Positions 1 through 64,000 of a DNA stretch of 64,000 bases are shown piece by piece; the stretch's first letter is position 1, and each line of letters opens with the position of its first letter. Source of the stretch: Candidatus Denitrolinea symbiosum (GTDB lineage Bacteria; Chloroflexota; Anaerolineae; Anaerolineales; Villigracilaceae); the NCBI GenBank assembly GCA_017312345.1, contig BLAA01000001.1:1488001-1552000 (forward strand), written 5' to 3'. A program made the translations under genes and the position numbers. The notes beneath the pieces are model-generated. The model saw nothing but the letters and a program-made list of their open reading frames with translations, did no database searches and was not told the origin of the DNA.

Positions 1-790
1 AGGGCTGTCTTCCCAACTCGCCCAGCCGCGCCGAAATATCAATGTAATAGTTCGGGCAATCGTCGAGCATCTGCCCCACCCAGCCGAGATTTTCGCCGTA
101 ACACCCAACATGCGCGCCGATGAAAGTCGTATTGCGATGACGCGCTACTAAATTTTTGAAACTGTTCATGATATGCATGAACGACGGGAACGGCGGGCTG
201 GTAAACGCCCAATCGGGGTGATTCCCCAACTCCTCCCAACGTTCGTTCGTTTCGTCAATCGGGTCGAAAAACGCGACAGGGTCGGCGACGTGGATCAACA
301 CGGGCAAACCCAACTCGCCAGCCGTTTCCCAAATCGGGATAAGGCGCGCATCGTCCACGTCAACCACTCGCCCCTTTTCATCTTTGACGTGCAACCCGAA
401 CGGCTTCCAGATTTTGAGTCCCTGCGCGCCCGCTTCCTTCTGGACCCTCAACCTGTTCGCCGCCCATTCAGCGAATCCATCGCCCATGCTTTCCCACTTC
501 GACCAATCCACGCCGCCGAAGATCTGAAACCGCTCGGGTGCTTTCGCTTTGAAATGATCGAGATGCCGATGCAAAATATCCTCGCCCCAACCGCCGTCGA
601 GGTCAACGTAATGAGTTACGCCCGCTTCGTCGAGCAGGTCGAGCAGTTCGGTCAACGGTTTGTCATCCCAGCCGCCGCCAAACGGTTCGCCGAGATGGTT
701 GTGCGCGTCAATGACGGGGAATTTCGGTTTGTCAACCAGCGTGGTCTTTGTAACCAGTTTCGATTGCGGACGAAAATTTTCGAGGAGCAT
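1..790 (-). CDS. Amidohydrolase family protein (3' end outside window)
   Basis: Metal-dependent hydrolase of the amidohydrolase-2 (TIM-barrel) family; the substrate cannot be told. Reading from the ATG at 788-790, residues 26-32 are VIDAHNH, the usual N-terminal HxH metal site, followed by a barrel with IHVAD and FIGAHVG strand motifs that normally hold further metal-binding histidines. The C-terminus lies beyond base 1, so at least 263 residues are visible. A TTG at 809-811 that overlaps the end of the upstream DeoR gene is an alternative start. The gene lies 10 bp downstream of a DeoR-type regulator on the same strand, so the two are probably co-transcribed and the regulator may respond to a sugar-like effector linked to this enzyme. 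Confidence 0.8.
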   Translation of the reverse strand, partial: MLLENFRPQSKLVTKTTLVDKPKFPVIDAHNHLGEPFGGGWDDKPLTELLDLLDEAGVTHYVDLDGGWGEDILHRHLDHFKAKAPERFQIFGGVDWSKWESMGDGFAEWAANRLRVQKEAGAQGLKIWKPFGLHVKDEKGRVVDVDDARLIPIWETAGELGLPVLIHVADPVAFFDPIDETNERWEELGNHPDWAFTSPPFPSFMHIMNSFKNLVARHRNTTFIGAHVGCYGENLGWVGQMLDDCPNYYIDISARLGELGRQP

Positions 791-800
791 GGTTTTCCAG

Positions 801-1574
801 TTATGCAATGATGACTTCGATTCCGAGTTTCTTCAGCGCTTGCAGGAATTTCTTGTCGGCACGCGAATCTGTCACGAAGGTGTGAACAGCCTTCAATGGG
901 GCAAGAAGCGCAGTCGAAACGCGGTTCACTTTCGAGTGGTCGGCGATGATGATGAGTTGGCGTCCGATCTTCAGGATGGCGCGGTCGGTTTGAGTCTCTG
1001 GCAGGTAATCGTTGGTCAGCCCGTGTTTCAGGCTGATGCCGCGCGTGCCCATGAGGACCTTATCCACGCGCAGTTCTGCCAGCGCTTGTTCTGTGATGTG
1101 ACCGATGAAGGAAAGTTCGCTCTCGCGTAGTTGTCCGCCCAATGAAACGACCGTAATGTCTTTGACGCCCGCCAGCGCGTTTAACACGGGCAGGGAATTG
1201 GTGACGACGGTGAGATTTTTGCGCTCGCGTAAATGTTTCGCCGCTTCAAGTACGGTCGTGCCTGAGCCGAGGAAAACGGTCTCGCCGTCCGCGATCAAAT
1301 CCGCCGCCGCGCGCCCAATGCTTGATTTTTCATCAGTCTGTTCGACCTCGCGCTGAAGGATGGGCAGTTCGGGCGGCGCCTGTTCCACCGCGATGACGCC
1401 GCCATGCACGCGCTGGGCTTTGCCCTGCGAAGCGAGCGATTCCAAATCGCGCCGCGCCGTCGCCTCGCTGATCTCAAACTGCTCGACGATCTCAGCCACG
1501 CTGAGGCGTCCCTGCCGCTCCAGCAGGGAATGGATCTGTTTTTGGCGTTCAGGGGTGGGCGTGAAATCGCTCAT
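801..1574 (-). CDS. DeoR-family transcriptional regulator
   Basis: A 257-residue repressor of the DeoR/GlpR family. The N-terminal 60 residues form a winged helix-turn-helix (RLSVAEIVEQFEISEATAR), followed by the family hallmark RVHGG and a DeoR C-terminal effector domain with the GSGTT phosphate-binding loop. Family members usually sense a phosphorylated sugar and act on their own operon. The neighbouring amidohydrolase lies immediately downstream. A perfect 10-bp tandem repeat sits just upstream of the start codon and is a likely operator. Length is typical for the family. Confidence 0.9.
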   Translation of the reverse strand: MSDFTPTPERQKQIHSLLERQGRLSVAEIVEQFEISEATARRDLESLASQGKAQRVHGGVIAVEQAPPELPILQREVEQTDEKSSIGRAAADLIADGETVFLGSGTTVLEAAKHLRERKNLTVVTNSLPVLNALAGVKDITVVSLGGQLRESELSFIGHITEQALAELRVDKVLMGTRGISLKHGLTNDYLPETQTDRAILKIGRQLIIIADHSKVNRVSTALLAPLKAVHTFVTDSRADKKFLQALKKLGIEVIIA

Positions 1575-1586
1575 GCTCGCTCAAAA

Positions 1587-1606
1587 ATCAATCATAATCA
1601 ATCATA
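1587..1606 (-). promoter_or_regulatory. Candidate DeoR operator: tandem 10-bp direct repeat
   Basis: Two perfect adjacent copies of TATGATTGAT (minus strand) lie 13 bp upstream of the DeoR ATG. DeoR-family proteins often bind short direct repeats, so autoregulation is a reasonable inference; the binding itself is not shown. Confidence 0.4.
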
Positions 1607-1657
1607 GCATGAAATTTCAATTTTTCAAGAGGCTGTTTCTTAAAAAATCGTAACAGG

Positions 1658-2230
1658 TCACGCTGACGCTTCGATGAACGGCAAGACGGGCTGACCCATC
1701 AAGGCGACCAGTTTTTGAAATGTGCTTTGTCCATGTCGCTTGGCAGTATTCAGGATGGTTGCTAAAGCCGCATAGCCTTGTGCTACCCAATCGGAGCGGA
1801 AACTCCCCATGACTTTACGATGAATGACAGACGGACGCAAGGCGCGTTCGCAGGCATTATTGTGGGCAGGCACATCTACATGATGCAGGAAGACCAATAA
1901 GGCATCCCGATGCTTGCGATAGCGTTTGAGCAGATTGGCCCCCAACCCGCGGAAGGTTCGTTGCAAGAGTTGTTTCAAGCGTTTTTCCAGAATTACCGCT
2001 TGCTTTGCAAATCCTTCTTTTGTCAATTGCGTTCGCCGCTTGCCCAAATGAATTGCCTTTCGGGAGAGCGCCTGCATGTCTTGCGCCCATTGTAAACGTG
2101 GCCGCTTTTCGATCAGCCCTTGCAGGTTGCGGATTTGATGCGCCAGGCAAATCTGGGGCGTCTTGGCTGGCGCGTTCAATTGCGCTTTCCAGCAGTCACT
2201 GACCCAGACTTCAGCTTCGTACTCTCGCAT
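1658..2230 (-). pseudogene. IS66-family transposase, C-terminal remnant
   Basis: The 190 residues match the C-terminal half of an IS66 transposase: WVSDCWKAQ carries a catalytic Asp, NNACERALRP carries the catalytic Glu, and the motif AALATILNTAKRHG is typical of the family end. Full IS66 transposases are about 450-520 residues, so the N-terminal half, including the zinc-finger and first Asp region, is gone. The reading frame breaks into a degenerate repeat block at about 2231. No intact inverted ends or accessory orfA/orfB genes are visible. It marks the left edge of the accessory island. Confidence 0.85.
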
Positions 2231-2510
2231 GAACGTCTCAATCGCGCCCTGTCCGCGAGTCCGCCTGCCCCGCTGTTTTTGGGCGGGGTGACAGAGTTCG
2301 TTGACCCATCACCACCTTACCGCACGAACAGCCTCCCCCTTCCCGAAACGACCTCCATCCGTTCCCGTTCGCGAGTCCGCCTGCCCCACTGTTCTTTGGC
2401 GGGGTGACAGAGTCCGTTGACCAACCCACACCCCGCCGCATGGACAACCCTCCCCCATCCCGAAACAATTTCCATTTACGCGCCACCCGACAAAATGATA
2501 TACTCCAGCC
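2231..2510. repeat. Degenerate repeat block left of the BrnT/BrnA module
   Basis: About 280 bp without a gene. Two copies of a roughly 65-bp unit (GCGAGTCCGCCTGCCCC followed by GGCGGGGTGACAGAGT) begin near 2249 and 2370. They are followed by fragments such as CCCGCCGCATGGACA that are related to the larger array at 3013-3927. A shortened copy of the first unit also occurs at 3835-3860. I see no coding potential. Confidence 0.6.
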
Positions 2511-2804
2511 ATGAAATTCTCTTGGGATCCGCAAAAAGCCTCCAGCAATCTTCGTAAACACGGCGTTAGTTTTGATGAGGCGGTAACAGTTTTCAAAGAC
2601 CCACTTGCTTACATCTTTGACGACATGGAGCATTCCCAGGATGAACATCGCGAAATCATCATCGGCATGTCGACTTTGCGGAGAATGCTCTTGGTGTGTT
2701 TTGTGGAGAGACAGGAAGATGTTGTCCGCTTGATTAGTGCGAGACCCGCAACTCGAATAGAGATAAACGACTATGAAGAAAATGCCCGAAACCAAAACCA
2801 ATAA
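2511..2804 (+). CDS. brnT: BrnT-family toxin
   Basis: A 97-residue type II toxin of the BrnT (RelE-fold ribonuclease) family. The family opening is clear: MKFSWDPQKASSNLRKHGVS, then FDEAVTVFKDP, and the C-terminal RLISARPATR. Family members cleave RNA and are held inactive by the partner encoded just downstream. The start has only a weak ribosome-binding site. The next gene overlaps its 3' end by about 30 bp, the usual toxin-first order for BrnT/BrnA. The pair is flanked on both sides by the same class of degenerate repeats. Confidence 0.85.
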   Translation: MKFSWDPQKASSNLRKHGVSFDEAVTVFKDPLAYIFDDMEHSQDEHREIIIGMSTLRRMLLVCFVERQEDVVRLISARPATRIEINDYEENARNQNQ

Positions 2805-3012
2805 AGTTCAGGAAATGGCTGGGGAATATCGCTTTGACTATAAAAAGGCGAAGCCAAACCGCTTTGCATCACGGATGAAGAATGAACCATTGATCGTCAT
2901 GGTTGATCCCGACGTTGCAAAGGTTTTCACGACATCCGAAGAGGTGAACAAAGCCTTGCGCGCATTAATTTCCGCCATGCCAGAGAAAAAGATGAAGGCT
3001 GTCGTAAAGTAA
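2773..3012 (+). CDS. BrnA-type antitoxin (ribbon-helix-helix)
   Basis: A 79-residue basic protein following brnT. The C-terminal half (VMVDPDVAKVFTTSEEVNKA) reads like a ribbon-helix-helix DNA-binding domain of the BrnA/CopG type, and the N-terminal part is charged and probably wraps the toxin. The start at 2773 overlaps brnT; an ATG at 2782 is equally possible. By analogy it neutralises the toxin and represses the operon. Assignment rests mainly on position and the RHH-like segment. Confidence 0.7.
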   Translation: MKKMPETKTNKVQEMAGEYRFDYKKAKPNRFASRMKNEPLIVMVDPDVAKVFTTSEEVNKALRALISAMPEKKMKAVVK

Positions 3013-3927
3013 TTGCCAGTGGGGGAACTGAATCCGCCAAAACCCACACTCCGCCGCACGGACACCCTCCCCCACCCCGAAGTGACCTTCCACCCGCGCC
3101 CCGTCCATCCCTGATCCGCTTTGGAAACTGAACATGCCATCAGGCAGAAAAGAAACCAACCTCGTACCCTCTCCCCTTGGGAGAGGGCCAAGCGGACATG
3201 TCGATTGCTCAAGTCAATCAGGGTGAGGTCCTTCCCCGCCGCACGGACACCCTCCCCCGCCCCGAAGCGACCTTCCCCCCGCGCACCGTCCATCCGTTAT
3301 CTGCTTTGGAAACCAAACTCGCCATCAGGCAGAAAAGAAATCAACCTCATACCATCTCCCCTCGGGAGCCCCACGGGGTGCTGCGCGAAGGGCTAAGCGG
3401 ACATGCCGATTGCACAAGCCAATCAGGGTGAGGTCCCAGCGGACATACCGATTGCTCAACCCAATCAGGGTGAGGTCCTTCCCCGCCGCACGGACACCAT
3501 CCCCCGCCCCGAAGTGACCTTCCACCCGCGCGCCGTCCATTCGTTATCTGCTTTGGAAACCAAACATGCCATCAGCCAGAAAAGAAACCGACCTCATACC
3601 CTCTCCCCTCGGGAGAGGGCCAAACGGACACGCCGATTACTCAACCCAATCAGGGTGAGGTCCCAGCGGACATGCCGATTGCTCAACCCAATCATGGTGA
3701 GGTCCTTCGCCGCCGCACGGACACCCTCCCCGCCCCGAAGTCTTGGGTTGAGCAGGTGGTTGACTAGCGAAGCTGTGTCGACATCGTACCCGCAGGGTAA
3801 ACCCTGTCGAAACGAACCTCCATCCGTTGACATCCGCGAGTCCGTGACAGAGTCCGTTGACCACCGCCCCGCCGCACGGACACCCTCCCCCACCCCGAAG
3901 CGACCTTCCACGCGCTGAGACAGGTTG
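3013..3927. repeat. Imperfect tandem array of ~160-250 bp units
   Basis: A 915-bp non-coding stretch. The landmark CCGCCGCACGGACACC recurs near 3051, 3236, 3483, 3710 and 3869. Between landmarks each unit carries, in order, CCGTCCAT, GCTTTGGAAAC, a short AGAAAAGAAA tract, a CTCTCCCC-GGGAGAGGG hairpin and AATCAGGGTGAGGTCC. Units 2 and 3 contain an extra internal copy of the roughly 44-bp AGCGGACAT...GGTGAGGTCC segment. Unit lengths vary by deletion. No spacers of constant length occur, so this is not a CRISPR array. Confidence 0.75.
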
Positions 3928-4764
3928 TTACCGTATTACTTCTGGTGCGTAGCGGTAAAACAAATCAGTGCAATCATTTCTCCCCTTCTTCGGAAAAATA
4001 TTGCTTGTTGAAATGGAACGATCCATAATCAAATTAACCCAATCTGTAAGTTTTTCCATTTCATCATCATATTCAGGTTTTCTGCAACCTGATTTCAGTT
4101 CTAAATATTTCCGCAAAAAGAAGCAGATAAAATCTGCCAATTGAATAAGCCCAACTTCTTTTGAATCTACAAAATGGGGCACGTCAACTATTTGGCTGAA
4201 TTTTTCTTGGGTTGGCTTTTTGTCGTAATAACTGTCAGTCCAATCTGGAGCAGACAATAGCAAATCCGTAAATTTCTTTTCCTCGTTCTTTTTGTTATCG
4301 AAAATTAGCACGCAGTGTCCAGATGGCTTAATCTTTCTGTCTTTTCCTTTTGAAGAGCCTTGATAGCATTTTTGAATAGCCAGAGATAAATGCAGCGCCA
4401 TGAATCTCCAATATGTTTTTACGTCCTTGTAATAAGGCTCGTTCGGAAAATTGGCTTGAAATAAGGTTTTATCCACAGCGGTAAAAACGACAAAATGTTT
4501 TCTCTGTTGCAACCAGTTAAAGATCGCGGTAGTTATTGCTGATCTCTGATGTCTCTTCAAATCTCTCCAGGGGCTATTTCCTGAATAAAAGTCGCTCGTG
4601 TGAATCTCTTTAATTTCCTTTCCAATAATGTCGCTAAGGTTTGAAAGCAATTCGTTCCATTCTGATTTGGTTTTTCTCATGCGATGAGAATCGGCAACTA
4701 CACCAGCCATAACTGCAAATGGCTCTTGTCCCATTCCACTTTCATCAATGTATATGAATTGCAT
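3928..4764 (-). CDS. DUF3800 protein in the type III R-M operon
   Basis: A 278-residue protein with the DUF3800 signature IYIDESG at residues 4-10, a conserved acidic motif reminiscent of RNase H-fold nucleases. Further acidic and His positions include IHTSDFYSG and the C-terminal VGLIQLADFICFFLRK, which is also typical. The ATG at 4762-4764 is chosen because AAGGGA lies at a good distance upstream and the Asp-Glu motif then sits at the N-terminus. It starts 14 bp after the restriction subunit ends, so it is the third gene of the mod-res operon. A nuclease role in defence is inference; DUF3800 proteins are not biochemically well defined. The sequence is as AT-rich as the R-M genes. Confidence 0.75.
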   Translation of the reverse strand: MQFIYIDESGMGQEPFAVMAGVVADSHRMRKTKSEWNELLSNLSDIIGKEIKEIHTSDFYSGNSPWRDLKRHQRSAITTAIFNWLQQRKHFVVFTAVDKTLFQANFPNEPYYKDVKTYWRFMALHLSLAIQKCYQGSSKGKDRKIKPSGHCVLIFDNKKNEEKKFTDLLLSAPDWTDSYYDKKPTQEKFSQIVDVPHFVDSKEVGLIQLADFICFFLRKYLELKSGCRKPEYDDEMEKLTDWVNLIMDRSISTSNIFPKKGRNDCTDLFYRYAPEVIR

Positions 4765-4778
4765 GGCTCTGTCCCTTC

Positions 4779-7001
4779 TTATTGCAAAAACTTCCATCCC
4801 TTCAAATCGGAAGAGTAATCGTATTTTTCCGAATCGTTGTATCGCCAACTGCCATCTTTCGGCACAACGATTCCGCCAAAGAGTTTTTTACCTTTTTTGT
4901 TTTCAGCCTTGATATACGCGGCTAATCCTTCTGCCCTGTATTTCGCAACTTCGGCGGTAATGCCTTCTTTGGTATCGAACAAGCCAATCCTTCCATCCTT
5001 GAATTTCACAATCCAATCCACAAAGAAAGGCTTTAGTTCGCCGTCTTTATCTGTGTAGGGAACAGCGAAAGAAGTCGCGTCGGATTCTCCATTCTTGCAG
5101 AACCATTCGACATCCGCCAATGTATTATTCAGAAACTCGGCAAAATCCTTTTCAGGCTTTCGGGCGTCTTTGGCTTCAAGGAAGGGGTGCAGAATGGATT
5201 TCTTGTATTTCACTTCCGCAAAGCGATTATTGTAATTGCGCGATGAAGGTATTTCCCATTCTTCAAGCGTGACCAGTTCTTTCTTTTGTTTTCCAACATT
5301 TGCACTGTAAATCTCTTTTGCTCGATTGATTGCGTCAATAAAATATTGCCTGTTTTCCTTGTGCAATGTGATAATCTGCGCCCGTGTCGTTGCGCTTGTA
5401 AATTCATTCGGAAATTTCATCTTGAAGAAATAATGAATTGCATCCTTCACGCGCCCGATGGAACGCATTTCAGGGAAGAATTCTGGCTTCAAACTTTCAC
5501 GGGCGAAGATATCAAAGAGTTTTTGAATTTCGACCACATTTTGCCTTCGCTGAACATGGTCGCCCATTTCAGCGATATGTTCAGGGTGTTTATCCAAGTC
5601 AGCGACAAGACCATCGGACAACAATTCAATTTTCGTGTCTTTTACCTTTATATTTATCTTGCTTTTTAACTTCAATTCGTCTGCGGCGGTTAGAAGGTCA
5701 CGGATAAACTGCGGAGATAAACGGGTTTCTTCTCGGAATCTTTTTGGATGTACCGAGCGCAATTGAATCGGCTTATATTCTTTCCTTCGGCTGGCGTATT
5801 GAATGGTGAGATAACTTCCAGCCATATCTTCGATGATGGATAAATCTTCGAGACTGGTAAAGACAAAGCCTGTATTCAGTTCGTCGTTATCGTAATACTT
5901 CAACTCTGGCATTCTCAAAATACGCCCAACGGTTTGAATGGAGAATTGCAGACTTTTCCAATCACGGAATAGGGCAAGAATCGAAGCGCGTGGGCAATCC
6001 CAACCGAGCGCAATCGCTTGTTTGAAAATCATCACTTCCACCTCGCTGTCATTGCGCGTGATGTTTTCAAGGTTGGTTTTATCTTCGGAAAGATAAATGG
6101 CAAGTTTGCCGTTCTTGACGGTGATCTTGTGATTCTTTTCCAGCATCTTCACGACATCGTCTTTGAAATCGGCTTCGCCTTGTTGTTTATCGGGCAGTTG
6201 AATAATCAGCAACGGGTTGATATTTACGTCAAGCGTTTCAAATGCCTTTGCGAGTTCTTCCCGTTTTTCGATTGCCATTCTCAGAACAAATTCGTCTGTG
6301 CCTTCTTCCCCTTTGCTTTTGACAAACAGGGTTTCCGTAGTTTCCTTGATAATTTCGTTCTTGAAGCCTGGGTTGATAACCACATGCTTCTTTATCATTT
6401 CTTCCTTGATTACTTCTTCACGATAAACCGTAACTGATTCGTCGCCCTGCATATTCGGCGTGGCAGAGACTTCGATAGTCACTTTCGGCTGAAACATGCC
6501 GATTAATTCGCGTGATGTTTCTGTCTTGGAAGCGAAATGGCTTTCGTCAATGACAAGGATAATAACTTTTCCCGCATCGCGGGTGTTTTGCAAAACGACC
6601 GAGAGATTCACATCCTGCTCGTTCTCTCGAATATAGATATTGTCTTTCTTGTTGATACTTTCCCAATTCAGGAACAGGATTTCTTTATCGCCTATCTGAC
6701 GGTCAATCAAATCTTCAAACGAAACACAACGCAAGGCTTTGGAATCAGCAAAGTATGTTTCGAGTTTTTCTTTCGATTGTGTATGTAGGTTTCGGGGAGC
6801 AGTCCAGAGAAAAGCAAAACTACGCGTGTCTTCACGATGTTCCACCAGTTGTTTGAGATATTCCGCCATCATCACGGTTTTGCCTGAGCCAGTGGGGGCT
6901 TTGAACACGATGGTTTTATTCCCATCGAGTTCGATCAGGCGGTTGGTTCTGGCGCACAATTCGCGGACGGCTTTGGTTTGATAGATGGAGTCTCGAATCA
7001 T
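4779..7001 (-). CDS. Type III restriction enzyme, Res subunit
   Basis: A 740-residue helicase-nuclease. The SF2 helicase core shows Walker A APTGSGKT at 35-42, the DESH box at 152-155 and SATP at 178-181. The C-terminal nuclease has a PD-(D/E)xK-like pattern with Asp662 and Asp676-x-Lys678 (GLFDTKE). Type III Res subunits translocate on or diffuse along DNA and cut only together with the Mod subunit. It is shorter than the EcoP1-type Res (over 900 residues). The start codon overlaps the end of mod by 4 bp (ATGA), indicating translational coupling. Base composition is clearly more AT-rich than that of the flanking chromosomal genes, suggesting transfer. Confidence 0.88.
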   Translation of the reverse strand: MIRDSIYQTKAVRELCARTNRLIELDGNKTIVFKAPTGSGKTVMMAEYLKQLVEHREDTRSFAFLWTAPRNLHTQSKEKLETYFADSKALRCVSFEDLIDRQIGDKEILFLNWESINKKDNIYIRENEQDVNLSVVLQNTRDAGKVIILVIDESHFASKTETSRELIGMFQPKVTIEVSATPNMQGDESVTVYREEVIKEEMIKKHVVINPGFKNEIIKETTETLFVKSKGEEGTDEFVLRMAIEKREELAKAFETLDVNINPLLIIQLPDKQQGEADFKDDVVKMLEKNHKITVKNGKLAIYLSEDKTNLENITRNDSEVEVMIFKQAIALGWDCPRASILALFRDWKSLQFSIQTVGRILRMPELKYYDNDELNTGFVFTSLEDLSIIEDMAGSYLTIQYASRRKEYKPIQLRSVHPKRFREETRLSPQFIRDLLTAADELKLKSKINIKVKDTKIELLSDGLVADLDKHPEHIAEMGDHVQRRQNVVEIQKLFDIFARESLKPEFFPEMRSIGRVKDAIHYFFKMKFPNEFTSATTRAQIITLHKENRQYFIDAINRAKEIYSANVGKQKKELVTLEEWEIPSSRNYNNRFAEVKYKKSILHPFLEAKDARKPEKDFAEFLNNTLADVEWFCKNGESDATSFAVPYTDKDGELKPFFVDWIVKFKDGRIGLFDTKEGITAEVAKYRAEGLAAYIKAENKKGKKLFGGIVVPKDGSWRYNDSEKYDYSSDLKGWKFLQ

Positions 7002-8842
7002 TGGTAGATTCTCCGATATACGCGCAAGATGGCTTCTGGAATGGAGCAGACTTTGACCTTATCTTTCATGTCGGCAAATTCATTGGCGAAATTGTCATCT
7101 TCAAGCGAAAAGACATAAACACTCACAGGCTTATCAAGTGTTTCGAGTTCTGCCTTCAAATCGGGAATTGAAAGTTGATCGAAAAGAATCGCCGTGTAAT
7201 GCTTCTTGCTCTTGAAGATTTTCCAAATGTCGGTTTCAGTCACAAAATCAAACGTACCTTCTCTCAAACATAACATTTCAACCGACTGGCGGGTAAGCAA
7301 TTCCTTGTTTTCATCGCTAGGCTCGGCAGGCACAAAAGATGTGCGGAAATATTTTATATTGCCACCAAGACCTTCCTTGAATTCATCAACATTATTAATT
7401 CCCCAAAGGCGCAAAGTGTTATCTTTGAATTCGCCTTTGAGTTCATCAAAATTTTCTTCATTCGTTTTTCGTGCCCCTTCGTAGTCTAAAAGAATACTAT
7501 CTATTTTCTTAAGACGAGAAAGCGTTAGTTTTTCTTCAAAAAGAAGTTTTTTGTCTTTTCCTGTGAATTTGTAACCTTCCACAACGCGTTGCACTCGCGG
7601 GTAACAAACTTCGGTCATTATATTGTTCTCGTTATTTGTAACCAAGATACATTGTCTATTGCCGTTGTCGTCTCGATTTAGTTCCATAACCGCGTGAGCC
7701 GTTGTACCCGATCCTGCAAAAAAATCAAGAACAATAGCCGTCTTGTTTTGGCCTACAGTAGCATAAAGACACTCCTTGACGTTATAAAGTGATTTTGGGA
7801 AGGGAAACTCACGCCCAAGAATTTCTTTCAGCAATTGTGTGCCATATATATTTGCATCGTATTTTGTGTCAGTCCAAACAGTTTTATATCTATCTTCAGA
7901 TTTCAACAATTGGACTTGCAAATAATCACCGATTTGTTCGATTCGTACTCTATCGGTTATTTGTGATAATGATTCACGCGAATAACGCCATTTTCTTTCT
8001 ACACCATTATTATCAATAGGCCAAATTTCTAAAACGCCGTCTTTTGTATGTCTGTATGCTTTCTTGGGGTGAAAATCATAGGAAGGAACATCGCCAACCT
8101 TTATGACTTTGCCATCTTTAAAGTAAATCGGATAAAAAAGGCTTTTCCCATATTCCCGCGTTGATTCGCCGCCCCAATTTCGCAGATTTTCAAATTCCTG
8201 TTCTTCTTCCAATCGCAATTTACGCCCGATATAAACACCGCCTTTTGGATAAACAAAATAGGCGAATTCGTTGCAGTGAGCAAAATTGTTTCCTTGAATT
8301 CCTCTGGGATTATGAACAATCGTAACAATTGTTATTTCATAATCGGGAAATATTTCTGCAAGTAGCAGACCTAAAGTCGCATGTTCGTTTTCGTCAATTG
8401 CACAAATCAACACCCCACTTGGTTTCAATAATCGTTTTGCCAATTGGAGGCGATTATCCATGAAGGAAAGCCATTTACTGTGTCTCCAAGCATCCTCGTC
8501 GTCAACATAGTCGTTATTGTATTTCCAATCCTTTGCGCCCGTATTGTAAGGCGGGTCAATATAAATTACATCCACTGCCTTTTCGTGAGTGTAGTTCAAT
8601 ACTGAAAGTGCATGATAATTATCGCCTTCAATTAAAATGTGTGTAGGTTGTTCTGGGTTAGTAGAAATGGCATAGTCGGGCACTTCTTCCAAGACAGGCA
8701 AACTATTTTGTGCCTGCAATTCAAAAACCTCCCTCGTGCGCTCTTCATCCCACACAAGCCCGTATTTCTTGCGCTTTTCCAGTTTTTGAACATGGGCGAT
8801 AAGGTCTTCTTTAGACCAGTCTTTGTAATTTTTCTTTGCCAT
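6998..8842 (-). CDS. Type III DNA methyltransferase, Mod subunit
   Basis: A 614-residue beta-class N6-adenine methyltransferase. The catalytic motif DPPYNTG begins at residue 96 and precedes the SAM-binding motif DFFAGSGT at 373-380, the order expected of type III Mod proteins. The stretch of about 270 residues between them should hold the target-recognition domain. Mod recognises the site and protects the host by methylation, and it is needed for Res cleavage. A TATAAT at 8863-8868 and GGAG just before the ATG support this start. The whole operon is AT-rich and runs mod-res-DUF3800. Confidence 0.9.
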   Translation of the reverse strand: MAKKNYKDWSKEDLIAHVQKLEKRKKYGLVWDEERTREVFELQAQNSLPVLEEVPDYAISTNPEQPTHILIEGDNYHALSVLNYTHEKAVDVIYIDPPYNTGAKDWKYNNDYVDDEDAWRHSKWLSFMDNRLQLAKRLLKPSGVLICAIDENEHATLGLLLAEIFPDYEITIVTIVHNPRGIQGNNFAHCNEFAYFVYPKGGVYIGRKLRLEEEQEFENLRNWGGESTREYGKSLFYPIYFKDGKVIKVGDVPSYDFHPKKAYRHTKDGVLEIWPIDNNGVERKWRYSRESLSQITDRVRIEQIGDYLQVQLLKSEDRYKTVWTDTKYDANIYGTQLLKEILGREFPFPKSLYNVKECLYATVGQNKTAIVLDFFAGSGTTAHAVMELNRDDNGNRQCILVTNNENNIMTEVCYPRVQRVVEGYKFTGKDKKLLFEEKLTLSRLKKIDSILLDYEGARKTNEENFDELKGEFKDNTLRLWGINNVDEFKEGLGGNIKYFRTSFVPAEPSDENKELLTRQSVEMLCLREGTFDFVTETDIWKIFKSKKHYTAILFDQLSIPDLKAELETLDKPVSVYVFSLEDDNFANEFADMKDKVKVCSIPEAILRVYRRIYQ

Positions 8843-8917
8843 GAATGAATCTCCGCGCCGAAATTATAGCATTCAAATTCGGCTTTTCCGCCAAACCTTC
8901 CCTAATAGGAAAATAAA

Positions 8918-8974
8918 GACTTCTAAATGTCTTTGGCAAAACATTTAGAAGTCTTGGGGAAAACATTTAGAAGT
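8918..8974 (-). terminator. Hairpin after the HU gene with a duplicated arm
   Basis: GACTTCTAAATGT (8918-8930) pairs perfectly with ACATTTAGAAGTC (8941-8953) over 13 bp. A second copy of the arm, ACATTTAGAAGT, lies at 8963-8974. On the minus strand the hairpin is followed by CTTTATTTT, as in an intrinsic terminator for the HU gene. The additional arm would allow an alternative, longer-looped hairpin. Confidence 0.6.
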
Positions 8975-8976
8975 GT

Positions 8977-9357
8977 TTATGACTTCTCGAACTCAATCGT
9001 ATCCAGCACCTTCTTGAATTCCTTGCCAGGGATAAATCGCGGCAGGACGGTGTTAATTTGCGTAGCGCGTACGGCTTCGGCGGTATCCACGCCTTCCGAA
9101 TTGCTTTTCAGCCAGAAATTGCCGAAATCGCCCAATTCCACGATGTTTCCCGCCGCCAATTCCTGCGGGATGGTGGTCAGCAGGGCTTCCAGCACAGCCA
9201 TTGTGTCCGCGCTGGAAACGGTGGAAATTTCCGAAATTCGCGCCGCCATTTGCCGCAGGGTCTTGCGCCCGCTCGATTCAATGGACGGGTAGAACTTCTT
9301 GGGCGCGGCGGGGTTCGACGGATTCCCGCGCTCGACGACATTGTATTTCACGGTCAT
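8977..9357 (-). CDS. HU-HIG family histone-like DNA-binding protein
   Basis: A 126-residue HU-related protein of the longer HU-HIG type. It opens with VKYNVVERGNP and SSGRKTLRQMAARIS, then has the HU helices (VLEALLTTIPQEL), ELGDFGNFWL and a C-terminal FIPGKEFKK. Such proteins bind and bend DNA in the nucleoid. The start is supported by a strong AGGAGG ribosome-binding site. It precedes the type III R-M operon on the same strand but is separated from it by a terminator-like hairpin, so it is probably its own transcription unit. Confidence 0.85.
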   Translation of the reverse strand: MTVKYNVVERGNPSNPAAPKKFYPSIESSGRKTLRQMAARISEISTVSSADTMAVLEALLTTIPQELAAGNIVELGDFGNFWLKSNSEGVDTAEAVRATQINTVLPRFIPGKEFKKVLDTIEFEKS

Positions 9358-9512
9358 TTTTGCCTCCTTTGGCTTTAGAAAATGGGTTCACGTTTTCGGG
9401 GAAAGTTTTCTTGCAGTGGGTTTCCCCACGATGAACGACAGTATAGCACAAAATTTCTGACAACCGCGAAGCGATTCCTCAGCCCAAAGTCCATCCTCCT
9501 CAAAAGCCTCTC

Positions 9513-9594
9513 TCCACTTACCATTTACCAATCACCAATTACTGCTCACTGTTCACTGATTACTGATAACTGATTACTGATCACTGCTCACTGC
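9513..9594. repeat. Degenerate heptamer repeat (ACTGATT/ACTGCTC type)
   Basis: An 80-bp tract of roughly 7-bp units such as ACTGCTC, ACTGTTC, ACTGATT and ACTGATA, preceded by more diverged ACCATTT/ACCAATC units. Related tracts occur at 43590-43640 and 62417-62460. It fills the space between the HU gene and the end of the aldehyde dehydrogenase gene. Confidence 0.75.
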
Positions 9595-9600
9595 CTCCCC

Positions 9601-12114
9601 CTACTCCCCCGTCGGCACCCAGATATTCTTCACCTGCGTCGCCTCGTGCAGGAACTCATGACCTTCGCCCTGCTCGCGATCCATCCAATCGCGCGGCAAG
9701 CCGTAGCCGACCCACGTCCGCTTCATGTTGGCGGCGGACTCGTACTCCACCCAATAACTGCCTTCCGCCGAGCCGAAGTACCAGACCGCGTCCACGTCTT
9801 CGTGCTGAACGAGAGTCTTGGTCAGGTGGTCGCGGTCGCCTGTGACGATGTTGACCACGCCGCCAGGCACATCGGACGTATCCAACACCTGATAAAAATC
9901 GGTCGCGCTCAGCGGGAAGCGCTGGCTGGGGATCATCACAACCGTGTTGCCGCGCGCAATGGCAGGCGCCATTAACGAGACGAATCCCAACAGCGGGTAC
10001 TCGTCGGGGCAGGCGATTCCGATCACGCCCACAGGCTCGTTCACCGCTACCGTGATTCCGCGCAGGGTGGTCTCCTGGATGTTGCCGCCGTATTTATCCG
10101 CCCACGCCGCGTACGTGAACAGACGCTCCACCGCCGCGTCCACTTCGGCTTGCGCCGATTTCTGCGTGCGCCCCGTCATCTCCACAATGCGCTTGACGAA
10201 CTCGGCGTTGCGCGCGTCCAAATTCTCGGCGATGAAATACAGGATCTGCGAACGGTTGTATCCGTGCCGCATCGCCCAGCCCTGCTTGGCTTCGATCACC
10301 GCATGCGCGGCTTCCACCGCGTTGCGGATGTCCTTGCGGTTGCCGTCGCCGACCTGCCCGACAATCTTTCCCTTCGCGCCTGTTGGTCGAGTAGCCCCGC
10401 GTTCTGTGCGGGGCGTACCGAGACCGAGCACCGTCAACGTGTAGGCGCCGTCGGGACGAACCTGCTTGCCGCCGACGTACATCTTCGGGGTGCGGTCGAC
10501 AGGGGGAAGCGGATGTCCATTTGCCCGACCCGCCTCGGGTCGCGCGGGACGCGAGGGGGTGTGCTCGCCCCATTTCGTTGGTCGAGTAGGCGTGTTCGTC
10601 GCCGTATCGAGACCAACCGCGGACAAATCGGGTCGCGGCCTCTCCATCCATTTCGGTCGGACATACTCGAACAGACCTTCGCGTCCGCCCTCGCGCCCGA
10701 AGCCTGATTCGCGATAGCCGCCGAATCCGCCCGCCGCGTCGAACACGTTATGACAGTTGACCCACATCGCGCCCGCCTTGATCTTGCTGGCCGCGTCGAG
10801 CGCGAGATTGATGTTGTCGCTCCACACGCTGCCGCCGAGGCCGTAGCGCGTGTTGTTCGCCAGCGCGATCGCTTCCTCGGGTGTGCGGAACGTGAGCGAA
10901 ACCAGCACGGGACCAAAGATCTCCTCCTGCACCGTCGACGCGGCAGGATCGAGGTCCGTGATGAGCGTGGGCTTGTAGAAGAGTCCCTTCGTGGGCAGCG
11001 GGATGTCGGGCTGGAACACTTTTCCGCCTTCCTTCTCGCCCATCTTCACCCAATGATCCACCGTGTCCCATTGACTCTTGTCCACGATGGCGCCCATGTC
11101 AATGGACTTGTCGAGCGAGTCGCCGACGCGCAGGTGACCCATGCGCGTTTTAAGTTTTTGGATGAAGCGCGGCGCGACATTTTCCTGGACGATGAGGCGG
11201 GAGCCCGCGCAACAGACCTGACCCTGATTGAACCAAATCGCATCAACCACGCCCTCAACGGCCGCGTCCAAATCGGCATCTTCGAACACCACAACGGGAC
11301 CCTTGCCCCCCAACTCCAGCGAAATCTTTTTCCCCGTCCCCGCCGTGAGTTGACGCAGTGCGCGCCCGATCTCGGTGGAGCCTGTGAAGGCGATCTTGTC
11401 CACGTCGGGGTGCGTGACGATCATCTCGCCCGCCTTGCCGCTGCCCGTGATGATGTTGACCACGCCTGGCGGAAGTCCCGCCTCGGCCACAACCTCCGCG
11501 AACAACAGCGCGCTCAGCCGCGTGTACGAGGCGGGTTTCAGCACAACGGTATTTCCCATCGCGATGGCGGGCGCGATCTTCCACGCCAGCATCATCAACG
11601 GGAAGTTCCACGGGATGATCTGCCCGATCACACCGACGGGTTGGTAGTCGCGCAGTTCGGTTTCCATGAGCTGCGCCCAGCCCGCGTAATAGTAAAAGTG
11701 ACGCGCCAACAGCGGCACATCCACATCGCGCGACTCACGGATCGGCTTGCCGTTGTCCATGCTCTCGAGCACCGCCAGCAGACGATGGTGCTTCTGGATA
11801 TTGCGCGCGATGGCGTACATATACCGCGCGCGGACAACGCCTGGAGTCTCGCTCCACGTCTCGAAGGCGGCGCGGGCCGCGGCGATGGCGGCATCCACGT
11901 CCTTCTTCTCCGCCTGCGCCGTCTCGGCGAGCAGCTCGCCCGTAGACGGGTTGTAAGACGAATAGTACTTCGCCGCCTTGGGCGTCACCCATTCGTTGTT
12001 GATGAACTGCCCGAACTTGCGTCCGTGATCGTCCAGCCACGCGTTGACCGCGGCGGGAGATTCGGGGGCGGGTCCGTATTCCATGGTTTTGAAGAGGTCG
12101 AGTAAGGTTGACAT
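9601..12114 (-). CDS. ALDH16-type double-domain aldehyde dehydrogenase
   Basis: An 837-residue protein with one complete NAD(P)-dependent aldehyde dehydrogenase domain (about 1-495) and a second, truncated one (about 545-837). The first domain keeps the general-base motif ELGGK near residue 267 and the nucleophile in NQGQVC near residue 301. The second resembles an ALDH fold but stops before any catalytic Cys, with WYFGSAEGS near its end, the arrangement known from ALDH16 proteins. The ATG at 12112-12114 has GGAG six bases upstream. It lies downstream of deoC, whose product releases acetaldehyde, so acetaldehyde is a plausible substrate. Proline-rich linker sequence joins the two domains. Confidence 0.88.
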   Translation of the reverse strand: MSTLLDLFKTMEYGPAPESPAAVNAWLDDHGRKFGQFINNEWVTPKAAKYYSSYNPSTGELLAETAQAEKKDVDAAIAAARAAFETWSETPGVVRARYMYAIARNIQKHHRLLAVLESMDNGKPIRESRDVDVPLLARHFYYYAGWAQLMETELRDYQPVGVIGQIIPWNFPLMMLAWKIAPAIAMGNTVVLKPASYTRLSALLFAEVVAEAGLPPGVVNIITGSGKAGEMIVTHPDVDKIAFTGSTEIGRALRQLTAGTGKKISLELGGKGPVVVFEDADLDAAVEGVVDAIWFNQGQVCCAGSRLIVQENVAPRFIQKLKTRMGHLRVGDSLDKSIDMGAIVDKSQWDTVDHWVKMGEKEGGKVFQPDIPLPTKGLFYKPTLITDLDPAASTVQEEIFGPVLVSLTFRTPEEAIALANNTRYGLGGSVWSDNINLALDAASKIKAGAMWVNCHNVFDAAGGFGGYRESGFGREGGREGLFEYVRPKWMERPRPDLSAVGLDTATNTPTRPTKWGEHTPSRPARPEAGRANGHPLPPVDRTPKMYVGGKQVRPDGAYTLTVLGLGTPRTERGATRPTGAKGKIVGQVGDGNRKDIRNAVEAAHAVIEAKQGWAMRHGYNRSQILYFIAENLDARNAEFVKRIVEMTGRTQKSAQAEVDAAVERLFTYAAWADKYGGNIQETTLRGITVAVNEPVGVIGIACPDEYPLLGFVSLMAPAIARGNTVVMIPSQRFPLSATDFYQVLDTSDVPGGVVNIVTGDRDHLTKTLVQHEDVDAVWYFGSAEGSYWVEYESAANMKRTWVGYGLPRDWMDREQGEGHEFLHEATQVKNIWVPTGE

Positions 12115-12131
12115 GCTAAACTCCAATTTTG

Positions 12132-12204
12132 AACCGCGAAGCCCGCTAAGTGCGCAAAGATTCTTTTTGATCTTCTTCGCGTTCTTAGCGCTCTTAGCGG
12201 TTAA
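12132..12204. repeat. Dispersed inverted-repeat element
   Basis: Non-coding stretch reading AACCGCGAAGCCCGCTAAG on one side and CTCTTAGCGGTTAA on the other; the arms CCGCTAAG and CTTAGCGG can pair. Elements of this CGCTAAG/CTTAGCG style are common as scattered repeats in bacterial genomes. It sits between the toxin module and the ALDH gene. Confidence 0.4.
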
Positions 12205-12213
12205 AGCTCTTAA

Positions 12214-12239
12214 CCCATCGGCATGTGATGTTTCGCGGC
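12214..12239 (-). repeat. Duplicated deoC 3' end (left copy)
   Basis: Twenty-six bases are identical to 12904-12929, the extreme 3' end of deoC. The left copy still reads in frame as HFAAKHHMPMG followed by a TAA stop (12211-12213), against HYAAKHHMPMG and TAG in the real gene. The two copies bracket the PIN-toxin module exactly. Confidence 0.85.
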
Positions 12240-12252
12240 AAAGTGATCTGCG

Positions 12253-12630
12253 CTATTTTGCATACGGTTGCACACTTCGCAAGCCCTTCAATACTCGGTA
12301 ATGTTTGACGTTGAAGGTCGCGAGTTCTGCATCCACGCCAATCGCAGTTTCAGCAATCAAGGCATCGAGCAGACCGATTTTGTCGCTGAGATGATGGAAG
12401 GCAAAACTCGTCAGCGCTCGATTGCAATCATCTTCGTCAGGCCAGAAGAGCGGATAGGCTGACAGCGATTTCTCCAATTGCTTTTGTTCTCTCGCGTTTT
12501 GACATCCCTGAATCAACTCCATTGCCACAAGCCCAGGGATGCCGATCTCCTGCGCGGTTTTCAACCATTCTTTTGCAGGCTCATAGCCGCGCAGAATATC
12601 CACCATAACATCGGTGTCAAGCAGGATCAA
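12253..12630 (-). CDS. vapC: PIN-domain ribonuclease toxin (VapC-like)
   Basis: A 125-residue PIN-domain protein. The acidic active-site residues are visible in LLDTDVMVD at the N-terminus, in VAMELIQG and in GLLDALIAETA. VapC toxins cleave tRNA or rRNA and are blocked by a cognate antitoxin. Its start overlaps the antitoxin gene by 4 bp. The module lies between direct copies of the deoC 3' end, so it was probably inserted between deoC and the ALDH gene. Confidence 0.85.
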   Translation of the reverse strand: MILLDTDVMVDILRGYEPAKEWLKTAQEIGIPGLVAMELIQGCQNAREQKQLEKSLSAYPLFWPDEDDCNRALTSFAFHHLSDKIGLLDALIAETAIGVDAELATFNVKHYRVLKGLRSVQPYAK

Positions 12631-12869
12631 GATGACTTCCTTCTGGTTTGCGCCTGTGTTCGAAGTTTCCGCGCATAGGTCACACTGTCGTTAATGTCAG
12701 TTCGCTCTGACCACATACCGATCAAACCCGATTTGAGCAAGTCCTTGCCTGTCATGGGCTTGTTCACTTGCCTCACCTTGTCAATCAGGCGAGTGGCAAG
12801 AAGCAATTGTTGGTTGGGCGTCAAAAGGTCTGCTTGTTTGAGCAATCGTTCAACGGTATCAAGAGCCAT
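12627..12869 (-). CDS. Antitoxin partner of the PIN toxin
   Basis: An 80-residue charged protein (LLKQADLLTPNQQLLLATRL near the N-terminus) encoded directly before the PIN toxin with a 4-bp overlap, the normal position for the antitoxin. I do not recognise a defined DNA-binding fold; function is inferred from position, size and overlap. The Lys/Arg-rich C-terminus (RTQAQTRRKSS) may be the flexible toxin-binding part. Confidence 0.65.
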   Translation of the reverse strand: MALDTVERLLKQADLLTPNQQLLLATRLIDKVRQVNKPMTGKDLLKSGLIGMWSERTDINDSVTYARKLRTQAQTRRKSS

Positions 12870-12899
12870 AATATTCTCGCTTTCTTTACGGTAACAATT

Positions 12900-13859
12900 C
12901 TATCCCATCGGCATGTGATGTTTCGCGGCGTAGTGGCCCGTGAGGTAGTGATACAACTGCCGTTCCAAATCGGTCAGCAAACTGGACGCGCCAAAGCGGA
13001 ACAGGTCATTCTTCAGCCACTCGTCGCCGAGTTCCTCTTTCATCAACGACTGCCACGCCATGGCCTGCTTGGCAGAGCTGATCCCGCCCGCGGGCTTGAA
13101 TCCGATCTTGTAGCCGAAGCGTTCCAGATACTCGCGGATGGCGCGCGTCATGACGAGACTCACTTCCAACGTGGCGTTGACTGATTCTTTGCCCGTCGAA
13201 GTCTTGATGAAGTCCGAACCTGCCATCATGGCGACGAGGCTGGCTTGATAAACCTGCTTGAGCGTGCCGAGGTCGCCTGTGGCAAGGATGGTCTTCATGT
13301 GCGCGTCACCGCAGGCTTCGCGGAATTGTTTGAGTTCATCGTAAAGGGATTTCCAGTCGCCTGTCAGCACATGGTTGCGGGCGATGACCACGTCAATTTC
13401 TTTTGCGCCCGCCTCCACGGCTTGTTCGATTTCCTGGATTCGCTGCGGGAGCGGGGTCTGCCCCGCGGGAAAACCTGTCGCGACGGACGCCACGGGGATG
13501 CCCGATCCCTGCAACGCGTGGACGGCGTCCGCGACGCGATTCGGGTAGACGCAGACCGCGGCGACAGTCATCCGCTCTCCGTCCAGGCCGAGGCGTTCGA
13601 GCATGTCGGGGCGAATCGGCTGTTTGGCCTTGGCGCACAGGCGCTGGACGCGCCCGGGCGTGTCGTCTCCGCCGAGGGTGGTCAGGTCAATGCAGGTGAC
13701 GGCGCGCAGCAGCCAGGCGGCCTGCCATTCTTTTTTCACGGTGCGGCGGCCGGCGAGGGTGGCAATGCGCCGCTCTGCCGCGCTCTTGTTGACGCGCGCG
13801 CCCATTACCCAGTCCAGGTCGAGGGGCGCGCCGGGGTTGCGATTATGGTTCGAAGTCAT
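12900..13859 (-). CDS. deoC: Deoxyribose-phosphate aldolase
   Basis: Cleaves 2-deoxyribose 5-phosphate to glyceraldehyde 3-phosphate and acetaldehyde in deoxynucleoside catabolism. The 319-residue protein is a class I TIM-barrel aldolase with the Schiff-base lysine in GSDFIKTSTGKES, the strand AKEIDVVIAR and the phosphate loop KPAGGIS. It is longer than the minimal 220-residue bacterial enzymes and has an N-terminal extension, as in eukaryote-like DERAs. It probably once ran directly into the ALDH gene, which could oxidise the acetaldehyde; a toxin-antitoxin module now separates them. Its last 26 bases are duplicated at 12214-12239. Confidence 0.93.
   Translation of the reverse strand: MTSNHNRNPGAPLDLDWVMGARVNKSAAERRIATLAGRRTVKKEWQAAWLLRAVTCIDLTTLGGDDTPGRVQRLCAKAKQPIRPDMLERLGLDGERMTVAAVCVYPNRVADAVHALQGSGIPVASVATGFPAGQTPLPQRIQEIEQAVEAGAKEIDVVIARNHVLTGDWKSLYDELKQFREACGDAHMKTILATGDLGTLKQVYQASLVAMMAGSDFIKTSTGKESVNATLEVSLVMTRAIREYLERFGYKIGFKPAGGISSAKQAMAWQSLMKEELGDEWLKNDLFRFGASSLLTDLERQLYHYLTGHYAAKHHMPMG
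12904..12929 (-). repeat. Duplicated deoC 3' end (right copy, inside deoC)
   Basis: The last codons of deoC, identical over 26 bases to 12214-12239. Together with the left copy it frames a 690-bp segment that holds the PIN-toxin operon. Confidence 0.85.
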
Positions 13860-13934
13860 GGACGCTCCAGTTTTTTCATCTGGGGAGATTATACAGCCAA
13901 ACGGAATTTGTTCCCGCCAGTATAATTCGCTCCC

Positions 13935-15191
13935 ATGACTACCCCATCTTCATTCCCGCGGCATGATCCGTACGCCGTCCTGCGCGCTCGCGACTTCCGC
14001 CTGTTATTGATTGGCCGCTTCACCGCCTCTTTCGGTCACGAAATGCTCACTTTCGCCATCGCGTGGGAACTCTGGCTTCGCACAAAAAGCGCCTTCGCCC
14101 TCGGCCTGGTGGGACTGGTGCAGGTGGCGCCGGTCGTCCTGCTTGCCCTGCCCGGCGGCCACTTCGCAGACCATCACAACCGCCGCCGCATCATTATGGT
14201 CACACAGACCGTCTTCGCGTTTTGCTCGCTGGCGCTGGCCTTCCTGTCGTGGACGCAGGGTCCGCTCCCGTTGATCTACCTCGCGCTGCTGGTCATCGGC
14301 ATAGCGCGCGCCTTCAACGACCCGGCCGCCGCCACGCTCATCCCAGAGACGGTGGCGCCCGAACTGTTTTCCAATGCCGCCATGTGGAGCAGCAGCGCCT
14401 GGCAAACCGCCGCGGTGACCGGCCCAATGGCGGCGGGAGTGTGGGCCGCGGCCGCGGGCAGCGTGACCGGCATCTTCGTCTTCGACGCGCTGGCCGCCTT
14501 CATCTTCGTAATTTTGATCGGCCTGATCCGTGGACGCCATCTCCCGCTGGCGCGCAAAGCCGCGACGTTGGATTCGCTCAAGGAGGGACTGCGCTTCATG
14601 CGCGAGACGAAGGTCATCCTCGCCGCCATCACGCTCGACATGTTCGCGGTTCTCTTCGGCGGGGCGGTGGCGCTGCTCCCCATCTACGCCACCGACGTCC
14701 TCAACGTCGGCGCGCGGGGACTGGGCGTCATGCGCGCCGCGCCCTCGATTGGGGCGCTGCTGATGGCCTTCACTCTCGCGCACCTGCCTCCGCTCAAACA
14801 GGCCGGCAAGACTCTCCTCTGGGCGGTGACGGGATTCGGACTCGCCACCATTGTCTTCGGCCTCTCGAAGAACTTCTGGCTCTCGGTGGTCATGCTGTTC
14901 CTGCTCGGCGCGTTGGACAATATCAGCGTGGTCATCCGCTCCACGCTCATGCTCGTTCGCGTCCCCGACGAAATGCGCGGACGCGTCTCCTCGGTGAACA
15001 GCGTCTTCATCAGCATGTCGAATGAACTGGGCGCGTTCGAATCGGGCTTCCTCGCCTCGCTGGTTGGACCGATCCTCGCGGTCGCTGGGGGAGGCGTCGG
15101 GACGATCGTCGTCGTGCTGATCGTCGCCCGCGTCTGGCCTGAGATTCGGAATCTGAAATCGCTTTCCGCCTTGACCTCGGATGGCGATTGA
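13935..15191 (+). CDS. MFS transporter
   Basis: A 418-residue, 12-helix major facilitator of the drug/unknown-solute type (MFS_3-like). It begins with a short cytosolic segment, then DFRLLLIGRFTASFG, and has the loop GGHFADHHNRRRI after helix 2, a version of the MFS motif A (GxxaDrxxrr). The substrate cannot be predicted. It is transcribed divergently from deoC; the short 75-bp gap contains TATAAT on both strands. A clear intrinsic terminator follows at 15297-15322. Confidence 0.85.
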   Translation: MTTPSSFPRHDPYAVLRARDFRLLLIGRFTASFGHEMLTFAIAWELWLRTKSAFALGLVGLVQVAPVVLLALPGGHFADHHNRRRIIMVTQTVFAFCSLALAFLSWTQGPLPLIYLALLVIGIARAFNDPAAATLIPETVAPELFSNAAMWSSSAWQTAAVTGPMAAGVWAAAAGSVTGIFVFDALAAFIFVILIGLIRGRHLPLARKAATLDSLKEGLRFMRETKVILAAITLDMFAVLFGGAVALLPIYATDVLNVGARGLGVMRAAPSIGALLMAFTLAHLPPLKQAGKTLLWAVTGFGLATIVFGLSKNFWLSVVMLFLLGALDNISVVIRSTLMLVRVPDEMRGRVSSVNSVFISMSNELGAFESGFLASLVGPILAVAGGGVGTIVVVLIVARVWPEIRNLKSLSALTSDGD

Positions 15192-15296
15192 AAAACTGGG
15201 GTATGAATTCATAAATGGCGTAGAACGGGATACTATCTCGCTCTACGTTTTGAGAGCCTTTGTGCTGATATTCTTCTCCGTTAAAGCGCGCAAACC

Positions 15297-15322
15297 AAAA
15301 CCCTCCAAGACGGAGGGTTTTT
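15297..15322 (+). terminator. Intrinsic terminator
   Basis: A short GC hairpin (ACCCTCC, loop AAGAC, GGAGGGT) followed by a T run, with an A run on the other side, so it can work for the MFS gene and for the convergent lepB. Confidence 0.75.
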
Positions 15323-15341
15323 CATTCCCGAAAATTACGGG

Positions 15342-15998
15342 CTACTGCGGCGCGGTCACCGCGATGTCGAAGTGATAGATCAACTTCCATTGGGGCGGCG
15401 GCCAGTAAATGACCAGCGCCTTTCCGATCACGTTTTCAAGCGGCAGCATCCCCCACGAACGCGAGTCGGATGAGTCGTTGCGGTTATCGCCCAGCACGAA
15501 GAGATACCCCGGCGGCACCTCCCACGTCCCCGAATAGGTCGGCGCGGCGGCAATGTATGGCTCCACTAACTGCTGATCGTTCACGACCACATGCAAATCC
15601 CGCACCTCCACCTTGTCGCCCGGCAAGCCGATGATGCGTTTGATCAGGTCCTGCTTTGGCTCGCCCGGATATTTCAACACGATGATGTCGCCGCGCTGCG
15701 GTTCGCCCAGGCGGTAAGCCAGCCGGCTCACCAGCACATACTCGCCGTTCTGCAACGTTGGCTCCATGCTGAACCCGTCCACGCGCACGCGCGCTGAAAT
15801 GGCGTTGATCCCCAGGTAAAGCGCCGCCGCCAGGAGGATCGTTTCGAGCAGGTCAAGGAAGAATTGCCGCCAGCTCGTCTGCGACTTGGCCGCCTCGACG
15901 GGGACGGCGGACGTTTCCGTGATCGGCGCGGCCTCCGTAGACGCCTCGGGTATCGGCGCGTCGGCGGTCGTCGGTTCGTTGGTCGGTTGAATATCCAT
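15342..15998 (-). CDS. lepB: Signal peptidase I
   Basis: Removes signal peptides from exported proteins at the outer face of the membrane. The 218-residue protein has one N-terminal membrane helix (FFLDLLETILLAAALYLGI), the Ser nucleophile in DGFSMEPTL, the Lys base in KRIIGLPGD and the box E motif LGDNRNDSSDSR. The ATG at 15996-15998 is preferred over one at 16016 because GGAG lies five bases upstream. The cytosolic N-terminus is unusually Thr/Ala/Glu-rich. Confidence 0.92.
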   Translation of the reverse strand: MDIQPTNEPTTADAPIPEASTEAAPITETSAVPVEAAKSQTSWRQFFLDLLETILLAAALYLGINAISARVRVDGFSMEPTLQNGEYVLVSRLAYRLGEPQRGDIIVLKYPGEPKQDLIKRIIGLPGDKVEVRDLHVVVNDQQLVEPYIAAAPTYSGTWEVPPGYLFVLGDNRNDSSDSRSWGMLPLENVIGKALVIYWPPPQWKLIYHFDIAVTAPQ

Positions 15999-16055
15999 TG
16001 ATCTCCAAAGCTTCATGCAGAAACCAGGTCTCTTCGCGAAACCTGGTTTCCCAAA

Positions 16056-16784
16056 TTATACCCGCCCCCATGCAAAATGCGTCGGCACATACAGCGTTCG
16101 CTCGCCGCGCGCGCGGGCCTCTTCGTCCAGTAATTTCATTTTGTGGATGTCTTCGACCGGGACGGACGCGGCCAGGTCGGCCTCCAGCGCCGCCCATTCC
16201 TTTTCCTGCTCTTCGGGCGACGCTTCCTCCTCTAACCTTCGGATGGTCCCCGTTTCGACGATTTCGATTCCCGCCCGGGCGAACGTCTCCGCGAGGCGCG
16301 CGCCGAAAGATGGATCCGCGCCCTGCGCGCGCAGAGACTCGGTCTGCAGACGGCCCAGCGGCGCGAGGGAGGCGGGCTCGTCCACGCGTTGACTGTAATC
16401 GGGTTCGGCCAGCGCCAGCACGCTCCCGCCGGGACGCGTCACGCGCGCCATTTCGCGCGCCGCGCGCAGCGGCTCGTCCACCCAGAGGAGGAGGAAATGA
16501 CAGAAGACGATGTCGAAGGCGGAGTCGGGGTAGGGGAGCGAGCGCGCGTCGGCGCGGACGAGGGCCGCGCCTGGGGCGTGGATGCGCGCCTCGGTCAGCG
16601 CGCCCGGGTCGAGGTCCAGGCCGTGAAGCGCGGCGGAGGCGGTTATCGAGGAGAGGACGGCGCCCGTCCCGCATCCCGCTTCGAGGACGCGGCGCGCGCC
16701 GGCCAGTCCCGCCTTGTCGAGGAGATAAGCGCGCAGGTCGCGCGTCCAGCGCGCCTGCTGAAGATAACGGTCATGCCGGTTCAT
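16056..16784 (-). CDS. Class I SAM-dependent methyltransferase
   Basis: A 242-residue Rossmann-fold methyltransferase. Motif I is VLEAGCGTGAVL, the acidic post-I motif is HGLDLDPGAL, and FDIVFCHFLLLWV is the motif II region. The substrate is unknown; the sequence resembles small-molecule methyltransferases of the UbiE/type 11 group. Its start overlaps the end of the upstream phosphatase gene by 14 bp, suggesting coupled translation. Confidence 0.85.
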   Translation of the reverse strand: MNRHDRYLQQARWTRDLRAYLLDKAGLAGARRVLEAGCGTGAVLSSITASAALHGLDLDPGALTEARIHAPGAALVRADARSLPYPDSAFDIVFCHFLLLWVDEPLRAAREMARVTRPGGSVLALAEPDYSQRVDEPASLAPLGRLQTESLRAQGADPSFGARLAETFARAGIEIVETGTIRRLEEEASPEEQEKEWAALEADLAASVPVEDIHKMKLLDEEARARGERTLYVPTHFAWGRV

Positions 16785-17301
16785 TCCAACCGCGAATAAA
16801 TTCGACCTGTTCGTCCGTTTCGGGGGTGCGGGGATGATGGGCGCGGCGTGGGTCGGTCTCCCACCATTGAGCCAGTTGCGCCAGCGCCTGCTCGCCCGTC
16901 ATGCCGTGGCGGACGAGGTAACAGCCGACGGTGGAGCCGGTGCGCCCGATGCCCGCCCAGCAGTGGAGGTAGACGTTGCGCCCGCGGGCGAGGGCCTCGT
17001 CAATGGCGTTGAGGGTGGCGATCATCCCGGCGCGGGTGGGCAGGCCGAAGTCGCGGATGGGGAGGCGGTGGACGCGCGCCTCTTTTTGGTAGTAGGCCGC
17101 GCGTTCGCGCAGGAGGGGGGCGTAATCGGGCAGTTCGTTTTCGCGGGTGAGGTCAATGAAGGTGTCCAGCCCGGCTTCGAGGAGGGCGTCGAGGCGTTTG
17201 CGGACGCGTTCCTCGCCGAACGCGCCGGGGTATTCGCCCGCCAGGAAGCGGTTGGGGATGACCCAATAGGAGTTGGAGATGGGAAGGTCGAGGGTTGTCA
17301 T
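16771..17301 (-). CDS. Dual-specificity/tyrosine phosphatase-like protein
   Basis: A 176-residue phosphatase with the complete P-loop HCWAGIGRTGS, in which the Cys is the nucleophile and the Arg binds phosphate. The upstream FIDLTRENE and IRDFGLP segments fit the general-acid loop of small dual-specificity phosphatases. The start ATG at 17299-17301 gives the family length; a longer in-frame extension reads through the neighbouring methyltransferase gene and is not used. It lies between two methyltransferase genes on the same strand; no substrate is suggested by context. Confidence 0.85.
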   Translation of the reverse strand: MTTLDLPISNSYWVIPNRFLAGEYPGAFGEERVRKRLDALLEAGLDTFIDLTRENELPDYAPLLRERAAYYQKEARVHRLPIRDFGLPTRAGMIATLNAIDEALARGRNVYLHCWAGIGRTGSTVGCYLVRHGMTGEQALAQLAQWWETDPRRAHHPRTPETDEQVEFIRGWNEPA

Positions 17302-17357
17302 GTTCGGTTCAAGATTGCAGAGCGCGGCGCACGCGCGAAAGACGGCGCGCGTCCGCG

Positions 17358-17963
17358 TTATTTTTTCGCCACGGCCCACATGTTGAGCATGAGTTCGAAA
17401 TAGCCGAAGTCTACTTTGGTCATTTCGAAGCCGGCTTTTCCAAAGTACCAGCCGAGGAGCGGGAGCGTGTACGCGAAGACGTGTTCGTGGATCTCCTCCG
17501 CGCTGACGAGGCGGACGCGCGCCATGAGTTTGAGCAGCCCGTCGGACCAGGCCGCGGGGGTGGTCATAATGACGACCCCGCCCGGCTGGAGGACGCGGTA
17601 GGTCTCCTGGAAGAGCGCGGCCATGCTGTTGGGGTTGAGGTGTTCCACCACCGCCAGCAGGGTGACGACGCTGAAGAAGTCGGCTTCGAAGGGCAGTTTG
17701 GGCGCGGAGTTCAGGTCGAGCGTGTGCCATTGGATGTTGAGGCGCTTTCCCTGCTCGCTGGGCGGGAGCTGGTCCACCGCGAATTTTTGCTGGAAGACCG
17801 TGTGCGAGAGGAAGTAGGGATAAGAGCCGCAGCCGATGTCGAGGATGCGCCCGGCGCGGAGCTCGGCGGGGATGAGATTGTTGGCGCGCTGGGCGCGCAG
17901 CCGCGCCAGCCAGGGTTCGAGCAGGCCCTTGCCGCGCGTGAATCGTTGATTGGTTTCGGACAT
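17358..17963 (-). CDS. Class I SAM-dependent methyltransferase
   Basis: A 201-residue methyltransferase with motif I ILDIGCGSYPYF, a VVTLLAVVEHL motif and LQPGGVVIMTTP, typical of type 11/12 enzymes acting on lipids, sugars or small molecules. The ATG at 17961-17963 is chosen; a start 30 bp further upstream adds ten poorly conserved residues. It is separated from the radical SAM operon by a 178-bp gap that contains a minisatellite and a hairpin, so it is probably not part of that operon. Confidence 0.85.
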   Translation of the reverse strand: MSETNQRFTRGKGLLEPWLARLRAQRANNLIPAELRAGRILDIGCGSYPYFLSHTVFQQKFAVDQLPPSEQGKRLNIQWHTLDLNSAPKLPFEADFFSVVTLLAVVEHLNPNSMAALFQETYRVLQPGGVVIMTTPAAWSDGLLKLMARVRLVSAEEIHEHVFAYTLPLLGWYFGKAGFEMTKVDFGYFELMLNMWAVAKK

Positions 17964-18023
17964 GGGCTGGATTTTACTACGGGAATCGCACATCCATGAA
18001 TTTTATGGATTGCAAAACCGCAT

Positions 18024-18123
18024 GAACACGCGGGGCGAACACGCGGGGCGAACACGGGGCGAACACGCGGGGCGAATACGCGGGGCGAACACGCGGGGCG
18101 AACACGCGGGGCGAATACGGGGC
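18024..18123. repeat. 13-bp minisatellite, eight units
   Basis: Eight tandem units of GAACACGCGGGGC in the order 13, 13, 11, 13, 13, 13, 13, 11 bp. The 11-bp units lack a CG and two units carry GAATACG. A ninth unit runs into the hairpin at 18126-18149. The tract lies between the methyltransferase and the radical SAM-like gene. Confidence 0.9.
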
Positions 18124-18125
18124 GA

Positions 18126-18149
18126 ACACGTAGGTTCGCCCCTACGTGT
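18126..18149 (-). terminator. Hairpin overlapping a stop codon
   Basis: ACACGTAGG (18126-18134) and CCTACGTGT (18141-18149) form a perfect 9-bp stem with a six-base loop. The TAG stop of the radical SAM-like gene (18142-18144) lies inside the stem. There is no U run on the minus strand, so it may be a repeat-derived hairpin rather than a true terminator. Confidence 0.45.
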
Positions 18150-19278
18150 AAATTTTGTCCCAGGGGTCGGTCAGCAGGTTGCCCATCACCTTGTCGGCTT
18201 CGCCCTGCGCGGGGAGGACGTCGCCGTCGGGTTCGATGTAGAGCCAGGCGCGGCCCGCGCCGGAGGGGAGTTCCTCGTCTTCGATTTCGAGCGCGACGGG
18301 ATTCATGTCGGAGTAGGGGACGGGCAGGTCCCAGCGCAGGGAGATGTTGAGGGCGCGCGCCTTGTCCTGGAGGGCGAGCATATCGCCGAGGAATGATTTG
18401 TCGGGGGCGCTGAGCGACAGGTTTTGGACGCCGATTTTGGCGAGTCTTTCGACGATCTTCACGCCTTCCGGGGCGGTGGATTCGTTCACGGTCAGGTGGA
18501 CGGTGAGGAAGATGTCCGCATCCACGATGAAGACGAGGGCTTTCCAGACGGCGTCGTCTTCGGGATGGAGGATGAGCAGGATGTGGTCGAGGCCAGTCTG
18601 GAGCAGTTGGTCGAGATATTTTTTGTCGGCGAGGGCCGCGCCGTCGGTGAGCAGTCCGCAGACCATGCCGAGTTTTTCGGCGTGCGCGATCAGTTCGGGC
18701 AGGTCTGCGCGCAGGGTGGGTTCGCCTCCGGTGAATGTGACGTGCGGGACGCCCGCGCTCCAGGCTTTGTCCAGGATGGCGCGCCACTCGTCGGTCGTCA
18801 GTTCGCGGGCGGCGCGTTTGACGGGGGCGGAGTCGGGCTGAGTCCGGGCGGCGACGCGGTAGGTGAGGGCGCAGTCTATGCGGAGGGGGGCGGTCAGGTC
18901 GGCTGAATGGGGCGCGGCCCGCTCGAAGTCGAGGTAAGAGACGGGGTCGAGGTCGGGGGTCTCGATCAGGGTTCGCATACGGCCGGCGAAGTCGTTGTAG
19001 TCCTCCAGCGCCTGCGCCGTCCCGATGCGGTAGCGCGAGGCGATCTCTCTGGCGGCGTCGGCGGGCGGAGTCCCTTTGATGTAGCGCCAGGCGTATTCCG
19101 CCGCGGTGGGGTTGAGTTGCAGCACGGTGGAGGCGTTGAGGATGAGCAGTCCCGTGCCGTCGCGGCGGAGGCGGAGGTGGACGCGCAGGGGTTTGTCGTC
19201 GGCCTGCATGTGGTAGAGGCCCTCGGGCAGGGGCTGGACTTTTTTGAACTGGTCGGCGAGGCGGTTGAAGATTTTCAT
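18142..19278 (-). CDS. Radical SAM/PqqD-like protein without cluster cysteines
   Basis: A 378-residue paralogue of the radical SAM protein at 20316-21680. Residues 15-105 form the same PqqD-like leader-binding domain (LILNASTVLQLNPTAAEYAW). The barrel keeps the SAM-binding GGE motif (TFTGGEPTLR, 181-190). The CxxxCxxC of the partner (TYRCNNDCSHC) is replaced by TYRVAARTQPD, so all three [4Fe-4S] ligands are gone, and the C-terminal SPASM cysteines are also missing. It cannot carry a normal radical SAM cluster and is probably a scaffold, substrate-presenting or regulatory partner of the intact enzyme. It begins 8 bp after the membrane-protein gene, deep in the operon. The reading frame is intact throughout, arguing for a functional protein. 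Confidence 0.85.
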   Translation of the reverse strand: MKIFNRLADQFKKVQPLPEGLYHMQADDKPLRVHLRLRRDGTGLLILNASTVLQLNPTAAEYAWRYIKGTPPADAAREIASRYRIGTAQALEDYNDFAGRMRTLIETPDLDPVSYLDFERAAPHSADLTAPLRIDCALTYRVAARTQPDSAPVKRAARELTTDEWRAILDKAWSAGVPHVTFTGGEPTLRADLPELIAHAEKLGMVCGLLTDGAALADKKYLDQLLQTGLDHILLILHPEDDAVWKALVFIVDADIFLTVHLTVNESTAPEGVKIVERLAKIGVQNLSLSAPDKSFLGDMLALQDKARALNISLRWDLPVPYSDMNPVALEIEDEELPSGAGRAWLYIEPDGDVLPAQGEADKVMGNLLTDPWDKIYT

Positions 19279-19286
19279 GGGGACTC

Positions 19287-20288
19287 CTATTTGCCAAAGA
19301 GACCCAGGTCTGCAAAAAACAGGTAGATGTAGCCGATGAGCAGGATGGCCCAGCCTGCCATTTCGATCCGGCTCCACAGGCTTTCCACAGACAGGGTGAA
19401 ATTTTCCTTGACGGTTTGGGCGATGCTTTCGAGGTCGTCGAGTTTGCCGCGGATGGCGTTCTTCCATTCTTCGAGGTAGAACTCGTCGCGGACGGCGGCG
19501 TAGAGTTTGGCGGTGTACCAGTCGCCGATGAGCAGGAGGTTTTGTTCGGCGCGCTCGAAGTCGAGCATGACTTCGAGGCGGTGTTCCGCGATCCGGCGGA
19601 TGGCGCCGCGCGTGGGGCGCGGGCGTTTGCGGTTGATGAAGAAGGACGCGTTGATATGGTCGAGCAGGGTTTCGACCGATTCGTTCAACATGCGGTAGCG
19701 GAGCAGTTGATAGTTGCCGATTTTGAGCAGGGTCACGTCGGATTGGAAGTCGCCATCCGGCGCGATGATGACGGCGCCTTCCCAGTCCAGGAGGGTGAGG
19801 TCGTTTTGCGAGTAGCGGACGCGCGAGCCGATGATCTCGGCGATCTCGGTCTTGTCGAAGATTTCGCTTTGCGAGCGGATGAAGCGCGCGATCTCGGCGG
19901 CGTGGGCGTCCACCCAGTCGTCGGGCGGCGCGCCGGTCTCGCGGACGAGCAGGATGGTGTATTCCTCGAACAGTCCGCTGGCGCGATGCTGCTCGGGGAT
20001 GAGGCGTTCCTGCAAGGTTTGCATCAACTGCATCCGACGCTGCAAAGCGGACTCGGCCAGCGGTTCCTTCGCTTCGATCCGGCATTCGACCATCTGGACG
20101 CGCCCGTCGTAGCGCTGACGCGTCACCGCGACGCGTCGCCCGTTGATCTCGAAGGTCTCCTCGCCGAGGGTGTGCAGTTCGATGTCCACGGGCTGGAAGT
20201 AGGGCGCGTCTCTCAGACCGTGGAGCGGTTCGGGCGTGGACGAGGTCTCGTCCGCGTCGGGGAAGGCGAGGAGGTAGCAGAGTTCCAT
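19287..20288 (-). CDS. Tail-anchored protein, RMD1/DUF155-like
   Basis: A 333-residue protein I do not firmly recognise. It is mostly soluble, with one hydrophobic segment at the very C-terminus (GWAILLIGYIYLFFADLGLF). Before it lies a helical region rich in charged residues (YLEEWKNAIRGKLDDLESIA). The layout and the helical stretch before a terminal membrane anchor remind me of RMD1/DUF155 proteins, but the match is weak. It lies between the active and the cysteine-less radical SAM genes with gaps of 27 and 8 bp, so it belongs to the same operon and could tether the enzymes to the membrane where the DUF2207 substrate resides. That role is inference. Confidence 0.55.
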   Translation of the reverse strand: MELCYLLAFPDADETSSTPEPLHGLRDAPYFQPVDIELHTLGEETFEINGRRVAVTRQRYDGRVQMVECRIEAKEPLAESALQRRMQLMQTLQERLIPEQHRASGLFEEYTILLVRETGAPPDDWVDAHAAEIARFIRSQSEIFDKTEIAEIIGSRVRYSQNDLTLLDWEGAVIIAPDGDFQSDVTLLKIGNYQLLRYRMLNESVETLLDHINASFFINRKRPRPTRGAIRRIAEHRLEVMLDFERAEQNLLLIGDWYTAKLYAAVRDEFYLEEWKNAIRGKLDDLESIAQTVKENFTLSVESLWSRIEMAGWAILLIGYIYLFFADLGLFGK

Positions 20289-20315
20289 TTTGAGGCGTGG
20301 GCCCGCGCGCTCCCG

Positions 20316-21680
20316 TCAGGCCGCGACGACGGGGAGGTTGACTCCGTAGGCCGCGCGGTAGCCTTCGAAGGTGAGCGGGCATCCGCCGCCGCATTCCGCT
20401 ACGACGGGACAGCCGTCGCATTTGGCGGGCAGGTTCTGCCGCTCGCGTAATTGCGTGGAGAGTTTGTGATTCCAGATGGAATCCCACGAGTCGGTCAGGA
20501 AGTTGCCGAGCGGGTGGTAGTAGGACTGGCAGGGCAGGACGTTGCCGTTCGATTCGATGCACATGCTGTAGAGCGCGGCGGTGCAGCCTTTGACGCCGAG
20601 GTTGCTGGCGGTGGGGTCGAATTCGCAATACTGCGTGGGCGTGTACCAGATCAGCCGCTGTCCGCGCTCGGCGGTTTTCCGCGTGGCGACGTCGAGGAGG
20701 GGCTGAAGTTCGCTCTCGCGCAGTCCCGTCCCAACCGTCAGGCCGTGACCGGAATAGATGAGGGCGTTCAGCCCGATGGTCGGCACGCCGAGGTCGGCGA
20801 GGAAGTCCAGCGTGTCGGGAATCTTGTGGACGTTGACGCGCAGCATGGTGGTGTTGGTCATCACGTAGAGCCTGGTCGCCAGCGCGTTTCGGAGTCCCGC
20901 GATGGTCTGTTTGAAGGCGCCTTTGGCGCGCATCATCTGGTCGTGGATCTCCGCGTCGCACGATTCGACGGTGATCTGCACATGGTCGAGTCCGGCCTCC
21001 ACGAGTTGTTGGACGAAGCGCGCGTCGGAGAGGCGGCGGGCGTTGGTGTTGAGCCCGGTGATCTGTCCGTTCGATTCGGCGTGCGCGATCAGTTCGGGCA
21101 GGTCGTCGCGCAGGGTCGCCTCGCCGCCGGTGAAGACGATGTGAGGGACGCCGAGCGCCCAGAGCTGGTCAATGACGCGCTTCCAGGTTTCCGTGTCCAG
21201 TTCAGGAAAGGTGCGCTCGCGGGCGTTGTAGCAGTGGGAGCAGTCGTTGTTGCAGCGGTAGGTGAGCGCCAGGTCCATGCGGTAGGGCGCGGTTGGACGC
21301 GCGCTGAACGGCATGGCGGAGTCGAGTTCGAGTTCGTGGACGGGACAGGCGCCGTCGGGGCGGAGCAATTCCGAAATCTGAATTTTGAATTCGGAGAGGT
21401 CTGCCCGCGCTTGCGGCGCGCTGACCCGATATGTCCGCTGGACGGCTTTGACCGCGTCGCGTTCTTCGATCTCTTCCAAAGCCAGCCATGCCATCAACGC
21501 GGCGGTCGGGTTCAGGTGCATGACGCGGTTGGCGTTAACGATGAGCGTGCCGCTGCCGCCCGGGTCGACGCGCAGGTGGACGCGCGTCTTCTCGTCGCCG
21601 TCTTCGCGGGCGTAGTGATACAGTCCCGATTTTGGATTTTCGATTTCCGGTTTACGATTAAAGAGAGAGTCGAATAACAT
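20316..21680 (-). CDS. Radical SAM/SPASM protein with PqqD-like N-terminal domain
   Basis: A 454-residue radical SAM enzyme. Residues 15-105 form a PqqD-like (RRE) domain, which in RiPP enzymes binds a peptide leader. The cluster motif is C143-x3-C147-x2-C150 (CNNDCSHC), the SAM motif is FTGGEATL, and the C-terminal SPASM domain has many cysteines (VKGC, YSMCIESNGNVLPC, AKCDGCP, AECGGGC) for auxiliary Fe-S clusters. Such enzymes modify ribosomal peptides, for example by thioether formation. It directly follows the DUF2207 gene with the Cys-Ala tail (26-bp gap), which is the natural candidate substrate. Part of the N-terminal coding region is made of a dispersed AAATC-type repeat (21625-21660). 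Confidence 0.92.
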   Translation of the reverse strand: MLFDSLFNRKPEIENPKSGLYHYAREDGDEKTRVHLRVDPGGSGTLIVNANRVMHLNPTAALMAWLALEEIEERDAVKAVQRTYRVSAPQARADLSEFKIQISELLRPDGACPVHELELDSAMPFSARPTAPYRMDLALTYRCNNDCSHCYNARERTFPELDTETWKRVIDQLWALGVPHIVFTGGEATLRDDLPELIAHAESNGQITGLNTNARRLSDARFVQQLVEAGLDHVQITVESCDAEIHDQMMRAKGAFKQTIAGLRNALATRLYVMTNTTMLRVNVHKIPDTLDFLADLGVPTIGLNALIYSGHGLTVGTGLRESELQPLLDVATRKTAERGQRLIWYTPTQYCEFDPTASNLGVKGCTAALYSMCIESNGNVLPCQSYYHPLGNFLTDSWDSIWNHKLSTQLRERQNLPAKCDGCPVVAECGGGCPLTFEGYRAAYGVNLPVVAA

Positions 21681-21706
21681 GGTTCACCTTTAAATAGACT
21701 GTCAAC

Positions 21707-23377
21707 TCATCTTCCGCCGCCCGCGCAGGCGCAGGCGCATCCCGCGCAGGCACAAGCGCAGGCGCAGGAATGTCCGCCGCCGCCGCCACTGCGCGTAGAA
21801 CTGACGCTGGGCGGAGGCGGCGGGTTGGTGACGCCGGTGACTTTGCTCGTGAAGGCCTGCACGTCGCCGATCACTTTGCTGGAGAAGTTCTGCGCGCCGC
21901 CGATGACGGAGGCCGCGAACTGCGCGCCGGGCAGGGGTCGGGCGGACCCGCTGGAGGTCGGGATGGAGACCGGGCGGGAGGAGGATGTCCCGACGACGGG
22001 GCGATAGGCCGGGTCGTAGCGTCCCCACCAGCTCGGGATGAAGACCGGGCCGGTGAAGGCGCGGCGGGAGCGGTCGTCGTAGTCCTTGTCGAGCATGGTC
22101 CATTCGAGGTTTTCGTCGAATTTCTGGCTTTTCACTTCGGGCGTGTCGGCGAGTTCCACTTGCGCCCAGGCGCGTTCCATGATGCCTTTGTAGTAGTCCA
22201 CTGTTTCCTTGCGGCTGAAACCCTTCATTTTGTCCGAGACGGAGCGGACGAGCGCGATGGACATATCTTGCAGCAGCCTGCGCCGCGCGGCTGTTTTTTT
22301 CTCGCCAAAGGCTTTGAGGAAGTCTTTTTCGTATTCGTGGAGGCCTTCGGGCATGGCCGTCGCGAAGGCCAGTTCGAGCGGGTCGCGCGTGACCACTTCG
22401 GCCGCGCCCTTTTTGATCACGCCGAACAGGATCATCGTCATCACTTTGTCGAGCGGCTGTTCCATCAGGATGGCGGCTTCGACCGCGGTCAGTCCGCGCT
22501 TGATGCCGTGTCCCTCGATGGAGATCTTCGGGGGCAGGTATTTTAATTTCCGCCGCTGGGCGTTGACGACGCTGAAAACGGGAATGCCGAAGAAAAAGGC
22601 CGCGAAGACCAGGCACGGGAGCGACGAGGCGATGAAGGTGAAGAACGCGCCGATGACGCCAAACAGGTCTTCAAGCGGATTACTCTGGACGACGGCGGTG
22701 GCGGGGATATAGGTATTCGGGAAGGAGGCGCCGAAGTCGTATTCTTTCGTGGCGCGGACGGTCGCCGTCCAGGTGTAGGCGACGCGGCCTTCGTTGTCCA
22801 GCGCGGTCTGCGGTTCGGACGGGAATCCGCTCGGGGCGGAGTGCCAGCGCGGTTCCTCGGGCTTGACGCCGGGCGGCAGGTGGAAGATGACGCTCAGCTC
22901 GGTGACGCCGGTCACGTATTGCGAGCCGAACCAGGTGGGAGCGAAGACGGCGCTGGCGTAGTTGCTGTCTTTGGAATCGGGATACATCACGTCCGTGATG
23001 CCGCTGATGTAGACGTGTACGGCGCCGGTACGTCCCGGCTGGATGGCGTACGCGCCCAGGTCCACCGCGAAGCCGTAGGAGCCGTCGCCCTGGTAATCGG
23101 AGGAGATGTTGACGGTCTTTCCGTCCACGTCGGCGCGGGCGTTGTTGATGTTGTAGCGGCCGTTGGGCATGCCTACGTCCACGAAATCGATCGCGTGTCC
23201 GCCGGCGTTGTTCGTGAAGACGAACACGTAATCCAGCGCCACGCTGCCGTCCGAGTTCCAGTAGACGTTGACGGTTTCCTTGTCGAGGGTGAACGAATAG
23301 TCCTGCGCCAGCGCGGGGGTCGCGGCCGCGAAGGAGAGGAGTAAAACCAGGGCGATTAATGCCAGCCGTTTTTTCAT
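21707..23377 (-). CDS. DUF2207 membrane protein with Cys-Ala repeat tail
   Basis: A 556-residue protein with a signal peptide (residues 1-25, ending TPALAQ), an N-terminal extracytoplasmic domain of the DUF2207 type, one long hydrophobic segment at about 238-271 and a C-terminal cytoplasmic part. A proline run (NPPPPPS) and a Gly stretch lead to the last 21 residues, which contain CACACACAGCACACA followed by GGGR: seven cysteines (538, 540, 542, 544, 547, 549, 551) alternating with alanine. DUF2207 proteins usually end in a Gly/Ser-rich tail, so the cysteines are special. With a single membrane crossing the tail would face the cytosol, within reach of the radical SAM enzyme encoded next. The ATG at 23375-23377 has a GGAGG site. 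Confidence 0.85.
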   Translation of the reverse strand: MKKRLALIALVLLLSFAAATPALAQDYSFTLDKETVNVYWNSDGSVALDYVFVFTNNAGGHAIDFVDVGMPNGRYNINNARADVDGKTVNISSDYQGDGSYGFAVDLGAYAIQPGRTGAVHVYISGITDVMYPDSKDSNYASAVFAPTWFGSQYVTGVTELSVIFHLPPGVKPEEPRWHSAPSGFPSEPQTALDNEGRVAYTWTATVRATKEYDFGASFPNTYIPATAVVQSNPLEDLFGVIGAFFTFIASSLPCLVFAAFFFGIPVFSVVNAQRRKLKYLPPKISIEGHGIKRGLTAVEAAILMEQPLDKVMTMILFGVIKKGAAEVVTRDPLELAFATAMPEGLHEYEKDFLKAFGEKKTAARRRLLQDMSIALVRSVSDKMKGFSRKETVDYYKGIMERAWAQVELADTPEVKSQKFDENLEWTMLDKDYDDRSRRAFTGPVFIPSWWGRYDPAYRPVVGTSSSRPVSIPTSSGSARPLPGAQFAASVIGGAQNFSSKVIGDVQAFTSKVTGVTNPPPPPSVSSTRSGGGGGHSCACACACAGCACACAGGGR

Positions 23378-23402
23378 GCCGACCTCCAGATCGTAGACTG
23401 TG

Positions 23403-23798
23403 TTACCACTTTGGTTCTTCGGTAAGTTGATAGACGGTGTTGCAGTAGGGACAGTTAACCATGGGCGCGCCGTTGACAATTTTAATGTTGTCGGCTGTGA
23501 GCGTCCCGCCGCAGGAGCGGCACTTCATTTCGGAGATCTTGGTCTCGCCGGGCAGGTCCACTTTGTAGGTGACGTTCTGCGCGGTTTCCTGTTTGGTCTT
23601 GCGGACGGCCAGGACGATCAGGACGACGCCGCTCAACAGCGCGAAGGCGCCGATGCAGACGCCGGCGTTTCCAAGCCCGGTCACGCCTTGCGCTCCGCCC
23701 GACGCGCCGAGGAGAAGGAAACTTCCCAGGCAAATGCCGGCGGCCGCGAGGAGCAGGAGAACGACCGCGCCTACGTACATCCATGTAACAGGTTTCAT
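23403..23798 (-). CDS. Small membrane protein with C-terminal zinc ribbon
   Basis: A 131-residue protein with two membrane helices (about 7-30 and 45-65) followed by a soluble zinc ribbon whose ligands are C93/C96 (CRSC) and C116/C119 (CPYC). The ATG at 23796-23798 has a perfect AGGAGG site. It is the first gene of the operon, 25 bp before the DUF2207 gene. I do not recognise the family beyond the zinc ribbon; it could help recruit or position the tail-modifying proteins at the membrane. Confidence 0.75.
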   Translation of the reverse strand: MKPVTWMYVGAVVLLLLAAAGICLGSFLLLGASGGAQGVTGLGNAGVCIGAFALLSGVVLIVLAVRKTKQETAQNVTYKVDLPGETKISEMKCRSCGGTLTADNIKIVNGAPMVNCPYCNTVYQLTEEPKW

Positions 23799-23825
23799 GC
23801 GAACCTCCTGACGGAATATACGGGA

Positions 23826-23854
23826 AGTGTAGCATTTTCGTTGCATTTGGGCAA
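23826..23854 (-). promoter_or_regulatory. Candidate promoter of the DUF2207/radical SAM operon
   Basis: On the minus strand TTGCCC (23849-23854) and TACACT (23826-23831) are spaced by 17 bp, with transcription expected to begin about 25 bp before the first ATG at 23798. The -10 box matches the consensus at three conserved positions; no operator is obvious. Confidence 0.45.
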
Positions 23855-23981
23855 ATGATTTGTGTCCCCAATTTTTCCTGCTTTGTGATGAAAATTTGGA
23901 ATCCCGAAGTCCTGCTTCAGGAAAGCCGCAAGTAGAACTTGCGGAATCCTTTTTATTTTCACATAAAAACGGCGGAAGCAA

Positions 23982-24013
23982 AAAGTGGAATGAGACGGCG
24001 CTCATTCCACTTT
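23982..24013 (-). terminator. Intrinsic terminator of the beta-helix gene
   Basis: A perfect 13-bp stem (AAAGTGGAATGAG and its complement) with a six-base loop. On the minus strand it ends in a T run, immediately after the stop codon at 24036. A second small hairpin (CCGCAAG/CTTGCGG) lies at 23921-23940. Confidence 0.8.
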
Positions 24014-24035
24014 CGTTTGGCGGCAAAGACGGTTT

Positions 24036-25823
24036 CTACGGTATGGGCGTCCCGGTCAACTGGATGGAGTCGACGTAGCCATAGTCTGCCGCGTCGGCGC
24101 CGGACTGGCGGATGCGGATTTTGAAGTCGGCGCGGTTGGCCGCGGCCGCGGGCAGGATGAACGTCAGCCGGTTGAGTTTGCCGTTCTCGCGCGGCGAGCC
24201 GTTCTTGATGGTCGTGAGCGGTTTCCAGGCCGAGCCGTCCCACCAGGAAAGTTGGAGCGTTTCCTTATTTTCGTACGAAGCCGCGCCCAGGTAGACGGTC
24301 AATTTGAGATTCTCATATCCCTGCGTGGAGACGACGCGGCTGATGGACGCGTTCCCGGCCAGGCGGACGCTGCGCGGGCCGATACGCGGCGCGGCCGCGC
24401 TCCAAACGACTTTGCCCGTTTTGGTCCAGCCTTTGAAGGCGGCGTTGAAGTTATCGCTGAAGACGACGGCCGGGGTGACGGCCGTTCCGCTGAATTCGTA
24501 CGCGCCGATGTCCCATTTTGAATCGTTCGGGCGGGGCGCGTCGGCGAAGTCGCGCTTGGGCGCGTTGGCGTCCGTCCCGGCGTTGATGGCCGGGGAGGCC
24601 GCGTCCAGCCGAAAGTCGGAGGCGGAGACGTTGACGAAGCGGGGGACGCCGGTCACGTAGTTCGTCCCGCGCGTCTCGCCGGAGAGGTTGCGGAATCCGT
24701 CCAGCAGGTTGTTGGTGATGGTCGTCTCGGAAGGAGGCGTCCCGTTTATCTGGATGGTGAATTGCGTGTTCTGGCTGAGCAGGTTGTTGCGGACGACGAC
24801 GTTTTTGGCGCGGTCGTTCCAGAGGCCGATCCCGCCGCCGCCCTCGCTGCCGTTTTGGACGACCGTGTTGTTGACGATGAAGATGTTGTTCAACGCGCCG
24901 TAGCCCCAGTTGCCGAGCAGGATGCCGCTGGTGGCGTTCTTGTAGACGATGTTGTTGACGACGACGATGTTGTTCAGCCCATAGCCTCTCTTTTCGGCTT
25001 CGATGGAGATCCCCGAGCGCTGGTTTTCGTGGACGAAGTTTCCGTCAATGGTGATGTTATAGCCGTTGCCCTTGTAGGCGTCCACATAGATGCCGACGCG
25101 CGGGCCGCGAAAGACTTCGTTGCCTTTCACCAGGACGTCGCGCGAGCCGTAGTAGACGCTGATGCCCTCGCCGCCTTGCGCGCCGGATCCGCCGTCGTGG
25201 ACGCGGTTGTTCAGCACGGTGACGAACTCGCTGCCCGAAATGGCGAGCATTTCCTGGTTGCCGTCGTGGTTGGCGAGTTCCACGTCGTTGCCCTCGACGA
25301 TCACGTTGGAACTGGAGCGGATCATGATGCCCGAACGATACGTGTTGTAAGTCTGGTTGTTTTTGACGTTGCAGTGATCGGACTGGACGCAGACGATCCC
25401 GAACCCGCCGTTGTCGGTGGAGTTGGAATTGACGACGCGGAATCCGACGATCTGGACGTAACTCTTCTGGTTGACGGTGAACCCGCCTTCGTGATAGTTC
25501 TCCATTTTGATATCGCGCACGTCAACGACCGCCGTCTCGCCGGGATAGGACGAGAACGTGATGTAGTTTCCCGCCGCGCCGCTGTTTTTGACGATGACCT
25601 TTTCGTGGTACGTCCCGCCGCGCACGTAGACCGTGTCTCCGGCCGCGGCTACATTGGCCGCCTTTTGGATGGTGCGCCAGGGCGCGGCCTGCGTTCCGGC
25701 GTTGGAATCTTTTCCGTTTGTCGCCACATAGTAGGTCTTGCCGGCAGCGCGCGCCGTCCGCGCGGGCAGGAGCAGCGAAAGCGCCAGCGCAATTAACACC
25801 GAGTTAAAAATAATTTTCTTCAT
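24036..25823 (-). CDS. Secreted right-handed beta-helix protein
   Basis: A 595-residue exported protein with a signal peptide (LIALALSLLLPARTARAAG). The mature start YYVATNGKDSNAGT and WRTIQKAANVAAAGDTVYV are typical of parallel beta-helix proteins (DUF1565/pectate-lyase-like). Residues of about 75-440 are rich in the repeating V-x-N-N pattern (VVVNNIVYKN, IFIVNNTVVQNGS). The last 140 residues form a beta-sandwich-like domain (DNFNAAFKGWTKTG), perhaps carbohydrate binding. Polysaccharide binding or lysis is likely, but catalytic residues cannot be assigned. The ATG at 25821-25823 places the signal peptide at the N-terminus. Confidence 0.85.
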   Translation of the reverse strand: MKKIIFNSVLIALALSLLLPARTARAAGKTYYVATNGKDSNAGTQAAPWRTIQKAANVAAAGDTVYVRGGTYHEKVIVKNSGAAGNYITFSSYPGETAVVDVRDIKMENYHEGGFTVNQKSYVQIVGFRVVNSNSTDNGGFGIVCVQSDHCNVKNNQTYNTYRSGIMIRSSSNVIVEGNDVELANHDGNQEMLAISGSEFVTVLNNRVHDGGSGAQGGEGISVYYGSRDVLVKGNEVFRGPRVGIYVDAYKGNGYNITIDGNFVHENQRSGISIEAEKRGYGLNNIVVVNNIVYKNATSGILLGNWGYGALNNIFIVNNTVVQNGSEGGGGIGLWNDRAKNVVVRNNLLSQNTQFTIQINGTPPSETTITNNLLDGFRNLSGETRGTNYVTGVPRFVNVSASDFRLDAASPAINAGTDANAPKRDFADAPRPNDSKWDIGAYEFSGTAVTPAVVFSDNFNAAFKGWTKTGKVVWSAAAPRIGPRSVRLAGNASISRVVSTQGYENLKLTVYLGAASYENKETLQLSWWDGSAWKPLTTIKNGSPRENGKLNRLTFILPAAAANRADFKIRIRQSGADAADYGYVDSIQLTGTPIP

Positions 25824-25938
25824 GCCGTCTTTAATAAACTTATTGCCGCAAGCGGGCAAGGGTGAAAAGTCCTCTCTATCAAATTTGTAAGCGTAAAGGT
25901 TGTATACTTGGAAGAAAACAGGACAAGCGAGTGAAACC

Positions 25939-27594
25939 ATGACCCTCAAAGACGCTTTTCAAAAATGGCAGGATTCGATTCTGAAAAAATCGCTGGACAA
26001 ATTCTCCGAACGGAAACCCCGCTTCGAGACCTCCTCCGGCGTCGAACTTCCCCGCCTCGCCCTTCCCGACGTTGAGGCGGGCGCGGCCTACGAGGAGCGG
26101 ATCGGCTTCCCCGGCGAATATCCCTTCACGCGCGGCGTCCAGCCGACGATGTACCGTTCGCGCTTCTGGACGATGCGCCAATACGCGGGATTCTCGACCG
26201 CCGAGGAATCCAACAAACGCTACCGCTTCCTGCTCGACCAGGGGCAGACCGGCCTCTCCGTCGCGTTCGACCTCCCGACGCAGATCGGCTACGACGCGGA
26301 CGATCCCATCGCGCGGGGCGAGGTGGGCAAAGTGGGCGTCTCCATCTCCTCCATCCGGGACATGGAGCGGCTATTCTACCAGATTCCCCTCGACAAAGTC
26401 TCCACCTCGATGACCATCAACGCGCCGGCGGGCGTTCTGCTCGCCATGTACGTCGCCGTGGCGAAACGCCAGGGCGCGGACATGCGCGAACTGCGCGGCA
26501 CCATCCAGAACGACATCCTGAAGGAATACGCGGCGCGCGGGACGTATATCTTTCCGCCCGCGCCTTCGATGCGCCTCATCACGGATATTTTCTCGTTCTG
26601 CGCGCAGGAGACCCCGAACTGGAATACGATTTCCATCAGCGGTTATCACATCCGCGAGGCGGGTTCGACGGCCGTGCAGGAGGTCGCTTTTACGCTCGCG
26701 AACGGGATCGCTTACGTGGAGGCCGCGCTCAAAGCCGGTCTGGACGTGGACGCGTTCGCGGGTCAGCTTTCGTTCTTCTTCAACGCGCACAACAACCTAT
26801 TGGAGGAGGTCGCCAAGTTCCGCGCGGCGCGGCGCATGTGGGCAAAGATCATGCGCGAACGCTTCGGCGCGAAGAAACCCTCCTCGTGGCAGTTGCGCTT
26901 CCACACGCAGACGGCCGGTTCGACCCTCACCGCGCAGCAGCCTGAAAACAATATCGTGCGGGTTACATTGCAGGCCCTGTCCGCTGTCCTCGGCGGGACC
27001 CAGTCCCTGCACACCAACAGCATGGACGAGGCGCTCTGGCTGCCCACTGAGAAGTCCGTGCGCGTGGCGCTCCGCACCCAGCAGGTCATCGCCTACGAGT
27101 CGGGCGTGGCGGATTCGATCGATCCGCTGGCGGGCTCGTATCTGATCGAAAGTCTCACCGACGAGATCGAGAAACGCGCCGACGAGTACATCCGCCGGAT
27201 CGACGGGATGGGCGGCGCGCTCAAAGCCATCGAGCGCGGCTTCGTCCAGGGCGAGATCCAGGACGCGGCGTACGCGGCCCAGCAAGCCGTCGAGAAGAAG
27301 GAACAGATCATCGTGGGCGTCAACCAATTCCAGGTGAAGGAGGAAATCGCGCTGGAACGGTTGAAGGTGGACCCGGCGATCGAGGTCGGTCAGCGCGAGA
27401 GGTTGAAGGAGTTGAGAGCGAATAGAGATCAGGGAGCGGCGGACGCGCTGCTCGGCAAACTGGCCGAGGCCGCGAAGGGGACGCAAAACCTGATGCCGCT
27501 CTTCATCGAGTGCGTGGAACGCGATATCACGCTCGGCGAAATCTGTAATTGCCTGCGCGGGGTGTGGGGCGAATATGTGGCGGAGGGATTTTAA
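25939..27594 (+). CDS. Methylmalonyl-CoA mutase, catalytic (substrate-binding) subunit
   Basis: A 551-residue protein that converts methylmalonyl-CoA and succinyl-CoA together with a separate cobalamin-binding subunit. It has the family TIM-barrel segments [34 protein letters not shown] and the mutase signature [16 protein letters not shown]. The B12-binding domain (DxHxxG) is missing, so this is the split architecture, and the small subunit gene is not in the window. Isobutyryl-CoA mutase-type subunits look similar, so specificity is not certain, but methylmalonyl-CoA epimerase encoded shortly downstream supports the call. The ATG at 25939 is favoured over one at 25900. Confidence 0.9.
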
Positions 27595-27809
27595 GGCTTT
27601 TCCTTAAAATGGGTTTCTGGCAAGCCGCTGCCGGGCGGCGTTAGAGAACGTCGGCTGAGCCCTGGTTTGCAGACGCTTTCTGGCGAAGAGCCGCCGCGCT
27701 TGAGACTTCCCCGCGGCGCCGGTAATGTTCATCGAATGGACGGGTGATTTTCATCATCTTGCGCGTGAAGGCCGGCGGCGTATAATCCGCCTCGTTCAAG
27801 GAGAATCGC

Positions 27810-28301
27810 ATGGCAGGATTGGACGACCTGGCGCGGGATTTCCTCGCCCAGAAGAACATCGCCGTCGTCGGCGTATCAGATAAGCGGGACACAGGCTGTA
27901 ATCTGGCCTACGATAAATTCAAGGAGAACGGTTACCGGGTCTTCGCAGTGAACCCTCGTATCGCCGCTTTTAAAGACGCGCCGTGTTACCCCGACCTGAA
28001 ATCCATCCCCGAAAAAGTGGACGCGGTCTTCATCCTCGCCAGCCCAAAGGTGACCGATCTCATCGTGGACCAGTGTATCGAACTCGGCATTCGGCGTGTC
28101 TGGATGCACTGCATGATGGGGACGAAGCCTGGTCACGCGGCGAGCATGACCAGCGTCTCGCAACCGGCGGTGGAGAAAGCGCGTCGGAACGGGATCGCGG
28201 TCATCCCGGGGTCGTGCCCCAACCAATTTCTGAAACCGGACTTCGCTCACGCAATGATGCGGGGAATGTGGCGCCTGTTCGGGTTTATGGGAGTCAATTA
28301 A
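27810..28301 (+). CDS. CoA-binding domain protein (YccU-like)
   Basis: A 163-residue Rossmann-fold protein of the CoA_binding_2 family. The N-terminal NIAVVGVSDKRDTGCNLAYD binds nucleotide; SCPNQFLKP lies near the C-terminus. The role of such stand-alone domains is unclear. The stop codon overlaps the start of the methylmalonyl-CoA epimerase gene by one base (TAATG), so the two are translationally coupled, which links it to CoA-thioester metabolism. The 215 bp between the mutase gene and this one hold nothing recognisable. Confidence 0.8.
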   Translation: MAGLDDLARDFLAQKNIAVVGVSDKRDTGCNLAYDKFKENGYRVFAVNPRIAAFKDAPCYPDLKSIPEKVDAVFILASPKVTDLIVDQCIELGIRRVWMHCMMGTKPGHAASMTSVSQPAVEKARRNGIAVIPGSCPNQFLKPDFAHAMMRGMWRLFGFMGVN

Positions 28302-28705
28302 TGCCAACCGTCAAAGCCGTCAATCACGTTGCCGTCGTCGTGGACGATATGGAGAAGTCGCTCGCGTTCTGGCGCGACGCGCTGGGGATCGAACTTCACG
28401 AACTGCGCGACGTCCCCGCGGAAAAGTCGCAGGTCGCGTTCCTCCCCCTCGCGGGCGCGGAGGTGGAACTCGTCATGCCCACCACCGACGACTCGGGCAT
28501 CGCCAAATATCTCGCCAAACGCGGGCCGGGGATGCACCATCTCTGCCTCGAAGTGGACGACATCGTCGGAATGCTGGCGCTGCTCAAAGCGAAGGACGTC
28601 CGCCTGATCAACGAGGAGCCGCGCGTCGGCGCGGACGGGAAGAAATACGCCTTCATCCATCCCGAATCCACGGGCGGGGTCCTGGTCGAGCTGTATCAAA
28701 TTTAA
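28301..28705 (+). CDS. mce: Methylmalonyl-CoA epimerase
   Basis: A 134-residue vicinal-oxygen-chelate (glyoxalase-fold) protein that interconverts the (2R) and (2S) forms of methylmalonyl-CoA. It opens with NHVAVVVDDMEKSLAFWRDA and has PGMHHLCLEVDD and VLVELYQ, which provide the His/Glu metal ligands of the family. It works with the mutase encoded upstream in propionyl-CoA utilisation or formation. Coupled to the preceding gene through TAATG. Confidence 0.9.
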   Translation: MPTVKAVNHVAVVVDDMEKSLAFWRDALGIELHELRDVPAEKSQVAFLPLAGAEVELVMPTTDDSGIAKYLAKRGPGMHHLCLEVDDIVGMLALLKAKDVRLINEEPRVGADGKKYAFIHPESTGGVLVELYQI

Positions 28706-28747
28706 ACCCGGTTTCTGACTCGGAACATCTTGTGGTTTAATTGACCC

Positions 28748-30193
28748 ATGCTCCCCAGCATGGACTCCATCTTCCGCGCCCAATGCCGCCTCGACCCAAA
28801 GCGGCAGATCGTCGTCGCCGTCTCAGGCGGACCTGACAGCCTGTGCCTGATGGACCTGCTGCGCGGCGCGGGTTATCCCATCATTGTCGCTCACTTCAAC
28901 CATAAACTGCGCGAGAACTCCGACGCTGAAGCCACCGCCGTCGAAACCACGGCCGCGCGCCTGGGACTCCCCTCCATCATCGAGAGCGCCAACGTGCGCG
29001 CCTTCGCCGACGAGAAAAAACTCTCCATCGAAGACGCGGCCCGCACCCTGCGCTATCGCTTTCTATTCACGCTGGCGCGCCAACACCGCGCCCAGGCTGT
29101 GGCGGTCGGTCACACCGCGGACGATCAGGTGGAGACGGTCTTAATGCACTTCCTGCGCGGCGCGGGGTTGACCGGTCTCAAAGGCATGACCTATCGCACC
29201 GTCCTCTCCGTCTTCGACGTGGAGATCCCGCTCGTGCGTCCGCTGCTCGACGTCTGGCGCGAAGAGACAGTCGTCTACTGCGCGGGTCAGGGGCTGCGCC
29301 CGCATTACGACCCCAGCAACGACTCGCTCAATTTCCTGCGCAATCGCATCCGGCACCTGCTCATTCCCAACCTCGAAACCTACAACCCGAGATTCCGCGA
29401 AGCCGTCTGGCGCACGGCGCAACTGCTTCAGACCGACCACGAGATCTTGCTCCAGGCTGTGGACGCGGCGTGGGCGCGCGCGGTCGTCAACGAATCGAGC
29501 GGACTCGTCGTCTTCGACTTTTCCGCGCTGACGGGACTCTCGGTCGGACTCCAACGTCACCTGTTTCGCCGCGCCGTCGAGCGGATCCACCCTGCGGCCG
29601 ACGTCACCTACGCCGCGCTGGACAGGATGACCGCCTTCCTGTCCGATTCCAGGCAAAACGGATTCCTGCACCTCAGCGGCGGACTCCGCCTCTTGCGCGA
29701 GGCCGGACAGGTCTACATTGCCGGGAGCGAGGCCACGCTTCCGTTCGAACGCTGGCCCCAATTGCCCGCCGGAGCGGACCTGCTTCCACTTACGGTCCCG
29801 TCGCAGGTTGAGTTGCCTGGCGGCTGGAAGTTCGGCGCCGAGGCGTGGAACATCCCCGCGCTGGCGCTGGAGCAGGCGCGCGAGAACGAGAATCCCTTCC
29901 AGGCCTGGCTGGACGCGGAGACCTTCCAGGGCGAACTGCATTTGCGCGTCCGCCGCGAGGGAGACCGCTTCGAGCCGCTCGGCATGGACGGTCATTCGCA
30001 GAAATTATCGGATTTCTTCACCAACGAGAAACTCCCCCAACGGGCGCGCGAACGCTGGCCCCTGCTGTGCGCGGGCGACCAGATCGCGTGGATTCCCGGC
30101 TACCAGCCCGCGCATCCGTTTCGGTTGACGAAATCATCCCGGCGGATTTTGTATTTCACGCTCGTCTCCCCCGCGAAGAAAAAAGCGGAATAA
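28748..30193 (+). CDS. tilS: tRNA(Ile)-lysidine synthetase
   Basis: Attaches lysine to C34 of the CAU-anticodon tRNA-Ile so that it reads AUA. The 481-residue protein has the PP-loop SGGPDS at residues 26-31, HFNHKLRENSDAEA, the HTADDQVET motif and LRNRIRHLLIP, all typical of TilS. The C-terminal half contains the TilS substrate-binding domains (FEPLGMDGHSQKLSDFF). An ATG at 28760 is an alternative start; neither has a strong ribosome-binding site. An inverted repeat lies between it and the convergent gene. Confidence 0.94.
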   Translation: MLPSMDSIFRAQCRLDPKRQIVVAVSGGPDSLCLMDLLRGAGYPIIVAHFNHKLRENSDAEATAVETTAARLGLPSIIESANVRAFADEKKLSIEDAARTLRYRFLFTLARQHRAQAVAVGHTADDQVETVLMHFLRGAGLTGLKGMTYRTVLSVFDVEIPLVRPLLDVWREETVVYCAGQGLRPHYDPSNDSLNFLRNRIRHLLIPNLETYNPRFREAVWRTAQLLQTDHEILLQAVDAAWARAVVNESSGLVVFDFSALTGLSVGLQRHLFRRAVERIHPAADVTYAALDRMTAFLSDSRQNGFLHLSGGLRLLREAGQVYIAGSEATLPFERWPQLPAGADLLPLTVPSQVELPGGWKFGAEAWNIPALALEQARENENPFQAWLDAETFQGELHLRVRREGDRFEPLGMDGHSQKLSDFFTNEKLPQRARERWPLLCAGDQIAWIPGYQPAHPFRLTKSSRRILYFTLVSPAKKKAE

Positions 30194-30200
30194 ATTTTCT

Positions 30201-30278
30201 GTACACGGATTACGCAGATTTGAGGGAGTTGCACGGATTTATTTTAAAAATCCGTTTTCGTCCGCGTAATCCGTGTAC
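30201..30278. terminator. Long inverted repeat between convergent genes
   Basis: GTACACGGATTACGC (30201-30215) is the perfect complement of 30264-30278, and an inner CGGATTT/AAATCCG pair (30234-30253) extends the structure. It fills the gap between tilS and the recombinase-like gene and probably acts as a bidirectional terminator. The CACGGATTACGCAGATTT wording recurs in diverged form at about 40800, so it belongs to a dispersed repeat family. Confidence 0.6.
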
Positions 30279-30285
30279 CGACTTT

Positions 30286-31182
30286 CTACTTCTGTTCGCT
30301 CAACTGACGCAGCTTCATATTTAGTTCGCGCCACTGGATCTTCGAGACGCCCAGTTTCTGGCGGATGCGGTCGAGTTCCATCCCGCTGCCGTAATCGCGC
30401 AAGGCGCTTGTCCAGCGGCACATGTCGAAGGAGAGATGCTTGTCGAGCGCGGCCTCCTCGCCGATGTCTTCGAGCAGGTACTCCAGCCGCCGCGGCGACC
30501 AGGGGAATAGCTGGTCGGTGGGGGCGTATTGGGCGAGATATTCCTTGTACGCCTCCACCCACTCCTCGGTCAGGAGAAGTTTGCGTTCCTTGTAGCGGTT
30601 GGACGGGCTGGCGTAGCGGATGAAGACCAGCGGTCCGCCCGACGAGTCGAGGTCAATGTGATTGAGGTGGATGCCGAGGCACTCGCTCTTTTTGATGCCC
30701 GTGATCAGCAGGAGGGAGAGCAACGCGTAGGGACGCGCGTCCGGCTTGGGTCCGCGGCGGTGGCGGTCGGCGGCCTCCAGCGCGGCGGCGGCCTCGTCGT
30801 CCGTCAACACCTGCGGGAGCGGACTGATGGCGGATCGCTGCGCGACCTTTTCGGCGGGATCGAGAGTCAGCACGCCGTATTGATGCAGCCAGCGAAACAG
30901 CGACTTGACCGAGGTGATGCGCCGCGCCAGCGTCTTCGGGCTGCACGGGACGTCGCGCTCCTTCTCCATCCATTTGAAGAAGCGGTTGAGGTCGGTGGTG
31001 GTGACCGCGCCGATCTGGCGATCGGGCGGGAGGAAGCCAGCCAGCAGGTTGACGTCGGAGAGAAAGGCTTTGACGGTGTTGGGCGAGCGGCCCTGGTCAT
31101 AGAGATAAAGTTCCCAGGCTTTGATGGCCGTGGCGAGCGAGGCCTGCGCGGTGACGCGGGCGGTTGTGGAAGAGGGGGACAT
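30286..31182 (-). CDS. Tyrosine-recombinase-like protein with degenerate active site
   Basis: A 298-residue protein with the two-domain layout of XerC/XerD integrases: a SAM-like core-binding domain (YDQGRSPNTVKAFLSDV) and a catalytic-like domain. The active-site residues are altered. GLRxSE is GIKKSE (Arg to Lys), HxLRHT is DMCRWT (first His lost, Arg kept), LGH is LGV and the Tyr nucleophile position is Asn in KIQWRELNMKL; no Tyr lies near it. Strand exchange is therefore unlikely. It may be a DNA-binding protein that kept the fold. No att-like repeats are seen next to it. The frame is intact and the length normal, so it is not an obvious pseudogene. Confidence 0.8.
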   Translation of the reverse strand: MSPSSTTARVTAQASLATAIKAWELYLYDQGRSPNTVKAFLSDVNLLAGFLPPDRQIGAVTTTDLNRFFKWMEKERDVPCSPKTLARRITSVKSLFRWLHQYGVLTLDPAEKVAQRSAISPLPQVLTDDEAAAALEAADRHRRGPKPDARPYALLSLLLITGIKKSECLGIHLNHIDLDSSGGPLVFIRYASPSNRYKERKLLLTEEWVEAYKEYLAQYAPTDQLFPWSPRRLEYLLEDIGEEAALDKHLSFDMCRWTSALRDYGSGMELDRIRQKLGVSKIQWRELNMKLRQLSEQK

Positions 31183-31302
31183 GACGCCTCCTTTCGAGAT
31201 AGCGTGTAGGTAATGCGTATAGTTTAGTAGGAAAGAGGGAAGATGTCAATGGGTATTAATTCTCTCAGGGCTTTTTGAATCAACATTAGACGGAATTTTT
31301 TA

Positions 31303-31332
31303 TTGCCCTTTTCTTTCCATTTATGCTAGACT
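31303..31332 (+). promoter_or_regulatory. Candidate promoter of the cbiX-like gene
   Basis: TTGCCC (31303-31308) and TAGACT (31327-31332) are spaced by 18 bp, leaving a leader of about 90 bases before the ATG. The leader has a GC-rich segment that could fold, but I see no cobalamin-riboswitch core. Confidence 0.35.
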
Positions 31333-31426
31333 GCGATCTCAATACCCGCCGTTAGGGATTGCTGCCGTCTCTTTTGCGCGGTTCGCGCGGCGGGGAAAAA
31401 TCAACCAAAGAATGAGGAAACGCTCA

Positions 31427-32260
31427 ATGTCCAAACGAAAAATCGGTTTACTGTTGATCAATCACGGTTCACGCTCGGAGACGTGGCGAAACGCCTTGAC
31501 CGATCTCGAAGCGAGAGTGCGCGGCGCCATCCTCGCGGGCGGGATCATCGAAGAGACGAAAACCGCTTTCATGGAATACACCGAACCGTCCATCGCGACG
31601 CGGATGAAGGAATTCGACGCCGAAGGCTTCACGGACGTCGTCATCGTGCCGATCTTCCTGACGATCAGTTCGCACTCCTTCGAGGATATTCCCACCATCC
31701 TCGGGCAGAAGAACGACGCCCAGGTGATCGAGGAACTCGAATCGGAGAAGATCGAACGCTACACCCCGAAGGCCAGAATCCACATCGCTCCGCTGCTCGA
31801 TTTTTCCAACACCCTGCCGCAGAATGTTTTGAGACGGAGCCGGGAACTTTCCAGGAACCCCGAAAAAGAAGGGCTGGTCCTGATCGGTTATGGCGATTCT
31901 GCCTACGACAAGGAATGGGGAGAATTGTTCGACAAAGTGGCGGACCACGTCAAACAGGCCATCGGCATCAGCGAACATAGCTACGGGTGGTGCGGACACA
32001 TCGTCCATTACGATCACACCGAGACGACCAGGGCGATCAACGCCGTACTGGAGAAGAAGGACGCCGCCATCGTCATCCCGGTCCTGGTCGCGTACGACGA
32101 AATGTTCCAGAAGACCATCATCGGCCGCGGGATCGCGCAGGTGGAAAACAACCAGGAGAAGGTCTTGTATAGCGCGGATTCGATCCTGCCTGATACCGAC
32201 ATCGAAAATTGGGTCATTGACATCAGCGCCAAGTACGCCGGCCAGATCGCCAATCTGTGA
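31427..32260 (+). CDS. CbiX/sirohydrochlorin chelatase-like protein
   Basis: A 277-residue class II chelatase-like protein. The N-terminal half has the strand [14 protein letters not shown] with the conserved His, and the second half repeats the fold with [16 protein letters not shown], where the equivalent His is Tyr. Candidate metal ligands also occur in [10 protein letters not shown] and [11 protein letters not shown]. Class II chelatases insert Co2+, Ni2+ or Fe2+ into sirohydrochlorin for B12, F430 or siroheme. The exact metal cannot be inferred and no other tetrapyrrole genes are nearby, although the window encodes a B12-dependent mutase subunit. The ATG at 31427 has GAGG upstream. Confidence 0.75.
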
Positions 32261-32280
32261 CCCGCGCGTTCAATTTGATA

Positions 32281-32319
32281 TTCACCCTGCGCGCTTGATT
32301 GGAGGGCGCGCAGGGTGAA
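32281..32319 (+). terminator. Strong hairpin after the cbiX-like gene
   Basis: A perfect 14-bp stem (TTCACCCTGCGCGC and its complement) around an 11-base loop, 20 bp after the stop codon. There is no T run behind it. Confidence 0.6.
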
Positions 32320-32484
32320 GCGCGTCTCAGCGCGGAATTTCTTTGGACGGGCCGCGATGGAGGGGAGAAAAGGGGCGTTGTGGCTTCGTGACTTTGCGCT
32401 TAGCCTGCCAGTTTAGCCGCTCTCGAAGGGAGGAAAAGTCAACGGGCGGGGAAACTTCGGTTAAAATGGAATGTGGAGGAACCA

Positions 32485-32730
32485 ATGTTAACCATTGCTC
32501 CTGAAAGCATTACCGTGATTCCCAACGCCAAAGGCAAACCAGCGGGTGTGCTGATTGATATGGACACCTGGAATTCCATTTTGGAGGCGTTGGAACTGGC
32601 CGAAGACCTGCCTGTTATTAAACAGGCGTTGTCGGCGCTAAAGTCGGCTGGGGGGGATCCAATCAAAGCAGGATTCGTTCCCTGGTCCGCAGCGCGTTCA
32701 AAACTGACGAAATCCGATGCCAAAAAGTAA
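32485..32730 (+). CDS. Antitoxin-like protein upstream of a RelE gene
   Basis: An 81-residue protein placed directly before a RelE-like toxin gene and overlapping it by 14 bp. The N-terminus (LTIAPESITVIPNAKGKPAG) and the following amphipathic helix WNSILEALELAEDLPV resemble small Phd/RelB-type antitoxins. The ATG at 32485 is preferred to a GTG at 32473 because GGAGG lies five bases upstream. Function is inferred mainly from the pairing. Confidence 0.65.
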   Translation: MLTIAPESITVIPNAKGKPAGVLIDMDTWNSILEALELAEDLPVIKQALSALKSAGGDPIKAGFVPWSAARSKLTKSDAKK

Positions 32731-33002
32731 GCCTCAGGCGTTTCTATATCCGTCAGCCTGGGATGATTTGAACCGCCTAACGGGGGCGGCGCGGCGGGAA
32801 ATGATCTATGCAGTGGACGCCATTGAAAAATCTCCGCGCCTGTCTGCCAGTAAACGATTGACTATTCCCAACGAAACAACAGAGATCAGGCGTTACAGAC
32901 TCGGACATTGGCGAATCATCTATGCCGTTGTTGATGAGCAACCTCTGGTTCAGGCCTCCATATGATTATGAAGACCTGGAGGAATTGCTGGAAAAACTTT
33001 AA
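32717..33002 (+). pseudogene. RelE-family toxin with a C-terminal frameshift
   Basis: The first 80 or so residues read as a RelE/ParE ribonuclease-like toxin (YPSAWDDLNRLTGAARRE, then RRYRLGHWRIIYAVVDE), ending early at 32965. In the +1 frame from 32952 the sequence continues as RPPYDYEDLEELLEKL and then stops at 33000-33002; this is the usual C-terminal tail of this RelE group. A small insertion or deletion near 32945-32952 has therefore broken the gene, or the assembly has an error there. If real, the truncated 82-residue protein may be inactive while the antitoxin is still made. Confidence 0.7.
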
Positions 33003-33208
33003 CCAGCCTGAACTCCGCGGCGAAAACGACTTAGGCTGAAAACACGGCCGGCTTTATCATACAGTATCATGGTAAATCTTGAGAATTATTCGGATTTAAA
33101 TCCTATGCGGGCAAATCTGCCGCGTCATAGACTCAACCTGGCGCGCTCGGAACTCTTGAAGCGCGGCAGGGTTTTCAATAACATTCCACACCATCTTTGG
33201 AGGCCTCG

Positions 33209-34594
<1,386 letters not shown>

Positions 34595-34602
34595 AAAAGC
34601 TC

Positions 34603-34626
34603 AGGCGACGCCCTCTGGCGTCGCCT
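34603..34626 (+). terminator. Hairpin after the UMF1 gene
   Basis: A perfect 10-bp stem, AGGCGACGCC with loop CTCT, a few bases after the stop codon; no T run follows. Confidence 0.6.
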
Positions 34627-34647
34627 GCGCGCAGTAAAACAAGTTTG

Positions 34648-34676
34648 AAGCCCGTTTTCTTCATGGAAACGGGCTT
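34648..34676 (-). terminator. Hairpin at the end of the met operon
   Basis: AAGCCCGTTT and AAACGGGCTT form a 10-bp stem immediately after the aminotransferase stop codon on the minus strand. It could also serve the convergent transporter gene. Confidence 0.55.
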
Positions 34677-34683
34677 TACGTTT

Positions 34684-35850
34684 CTATAATCTCTCGAAGA
34701 ACCTGTGGATTTTTTCCATCGCCCGCTCGATGACCTCCATCGAAGTGGCGTAGCACAGGCGGATATATCCGTCTCCCGCGGGACCGAAATCCGTCCCTGC
34801 CAAAACGGCGACTCCCTCCTCCTCCAGCAGCCGCGCCTGGATCTCCTTCGACGAAATCCCAAACGACTTTACATTCGGGAAGACGTAAAACGCGCCCTGC
34901 GGCTTCTGCGCGTGGACGCCAGGGATGGCGTTCGCCAGTTCCACCATGCGGTCGCGGCGCTTCTGGTATTCGGCAACCATCTCGCGGACGAAATCCTGCG
35001 GACCCGTCAGCGCCTCCATCCCCGCGTATTGCGTGAACATGGCCGTGCATCCCACCGAGTGGGTGATCAGCAGTTCCAGCCGTTCCGCCAGCGCGGGCGG
35101 CGCGATCATATAGCCGAGCCGCCAGCCCGTCATCGCGTAGGCTTTCGAGAATCCGTCGGCGATGACGGTGCGCTCCAGCATCCCGTCAATTGAGGCGACG
35201 CTCGGCGCGGACTCCATCCCGTCGTAGACCAGGCGCGAGTAGATTTCGTCCGCCAGGATCCAGGCGTCGTATTTCTGCGCCTGTTTCGCGATGTGCTTTA
35301 AATCTTCGAGCGGGATGACGCCGCCGGTCGGGTTGGCGGGCGAATTGAGGATGATGAGTTTCGTTTTGTCCGAAATCTTCGAATCGAAGACATCCAGGTC
35401 GAACGAGAATTGATTCTCCTCGCGCAGCGTCACCGGCACAGGCGTCCCGCCCGCGACGCCGATCATGGCGCGGTAGGTCGGGAAGCCGGGATCGGGGTAG
35501 ATAACCTCGTCGCCCGGCGCGACCAGCGCGAGGGTCGGGAAGAAGAGACCGGGCTTGGAGCCGGGTCCCGCCACGACCATGTCGGGATGGACCGTCACGC
35601 CGCGCCGCGCGCCCGCGTCGGCCGCGATCAGCTCGCGAAAGCGCGTCAGTCCCGCGGGGGAGGTGTAGCGCGTGAGTCCCTCCTCGATGGCGGCGACGCC
35701 CGCCTGGGCGATGGTTTCGGGCGTGCGGAAGTCGGGCTGGCCGAGTTCGAGGTGCAAGACCTCGCGGCCGGCGCGTTCTATGTCTGAGGCGCGCGCCAGG
35801 ACGGCGTACGCGCCCTCGGCTTCGAGATGGGCGATGCGGTTGGCGAACAT
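34684..35850 (-). CDS. Aspartate-type PLP-dependent aminotransferase
   Basis: A 388-residue class I/II aminotransferase. Key motifs are LELGQPDFRTPETI near the N-terminus, NSPANPTGG, WILADEIYS, the Schiff-base lysine in DGFSKAYAMTGWRLGY and the C-terminal YIRLCYATS with the carboxylate-binding Arg. Aspartate/glutamate is the likely substrate pair. It is the last gene of the SAM-riboswitch-controlled metY-metA operon (13-bp gap), so it may supply aspartate for homoserine synthesis or transaminate the keto acid of methionine. An AGGAGG site precedes the ATG at 35848-35850. Confidence 0.88.
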   Translation of the reverse strand: MFANRIAHLEAEGAYAVLARASDIERAGREVLHLELGQPDFRTPETIAQAGVAAIEEGLTRYTSPAGLTRFRELIAADAGARRGVTVHPDMVVAGPGSKPGLFFPTLALVAPGDEVIYPDPGFPTYRAMIGVAGGTPVPVTLREENQFSFDLDVFDSKISDKTKLIILNSPANPTGGVIPLEDLKHIAKQAQKYDAWILADEIYSRLVYDGMESAPSVASIDGMLERTVIADGFSKAYAMTGWRLGYMIAPPALAERLELLITHSVGCTAMFTQYAGMEALTGPQDFVREMVAEYQKRRDRMVELANAIPGVHAQKPQGAFYVFPNVKSFGISSKEIQARLLEEEGVAVLAGTDFGPAGDGYIRLCYATSMEVIERAMEKIHRFFERL

Positions 35851-35863
35851 GGATCCTCCTCGG

Positions 35864-36805
35864 TTAGAAGTCGTCATAGACGCCGCGTTCGGGAATGTCG
35901 CGGACGCGGTATGGGGTGACCTGGTACACATGATAGTTGAGCCAGTTGCTGAACAGCAGGTTGGCGTGGCCGCGCCAGCGGACGAGCGGAGGCTGGGACG
36001 GGTCGTTGGCGGGGTAGTAATTGGCCGGTACGCGGATTGACAGTCCTTTGCTTTTGTCCCGATCATACTCGGACTTGAGGGTGAGCGGGTCGTATTCGGC
36101 ATGCCCGGTGACGAAGACGTGCCGCCCGTCGCGCGTGCCGACGATGTAGAGGCCCGCCTGCTCCGATTCGGCCAGGATGACGAGGTCGGGCGTCTTCTCG
36201 ATATCGGCGCGGCGGATCTCGGTGTGACGCGAATGCGGCGCGAGGAAAACGTCGTCGAAGCCGCGCAGAAGCCGCGCCTTGCGTTCGAGGACGCGGTGCG
36301 GAAAAACGCCGAACATTTTTTGCGCGAGCGGGTATTTCGGCACGCCATACCGATGATACAGTCCGGCCTGCGCGCCCCAGCAAACGTAGAGCGTGGAGAA
36401 GACATTGGTCTCTGCCCAGGCCATGATCTCCTTTAACTCCGGCCAGTAGTCCACCTCTTCGAAGGGCATTTGTTCCACAGGCGCGCCGGTGATGATGAGG
36501 CCGTCGAACTTGCTCCGGCGTACCTGGGCGAACGATTTGTAGTGGGCCAGCAGGTGTTCGGCCGAAGCGTTTTTGTGGTTGTGCGAGACGGTATGCAGCA
36601 GGGTGATGTCCACCTGCAGGGGCGTGTTTCCGAGCAGGCGCAGGAACTGCGTTTCCGTCTCGATCTTGGCGGGCATGAGGTTGAGGATGGCGATGCGCAG
36701 CGGACGGATGTCCTGGCGCCGGGCGCGGGCGTCGCTCATCACAAAGATATTTTCGCCTTCCAGAATACTACGCGCCGGGAGCGTGGCGGGAATTTTGACG
36801 GGCAT
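35864..36805 (-). CDS. metA: Homoserine O-acetyltransferase (MetA type)
   Basis: A 313-residue acyltransferase that activates homoserine for methionine synthesis. The catalytic Cys is in [13 protein letters not shown] and the catalytic His in FVTGHAEYD. The specificity loop reads [15 protein letters not shown]; in the MetA family a Glu at this position, rather than the Gly of E. coli, goes with acetyl-CoA use. That fits the neighbouring metY, which needs O-acetylhomoserine. It lies 14 bp after metY. Confidence 0.92.
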
Positions 36806-36819
36806 GGGTCCGCTCGTTT

Positions 36820-38127
36820 CTAGCGATCCGCCTGGGATGCGGAGAGGGCCGAGTCCAAATCCCAGAGGAGGTCGTCAATGTCTTCGAGTCCGACGCTCAG
36901 GCGGACGAAGTCCGGCGAGACGCCCGCGGCGGCCTGTTCCTCGGCGGAAAGCTGGCTGTGCGTGGAACTGGCAGGATGAATGACCAGCGAGCGGGCGTCG
37001 CCCACGTTGGCGAGGTGGATGAAGAGCCGCAGGCTTTCGATGAAACGCCGGCCGGCCTCGATCCCTCCTTTGATGCCAAATCCGAGGATGGCGCTCGCCC
37101 CTTTGGGCAGGTATTTTTTCGCCCGCTCGTGATCGGGATGGCTGGCGAGGCCCGGATATTTGACCCAACTCACCAGCGGATGCCGGCTGAGGAAGTCCGC
37201 CACCGCTTTGGCGTTCTGCACGTGACGCTCCATGCGCAGCGAGAGCGTCTCGATCCCCTGGAGGATCTGCCAGCTGTTGAAAGGCGATTGGCACGCGCCG
37301 ATGTCGCGCAGCGCCTGGACGCGGGCCTTGACGATGAACGGAGGCAGTCCCGCTTCGGAGAGGTCGGCGTAAACGAGGCCGTGATACGAGGGGTCGGGCG
37401 TGGTGAAATTGTCGAAGCGTCCGCTGCGCCAGTCGAAGTTGCCGCCGTCCACGATGAGGCCGCCGATGCTGGAGCCATGTCCGCACAGGAATTTGGTGGC
37501 GCTGTGAGTGACGATGTTCGCGCCCCACTCGAACGGACGGAAGAGATACGGCGTGGCGAAGGTGTTGTCGATCATCAGCGCGATGCGGTTCTGGCTGGCG
37601 ATGGCGGCGGCCTCCTCGAACGGGAAGACGGATATATCGGGGTTGCCGAGCGTTTCGCCGTAGATGATCTTTGTGTTCGGACGGATGGCGCGCTCGAAAT
37701 TCTCCGGCTCGGATGGGTCCACGAAGGTAACTTCGATGCCCAGTTTGCGGAGGGTGTAATTGAACTGGTTGTATGTGCCGCCGTATAAGCGGCTGGACGA
37801 GACGATGTGGTCGCCGGCGTTGCACAGGGTGAAGATGGCCTGCGCTTGCGCGGCGTGACCGCTACTGGCGGCCAGGGCTCCCGCGCCTCCTTCGAGCGCG
37901 GCGACGCGCTGCTCCAGCACGTCGGTGGTGGGATTCATCAGGCGGGTGTAGATATTGCCCAATTCTTTGAGCGCGAACAAGTTGGCCGCGTGCTCGACGC
38001 TCTTGAACTGGTAACTAGCGGTTTGGTACAGCGGCACGACGCACGAACCGGTGGTCGGGTCAATATCGTAACCGGCGCGCAACTGTCGGGTGGCGAAGCC
38101 GAACTGGCGGGAAGTACTGGCGGTCAT
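36820..38127 (-). CDS. metY: O-acetylhomoserine sulfhydrylase
   Basis: A 435-residue PLP enzyme of the Cys/Met metabolism family that makes homocysteine from O-acetylhomoserine and sulfide. It has [18 protein letters not shown] at the N-terminus, [15 protein letters not shown], the IMIDNTF-like segment [13 protein letters not shown] and the PLP lysine in [14 protein letters not shown]. The length fits the family. It is the first gene of the operon and follows a SAM-I riboswitch, so expression should fall when S-adenosylmethionine is plentiful. Confidence 0.93.
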
Positions 38128-38180
38128 GGTCTACTCCTTGAGGTGTGATGTCTGCGCTGCCGGCGGGTGAAAACAGGAAA

Positions 38181-38204
38181 CGCCCCATCTGGCAAGATGG
38201 GGCG
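38181..38204 (-). terminator. Expression-platform terminator of the SAM riboswitch
   Basis: CGCCCCATCT and AGATGGGGCG form a perfect 10-bp stem with a four-base loop; on the minus strand it is followed by TTTCCTGTTTT. It lies between the aptamer and metY. Confidence 0.8.
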
Positions 38205-38232
38205 CTGGCAGGCAGGTACGCAAAACAAAAAA

Positions 38233-38356
38233 CGCCTCTCATCTTCCAGAATATGCAACCGGGCGGTTGCGCTTACTGCCGGAATTGGCACCTTGACTTG
38301 CGGTCAGGTTGCCGAGGCTTCACAGGGCCGGTCCCTCAGCCTCTCTGGATAAGAGC
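38233..38356 (-). ncRNA. SAM-I riboswitch (S-box)
   Basis: The minus strand has all conserved SAM-I blocks in order: CTCTTATCCAGAGAGG, TGAGGGACCGGCCC, TGTGAAGCCTCGGCAACC, GGTGCCAATTCC and the closing GGAAGATGAGAGG that pairs with the first block. It precedes metY-metA and is followed by an intrinsic terminator. Family knowledge says SAM binding favours the terminator and turns methionine genes off. Confidence 0.95.
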
Positions 38357-38409
38357 GAATGCTGTATTCAGTTGTCGAACTTCATGGCCGCAGGCGGCGA
38401 AGTTGGCGG

Positions 38410-38439
38410 TTTATACCATGCCAGAGGGGAAAGCGTCAA
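38410..38439 (-). promoter_or_regulatory. Promoter of the metY-metA operon
   Basis: TTGACG (38434-38439) and TATAAA (38410-38415) are spaced by 18 bp on the minus strand. Transcription from here would begin about 45 bp before the riboswitch. The stretch 38440-38475 holds nothing else. Confidence 0.7.
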
Positions 38440-38475
38440 GATGGATTTGGCGGTCGATCAACTGTTCCCGAGAAT

Positions 38476-40143
38476 TCATTTTGAAACTGGGAGCAGATTG
38501 CCGAGCAGACTCCCGCCCAGGTTGGCGCGCAGAAGCGACACGCTCACCGCGGGCAGGTTTGCCGCGGAGGGATAGATCAGGTAGCGCGGCGACCATTCGG
38601 GATGGAATTTTTCCTTGAAGGCGTGCAGGCCGCGGAAGTTGTAGAAGCGGTTGACGTTGCGATAAATATAGTTGAGGGCGCGCTCGATGGTGGGATCGTC
38701 GGAGCGCTCGCCGACGCCCGAGAGCGCGCTCAAGCCGAGGTTGAACGCGGCGTAGTTTTGCGACTTCGCCCATTGGAGCAGCGAGACGAAAAGGAAATCC
38801 ATCAAACCGCCTTCGGTGTGATTGCGATGGCGCATCAGGTCAACGGTCACTTCGCTGGCTTGGAATTCGGCGACGATGTTGGTGAAGGCTTCGATAAACC
38901 CCTCGCGGTCGCGGACGAGGAGGATGGGACAGGTTTGCAGGTAGGCTTCGTCGAACCAGCCGAGCGAGAACCGCATCTCGGAAGCGCCGCGGTTCGACAA
39001 CCACTCATCGCTGATGGAGTCGAGTTCGCGCAACATGCGCGGCGAGAACGGCGGCTGGATCACGTCGGCGCGGTAGCCGAGGCGGGTCATTTTGTTGAAG
39101 CCGCCGCGCAGGTTTTTATTCTCGCTGCCCTCCAGCGTGAACGCGGACAGGTCCACGGTGGCTTCCTGCCCGAGCGTGAGGGCGGAGTAGCCCGCGGTTT
39201 TATAGGCGTCAAGATAAGTCGGCTGGACCTGATAGAACGCGGTCAGCCAGTCGTTCGGCGCGCAGAATTCTTTGAACGCGCTTATCGCCGCGGGGACGTC
39301 TTCGGGCGGGCCGATGGGGTCGCCAAGCGCCAGGGCGATGCGGTTCTCCACGACGTAGGAGACGAGCGATCCGCCCGGGCTGAAGAAAAAATGTTTGTCG
39401 TCTAGCAGGGCGTAGCGGGCGAGGGAGGAGCAGCCGAAGCCGCGGACGACCGTCCAGGCGCGCGCCCGCTCCTCGTCGGTGGCGACGCGGCGATTCAGCA
39501 CGGGACGGAGGAGCATGAGCAGGGCGTAGCCCATCGTCGCCGCGCCGACTATGTAGATGGAGTCCGCGAAGTAGCGTCCAAATTTGCCCGTGAAGGGCTG
39601 CAGGCCGGGATCGTAGAACTGGGTGAACATCACCACAGTTTGGCGGAGCGCCGCCCAGAATCCAAAGTTGATGTGTTCGCGGCGGGCCAGCACGTAGAAG
39701 CCGACGACGCCGTAAGCGAGGGTGAAGCCGAGGGCGGCGAGGACGGTCCAAAGTCCCGCGCGGACCGAGGGGATGTCGGAGCGGGCGTGGAAGCGCGGAC
39801 GGAGGTAGACCAGGAGCGCGGCGAGAGTCGCTTCCTCGTAGTCCAGTCCTTTGAGCAGGTGAATGGGGATGGAGGCGCAGAGGATAACGAGGGTCAGCCA
39901 CCAGCCGAGTTGTTTTTTGCGCCAGAGACTGACGGAGAGCAGCAGCAGGGCAAACCCCGAGAGCGCGGAGGTGAGATGTCCGCCCGTGGAAATGACGAGC
40001 GGCGAGTATTCCTCGAGCAGTTGCAGGCGGTTGTGCAGGGACGGCGTAACCGCGGAGAGAACGTTGATCACGCCCATCGCGGCGGTAAGAAGCGCGACGA
40101 GACGGACGAGGTTTTCCTCAGCGAGGGAGAAGCGGGTTTTCAT
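38476..40143 (-). CDS. DUF2156 (MprF-like) membrane protein
   Basis: A 555-residue protein with about seven N-terminal membrane helices and a C-terminal cytosolic domain with a GNAT-like fold (DUF2156), the layout of the phosphatidylglycerol lysyltransferase MprF. Recognisable pieces are FSPGGSLVSYVVENRIALALGDPIG, LLVRDREGFIEAFTNI and YNFRGLHAFKEKFHPEW. MprF adds an amino acid from aminoacyl-tRNA to lipids; whether this one is a lysyl-, alanyl- or other transferase cannot be told. It is shorter than MprF, which has a longer flippase part. The ATG at 40141-40143 is used. Confidence 0.8.
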   Translation of the reverse strand: MKTRFSLAEENLVRLVALLTAAMGVINVLSAVTPSLHNRLQLLEEYSPLVISTGGHLTSALSGFALLLLSVSLWRKKQLGWWLTLVILCASIPIHLLKGLDYEEATLAALLVYLRPRFHARSDIPSVRAGLWTVLAALGFTLAYGVVGFYVLARREHINFGFWAALRQTVVMFTQFYDPGLQPFTGKFGRYFADSIYIVGAATMGYALLMLLRPVLNRRVATDEERARAWTVVRGFGCSSLARYALLDDKHFFFSPGGSLVSYVVENRIALALGDPIGPPEDVPAAISAFKEFCAPNDWLTAFYQVQPTYLDAYKTAGYSALTLGQEATVDLSAFTLEGSENKNLRGGFNKMTRLGYRADVIQPPFSPRMLRELDSISDEWLSNRGASEMRFSLGWFDEAYLQTCPILLVRDREGFIEAFTNIVAEFQASEVTVDLMRHRNHTEGGLMDFLFVSLLQWAKSQNYAAFNLGLSALSGVGERSDDPTIERALNYIYRNVNRFYNFRGLHAFKEKFHPEWSPRYLIYPSAANLPAVSVSLLRANLGGSLLGNLLPVSK

Positions 40144-40178
40144 AACCTGCTCTTTGAAACTCAAATCGCCGCTTTGAA

Positions 40179-40733
40179 CTATAACTTCGGAAGCACAATA
40201 GATTGCTGTTTCTGGTACTTGCCCTTTTTATCCGCGTACGAGACCTCGCACTCTTCGTCCGCCTCGAAGAACAGAACCTGGGCGATGCCCTCGTTGGCGT
40301 AGATCTTCGCGGGCAGGGGCGTGGTGTTGGAAATTTCAAGCGTGACGAAGCCCTCCCACTCCGGCTCGAACGGCGTCACGTTGACGATGATGCCGCAGCG
40401 CGCGTACGTGGATTTGCCGAGGCAGACCGTGAGAACTTTGCGCGGGATGCGGAAATATTCCACCGTGCGCGCCAGCGCGAAGGAGTTGGGCGGGATCACG
40501 CAGACCTCGCCCTTGAAATCCACCATGCTTTTAGGGTCGAAGTTCTTCGGGTCCACGGTGGCGCCGAAGACGTTGGTGAAGATCTTGAACTCGTCGGCCA
40601 CGCGGATGTCGTAGCCGTAGGACGAGACGCCGTAAGAGATCACGCGGCCGCGCGCCTGACCCTCCATGAACGGTTCGATCATTTTCTGTTCCAGCGCCAT
40701 CTTGCGAATCCAGTGGTCGGGTTTAAGTCCCAT
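40179..40733 (-). CDS. dcd: dCTP deaminase
   Basis: A 184-residue trimeric deaminase or deaminase/dUTPase of pyrimidine deoxynucleotide synthesis. The N-terminal [50 protein letters not shown] and the closing [11 protein letters not shown] are all family motifs. It starts a two-gene run with the DUF2156 gene, 35 bp apart. Confidence 0.95.
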
Positions 40734-40870
40734 GGTTGCTCCATTTTACGATTTGCGATTTTGTTTGTTTGACTGTGGTTGAATTTTCTTTGCCACAGAT
40801 TAGCGCAGATTTCACAGATTACACGTCCCGACGCTGGAGAGCGTCTTTTACGACTCATCCATACAAACGC

Positions 40871-41830
40871 CTATTTTAATGTGATCGTTGTCAGCGTTAA
40901 TTTGCCCGATTGTACTTCAACCCGGCGTTCGTAAAACAAACCGCCGTAATAGAACGTGATGCGATAACGGCCCGGCTTCAACTCGCCCAGCGCGGCGTTC
41001 TCATCCACGGACACGAAATTTTCTTCGTACGTTCGGATGTAGTACGACGCGCCCTCGGTTTGGATCGTCAGGTCGGCGCGCGGGAAGTCGCCGCGCCGGT
41101 TCACGATGGAGATCGCCAGCGCGCCCTCGTCTGCGCGGGGGATCATCCACAACTGGGGGTTGAGCGCGGAGAAGTAATCCTCCGCGTCGCCGCGGCGGAC
41201 TTCGAAGTGCAGGTGACTCCCGATGGCGCCGCCCGTTTTGCCGACTTTGCCGATCTCTTGTCCCGCCGCGACTTGCTGGCCCGCCTGCGTTTCGAGCGCG
41301 GACAGGTGCGCGTAGAGCGTGAACATCCCGTCCGCGTGGCGGATGACGATCACATTTCCGTAGAAATTCGTCCACGGACTGTACGCCGCCTCCGCATCGG
41401 GGCCCGCGAAGACGACCGTCCCGTCTGCCGCGGCGAAGACGGGAGTCCCGGTGGCGTTGGGGAATTCCACGCCGTGATGCGGTTCGCGCGTCCCCTCGGC
41501 GGTGGAGGCGAACGGATACGTCGCGTCCGCCGAATCGTTCGCGGGCGGATGGATCGGCCGCTGGAAGATGAAGTGTCCGTCTGTGATGCAGTAGTCCGCG
41601 GCGAGCGGGTCGCACGGGACGGGCGTCCCGGTCGGCGGAGGGAGCGGGGAGGCGGTAACCGTCGGCGGAGGCGCGGTCCGGCTGGGCGTCGGGGCGGACG
41701 CGGTCTGGGCGGGCGAGGGAGTCGGGAGAGTCGCGGCCGCGTCCAGCGTTGGAGCGGGTCCGCAGGCGGAGGTCAAGGCGAGGAGCAGGAGGAAAGTCAA
41801 GAGGCGTTTCGTCTTCAAGGGGAAGTCCAT
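40871..41830 (-). CDS. M23-family peptidase lipoprotein
   Basis: A 319-residue exported lipoprotein (LTFLLLLALTSAC, lipobox TSAC) with a long Thr/Pro-rich linker (about 25-75) and an M23/LytM metallopeptidase domain. The zinc motif is HHGVEF, with Glu in place of the more usual Asp of HxxxD, and GSHLHFEVR supplies the second motif. A C-terminal beta domain of about 70 residues follows. M23 enzymes cut peptidoglycan cross-bridges or act as regulators of other hydrolases. The ATG at 41828-41830 gives a proper signal peptide. Confidence 0.87.
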   Translation of the reverse strand: MDFPLKTKRLLTFLLLLALTSACGPAPTLDAAATLPTPSPAQTASAPTPSRTAPPPTVTASPLPPPTGTPVPCDPLAADYCITDGHFIFQRPIHPPANDSADATYPFASTAEGTREPHHGVEFPNATGTPVFAAADGTVVFAGPDAEAAYSPWTNFYGNVIVIRHADGMFTLYAHLSALETQAGQQVAAGQEIGKVGKTGGAIGSHLHFEVRRGDAEDYFSALNPQLWMIPRADEGALAISIVNRRGDFPRADLTIQTEGASYYIRTYEENFVSVDENAALGELKPGRYRITFYYGGLFYERRVEVQSGKLTLTTITLK

Positions 41831-41938
41831 TCGGCGAAGTATAACATTCCCGTTTGTCGCCGAGACCGTGCTCGGCGTTATACTTGGCGAATAACTGTAA
41901 AAAACCCTGCAACGTATTTTTTTGAAGAGGATGGCCCG

Positions 41939-42496
41939 ATGAAAACTGCCCTGCTTTTGATTGACATCCAGAAGGATTACTTCCCCGGCGGGAAGATGGA
42001 ATTGGCGAGGCCGCTCGAGGCCGCGAAGAAGGCCTATGGGCTTCTTCAATGTTTTCGCGAGCATGGCGGGTATCACGTCCACATCCAGCACATCGCGCTG
42101 AAACCCGACGCTGCGTTTTTCGTCGAAGGCACGGAGGGGACGGACATCCACGATTCGGTCGCGCACTTCGAGGGCGAGCCGATCGTCTACAAGCATTTCC
42201 CCAACTCGTTCCGCGAGACGAACCTGCTGGAACTGTTGAAAGGCTGGGGCATCGAGCGCGTCGTCGTCACGGGGATGATGACTCACATGTGCGTGGACGC
42301 CACCGTCCGCGCCGCGGCGGACTTCGGCTTTCAGGTCGTCGTCGCCGAAGACGCCTGCGCCACCCGCGACCTGAAATACGGCGAGACGGTCATCCCCGCG
42401 GAGTACGTCCACAAGGCGTTTCTGGCCGCGTTTCAATCGTACGGACGGGTGACGAGCGCGGAGCAGGTCATCGCGCTGCTGGCGGGGGAGCAGTAG
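41939..42496 (+). CDS. Isochorismatase-family cysteine hydrolase
   Basis: A 185-residue hydrolase with the complete catalytic triad of the nicotinamidase/isochorismatase fold: Asp in LLIDIQKDYF, Lys in VYKHFPNSF and Cys in TGMMTHMCVDAT. Family members hydrolyse amides such as nicotinamide or N-carbamoyl compounds; the substrate cannot be fixed here. The ATG at 41939-41941 is in frame and puts the first strand at the N-terminus. A bidirectional hairpin terminator follows. Confidence 0.87.
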   Translation: MKTALLLIDIQKDYFPGGKMELARPLEAAKKAYGLLQCFREHGGYHVHIQHIALKPDAAFFVEGTEGTDIHDSVAHFEGEPIVYKHFPNSFRETNLLELLKGWGIERVVVTGMMTHMCVDATVRAAADFGFQVVVAEDACATRDLKYGETVIPAEYVHKAFLAAFQSYGRVTSAEQVIALLAGEQ

Positions 42497-42509
42497 AAGG
42501 CGGAATGAA

Positions 42510-42540
42510 AAGGCCTCTGAGCGTTGAACTCGGAGGCCTT
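42510..42540 (+). terminator. Bidirectional terminator
   Basis: AAGGCCTC and GAGGCCTT form an 8-bp stem around a 15-base loop between the hydrolase and the convergent lipoprotein gene, with T-rich sequence on both outer sides. Confidence 0.65.
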
Positions 42541-42560
42541 CTTTGACGAGCGAGACGGCT

Positions 42561-43175
42561 CTACGGCAGGAAATGGAGCGTGTCAACAAGCGTCTGGTAC
42601 AGTTTTTCCAACGGGGTTGCGCCGTTCTCCGGGTACCACGGCATGAACTCGAAGCGATACAGGCGGTCGTTGTTGACGACGTACAGGTAACGCGCCGAGT
42701 CTTGCGCGGGCATTCCGTCCACGAGGACGGCCGGCTTGCCGCCAATCGTCAGCTCTGTGCGGACGATTTCAGGGCCGGCGCCCATCTCGGCGATCTGCGC
42801 GTCCGCGATCTGCGCGGCGGTCTGTCCCTCCGCCTCGCTGATGGACGTCAGCAGCCACGCGTCGCCGGGGGCGTCTCCCGCCATGCCAGTGGGATTCAAC
42901 ACGATCAACGTCGCGCCGTCCCAGGCAAACTCGGCGGGATAGAGCAGGCAGATCCCGTTTTCAGCGCTTACCATCAATTTCGTGTCCATGGTCGCGGCGG
43001 GACATCCATCGCCAGGCGCGGCTGGCAAGGCTGGAGGCTCGTCCACAGTCCGCGCCTGCGTCGGGGCCTCGGTCGCGGGCGGCGGAAGGGTTGGGGTGGG
43101 CGCGGCCTGGGATGTCGGCGCGCAGGCGGAGAGTAACAGAATCAGGACGGGAAAGAACATTTGCATTTTGAACAT
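42561..43175 (-). CDS. Lipoprotein of unknown function
   Basis: A 204-residue lipoprotein with a signal peptide and lipobox (VLILLLSAC), a Pro/Thr-rich linker (residues 20-45) and a globular domain of about 150 residues (ICLLYPAEFAWDGATLIVLN, TIGGKPAVLVDGM). The domain reminds me of small beta-rich periplasmic domains, but I do not recognise a family. The ATG at 43173-43175 with GAGGAG upstream is chosen over longer starts. Confidence 0.75.
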   Translation of the reverse strand: MFKMQMFFPVLILLLSACAPTSQAAPTPTLPPPATEAPTQARTVDEPPALPAAPGDGCPAATMDTKLMVSAENGICLLYPAEFAWDGATLIVLNPTGMAGDAPGDAWLLTSISEAEGQTAAQIADAQIAEMGAGPEIVRTELTIGGKPAVLVDGMPAQDSARYLYVVNNDRLYRFEFMPWYPENGATPLEKLYQTLVDTLHFLP

Positions 43176-43648
43176 GTTGAATTCTCCTCGACGGTTCTGA
43201 GCGGACTTCATCGGCGCTTGTTTGGGAGCAGGCATTGTCCGGGCTTTATAACGCGCAAAGTCTCCAGGACTCAAAAATTCCTTGCGGCTTCGCGTTTTTG
43301 TGTTGGCCCATCAGTTTGGCCGTTCTCATGGTTTTGGCGTCAATGCTACCGTGAATTTCGCCAGGAAAATTGGAGAATTCGCGTCCATTCACGGCTGGGA
43401 ATTTTACTTCCGATGAAGACCAATGAGTATAAACGAGAGGATCGGAAAATTGGTTCCCCCCATTTGCCTGAATGGACGCTTTGCAAGGGGAGGTTTGGAC
43501 GGGATTCGTTAACGTACCTCCAACCCTTCTCCTATAAACCGCGCCCCTGCGGGTGATAAAATGGGTCTCGGCACGCCCTCTGCGCGACCGATTACCGATT
43601 ACTGATCACTGACCACTGAAAACTGATCACTGGAAACTGGCAACCAAC
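43176..43648. other. 473-bp gene-free region with repeats
   Basis: No convincing gene. It holds CCGTGAATTTCGCC / CGCGTCCATTCACGG-type repeat remnants at 43349-43395, and at 43590-43640 a degenerate heptamer tract (ACTGATC, ACTGACC, ACTGAAA) of the same family as 9513-9594 and 62417-62460. The tract ends just before the histidine-kinase ATG, which has no good ribosome-binding site. Confidence 0.6.
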
Positions 43649-45181
43649 ATGCTCCCCGATTTCCGCGTCCGTCAACGAGACTACCTGCTCGAGATTGCCC
43701 GCCTGCTGACCGAGGAACTCGATCTCGACAAACTGCTGGCGCGCATCCTCAAGATCGCCATCGAAATGCTGGCGGGACAGGCCGGCCTGATCGCCCTCAA
43801 AGAGGCGGAGGGCTGGCGCGTCGCCACCGCGCACGGAATCCCGCCCGCCTTCCTCAGTTACCTCACGCCCCTGCTCGCCGAAGAAAAAGTGGCGGACCTG
43901 GACGTGGCCGAACTCAACCGCATGTTGAAAGAGCTGACCTACACCGCCAGCATGGGACTGCTCAACGGCACGGGCATCGCGCTCGCGGCGCACGGCCAGG
44001 TCATCGGCGTGATCTTCATCTTCCGCAATTATCCCGATCTTTTTTCCGCCAACGACAAAGTCCTGCTCGGTTCGTTCGCGGGACAGGCCGCCGTCGCCGT
44101 CCACAACGCGCGGCTCTACGGACAGGTCAACATTGAGAAGCAGCGTCTCGACGCGCTGTTGGACTCGGCCGCGGACGGGATCTTGATCCTCAACGCCGAC
44201 CTGACCATCGAACGCGTCAACGACGCCTTCGAGCGCATCTTCGGTCGGACTCACGCCCAGCTGGCCGGCTCGCCCCACGCGGACATCGTCCGCTGGACGC
44301 GCGACCCCGACGGCCCCACCCTCGAGGATTCCATCGCCAACGGCTGGCCGCTGACGCCCAACGCGACCCTCTACGTGGAGGGCGATCTCAAACGCCCCGA
44401 ACCGCCGCCCATCCCGGTGGGCGTCACCTACGCGCCGCTTTTGACTCCCGAGGGAAAACTTCGCAACATCATCGCGACCGTGCGCGACATCACCCACTTC
44501 CGCGCCGCCGACGAGATCAAAAGCACGTTCATCTCCGTGGTCAGCCACGAACTGCGGACGCCCGTCGCGTTGATCAAAGGCTACGCCTCCACTTTACGCC
44601 GCGACGACGCCCGCTGGGACAAGCGTACGATCAGCGACTCGCTCGAAGTCATCGAAGAGGAGGCGGATCGCCTGTCGAAGATGATCGACGACCTGCTGGA
44701 CGCGTCCCGCTTGCAGGCGGGCGGCCTCAGCCTGAACCGAGCCGACGTCGGCCTCCCCGCGCTGGCGTCGCGCGTGATCGAGCGCTTCACGGCGCCGAAT
44801 CCCAAACATCGCTTCGTCGCCGACTTCCCCGAGAAGTTTCCCATCGTCCTCGCGGACGAGACGCGCCTCGAGCAGGTCCTCGCGAACCTGGTCTCGAACG
44901 CGCTCAAGTACGCGCCGCAGGGCGAGATCAGGATCAGCGGCAAGGCGCTGCCCGAGCAGGTGATCGTGTGCGTCAGCGACGAGGGGCCCGGCATCGAAGC
45001 CAAAGATCTGCCGCACATCTTCGACCGCTTCTATCGCTCAACCAATGCCGTGAAAAAGACCAAGGGCGCGGGGCTGGGACTCTACCTCGCCCGCATCATC
45101 GTCGAGGCTCACGGCGGACGCATCTGGGCGGACTCGTCCGCGCACACCGGCGCGAGGATTTGTTTCTCGCTGCCGAGGTGA
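43649..45181 (+). CDS. Soluble GAF-PAS sensor histidine kinase
   Basis: A 510-residue kinase with no membrane segment. Domains in order: GAF (about 10-155), PAS (160-285), HisKA with the phospho-acceptor in SVVSHELRTPVALIKG, and an HATPase domain with the N box VLANLVSNALKYAP and the G boxes DEGPGI and GAGLGLYLA. It must sense an intracellular signal or a diffusible ligand. No response regulator is adjacent, so it is an orphan kinase here. Confidence 0.92.
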   Translation: MLPDFRVRQRDYLLEIARLLTEELDLDKLLARILKIAIEMLAGQAGLIALKEAEGWRVATAHGIPPAFLSYLTPLLAEEKVADLDVAELNRMLKELTYTASMGLLNGTGIALAAHGQVIGVIFIFRNYPDLFSANDKVLLGSFAGQAAVAVHNARLYGQVNIEKQRLDALLDSAADGILILNADLTIERVNDAFERIFGRTHAQLAGSPHADIVRWTRDPDGPTLEDSIANGWPLTPNATLYVEGDLKRPEPPPIPVGVTYAPLLTPEGKLRNIIATVRDITHFRAADEIKSTFISVVSHELRTPVALIKGYASTLRRDDARWDKRTISDSLEVIEEEADRLSKMIDDLLDASRLQAGGLSLNRADVGLPALASRVIERFTAPNPKHRFVADFPEKFPIVLADETRLEQVLANLVSNALKYAPQGEIRISGKALPEQVIVCVSDEGPGIEAKDLPHIFDRFYRSTNAVKKTKGAGLGLYLARIIVEAHGGRIWADSSAHTGARICFSLPR

Positions 45182-45354
45182 AGAATCGAATCCCAAAACC
45201 CGCAAAGGCGGCGATGGAAATTGCCTGCGCGATCTTAAATGGGAAAATCGGCGAGGTCCGCGACAAAAAAGTTTCCCCCACCCCAATGGTACAATAGCCC
45301 GACACCAAAGCGTCAGATAAATCGCAAATCCAAAATCGGAAATCGGAAATTCTC

Positions 45355-46710
45355 ATGCCCCAAACTCAACAAGTCTCCTGCCCGCGCTGCCGCCAGCCCG
45401 TCCCCGTCAATGTGGAACAACTCTTCGACGCGACCTCCGACCCCGGCGCGAAACAACGCCTGCTGGGCGGCGTCTCCAACTTTGTCCGCTGTCCCTACTG
45501 CGGATACGAAGGCCGTCTCCCTACGCCCATCGTCTATCACGACAACGAAAAAGAACTTTTGCTCACCTTCTTCCCGCCCGAGCTGGGACTTCCCCTCAAC
45601 GAGCAGGAGAGGGTCGTCGGCCCGCTGATCAAACAGGTCACCGACCGCCTCCCCGCGGAAAAGCGGAAGGCGTACCTGCTCTCGCCCAAGCCCAACCTGA
45701 CTTTCGAGTCGATGATCGAACTCATCCTCGGCAAGGACGGCATCACGCCGGAGATGATCAAGGCCCAGCAGGAACGCGTCCACCTCGTTGACCGCCTGCT
45801 TCAGGCCTCCAGCGCGGAGGTCCGCTCGGAGATCATCAGGCAGAATGAAACGCTCTTCGACGATCAGTTCTTCGCGCTGTTCAGCCGCCTCGCCCAATCC
45901 GCCGCGTCCGCGCAGCCCCAGCTGGCCGAGGCGCTGTCGGCGGTGCAGGAGCAACTCCTGAAAGAGACCGAGTTCGGCCGCGGGCTGGCGGAATCCGTCG
46001 GGGAGATGGAAGCGGCCGCGAAGTCCCTGCAAGAGGCGGGGAAGGGCCTGACCCGCGAGAAACTGCTCGACCTGGTCATCGCCTCGCCCAACGACGCCCG
46101 CGTCCGCGCCTACGTCAGCCTGGCGCGCGGCGGCATGGACTATGCCTTCTTCCAGACGTTGACCGAGCGAATCGAGAAGGCCTCGGGCGAGGAGAAGACC
46201 AAACTCGAAGCCGTGCGCGAAAAAATGATGGACTACACCAACGAGATGGACCGCCAGTTGGAAGCGCGTTATAAGCAGGCGCAGCAGTTCATCGAATCCC
46301 TGCTCCAACAGGACGACATCGCCGCCGCGACGCAGGCCAACCTGCAAAACTTTTCGCAGGACGCGGTGGACATCGTCCAGCAAATGCTGCGGCAGGCTTC
46401 CGAGAAGAACGACTATGCCATGATGGGCAAACTGCAAAAGATGATCGAGGTATTGCAGCAGGCCAGCGCCTCGCCCGAAGTGGGATTTATCGAACAACTG
46501 CTCGAGGCTCCCGACGCGGCCGCGGCGGAGAAGATGCTCGCCGACAACGCGGACATGGTCAACGATCAATTCCTCGAAGCGTTGAACGGCCTGGTCGCGC
46601 AGGTCGAACAGCAGGGCGCGAGTAACCCCGAAGCGCAGGCTCTGGGCGAGAAATTGAGCCAGGTTTACAAAGTGGCGCTGAAGTTTTCGATGAAGAAGAA
46701 GTTGGGATAG
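45355..46710 (+). CDS. CpXC-domain protein
   Basis: A 451-residue protein with an N-terminal CpXC domain, shown by CPRCRQPVPV and CPYCGYEG, each a zinc-binding CPxC knuckle, separated by about 38 residues. The rest is a long helical, Gln/Ala/Glu-rich region without a known domain. Function of CpXC proteins is unknown. The ATG is preceded by an AAATCGG-type dispersed repeat and GGAAA. A hairpin follows at 46715-46741. Confidence 0.8.
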   Translation: MPQTQQVSCPRCRQPVPVNVEQLFDATSDPGAKQRLLGGVSNFVRCPYCGYEGRLPTPIVYHDNEKELLLTFFPPELGLPLNEQERVVGPLIKQVTDRLPAEKRKAYLLSPKPNLTFESMIELILGKDGITPEMIKAQQERVHLVDRLLQASSAEVRSEIIRQNETLFDDQFFALFSRLAQSAASAQPQLAEALSAVQEQLLKETEFGRGLAESVGEMEAAAKSLQEAGKGLTREKLLDLVIASPNDARVRAYVSLARGGMDYAFFQTLTERIEKASGEEKTKLEAVREKMMDYTNEMDRQLEARYKQAQQFIESLLQQDDIAAATQANLQNFSQDAVDIVQQMLRQASEKNDYAMMGKLQKMIEVLQQASASPEVGFIEQLLEAPDAAAAEKMLADNADMVNDQFLEALNGLVAQVEQQGASNPEAQALGEKLSQVYKVALKFSMKKKLG

Positions 46711-46714
46711 AGAT

Positions 46715-46741
46715 GTAGAGCGAGATAAAATCTCGCTCTAC
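46715..46741. terminator. Hairpin between convergent genes
   Basis: GTAGAGCGAGA and its complement form an 11-bp stem with a five-base loop, between the CpXC gene and hicA. Confidence 0.65.
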
Positions 46742-46744
46742 TGT

Positions 46745-46981
46745 TTAATTCTCGTACGCGTCCAAAAAATCGTCTCTCGAAATCCCCGACTGTAACAGGA
46801 TGGTTCGCAAGGTCGAGCTTTTGATCGTGCGGTGATTCGGCATGGTCAGCGGGGTTCGCGTCCCATCAGCGTTTTCCCGCAGCATGGCAATATGATTCCC
46901 TTCGCGCATAAGACGAAAGCCAAGTTTCTCAAAGGCTTTGATGACTTTCGCTTTCGGCGCATCAACAGGGAACTTGGGCAT
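46745..46981 (-). CDS. hicA: HicA-family mRNA interferase toxin
   Basis: A 78-residue toxin with the dsRBD-like HicA fold. FRLMREGNHIAMLRE contains the catalytic His, and LTMPNHRTIKSSTLRTIL is the typical C-terminal half. It cleaves mRNA or tmRNA and is neutralised by HicB. It overlaps hicB by one base. Confidence 0.9.
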   Translation of the reverse strand: MPKFPVDAPKAKVIKAFEKLGFRLMREGNHIAMLRENADGTRTPLTMPNHRTIKSSTLRTILLQSGISRDDFLDAYEN

Positions 46982-47208
46982 TAAACCGCCACTCCCGCTT
47001 CGGCTACAAACGCTTCAAGAACGGGAATGTCCGTCATCAGCACATCTTTCCCAAATGTCTCGACGTGAAATTGAATGGCTGATTTGACGTCGGTCAACGC
47101 ATCTTCATACGTATCGCCTTCGCCAACCACAACGCCTTTCAACCCGAGCGGATAAGCGACGTAACCATCGGGGTGTTTTTCGACAATAATTTTGAACTGT
47201 TGGATCAT
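46981..47208 (-). CDS. hicB: HicB-family antitoxin
   Basis: A 75-residue partner of HicA with the partly degraded RNase H-like fold: FKIIVEKHPDGYVAYPLG, VVVGEGDTYEDALTDVKSAI. It has no C-terminal ribbon-helix-helix, so it is the short form. It comes first in the operon. Confidence 0.87.
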   Translation of the reverse strand: MIQQFKIIVEKHPDGYVAYPLGLKGVVVGEGDTYEDALTDVKSAIQFHVETFGKDVLMTDIPVLEAFVAEAGVAV

Positions 47209-47244
47209 TCGAACTCCTTTGTCTTTCAGGATTATACCGTCAAT

Positions 47245-48054
47245 CTATCGTATCCCCTCGAATAGATCCGTCTCCACTTTCCTCCCTCCATTTACCAAAC
47301 TAAATACGCGATAGAACGCGCCTTGCAGCGTCAACACTTGCGCGGCCATCTCTTCGGGCAGTTCCGCCAGCGGCGCGATGGACGGCAGCTGGCTTTCGTG
47401 GCATTTGATGGCGCGCAGGGCCGTGACGCAATGCGCGGACATGTCAATCCGCGTCGTCACCATCCAATTTTTCCACGCGACTTCGCCGCGCGTCTGGTCG
47501 TCCACCTGGAAGGTGATCTCGCCCATCGCGGATGTGACGAAGTTGACGAAGTCCTCCGAGTCCACCATGTAATACAGTTTCGAGACGCGGTGCGGAGACG
47601 GGTTGGACGCGTCGGCGTAGGACGCGTCCGCCGCACAGACGACGGCCGCGTGGGTGAACTGTCCGATGGCGATGTGGTCGGGGTGACCATAGTTGCCGTC
47701 GGGAGGGAAGGTGACGACCACTTGCGGCTGGATAGCGCGGATGTGCGCCGCGATCTTCGCGATGACTTCTGCGGGATCGGCGCGGTCGAGGTCGCCGTCA
47801 ACGTAATCGAGGAAGCGGACGGACTTCATGCCGAGGGCGTCCGCGGCGCGGCGCAGTTCCGCCTCGCGCAGTTGGCCGAGCGCGTCGGGACCGGGATTCT
47901 GCTCCTCGGGGCCGAACCAGCCGCGTTCCCCGCGCGTGGCGCAGACGAGGTGGGTATCCACTCCCTCGGCGGAGTATTTGGCGAGGGTCGCGCCCATCCC
48001 CATGGACTCGTCGTCGGGGTGGGCGAAAACACACAGCAACTTAAGATTTGACAT
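47245..48054 (-). CDS. PIG-L/LmbE-family deacetylase
   Basis: A 269-residue zinc-dependent deacetylase. The metal motif AHPDDESMG (11-19), with the second motif NYGHPDHIAIGQ, is characteristic. Family members deacetylate N-acetylglucosamine conjugates, for example in bacillithiol or mycothiol synthesis, or other small molecules. Context does not decide. It is encoded 3 bp after corA and is probably co-transcribed with it. Confidence 0.9.
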   Translation of the reverse strand: MSNLKLLCVFAHPDDESMGMGATLAKYSAEGVDTHLVCATRGERGWFGPEEQNPGPDALGQLREAELRRAADALGMKSVRFLDYVDGDLDRADPAEVIAKIAAHIRAIQPQVVVTFPPDGNYGHPDHIAIGQFTHAAVVCAADASYADASNPSPHRVSKLYYMVDSEDFVNFVTSAMGEITFQVDDQTRGEVAWKNWMVTTRIDMSAHCVTALRAIKCHESQLPSIAPLAELPEEMAAQVLTLQGAFYRVFSLVNGGRKVETDLFEGIR

Positions 48055-48057
48055 TTT

Positions 48058-49047
48058 TTACACCCATGTCCTGCGCCGCATCCAGACATACATGCCGATG
48101 GGCAGCAGGATTGTGATCGCCAGCATGATGATGAAGGCCTGCATGGTGGTCCAGCCCTTCAACACGCCCAGCGGCTCGAAGAAGTTCATCCCCAGGAATC
48201 CCGTCACGAAAGTCAGCGGCATGAAGAGGGTGGTGATGATCGTCAGCGTTTTCATCACCGCGTTGAGCCGGTTGTTGATGACGGAGAGATAGGTGTCCAG
48301 CGCGCCGCTGACGAGGTCGCGCATGGACTCGTTCAGGTCGTGGAGGCGGACGAGGTGGTCGTAGATGTCGCGGAAGAAGACGCGGTCGGCGCGGTCTATC
48401 ACGGCGTAATCGTCGCGCGCCAGTTTGTTGAGGACCTCGCGCTGCGGCAGCAGGATGCGCCGCATGGACAGCAGGACGCGCTTGAGCGTGAAGAGCCGCT
48501 CCAGCGTGCGCGGGGTGGGATGGTCGAAGACCTGGTCTTCGATCGCGTCTATCTCGTCGTCCACGCGTTCCACGATGGGCATGTAATCGGCCACCACCGC
48601 GTCGATGATCTTGTAGAGCAGGTGGTCGGCTCCCTCGCGCAGGGGACGCTGGTCGCGCTGGACGGAGGCAAATATGGCGTCTATGGCGGGGATGGGCAGG
48701 TCGTGATGCGTGACCACGTAGTTTGGGCCGAGGAAGATGTCCAGTTCGTCCACCTCGGTTTCCCAATGGCCTTGTCCCGCGCCGTTCAAATGCATGTAGT
48801 TCAGCGCGAGGTAAATGTAACCGCCCCAATCGTCCACTTTGGGGCTGTGACTCTGTTGCAGGGCGTCCTCGATGGCGAGAGGGTGAAAGCCGAACGATTC
48901 GAGGATCGGCTGGCTGGTTTCGGGCGGCTCGCCGGAAAAATCGATCCAGAAGACGCCGCGGCGGTCGCGAAACGCCTTCGGGACGGAGTCCGGCTGAAGG
49001 TCGGTTTGAAGCGGTTTGTTGGGTCGAAAATAGACGGTTCGAAGCAT
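48058..49047 (-). CDS. corA: CorA-type Mg2+/Co2+ transporter
   Basis: A 329-residue pentameric ion channel-type transporter. A long cytoplasmic domain is followed by two C-terminal helices with the selectivity motif GMN in FLGMNFFEPLG between them and the basic end MRRRTWV. LLYKIIDAVVADYMPIVE is typical of the long helix. It imports Mg2+ and related ions. Confidence 0.93.
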   Translation of the reverse strand: MLRTVYFRPNKPLQTDLQPDSVPKAFRDRRGVFWIDFSGEPPETSQPILESFGFHPLAIEDALQQSHSPKVDDWGGYIYLALNYMHLNGAGQGHWETEVDELDIFLGPNYVVTHHDLPIPAIDAIFASVQRDQRPLREGADHLLYKIIDAVVADYMPIVERVDDEIDAIEDQVFDHPTPRTLERLFTLKRVLLSMRRILLPQREVLNKLARDDYAVIDRADRVFFRDIYDHLVRLHDLNESMRDLVSGALDTYLSVINNRLNAVMKTLTIITTLFMPLTFVTGFLGMNFFEPLGVLKGWTTMQAFIIMLAITILLPIGMYVWMRRRTWV

Positions 49048-49156
49048 GGATACTCCAGGTTGATGATGACAGTCCGCAAGAGGGCGAGTCGTCTCGCCCG
49101 TTATTCGCCGATTACGACAATTTTTGCGGGAGTTTTCAAAAAATCTAATTAAAACC

Positions 49157-49184
49157 TTGACAATTTTGAAGAACTATCTATAAT
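49157..49184 (+). promoter_or_regulatory. Near-consensus promoter of the SHOCT/MFS operon
   Basis: TTGACA (49157-49162), a 16-bp spacer and TATAAT (49179-49184) in an AT-rich stretch, about 50 bp before the first ATG. Both hexamers match the sigma-70 consensus exactly. Confidence 0.85.
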
Positions 49185-49202
49185 TGTTAAAGATTTCAAA
49201 AA

Positions 49203-49220
49203 CAATATTCGATAATATTG
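49203..49220 (+). promoter_or_regulatory. 18-bp palindrome, candidate operator
   Basis: CAATATTCGATAATATTG is a perfect palindrome (7-bp arms, CGAT centre) between the promoter and the ribosome-binding site. An overlapping weaker pair, ATTGTT/AACAAT, spans 49182-49207. The first gene product has a helix-turn-helix-like segment and could bind here. Confidence 0.6.
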
Positions 49221-49234
49221 AATTCGGAGGAAAC

Positions 49235-49621
49235 ATGCACCCAGCGCTTACTCGATGCCCAGTCTGCCGCAATGAATTAACCGTCACGCGCCTGCACTGT
49301 TCCTCGTGCGACACGGTCGTGGAGGGACGTTTCACCGCCGGGCATTTTGCCAATCTCACAGCCGAGCAACTTGATTTTATCCTCACTTTCGTGCGGGTGG
49401 AGGGGCGACTCAACCGCATGGAAACCGAACTCGGCCTGTCCTATCCCACCATTCGCAACCGCCTGCATGAGATCATCCGCGCCCTCGGCTACGAGCCTGG
49501 CAAAGACGAACCCGCGCCCGAAATGTCCGACGAAAAACGCCGCTCGGTTCTGGAGGAGTTGGACGCCGGCAAGATCAGCGCCGAGGACGCGATGAGGCTC
49601 CTGCGCGGAGAGGAGAATTAA
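49235..49621 (+). CDS. DUF2089-type regulator with zinc ribbon and SHOCT-like end
   Basis: A 128-residue protein with an N-terminal zinc ribbon (C8, C11, C22, C25), a middle helix-turn-helix-like segment (NRMETELGLSYPTIRNRL) and a C-terminal helical module ending GKISAEDAMRLL. The middle part resembles DNA-binding helices, so a transcription regulator is likely; the palindrome upstream would be a natural target. The ATG at 49235 has TCGGAGGAA. It is the first gene of a six-gene operon, and the last 35 residues recur in three other proteins of the operon. Confidence 0.82.
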   Translation: MHPALTRCPVCRNELTVTRLHCSSCDTVVEGRFTAGHFANLTAEQLDFILTFVRVEGRLNRMETELGLSYPTIRNRLHEIIRALGYEPGKDEPAPEMSDEKRRSVLEELDAGKISAEDAMRLLRGEEN

Positions 49622-49623
49622 CC

Positions 49624-50790
49624 ATGCTCAAGAAAACGCTTGCAATCGGCTCTGCCAAAAAGATTCGACTGGCGGCCGCGCCCGGCGACTTGCGCGTGAC
49701 CGGCTGGGAACGCGACGAAATCTCGGCCCGCACCGATGGCGACGCGCTCGACCTCGCTTCGGGCGCGGACGAAGCGACCGTCTCTTGCGACGGCGACCTG
49801 ATCCTCACCATCCCGCGCCGCCTCGCCCTGGAACTCGAGGCGGTCTCCGGCGACGCCGATCTGCGCGACCTCCCCAGCGGACTCTCGCTGGGCGAAGTCT
49901 CGGGCGACCTTTCCCTGCGCATGGTTGGCCCGGCGGCGGTCGGCGCGGCGCACGGGGACCTGGACGCGCGCGAGAGCGGCCCGCTGACGGTGGACATCGT
50001 CCACGCCGATTTGAGCGTGCGCGGCGGCAAAGGCGATCTGTCCGTTCGCTCGGCGCTGGGCGACGTATCGCTGCACGACGTGCAGGGGAACGTCAACCTG
50101 GCCTCGGTGTCGGACGACCTGTACGTGCGCGGCGTGACGGGCAGCCTGAACGCCCGCGTGGAAGAGGACGCCGTAATCTACCTCGAACCTTCCGACGGTC
50201 AAGCCGTCAATGTGACGGCGGAGGGCGACATCCTCCTGCACCTGTCGGCGCGGGCCAACGCGGCGCTTACGCTCTCCGCAGGCAGCGCGGACGACGTCCG
50301 CGTAGAGATGCCCGGCCTGCCGAAGCGCGACGGGACGAATCCGCGGACGCTCATACTTGGGAGCGGCGGCGCGTCCATCAACCTGAAAGCCGAAGGCGAT
50401 GTGATGGTGACCAGCCGCGAATCCGATTGGGAATCCGCGGCGGAGTTCGATTTCGGCGGCAACTGGCCCCTGCCCGACGATTTCTCCGAGCGCGTCGACC
50501 GCCGCGTGCAGGACGCCGCGCGCCGCGCCGCGCAGAAGGCCGAGGCGGCCTCCCGCCGCATGGAGGCGGGCATGCGCCGCGCCGAAGAGGGCATGCGCCG
50601 CGCCGAGGAGAAAATGCGCGGACGACGCTTCTCTTTCAACTGGTCTTCGGGACGCGGCATGCCGCCCGCGCCGCCGGCCGATCCGATCTCGGATGAGGAG
50701 CGCATGACGATCCTGCGCATGTTGCAGGAGAAGAAGATCAGCGCCGAGGACGCGGAGAAGTTGCTCTCCGCGCTGGAAGGAGACCGATAA
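49624..50790 (+). CDS. DUF4097 beta-repeat protein with SHOCT-like end
   Basis: A 388-residue protein. Residues 1-270 form repeated short beta strands of the DUF4097 (adhesin-like, YvlB/LiaX) type (GDLRVTG, VSGDADLRDLPSG, VHADLSVRGGKGDLSVRS). A charged helical stretch follows with repeated AGMRRAEEGMRRAEEKM, then a C-terminal SHOCT-like module (KKISAEDAEKLL). In Firmicutes LiaX/YvlB relatives belong to envelope-stress responses. It starts 2 bp after the DUF2089 gene and overlaps the next by one base. Confidence 0.82.
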   Translation: MLKKTLAIGSAKKIRLAAAPGDLRVTGWERDEISARTDGDALDLASGADEATVSCDGDLILTIPRRLALELEAVSGDADLRDLPSGLSLGEVSGDLSLRMVGPAAVGAAHGDLDARESGPLTVDIVHADLSVRGGKGDLSVRSALGDVSLHDVQGNVNLASVSDDLYVRGVTGSLNARVEEDAVIYLEPSDGQAVNVTAEGDILLHLSARANAALTLSAGSADDVRVEMPGLPKRDGTNPRTLILGSGGASINLKAEGDVMVTSRESDWESAAEFDFGGNWPLPDDFSERVDRRVQDAARRAAQKAEAASRRMEAGMRRAEEGMRRAEEKMRGRRFSFNWSSGRGMPPAPPADPISDEERMTILRMLQEKKISAEDAEKLLSALEGDR

Positions 50791-51395
50791 TGTCCGACGA
50801 AGAACGCCGCCGCATTTTGAAGATGGTCGAGGACGGGAAGATCTCGGCTGAAGAAGCGATGACCTTGATCCGCGCGCTGGAGCAGGATTCGGCGGAGGCG
50901 GAGGTCGTCGAGGCCGCGCCCGCTTTGGGGTCCGCGAGCGACGCGCCCGAGTTCGAGGAAGTCAAACGCCGCGCGCGCAGGTTCGCGATGATCCCGTTGT
51001 GGATCGGCGTCGGGTTCACCGTCCTGTTTGCGGGGTTGATGCTGCTTGCCGTTCAGAATTCGGGCTACGGTTTCTGGTTCTATTGCCTGACGTTCCCGTT
51101 CATTCTCAGCGTGCTGTTGATCGCGCTCGCGGCGGGAGGCAAGTACGCCCGCTGGCTGTTCATTGATATTGAGCAGAAGCCCGGCGAGACGCCGGCGCGG
51201 ATTACGTTTGGCTTTCCCGTGCCGCTGGGACTGGCAGCGTGGGGGCTGCGGAATTTCGGCCATCGCATCCCTGAGTTCGACCGCGCCAAAGCGCGTGACA
51301 CGGCGGATATGTTGAGCGCCGTGATGTCTTCGGGCGCGCCGCTGATCGTGAATGTGGATGACGGCGGCGAGAAAGTCCGTGTGTATATAGGATAA
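50790..51395 (+). CDS. SHOCT-like membrane protein
   Basis: A 201-residue protein beginning with the same module (SDEERRRILKMVEDGKISA), a linker and two membrane helices (about 70-93 and 100-125), followed by a small cytoplasmic domain (VPLGLAAWGLRNFGHRI). Coupled to the previous gene through TAATG. I recognise no enzymatic motif. It may connect the SHOCT-bearing proteins of the operon to the membrane. Confidence 0.75.
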   Translation: MSDEERRRILKMVEDGKISAEEAMTLIRALEQDSAEAEVVEAAPALGSASDAPEFEEVKRRARRFAMIPLWIGVGFTVLFAGLMLLAVQNSGYGFWFYCLTFPFILSVLLIALAAGGKYARWLFIDIEQKPGETPARITFGFPVPLGLAAWGLRNFGHRIPEFDRAKARDTADMLSAVMSSGAPLIVNVDDGGEKVRVYIG

Positions 51396-51401
51396 ATTTG
51401 A

Positions 51402-52676
51402 ATGGAATCTGCCGTTGTGGAATCGAGTCGAACAAAAAAGCCCCCGCTGTTGAGCGGGGTGGTGTTGCTGTTTCTGTTTGCCATGATCCTGGCGAATCTG
51501 GGCGGCAATATGTACGGTCCGCTCATGTCGCTCTATGTAAGAGACCTGGGCGCTTCGGTGGAGCAGATCGGTTTGTTCTTTACGCTCTCGTCCATCATCC
51601 CGCTGGCGCTCCAGATTCTGGGCGGCTACATCTCGGACGTGCTGGGGCGGCTGCGCGCCATCGCCATTGGCAGCGTGGTGGGAATCTTCACGTACGTGGC
51701 CCTGCTCCTTGCGCCCACCTGGCAGTGGCTGCTGCTGGCGATGGCCTTCGCCGCGGTCACCGGCTCGCTGGTCGGTCCGAGTTTCGACGCCTTCATCGCC
51801 GAAAATTCCAGCGAGGAGAACCGCGCCCGTACCTTCGGCGTTTCGCAGGCGCTCTTTGGGATCGTGGGCGTGGCCGGACCGCTGGCGGGCGGCTTTCTGG
51901 CGAACAATTACGGATTCAAGTCCATGCTGTTGGTGGCGGGCTTCCTGTATATCCTGGCGACGATCATCCGCGTCGGGATGGCGCGCGTCGCGGCCAGGAA
52001 TTCCAAAGAGGCGCATCCCGCCAAATTGTCCTTCAGCAGTTTGAAGGACAACCTCGGCACGATGTTCGGACTGCTGGCGGCGGGCGGGGTCGTCACCTGG
52101 ATCCTCATCACGGACGGCGTGCGCGATATTTCCTTCGCGCTGTCCATGAATTTTTTGACGGTCTACATGCAGGACTTCGCCCATTTGAACCTGACGCAGA
52201 TCGGTCTCACCAACAGCGTCTTCGGCCTGATGGCGATGATGTCCACCATCCCCGGCGGGTGGCTGGCCGACAAAGCCGGCGAACGCGTGGGGATCGCGCT
52301 CGGCTTCCTGCTGGTGGCGGCGTCGCTGGCAATGCTGATTTTCCTGCCGGTCGGTCCGCTCTGGCAATACGCGGCGGGCTGGGGCGTGGCCGGGACGGGC
52401 GTGGGCGTTTTGCAGCCGGCCTACATGTCGCTCATCAGCAAGGCGGTGCCGCAGAAGGTGCGCGGGACGGCGTTTGGGCTGTTCAGCGCCAGCGTCGGCC
52501 TGGTATCATTACCCGCCCCGATGATCGGCGGCTGGCTCTGGCAGACGGTCAACCCGCAATTCCCGTTTGTGGTGACGATCGTGGTGTGTGTGCTGAGCGT
52601 CATCCCGGTCTGGTTTAAATTCAAAATCCCGAAGCCCACTGAAACCAGCGAACAAATTGAAGAAAGCGCTTCATAA
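51402..52676 (+). CDS. MFS transporter in the SHOCT operon
   Basis: A 424-residue, 12-helix transporter starting with a short cytosolic segment, then LLFLFAMILANLGGNMYGPL, with GGYISDVLGRLRAI as motif A in loop 2-3 and GGWLADKAGERVGIA in the second half. It resembles drug- or tetracycline-type exporters (MFS_1); substrate unknown. It starts 6 bp after the membrane protein gene. Confidence 0.85.
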   Translation: MESAVVESSRTKKPPLLSGVVLLFLFAMILANLGGNMYGPLMSLYVRDLGASVEQIGLFFTLSSIIPLALQILGGYISDVLGRLRAIAIGSVVGIFTYVALLLAPTWQWLLLAMAFAAVTGSLVGPSFDAFIAENSSEENRARTFGVSQALFGIVGVAGPLAGGFLANNYGFKSMLLVAGFLYILATIIRVGMARVAARNSKEAHPAKLSFSSLKDNLGTMFGLLAAGGVVTWILITDGVRDISFALSMNFLTVYMQDFAHLNLTQIGLTNSVFGLMAMMSTIPGGWLADKAGERVGIALGFLLVAASLAMLIFLPVGPLWQYAAGWGVAGTGVGVLQPAYMSLISKAVPQKVRGTAFGLFSASVGLVSLPAPMIGGWLWQTVNPQFPFVVTIVVCVLSVIPVWFKFKIPKPTETSEQIEESAS

Positions 52677-52687
52677 AGGAGGTTGGT

Positions 52688-53071
52688 ATGACGACTGTAG
52701 AAGAGAGATTGAAGATCTTGAAGATGATCGAGGACGGCAAGATCAGCGCGGAGGAGGGGGCCAAGCTGCTCGCGGCGCTCTCGGAGGGACGCCGCGGGTC
52801 GGGGATGCCCGTTCCGCCGCGCCCGCCCGGAGGTCCGCGCTGGCTGCGCATCCGCGTCACCGACCTCAAATCGGGACGCTCGAAGGCCTCGGTCCAAATT
52901 CCCTTTGACCTGGTGGACGCGGGCATGAAGATCGGCGCGCATTTCGCTCCCGAAGTGGAGGGCGTGGACATGGACAACGTGATGCAGGCCATCCGCACCG
53001 GCATGACCGGCAAGATCATTGACGTCGTGGATGGGGAAGACGGCGAACACGTGGAAATTTACGTGGAATAA
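52688..53071 (+). CDS. SHOCT-like cytosolic protein
   Basis: A 127-residue protein with the shared module at the N-terminus (ERLKILKMIEDGKISAEEGA), a Pro-rich linker (PVPPRPPGGPRW) and a small alpha/beta domain (LRIRVTDLKSGRSKASVQIP). AAAGGAGG lies well placed before the ATG at 52688. It is the fourth carrier of the module in the operon. The C-terminal domain is also seen in similar operon proteins of unknown function. Confidence 0.75.
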   Translation: MTTVEERLKILKMIEDGKISAEEGAKLLAALSEGRRGSGMPVPPRPPGGPRWLRIRVTDLKSGRSKASVQIPFDLVDAGMKIGAHFAPEVEGVDMDNVMQAIRTGMTGKIIDVVDGEDGEHVEIYVE

Positions 53072-53091
53072 GTTGACGTAGGACAGCCGTC

Positions 53092-54447
53092 GTGGAAATT
53101 GCCGCCAGGACCCGTCCAACGGGCATGTTCGGATTCATCATCGTCTGGCTCGGCCAGATCGTTTCGGTTTTGGCCTCCAATATGACCGGCTTCGGCCTGG
53201 CATTATGGATGTATAAACAGACCGAGAGCGCCACCGCCATGGGGCTGATGCAGGTGGCGTTCATCACGCCCTTCCTGATCCTTTCGCCCTTCGCGGGCGT
53301 GATGGTGGACCGTTACAACCGCAAACTGATGATGATGGTCAGCGACCTGGCGGCCGTGGTCGGCACAACTTTCGTGATGGTCATGTACGCCACAGGCCAT
53401 CTGCAATTCTGGCATCTTTATATCGCGGCGGTCTTGAACGGTTTGGGAAATACCTTCCAGTGGCCGGCGTATTCGGCGGCCATCAGCACGATGATCCCGA
53501 AGGAACAATACGGACGCGCCAACGGTTTGATGTCTCTTATCGACGCGGGGCCGGGCATCCTCGCGCCCATGCTGGCGGGCGTCATCCTGGCCCTCCCAAA
53601 CGTGGACGGCATGACGTGGATTTTGGCGCTGGACGTGACGACTTTCTTCGTCGCCATCGGCGCGCTGCTCATTGTCCACATTCCGCAGCCCGTGAAGACC
53701 GAAGAGGGACAGAGGGAAAGCGGCAATATCTGGAAGGAAGCCGCCTACGGTTTCAAATATATTTTTCAACGCCCCAGCCTGCTTGGTTTGCAACTGGTCT
53801 TTTTTGTGGGCAACCTGTTCGCCGGCATCCAATGGACCTTGTTCGCGCCCATGATCCTGGCGCGTACAGACCAGAACAGCATCGTCTTCGGCTCGGTGCA
53901 AACGGCGGGCGCGGTGGGCGGCGTGATCGGCGGCCTCGTGATGAGCGCCTGGGGCGGCGCGAAAAAACGCGTCCACGGCGTGTTGCTGGGTCACATTCTG
54001 ATTGGAATTGCCGGTATGTTTTTGGGAATCGGCCTGGGCCTGCCGGTCTGGATTCCCGCCATCGTCGCGGTGAACCTGTTCGTTCCGTGGATCAACGCGT
54101 CCAACCAGTCCATCTGGCAGGCCAAAGTCGCGCCCGACTTGCAGGGACGCGTCTTCTCGGCGCGGCGACTCATCGCCTGGTTCGCCAACCCGCTGACGCC
54201 CGTCATCGGCGGGACGCTGGCCGACTTCGTGATGGAACCCGCCATGCGGACCTCGAGCGGTCTTTCGCACGCCTTCTCCTGGCTGGTCGGTTCGGGACCC
54301 GGCGCGGGCATGGGCCTGCTGATGGTCTTTGCCAACCTCGGCGTGGCGCTCGTCGGCGTGACGGGATACTTCATTCCAGCCATTTATCGCGCCGAAACGC
54401 TTCTGCCCGACCACGATCAACTGCAAAAAGCAACAACTCCAGCGTGA
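53092..54447 (+). CDS. MFS transporter, second copy in the operon
   Basis: A 451-residue, 12-helix transporter (MFS_3/enterobactin-exporter-like) starting with a GTG. The opening MFGFIIVWLGQIVSVLASNMTG and AGVMVDRYNRKLMMMVSD (motif A) are typical. It is only distantly related to the first transporter of the operon. Gap to the previous gene is 20 bp. A strong intrinsic terminator follows and closes the operon. Confidence 0.83.
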   Translation: MEIAARTRPTGMFGFIIVWLGQIVSVLASNMTGFGLALWMYKQTESATAMGLMQVAFITPFLILSPFAGVMVDRYNRKLMMMVSDLAAVVGTTFVMVMYATGHLQFWHLYIAAVLNGLGNTFQWPAYSAAISTMIPKEQYGRANGLMSLIDAGPGILAPMLAGVILALPNVDGMTWILALDVTTFFVAIGALLIVHIPQPVKTEEGQRESGNIWKEAAYGFKYIFQRPSLLGLQLVFFVGNLFAGIQWTLFAPMILARTDQNSIVFGSVQTAGAVGGVIGGLVMSAWGGAKKRVHGVLLGHILIGIAGMFLGIGLGLPVWIPAIVAVNLFVPWINASNQSIWQAKVAPDLQGRVFSARRLIAWFANPLTPVIGGTLADFVMEPAMRTSSGLSHAFSWLVGSGPGAGMGLLMVFANLGVALVGVTGYFIPAIYRAETLLPDHDQLQKATTPA

Positions 54448-54467
54448 CATGAATTTCCCCTCCTCGC

Positions 54468-54496
54468 AAACGACCTGACTTTACGTCAGGTCGTTT
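54468..54496. terminator. Terminator between convergent genes
   Basis: AAACGACCTGAC and GTCAGGTCGTTT form a perfect 12-bp stem. It overlaps the end of the convergent SDR gene, whose stop codon is inside it. Confidence 0.8.
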
Positions 54497-55289
54497 GAGT
54501 CTTCGTATGCGTCTGTCGTCTCAACAGCAGCGGCCCGACGCGGTCAATGATCCAGCCGAAACTCAACTCCACCCACGGGACGATTCCCATCCAGCGCGGC
54601 ACATAGACCACGCGGCGCGGCCGCTGCAACAGCCTCCAGATCTCCCGCGCCACCACTTCCGAAGTCACGCCCACTTTTTCGGTGGGGACGTGTCCGCCGT
54701 TTTCCCGACTGAGCGCGGCCTCGCCGAACTCGGTCCGCACCGGTCCCGCCCGCACCACGCTGGCATGGACGCGCGTCCCGCGCAGTTCGCGCGCCAGCGC
54801 CGTGGTGAAATTATCCAAAAACGCCTTCGTCGCGCCGTACAGCGCGATGCCCTGGCTGGGGATGTTCCCCGAGATCGAACCCACGTTGACGATGTGTCCC
54901 CGGTTCCGCTCCCGCATCCCCGGCAGGAACAACGTCGTGAGGTGCGCGGCCGCCTCCACGTTGACCTGAAGCATATCGCGCGCCGTCTCCCAGCGCATCT
55001 CGTTGAAGTAACCGTACCAGCCGAACCCCGCGTTGTTGACGAGGACGTCCGCCGCGCCGACCTGCTCGAAGACGCGCCTGCGCTCCGCCTCCGACCCCAA
55101 ATCGGCCGCGAGCGCCTCGGCCTTTCCCCCCGCCGACGCGATCTCCGCGCGCAGCCCGAGCAGGCGTTCCATCCGACGCGCCACCAACACCACGCGCATC
55201 CCCGCCGCCGCGAGTCGACGCGCCGTCGCCTCCCCAATCCCCGACGACGCGCCGGTCACGATTGCAGTCTGATTCTTCCAGTCCATCAT
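54486..55289 (-). CDS. Short-chain dehydrogenase/reductase
   Basis: A 267-residue classical SDR. TGASSGIG (13-20) binds NAD(P), LVNNAGFG is the structural NNAG motif and the catalytic YxxxK is in YGATK, preceded by the active Ser in VGSISGN. The C-terminal hydrophobic helix (VPWVELSFGWIIDRVG) may associate with the membrane. Substrate unknown. Confidence 0.9.
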   Translation of the reverse strand: MMDWKNQTAIVTGASSGIGEATARRLAAAGMRVVLVARRMERLLGLRAEIASAGGKAEALAADLGSEAERRRVFEQVGAADVLVNNAGFGWYGYFNEMRWETARDMLQVNVEAAAHLTTLFLPGMRERNRGHIVNVGSISGNIPSQGIALYGATKAFLDNFTTALARELRGTRVHASVVRAGPVRTEFGEAALSRENGGHVPTEKVGVTSEVVAREIWRLLQRPRRVVYVPRWMGIVPWVELSFGWIIDRVGPLLLRRQTHTKTQTT

Positions 55290-55305
55290 TGCCAGGTTTG
55301 CGCGC

Positions 55306-56169
55306 TTATGCGATCAGGTCTTCCATCAACTCCATCGGGGCCACCGCCGCGCCGACGATGCCGGGACCGGTGTGGACGCCCAGCACCGGCGAGATGCGCA
55401 TCACTTCCAGTTTGGCGATGTTGAGTTTGGACTTCAATTCGTCGGCCAGAACGTCCGCTTTTTCCGCGAAACGTCCGTGCAGCACAGTGACCCAGACGGG
55501 CGTGCGCGCGTATTTTTCGAGGAGATGGTCCGTGATGGCGGCCATGGATTTGCCGAGCGTGCGTTCGGTTTTCACGGTGGAATATTTTCCGTCCGTGTCC
55601 ACGCGGATGACGGGTTTCAGGTTCAACAGCGCGCCCGCGATGGCTTTCACGCGTCCGATGCGCCCGCCGCGGGCGAGATATTCCAGCGTGTCGAGCGTGT
55701 AGATCACTTCGGTCTGCTCGCGGAGCTTCTCCAGCCTTTCTTGAATGGCGTGCAACGCCCAACCGGCCTTGTCGGCCAGGGCGGCGGCCATCACCTGGAA
55801 GCGCTCGCCGCCGGAGAGGGTGAGCGTGTCCCAAAAGGAAACGTCCGCTTCGGGCTTGGCTTGCTCGCCGCCTTCCCGCGCGGAATTGATCGTCCCGCTC
55901 AGCCCCGAAGAGATGTGGATGGACAGGATCTTCTCTCCCGCCTGCGCCGCCTTGCGATACAACTCCGCGAACAGCCCGGTGGACGGCATGGCCGTCGTCG
56001 GGATCTGCGGACGCATGGCTTCGAGCCGGTCGTAGAACGCGTCGGCGCTGATGTCGGCGGAGTTGATCTCGCCTTCGGGGAACTGGATGAACAGCGGCGC
56101 CTGAATGATGCCGAGTTCTTCCAATTCTTCGGCGGGCATGTCCGCCGCGCAATCGGTAACGATTTTCAT
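55306..56169 (-). CDS. DegV-family fatty-acid-binding protein
   Basis: A 287-residue EDD-fold protein. It opens with MKIVTDCAADMPAEELEE, has ISSGLSGTINSA and ARGGRIGRVKAIAGALLNLKP, all standard for DegV/FakB. Family members bind a fatty acid and present it to the FakA kinase for phospholipid synthesis. FakA is not in the window. The ATG at 56167-56169 with GGAG upstream is used. Confidence 0.9.
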   Translation of the reverse strand: MKIVTDCAADMPAEELEELGIIQAPLFIQFPEGEINSADISADAFYDRLEAMRPQIPTTAMPSTGLFAELYRKAAQAGEKILSIHISSGLSGTINSAREGGEQAKPEADVSFWDTLTLSGGERFQVMAAALADKAGWALHAIQERLEKLREQTEVIYTLDTLEYLARGGRIGRVKAIAGALLNLKPVIRVDTDGKYSTVKTERTLGKSMAAITDHLLEKYARTPVWVTVLHGRFAEKADVLADELKSKLNIAKLEVMRISPVLGVHTGPGIVGAAVAPMELMEDLIA

Positions 56170-56292
56170 TGTGTGTCTCCTATTTGGTGAAGTCATTGCC
56201 CTGAGTGCAGGGTCGGTTCGTGACCCACAGTCAATGGACAGATTTTTGGTAACATCTAATTTTTATTCGCTGCCCTTCGGGAGGGCAGGGAA

Positions 56293-57288
56293 CTACTCTC
56301 TGTTCTCTAATCTCTGTTCTCGCTTCTCCCGAAACCATTTCACCGTATCCGACAGGGTCTCAAAGATCGAGCGCGGCTTGTAGCTGAGTTCGCGCGTCGC
56401 CTTGGCGTGGCTGATGTTCGAATTGCTCCGCAGCACCTCCAGCGAATATGGCGTGAACTTCGGCGTGGCGTGCGCGAGACGGTAGTACATCGGCGTGAAC
56501 AGGGCGAAGAATTTCGCCAGGTCGAACGGGACCTTCATTTGGAAGAAGCCGCGTCCCGTGATCTCGCGGATCGTTTCGAGCAGGTAGCGCACCGAAATAT
56601 TGTTTCCAGATAAAATGTAACTCTCGCCGCGCTTGCCCTTCTCCGCCGCGGCGATGAGACCGTCGGCCACGTCGCGCACGTCCACGAAGTTGTAGGCGCC
56701 GTCCACGTAGAGCGAGGGTTTGGCCTCGGCCGCGTCGTGGATGAGGGAACCCATCATCGAGCCGCGGTAGTCGTGGGGGCCGATGACGCCCGTCGGGCAG
56801 ACGACGACCGCCTCCAGTCCAGCCTGAGCCGCATCCAGCACTTCGAGAGTCGCCTCCGCTTTCGAGCGGTCATACGCGCCGTAGGGATTGTCCATGTCGT
56901 AGGGGATGTTCTCGTCAATGACGCCGTTCTCCACCCGCTTGATGGCGTGGATCGAACTCGTGTACACCATCTTCTTCACGCCCGTTTCCCGCGCGGCCTT
57001 CAGGACGTTCTTCGTCCCCTCCACGTTGACTTTGCGGACGAACGGGTCGGGTCCCGGCATGATCGAGATGACGCCCGCCAGGTGGAAGATGCCCTTGACG
57101 CCGCGCAGAGGCTCGAACAGCGAATCCAGATTCAGCACGTCGCCTTCCACCGCCTCCACGTCCAGACCTTTGAGCGGTTCGCGGCTTTCGCCCGGCAGGA
57201 TCAACGCCCGGACCTTTTCGCCGCGTTCCAGAAGTTTTCGCACGAGGACGTTTCCGATATGTCCTGTCGCGCCTGTTACCAACCACAT
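56293..57288 (-). CDS. NAD-dependent epimerase/dehydratase
   Basis: A 331-residue extended SDR. WLVTGATGHIGN is the nucleotide-binding turn, VYTSSIHA carries the active Ser, and YDRSKAEAT holds the YxxxK pair. It resembles NAD(P)-dependent sugar epimerases and dihydroflavonol-4-reductase-like enzymes that reduce carbonyls. It is 63 bp downstream of the TetR regulator on the same strand and is probably under its control. The ATG at 57286-57288 has GGAGG. Confidence 0.87.
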   Translation of the reverse strand: MWLVTGATGHIGNVLVRKLLERGEKVRALILPGESREPLKGLDVEAVEGDVLNLDSLFEPLRGVKGIFHLAGVISIMPGPDPFVRKVNVEGTKNVLKAARETGVKKMVYTSSIHAIKRVENGVIDENIPYDMDNPYGAYDRSKAEATLEVLDAAQAGLEAVVVCPTGVIGPHDYRGSMMGSLIHDAAEAKPSLYVDGAYNFVDVRDVADGLIAAAEKGKRGESYILSGNNISVRYLLETIREITGRGFFQMKVPFDLAKFFALFTPMYYRLAHATPKFTPYSLEVLRSNSNISHAKATRELSYKPRSIFETLSDTVKWFREKREQRLENRE

Positions 57289-57351
57289 ATTGCCTCCAAT
57301 GGGTTCTCGCATCCTCGGCGCCTCAAACGCCAGCGAGGTTTGAGAACGCTG

Positions 57352-57936
57352 TTATGCTTTTACCAAACTGGTCATCATCAATTGAACTGTGTCGCGCGCC
57401 ACCTTGTCCCATTTCGCGCCTTCGGGATCGAGCAGGCTTTGCAGCAGGAGTCCCATCGCCGTGGAGACGATCAGCCGCGCGGCCAGGTCGGGGTTCACGT
57501 CCACGAACGAGCCTTCCGCGATCCCCTTTTTGATGAGCGAAGCGAACTGCTTGTGATAGCGGCGGTAGGGAGCGACGCTGGCCTGCCACACTTTTTCGTC
57601 GCGGCTGGCCTGCTGTAAAAATTCGAGGAACATGGGCAGGTTTTCGCTGGCGGATTCAAAAATGTACGGGAAATATTCCGTCATCATTTGGAACGTTTCG
57701 GGCATGGGACGTCCCCTCGAGGCTTCGATGGCCTGGTCGAAAGTTTGGAGCCAGCCGTCGAGCAGGGCCAGAAATACGTCCTGTTTCGTTTTGAAATGAT
57801 GATAGAAAGCGCCTTTGCTGACCCCTGCCTGTTCGCAGATATTGTCCACGCTGGCGGCGTTGTAGCCGTTGATCGAAAATTGTTTGACGGCGGCTTCGAG
57901 AATGCGCGTCCGTGTCTCTTCGCTGCGTTGCTGCAT
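57352..57936 (-). CDS. TetR-family repressor
   Basis: A 194-residue regulator. The N-terminal helix-turn-helix is RILEAAVKQFSINGYNAASV followed by NICEQAGVSKGAFYHHFKTK, the classic TetR DNA-binding motif. The C-terminal ligand domain is AcrR/QacR-like. A perfect palindrome overlaps its own promoter, so it is expected to be autorepressed and to control the downstream epimerase gene. The ligand is unknown. Confidence 0.92.
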   Translation of the reverse strand: MQQRSEETRTRILEAAVKQFSINGYNAASVDNICEQAGVSKGAFYHHFKTKQDVFLALLDGWLQTFDQAIEASRGRPMPETFQMMTEYFPYIFESASENLPMFLEFLQQASRDEKVWQASVAPYRRYHKQFASLIKKGIAEGSFVDVNPDLAARLIVSTAMGLLLQSLLDPEGAKWDKVARDTVQLMMTSLVKA

Positions 57937-57989
57937 AGTTCACCTTTTTCCCTCCGTATGAACGGGAGGGTAGCGGGAAATGAAAACAA

Positions 57990-58003
57990 ACCGACTAGTC
58001 GGT
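57990..58003 (-). promoter_or_regulatory. TetR operator palindrome
   Basis: ACCGACTAGTCGGT is a perfect 14-bp palindrome placed at the expected transcription start of the TetR gene, a few bases after its -10 box. Palindromes of this style are typical TetR-family sites. Confidence 0.75.
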
Positions 58004-58006
58004 ATT

Positions 58007-58035
58007 TTTATACCCGTAAAAGATTGCGCTGTCAA
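58007..58035 (-). promoter_or_regulatory. Promoter of the tetR-epimerase operon
   Basis: TTGACA (58030-58035), a 17-bp spacer and TATAAA (58007-58012) on the minus strand, immediately followed by the operator palindrome. The remaining 110 bp to the glycosyltransferase end hold a GCGCGCT/AGCGCGC hairpin at about 58108-58123. Confidence 0.8.
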
Positions 58036-58145
58036 GGCAGGGAAGTTTACAGGAAGTTAAGAAAAAAAGACGGCGGGAAGCGACGAGAAGGTCTTTTACG
58101 CAAGGCGTATTGCGCGCGCTCTAGCGCGCTTTTGCAAGAGGTCTA

Positions 58146-59459
58146 TTACAGAGCGACCGGGCTGGTTTTCCCCAACCGCCGCATCACCTCCAGCGCGGCG
58201 GACGTCATTTTTTCGGAGGAGAAATTTTCGAAGATACCCTGCCGTCCCTGCTGACCCAACTGCCTGCGCAATTCTGCATCGCGTAAAAGGATCGCCAGTT
58301 TCTCGGCGAGGTCGGCGCTATCGTGCGGACGATGCAGGATTCCGCCTTGGGTGGCGTTTACCCATTCGGGATACGCTCCATGCTCGGGTTGGACGACTGG
58401 TACGCCAGCGGCGAGCGCTTCGAGAATGGAGATGCCCTTTGGCTCACGATACGGCGCAGGGACGGAGAAAACGTCTATCTGTCTGAAGAAGTTCAATTTT
58501 TCGTCGCGTTCCAATGTGCCTAACAATTTGACCCGGTCTTCGAGGCGGTTATCCCTGATAGTTTTGCGGATGCCGTCGAGGTAGGTTTTGTAGGCGCGGC
58601 TGACGTATCCGCCTGCGAGCAATTGCAGGTTCGGGAATTCGCCGGAGCGGGCGAGGCGTAGGAACGCGTCCACGAGCAGATGCAGCCCCTTTTCCGGAAC
58701 GAAGCGGGCGAAGAATCCGATCGTCAGCGGGCGCGGGGAGGAGTCGGGAGTCAGATTGCGGTAATCGTCCAGCGCGATGCCGGGCCAGACTACGTCAATT
58801 TTTGAAGCGTCTAGCCCCACCCACTTTGAAAACATGTCGCCGTAGTAGCCGCTGATTGCGAGGAAGCGATCCACATCCTGCGCGCGTTCGCGGATCAATT
58901 TCAGCGCCTCGTTTTGATACGGCTGGGGGAGCCCTTCGAGGAAAATATCTTCACCGTGTAGCCCGCAGGTGATCGGAACTTGAAGCGAACGTTTGAATTG
59001 GCGCGCGACGCCGATCATCAGCGCGTTGGTGATGTGGATTATGTCGGGCTGATAATGCGTTTTGACCCAGCCGACGAACTCATCCAAAAGTTCGCGCTGG
59101 TTGCCGCTCTCGCCTTTTAACATGGAGACGGTCATCTCGGCGTTTGCGACGGGATCTACCGCGCTGCCGATATCGAAGCGCGGCATCAAACGCAGGAAGG
59201 CTTGCGCGCCGGCGATCCGCAAGAGGAGGTCGCGCCCCAAAAAAGGATGCGGGTATTTTTGAAGTAAATAGGCTTTGATGCCGCCGAAGAAAATTTTCCG
59301 TTCGCCGACGTTCTCTTCATCCAAGCGCATGGGCGTATACAGCGGGAACATGGTGACGTCTTCGCCGGCGGTTTTCATCCCTGCGGCGAGCGCGTTGTCG
59401 TGCATGCAACTTCCGCAGAACATGTTCGCGGCGCCTGTGGCAATGTAGATGATCTTCAT
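58146..59459 (-). CDS. Glycosyltransferase family 4
   Basis: A 437-residue GT-B glycosyltransferase. IATGAANMFCGSCMHDNALA is the N-terminal acceptor loop region, and the C-terminal nucleotide-sugar domain has TIGFFARFVPEKGLHLLVDA and the EPKGISILEALAAGVPVV donor-binding motif. Acceptor and donor unknown. It overlaps the upstream methyltransferase gene by 4 bp, so the two probably act in the same pathway, such as glycolipid or natural-product assembly. Confidence 0.9.
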   Translation of the reverse strand: MKIIYIATGAANMFCGSCMHDNALAAGMKTAGEDVTMFPLYTPMRLDEENVGERKIFFGGIKAYLLQKYPHPFLGRDLLLRIAGAQAFLRLMPRFDIGSAVDPVANAEMTVSMLKGESGNQRELLDEFVGWVKTHYQPDIIHITNALMIGVARQFKRSLQVPITCGLHGEDIFLEGLPQPYQNEALKLIRERAQDVDRFLAISGYYGDMFSKWVGLDASKIDVVWPGIALDDYRNLTPDSSPRPLTIGFFARFVPEKGLHLLVDAFLRLARSGEFPNLQLLAGGYVSRAYKTYLDGIRKTIRDNRLEDRVKLLGTLERDEKLNFFRQIDVFSVPAPYREPKGISILEALAAGVPVVQPEHGAYPEWVNATQGGILHRPHDSADLAEKLAILLRDAELRRQLGQQGRQGIFENFSSEKMTSAALEVMRRLGKTSPVAL

Positions 59460-60127
59460 GCTTTCTTTCCCAATACGATCTCAACCGGCAGACCCCACAT
59501 GGATGAGCCAGTTACATCTTGAATCGTAAACCCGCTTTGTTCGATGACTTGCCGTGCAAAGATGGGACGGCAATCGGCGTAATTCGGCATAATTTCATGG
59601 AACCATTCGTACAGGCGCACCGCCAGACCGGGCGGATTTGTCTTGGTCATCGAAACGACCGCCAGCCTGCCGCCGTTCCGCAACATGCGATGACACTCCT
59701 GTAGCACGCGAGGAATTTCGGGGGTGTCGAAGAGTTCGAGCGTGAAGCTCATAAAGATTCCGTCGAGGCTCTCCGCTTCGATAAAGTTGAGGTTTGCCGC
59801 GTCGCCCAAATGCAGTTCGACGCGTTCGCTCAGCGCTTCCCTTTGCAGGCGCGCGCGTGCGATCGCCAGCATCCCATCTGAGATGTCCACGCCGAGGACG
59901 CGTCCTTCCGACCCGACGGCTTTTGCCAGCGCGACGAGGCAATGTCCCGTTCCGAAACCTATCTCTAAAATCTTTTCGCGGGGCTGGGCGGATAATTTCT
60001 GCAATCCCCAATCGCGATACTTCTTTTCGGTACTTCCCGCGATCGCATCGTACCAGCGGCTGAGACGGTTATAACTGGCGCGTGCGTCTTCTTTCGAGCG
60101 GTTCACGCGGCGGATGATTGTGTCCAT
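59456..60127 (-). CDS. UbiE-like class I methyltransferase
   Basis: A 223-residue methyltransferase with motif I KILEIGFGTGHCLV, GVDISDGMLAIARAR and RNGGRLAVVSM. It resembles UbiE/COQ5-type C-methyltransferases. The ATG at 60125-60127 is used; a TTG at 60148 would add seven residues. Coupled to the glycosyltransferase through a 4-bp overlap. Confidence 0.85.
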   Translation of the reverse strand: MDTIIRRVNRSKEDARASYNRLSRWYDAIAGSTEKKYRDWGLQKLSAQPREKILEIGFGTGHCLVALAKAVGSEGRVLGVDISDGMLAIARARLQREALSERVELHLGDAANLNFIEAESLDGIFMSFTLELFDTPEIPRVLQECHRMLRNGGRLAVVSMTKTNPPGLAVRLYEWFHEIMPNYADCRPIFARQVIEQSGFTIQDVTGSSMWGLPVEIVLGKKA

Positions 60128-60405
60128 GGATTCGGGCTCGCTTTTCAAGCATGAGTTTTGTTCGAGAAAACGGTTCTTTCGTTTGATTACGGGACAACGG
60201 AAAAATTATAACCCACTGTCCCCCATTGTCGGCGTTTTGGACGGGTTCTCGGAAAATCGGGTTTGGAGCGGTTGGCGCGGCGCGTTCTTTGCCGATGGCT
60301 GGTTCAGCCCATCGGCTTTTTGTCCCGTCCAGACGCTGTATAAGTTGAGGCAGCCGACATGAAATCATTTCCCTTTACCCGCCGCGTAATGAGTGGAGAG
60401 ATGGA

Positions 60406-60639
60406 ATGGCAGAAAAGTTAACGTTTCAATATGACCGCGAGGCCGATATTTTGTACATCAATACCGTTCCGCCTTATGCCGAACAGGAATCGGAGGAACT
60501 GGAAGATGAAATCATCGTGCGGCTAAATCCGAAAACGGGCAAGGTGGAAAATTTTGAAGCGCTGTTCTTTACCGGCCGCTTGCTTCGGAGCGAGTTGTTC
60601 TCTTTGCCCGTCATAGCCGATTTGAAACAGGCGATTTAA
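60406..60639 (+). CDS. DUF2283 protein
   Basis: A 77-residue protein of the DUF2283 family: QYDREADILYI at the start, then ESEELEDEIIVRLNPKTGKV. These small proteins are often next to toxin-like genes, but none lies here and the role is unknown. GGAGAG precedes the ATG. Confidence 0.75.
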   Translation: MAEKLTFQYDREADILYINTVPPYAEQESEELEDEIIVRLNPKTGKVENFEALFFTGRLLRSELFSLPVIADLKQAI

Positions 60640-60750
60640 CTCAAAGTTTATCGCTTCGCTTCGACCCTCCCTGTGGTGGTCAGCGCGGCACATCCGCGTA
60701 GCGGAAATATCCACACCGCGCCGATGACGAGAAGGGACGCGCCGCGCAGG

Positions 60751-61626
60751 TCAAACTTCGATCCCCAGCCACAAGCGGATCAGGTATCCGAGTCCGAAGC
60801 TGAACGCGGCCACGCTCAGGCTCAAGACCGCCATCTCCAGGAATCGCTCGCGGAAGGATTCTTCCTTGGCGACCGAGATGTAATAGTTGAAGACCGCGAT
60901 GATGATCACCGCGGTCGTCAACGCGATGACAAGGTCGAGGATGTAAGTGGACGGGCTGATGAGATACGGCAGGACGAGCAGGCTTACGGTGATGATGTAA
61001 GCGATGCCCGTGTAGACCGCGGCGCGCACGGGATGCTTGTCCGTCTTTTCGGAGCGGGTGGACAGATACTCGCTCGCGGCCATCGAAAGCGAGGCGGCGA
61101 TGCCCGTGATGAGGCCCGAAAGGGCGATCAACTTTCCGTTCTGGAGGGCCAGCGTCAGTCCCGCGAGCGCGCCGGTCAATTCCACCAGCGCGTCGTTCAG
61201 TCCAAGCACGACCGAGCCGGCGTAGCGGAGCCGCTCCTCGTCCAGCATTCCCAGCAGTTGGTGTTCGTGTTTGCTCTCTTCATCGTGATATTGCCTCGCT
61301 TCGGGGACCGCCTGGGCGACGGCGTCGTAATTGGCCTGCGCTTTTTCCTCGCCCATCTCCATCAACTTTACGCCGAAGGTGAAGCCCAGGACGCGGCTCA
61401 CGAGATAATAGAACCAGACTTTGAAGCGGTCAGGCTGGACGTCCTGCCCGCTGTATTTTTTCCATCCCTGATAGTGACGCAGTTCATCGTCCGCGATCTC
61501 TTGCAGGATTTTCGCGTTTCCGGGCGAGTTGACTTTTTTCGCGAGTTTGCTGTAGATGTGATATTCCGTGATTTCCGAACGTTGAAACGACAAGATCTTG
61601 CGGCGGATTTCTTCGCTGACTGGCAT
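60751..61626 (-). CDS. Ferritin-like/VIT1 fusion, membrane iron protein
   Basis: A 291-residue fusion. Residues 1-130 form a four-helix ferritin-like domain with metal-binding ExxH-type ligands (RSEITEYHIYSKLAK, IADDELRHYQGW, YHDEESKHEHQLLG). Residues 135-291 form a CCC1/VIT1-type membrane transporter (VVLGLNDALVELTGALAG, AASLSMAASEYLSTRSE). This arrangement is known from MbfA-like iron exporters, which move iron out of the cytosol. Iron or manganese is the likely cargo. The ATG at 61624-61626 has AGGAG. Confidence 0.85.
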   Translation of the reverse strand: MPVSEEIRRKILSFQRSEITEYHIYSKLAKKVNSPGNAKILQEIADDELRHYQGWKKYSGQDVQPDRFKVWFYYLVSRVLGFTFGVKLMEMGEEKAQANYDAVAQAVPEARQYHDEESKHEHQLLGMLDEERLRYAGSVVLGLNDALVELTGALAGLTLALQNGKLIALSGLITGIAASLSMAASEYLSTRSEKTDKHPVRAAVYTGIAYIITVSLLVLPYLISPSTYILDLVIALTTAVIIIAVFNYYISVAKEESFRERFLEMAVLSLSVAAFSFGLGYLIRLWLGIEV

Positions 61627-61936
61627 GATGGATTTTGGCTCCTTTTTCCTGATTCTAATTCATTTCTGCGGCGTTTAAATGCCCGCGCTTCCAAAGGTAA
61701 GATTCGAACTCCCGCGCGAGTCGTTTATTGTGCGCGCTTCCTCCCTTTGAGAGAAGGGCGGACTGGAAGAGCCGCCGCGCGGCTTCAGTGAGTCAGACAA
61801 CGCCAGAGGACGTTTCTTACATGCGGATTGCGCGCGTTCCGGGCCGCGTGAACCATGAAAGACGGACGGTTTTCCGCCGGGAACTTTTGGCTTCGATTTG
61901 CGTCAATGAATAAAATAACCTTCAACGGAGAAAAAA
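61627..61936. other. 310-bp gene-free region
   Basis: Divergent space between the ferritin/VIT1 gene and the META lipoprotein gene, so it must hold two promoters, but no pair of good hexamers stands out. A GTTCGAATC string near 61690 looks like a tRNA T-loop but has no pairing arms. Confidence 0.4.
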
Positions 61937-62353
61937 ATGAAAAAGTCTTTACTGAGTTTGATCGTCGCGTTTGCCCTCATGGGAATTTTACTCTCGGCTT
62001 GCTCAGGCGGCGCGCCGGCGGATGTCGCTGGCGAGTGGCGGCTGGTTTCGTACGGCCCTGTGTCCAACCAGAAACCAGTCGAGCAGGATACCTCCATCAC
62101 CTTCAGCGCGGACGGCCGCTTCAACGGCAACCTCGGATGCAATACCTTCGGCGGCAGTTACAAGGTTTCGGGCGCGAAGATCGAGTTCGGCGCCGGCATG
62201 ACCACGCTGATGGCGTGCCAGCCGCCCATTGACCAACAGGAGAGCGCGGTCCTGGCAGTGCTTGCAGACACCGCCGCGTTCACCTTGACCGGCGACACGC
62301 TGACCATCGTCTCGGCGGACGGCAGCTCGTCGGTGAGGCTGATGAAGAAGTAA
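61937..62353 (+). CDS. META-domain (HslJ-like) lipoprotein
   Basis: A 138-residue lipoprotein with signal peptide and lipobox (LMGILLSAC) followed by one META domain: GEWRLVSYG, ITFSADGRFNGNLGCNTFGG, MTTLMACQPP and LTIVSADGSSSVRL. The HslJ family is linked to heat shock and novobiocin resistance in E. coli; the molecular role is unknown. GGAG precedes the ATG. A strong terminator follows. Confidence 0.88.
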   Translation: MKKSLLSLIVAFALMGILLSACSGGAPADVAGEWRLVSYGPVSNQKPVEQDTSITFSADGRFNGNLGCNTFGGSYKVSGAKIEFGAGMTTLMACQPPIDQQESAVLAVLADTAAFTLTGDTLTIVSADGSSSVRLMKK

Positions 62354-62380
62354 AAGCGTCCGCGAAAAGCGACAATAAGA

Positions 62381-62410
62381 AAGCCTCGGAGATTTTCACC
62401 TCCGAGGCTT
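62381..62410 (+). terminator. Intrinsic terminator of the META gene
   Basis: AAGCCTCGGAG and CTCCGAGGCTT form an 11-bp stem with an eight-base loop, followed directly by a T run. Confidence 0.85.
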
Positions 62411-62416
62411 TTTCAG

Positions 62417-62460
62417 CGCTTACTGATCGCTGCTTACTGATCACTGTTCACTGATTACTG
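62417..62460. repeat. Degenerate heptamer repeat supplying a stop codon
   Basis: Units such as ACTGATC, GCTGCTT, ACTGATC, ACTGTTC and ACTGATT, the same family as at 9513-9594 and 43590-43640. The last unit encodes the final Gln codon and TAA stop of gcvPB on the minus strand. Confidence 0.75.
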
Positions 62461-63948
62461 GCTCTCGTAATCCTCCGGCAGCCAGCAGCACAGCGCCAGT
62501 TCGCGCGCCGCTTTGACTTCGTCCATGCGTCCAAACGGCGTGATGTGCGGCGCGTTGTGCAGCAATTCGGGACTGGTCTTCGCCTCCTCCGCGATCTTGA
62601 TCATGGCGTTGGCGAAGGCGTCGAGCGTGTCCTTGTTCTCGGTCTCGGTCGGCTCGATCATCAGCGCTTCGCGGACGATGAGCGGGAAGTAGTTCGTCGG
62701 CGGATGGAAGTTGTAATCCATCAGGCGTTTGGCGATGTCGAGGGCGCGCACGTCGCTGCCTTCGAACTGTCCCTCGGCGACGAACTCGTGCATGCAGATG
62801 CGGTCGTACGGGACATGATACGTGTCGCGCAGGCGCGCCAGCAGGTAATTCGCGTTCAACACCGCGTATTGGGCGATGTCCTTGAGCCCGTCCGGCCCTT
62901 GCATGGCGATGTAGGTATAGGTGCGCACCAGGCCGCCGCCAAAGTGACCGTGGAAGGCCTTCATCCGCCCGATGGATTTGGCGGGTTTGACGAAGCCGAA
63001 GAGTGGAGGCTGGTCGTCGCTTTCGTCCTCGACGATGCCGACCAGCGGTTCGGGCAGGAAGTCCGCGAGATGCGCCGCGACGCCGACGGGACCCGAACCC
63101 GGTCCGCCGCCTCCGTGCGGGACGGCGAAGGTCTTGTGCAGGTTGAAGTGCATCACGTCAATACCCAGGTCGCCGGGGCGGACGATGCCGAGCAGCGCGT
63201 TCAAGTTCGCGCCGTCGCCGTAGACGAGACCTCCGCAGTCGTGGACCATCTTGACCACCTGCTCGATGTTCTCGTCGAACATGCCGAGCGTGTTCGGGTT
63301 GGTGACCATGATGCCGACCACGGTGTCGTCGCATTGGGCTTTCAGGGCCTCGAGGTCCACGTTGCCGCGCGCGTCGCTGGGGATTTGGACGACCTGCAGC
63401 CCGATCATCCCCGACGAGGCGGGGTTCGTCCCGTGCGCGGAATCGGGGATCAGCATCTTGACGCGCTTCGTATCGCCGCGCGAGGCGTGATAGGCGCGCA
63501 TCATCAGCACGCCGGTGAACTCTCCGTGCGCGCCCGCGGCGGGCTGGAGGGTGATGGCCGCGAACCCGCTGATCTCTTTCAGCCATTCCTGCAGCTGGTA
63601 CATCAACGCCAGGTTGCCCTGCACGGTCTCGATGGGCTGGAGCGGATGCGTGTGCACGAACCCGGGCAGGCGGCAGGTGTCTTCGTCTATCTTCGGGTTG
63701 TATTTCATCGTGCAGGAGCCGAGCGGATAGAAGCCGCTGTCCACCGAGTAGTTGAATTTACTGAGGCGCATGTAGTGGCGGACGACGTCCACTTCGGCGA
63801 GTTCGGGCAGGGGCAGGCTGGGGCGGAGTAAATGCTCGGGAGGCAGAGCCGCCGCGGGGACGTCGGAAGCGGGGAAGGTCACGCCGGTGCGCCCGGGCGA
63901 GGACAGGTCGAAGACGGTCGGTTCGACGATCTTGATTGCGTCAGTCAT
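62455..63948 (-). CDS. gcvPB: Glycine dehydrogenase (decarboxylating) subunit 2
   Basis: A 497-residue PLP-dependent subunit of the glycine cleavage P-protein in its two-subunit form. The PLP lysine is in FNLHKTFAVPHGGGGPGSG; PLGSCTMKYNPKI and the LQPAAGAHGEFTG segment are also family motifs. It decarboxylates glycine together with the GcvPA subunit, passing the aminomethyl group to H-protein. It overlaps the end of gcvPA by 8 bp and has GGAGG before its ATG. Confidence 0.94.
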   Translation of the reverse strand: MTDAIKIVEPTVFDLSSPGRTGVTFPASDVPAAALPPEHLLRPSLPLPELAEVDVVRHYMRLSKFNYSVDSGFYPLGSCTMKYNPKIDEDTCRLPGFVHTHPLQPIETVQGNLALMYQLQEWLKEISGFAAITLQPAAGAHGEFTGVLMMRAYHASRGDTKRVKMLIPDSAHGTNPASSGMIGLQVVQIPSDARGNVDLEALKAQCDDTVVGIMVTNPNTLGMFDENIEQVVKMVHDCGGLVYGDGANLNALLGIVRPGDLGIDVMHFNLHKTFAVPHGGGGPGSGPVGVAAHLADFLPEPLVGIVEDESDDQPPLFGFVKPAKSIGRMKAFHGHFGGGLVRTYTYIAMQGPDGLKDIAQYAVLNANYLLARLRDTYHVPYDRICMHEFVAEGQFEGSDVRALDIAKRLMDYNFHPPTNYFPLIVREALMIEPTETENKDTLDAFANAMIKIAEEAKTSPELLHNAPHITPFGRMDEVKAARELALCCWLPEDYESQ

Positions 63949-64000
63949 GGTTCGCCTCCGCGAGGACCTCGGCCAGCAGGTCAATTTCTTCTTTGGAATT
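63941..64000 (-). CDS. gcvPA: Glycine dehydrogenase subunit 1, C-terminal end (partial)
   Basis: The window edge cuts this gene. The visible 19 codons read NSKEEIDLLAEVLAEANHD and stop with TGA at 63941-63943, inside the start of gcvPB. A Glu/Asp-rich terminal helix of this kind is usual for GcvPA, and the position immediately before gcvPB with overlapping ends supports it. The rest lies outside. Confidence 0.65.
   Translation of the reverse strand, partial: NSKEEIDLLAEVLAEANHD

Follow-up and report, generated by a model that had tools for sequence, protein, structure and literature searches.

The stretch of DNA analysed here (the window) comprises 64,000 nucleotides of the genome of Candidatus Denitrolinea symbiosum and carries, on its reverse strand, a set of genes centred on a membrane protein with an unusual C-terminal tail (the carrier) and a radical SAM/SPASM enzyme (Table 1). 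The initial annotation had described a cysteine- and alanine-rich tail and, 26 bp downstream of the carrier gene on the same strand, a PqqD-domain radical SAM/SPASM neighbour. The translation and the open reading frame positions were re-read and its sequence, coordinates and spacing are correct as described; a domain search, together with the coordinates (enzyme gene start at 21680), confirms the identity and distance of the neighbour.

Table 1. Features of the tail-bearing locus, in window coordinates
Feature	Position	Strand	Basis
Class I SAM-dependent methyltransferase, 242 aa	16056..16784	-	Pfam; conserved position
Pseudo-radical-SAM paralogue that retains the PqqD domain and the barrel and has lost the cysteines of CxxxCxxC and of SPASM	18142..19278	-	Pfam; AF2; Foldseek; tree
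333-aa protein with C-terminal TM helix	19287..20288	-	Hydropathy; in 13/29 neighbourhoods
Radical SAM/SPASM enzyme, 454 aa, with a PqqD-like domain at its N-terminus and the motif CNNDCSHCYN	20316..21680	-	Pfam; structure-sequence matches; alignment
Tail-bearing membrane protein (carrier), 556 aa	21707..23377	-	ATG at 23377, stop 21707-21709; AF2; 44-member alignment
C-terminal tail CACACACAGCACACAGGGR, residues 538-556, presumed to be the modified core	21710..21766	-	Translation; alignment; codon test
Helical segment before linker and tail, residues 484-517, pLDDT about 80-90	21827..21928	-	AF2; hhalign
DUF2207_C-like domain, predicted cytosolic, residues 298-440, pLDDT about 95	22058..22486	-	AF2; hhalign
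Transmembrane helix, residues about 254-274 (near 254-278 in the AF2 model), followed by RRK	22556..22618	-	Hydropathy; AF2
Beta-rich ectodomain, residues 29-220, pLDDT about 97	22718..23293	-	AF2; Foldseek
Small membrane protein, zinc ribbon at its C-terminus, gene upstream of carrier	23403..23798	-	Domain search; conserved neighbours

From its N- to its C-terminus, the carrier consists of a signal peptide, the ectodomain, a transmembrane helix, the cytosolic domain, helices, a Ser/Gly linker and the CA tail. An AF2 model built on the 44-member alignment (mean pLDDT 86), with an N-terminal signal-peptide helix and a disordered tail, supports the earlier description of a membrane-anchored protein with a large folded ectodomain. 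In a Foldseek comparison the fold of the latter matches ribophorin I/Ost1 and the domain at the N-terminus of M1 peptidases, at low whole-chain TM-scores. The tail is predicted, from hydropathy, the RRK motif and the AF2 model, to be cytosolic and held by a single transmembrane helix; we place it on this side of the membrane, which is also that of the enzyme, because of the hydropathy and the positive charges that follow the helix. Several relatives have extra transmembrane segments, in numbers that still appear to leave the tail inside.

No Pfam or NCBIfam family matched the carrier at E<=0.01, and the DUF2207 label of the initial annotation needs qualification: remote homology holds, while membership by Pfam thresholds does not, and we rejected it for want of a score above the cut-off. 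PF09972 and PF20990 found no match in the organism's own genome, and the best relative (L145) reached 13.1 bits against a DUF2207 cut-off of 33. Pairwise comparison of hhalign profiles, with 44 tail proteins on one side and 18 Anaerolineae DUF2207_C proteins on the other, returned 99.4% probability (E=3e-21, 476 columns). The likeness to DUF2207/DUF2207_C extends over the ectodomain, the cytosolic domain and the helical segment, and by sequence profile the carrier is remotely related to DUF2207. At their C-termini the two differ, true DUF2207 proteins of the same class ending in poly-Gly and the carrier in the CA tail. True DUF2207_C proteins (L213-L237) are common in the class's other orders and none was found in the seven genomes of the window's family that were searched, which may reflect a functional replacement.

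The window protein terminates in PPPPPSVSSTRSGGGGGHSCACACACAGCACACAGGGR (longer stretch, HSCACACACAGCACACAGGGR), in which seven cysteines alternate with seven alanines and one glycine interrupts. Among 30 homologues retrieved by whole-protein similarity, the tail playing no part in the search, the last 17 residues are identical in 29 and the CA tail is terminal in all. The tail codons show 8.7 synonymous versus 0.13 non-synonymous differences per pair, even though 106 of the 153 single-base changes possible in this stretch are non-synonymous (38 are synonymous and nine lead to a stop). This bias denotes strong purifying selection on the tail itself; the Ser/Gly/Arg linker directly before it varies freely. 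A wider alignment of 44 members, reaching the Asgard archaea, has a mean column identity of 29%, and the tail holds 14 of its 18 invariant columns; members outside the window's order were found by the tail pattern and give independent evidence only in the unsearched final residues through GGGR, so that the homology-only set of 30 is the fairer test. The conservation of the tail is more than chance, and the tail is under selection.

Three forms of the tail recur. Type A, (CA)2-5 G CACACAGGGR, occupies the extreme C-terminus, type B is CACACAGCACACACAGGGR, and the tails of Clostridia read CACACACAGGGRAGC[ST]xKDFY-like, followed by a short extension. The Clostridial carrier retains a homologous ectodomain (hhalign E=5.5e-28), is missing the large cytosolic domain and, in three of six cases, contains a zinc ribbon. 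One Clostridial tail (L209, 6971-8413) has expanded, Ser-interrupted arrays (SSCACASACASSCACASSCACACACASSGRAGC) that would be useful for defining the tolerance of the enzyme. A rare variant, CACGRACAGCACACAGGGR, occurs at L028, and at L059 (about 10360-10650) a short CACACAGGGR lies in a frame different from the rest of its gene, through a frameshift or an assembly error. Two genomes have two tandem tail-bearing genes each (L053, 7001-10970; L180), the first in L053 encoding about 760 aa, longer than usual.

The neighbouring enzyme exceeds the Pfam cut-offs for PF05402, PF04055 and PF13186, which correspond to an RRE (PqqD), the CxxxCxxC motif and a SPASM domain, and it scores far below the family cut-offs of NCBIfam. 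Its nearest solved structures by sequence are SkfB (E=6.7e-23) and PqqE (E=4.4e-22), followed by SuiB.

Carrier and enzyme keep close company. Carrier homologues were found by whole-protein similarity in 109 of 150 related genomes; with an enzyme threshold of 1e-30, which also admits the pseudo-enzyme (in a few fragmentary assemblies, such as G036, G058, G063 and G120, it scores best), 107 genomes have both, 38 neither, two the carrier only and three the enzyme only. The two carrier-only cases are a weak match (G137) and a 63%-complete genome whose contig ends at the locus (G146), while the enzyme-only cases comprise one weak, pseudo-enzyme-like score (G002) and two incomplete genomes (G124, G129). 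Within genera the pair is present in some genomes and absent from others; this implies that both genes were lost together repeatedly, although the genomes are not independent of one another. This co-occurrence bears out the earlier claim of a dedicated RRE-bearing enzyme partner.

Over a broader set of 163 distinct tails, the active enzyme lay within the fetched slice for 131. Most of the other 32 tails were at slice or contig edges and one stood beside a frameshifted enzyme gene; in 13 of these genomes, searched whole, an orthologue was present in every one, at E values of 1e-80 to 1e-143 in 12 and as a fragment in the thirteenth (G679). These 32 loci were accordingly set aside as counter-examples. 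Tails in genomes without the enzyme, which the initial annotation had named as evidence against its proposal, were thus not encountered in the 13 genomes checked, and the proposal is not refuted. In Clostridia, tail and adjacent enzyme occur together in six of six cases. The pairing is near-obligate.

Five genomes of one family (f9) follow a different arrangement: the usual enzyme gene is absent and the only enzyme present is of the type-B branch, with the type-A tail intact. At such loci, in f9 and its relatives (L047, about 12460-15270; L062, 5129-7894; L067; L096; L181), the type-B enzyme sits beside a shortened type-B carrier that has neither ectodomain nor tail, and the type-A tail protein and the pseudo-enzyme remain. 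This looks like an enzyme replacement, as would be expected if the tail depends on an enzyme.

In 84,980 genomes, a DNA pattern encoding CACACAGCACA located the tail at at least 119 places. The matches listed include, among bacteria, Chloroflexota, Acidobacteriota, Aminicenantes, Fermentibacterota, Planctomycetota, Armatimonadota, Hydrogenedentota, Zixibacteria, Coatesbacteria, Edwardsbacteria and Hungatella hathewayi, and, among Asgard archaea, Hodar-, Heimdall-, Loki- and Sigynarchaeota. Most tail-bearing genomes are MAGs; the enzymes form separate, lineage-specific branches in the tree, which argues against a single contaminant. The system is also carried by isolates, namely Ornatilinea, Bellilinea, Levilinea, Leptolinea and Hungatella. 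A chance pattern match was considered for Hungatella and rejected, as the enzyme directly adjoins the tail gene.

Three recurring partners had been overlooked by the initial annotation: a zinc-ribbon membrane protein, a Cys-less pseudo-radical-SAM protein and a class I methyltransferase. The zinc-ribbon protein is present in 29 of 29 neighbourhoods and the pseudo-radical-SAM in 27 of 29, the latter retaining a GGE motif. An AF2 model of the pseudo-enzyme (pLDDT 85) has the radical SAM fold, with PqqE, SkfB and SuiB as its nearest Foldseek matches. Type-B loci have a different paralogue, also without CxxxCxxC, and the two Cys-less groups stand apart in the tree, on long branches; we therefore discarded a single origin of the dead paralogues in favour of a loss that would have happened at least twice. 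Just downstream of the pseudo-radical-SAM gene in the window (18024-18130), a 13-bp unit, GAACACGCGGGGC, is repeated in tandem in 8.5 copies.

The methyltransferase occurs in 23 of 29 Chloroflexota neighbourhoods and lies downstream on the same strand for 64 of the 83 tails with at least 3.5 kb of downstream sequence. It adjoins the tail or the enzyme in Asgard archaea, Planctomycetota, Armatimonadota, Zixibacteria, Coatesbacteria, Acidobacteriota, Fermentibacterota and Hydrogenedentota, and was not found in the Clostridial loci. Together with a dual-specificity-phosphatase-like gene (window 16771-17730) and an S26 signal peptidase (15342-16016) it forms a block in 11 of 29 neighbourhoods, probably a matter of local, family-level synteny. 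The 333-aa protein is probably an accessory or likewise local synteny. A right-handed beta-helix protein (Beta_helix, NosD-like; window 24036-25949), on the same strand just upstream of the operon, is not a recurring neighbour. The neighbourhood clusters contain no recurring protease or exporter specific to the locus, and on these grounds we rejected an antibiotic-type cluster and do not regard the system as a classical RiPP cluster.

Co-occurrence and the logic of the domains strongly imply that the tail is a substrate of the enzyme. In the mechanism that we propose, the neighbouring radical SAM/SPASM enzyme would grip its substrate by way of the PqqD-like domain and act on the (CA)n-G-CACACAGGGR tail as the core. 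The most likely product would be a set of intramolecular thioethers joining Cys sulfurs to Ala (or Gly) alpha-carbons, perhaps folded as a hairpin around the central Gly. A further mark, on a remaining group, may come from the methyltransferase, and the Cys-less paralogue may serve as a non-catalytic recognition partner. The product would not be released: the membrane protein, single-pass and with its ectodomain outside, would keep it at its cytosolic end. RumMC2, which has an RRE, a radical SAM domain and a SPASM domain, bonds Cys to the alpha-carbons of Ala and Gly in engineered substrates (PMC8188230), and the tail residues are thus of known donor or acceptor types; this result and the position of SkfB as nearest structure are the reasons for which thioethers from Cys to Ala (or Gly) appear most likely.

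How the enzyme would recognize the tail is a separate matter. The initial annotation cast a 530-residue membrane protein as the 'leader'. The whole protein need not have this part, and the helical segment at residues 484-517 is a candidate for the recognition element. It is a candidate only, since a similar segment is found in DUF2207 proteins and the Clostridial carriers do without it.

Overall, we consider it probable, though well short of assured, that the tail is an enzyme-made core kept on its membrane protein in a RiPP-like fashion, probably as Cys-Ala thioethers. The analysis establishes the anatomy of the locus, the selection on the tail, its near-obligate pairing with the enzyme, the domain content and the gene partners; the substrate relation, the thioether chemistry, the topology and the function are what we infer, and the initial interpretation is, as a whole, partly supported.

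Two other accounts are unlikely but deserve attention. According to one, the tail would be an unmodified thiol array that binds a metal (Zn, Cu, Fe-S) or senses redox, with the enzyme and the zinc-ribbon protein in the same pathway and the former not modifying the tail. CxCxC arrays are natural metal ligands, and the zinc-ribbon protein not only recurs in the operon but, in some Clostridia, forms part of the carrier itself by fusion. Metal binding, however, makes no demand for invariant Ala residues and a terminal GGGR besides the cysteines; moreover, the near-obligate partner is an RRE-bearing SPASM enzyme, and enzymes of this type act on peptides; the loci examined showed no invariant peptide besides the tail.

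A second account, to which we attach a similarly low probability, accepts the tail as substrate but assumes a different chemistry: every other Ala might be epimerised to D-Ala, C-C crosslinks might form, Cys might be oxidised, or thioethers might reach beta-carbons. Epimerases, C-C cyclases and sulfatase-maturing enzymes are all found among SPASM enzymes and their kin; the enzyme is closely related to PqqE and SuiB, and modification of every second residue would suit an alternating L/D peptide. In the usual sactipeptide layout the Cys donors are separate from the acceptors, while in the tail donors and acceptors alternate, and it is for this departure from known sactipeptides that other chemistries retain some weight. 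Against them, every second tail residue is Cys, the thioether donor, and the thioether-forming SkfB is the top match among solved structures, although it is barely ahead of PqqE and this near tie means that the nearest structure does not settle the chemistry.

It is quite improbable that the true substrate lies elsewhere (a small molecule, say, or the zinc-ribbon protein) and that the tail only docks the enzyme or recruits it to the membrane. A scaffold role would also explain genes that travel together, but tail and enzyme persist in Clostridia with a carrier that differs greatly from the rest, and a docking motif would rarely need seven alternating cysteines. Finally, low-complexity drift beside a coincidental neighbour, for which the Gly-rich, low-complexity tails of true DUF2207 proteins of the same class could be cited, can hardly be credited given the strong purifying selection next to a freely varying linker and the co-occurrence over many phyla; the codon test and the co-occurrence data refute it.

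With the tail taken as an enzyme-made core retained on its carrier, the nearest published idea concerns TIGR04222 membrane proteins with Cys-bearing C-tails, for which modification by MNIO (DUF692) enzymes within the whole protein has been proposed (PMC12452194). Both systems join a membrane protein that has a Cys-bearing, low-complexity C-tail to an adjacent peptide-modifying metalloenzyme. The TIGR04222 tails, however, are diverse in Ser, Gly and Cys and are periplasmic, whereas the tail described here is a near-invariant CA repeat, predicted to be cytosolic, and its enzyme is a radical SAM protein. The near-obligate pairing of tail and radical SAM enzyme also contrasts with the looser TIGR04222/MNIO association, a third of TIGR04222 genomes being without MNIO genes (PMC12452194). 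The carrier matches neither TIGR04222 nor any other NCBIfam model, and an MNIO gene is not among the window neighbours scanned, the recurring neighbour clusters being other families.

The sactipeptide systems (SkfB, AlbA and RumMC1/2 of ruminococcin C) likewise combine an RRE, a radical SAM domain and a SPASM domain with a Cys-rich target. They differ in that the core here belongs to a large membrane protein, hardly varies from phylum to phylum and has no recurrent protease or exporter. The ACGX radical SAM system (TIGR04340) is similar in having a radical SAM/SPASM enzyme and in taking its name from a Cys-containing motif; TIGR04340 is not listed among the window enzyme's best matches, and the only protein to match it, the type-B pseudo-enzyme of L112, scores 24.9 bits against its cut-off of 400. 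Cofactor RiPPs, such as PQQ and mycofactocin, depend on RRE-dependent radical SAM enzymes, and their products are cut from small peptides. Their products are excised, whereas no release is evident here, and the invariance of the core across phyla suggests a cofactor-like product. Of the features of RiPP clusters, a short precursor, leader removal and export are not seen at these loci, the carrier having about 550 aa. As tested, the system works like a RiPP but fails two features that define RiPPs, the short precursor and the release.

The near-invariance of the tail from Clostridia to Asgard archaea suggests a role that is cofactor-like, metal-binding or redox rather than antibiotic. Taking these considerations further, we tentatively suggest, as a reading with perhaps one chance in a few of being right, a protein-bound peptide cofactor: a crosslinked, perhaps methylated Cys-Ala hairpin. 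It would be tethered permanently to the cytosolic side of the membrane, beneath a sensor-like domain outside the cell. A radical SAM enzyme would make it, alone or together with a dead partner and a methyltransferase, and Asgard archaea, Clostridia, Chloroflexota and numerous further phyla would share it.

The open-access literature yielded no description of the tail sequence, of an alternating cysteine or of radical SAM enzymes with membrane tails, which may be described elsewhere; from sequence analysis, this looks like a previously undescribed module, an enzyme-made tail tethered to the membrane. What is known of radical SAM chemistry on peptides comes mostly from small, secreted ones that diversify. 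A near-invariant, cytosolic core on a membrane protein in two domains of life would, if true, point to a conserved redox, metal or signalling function and to a new way of building protein-bound cofactors. Because the carrier, the enzyme and the methyltransferase now have names and coordinates, and isolates exist, these ideas are directly testable.
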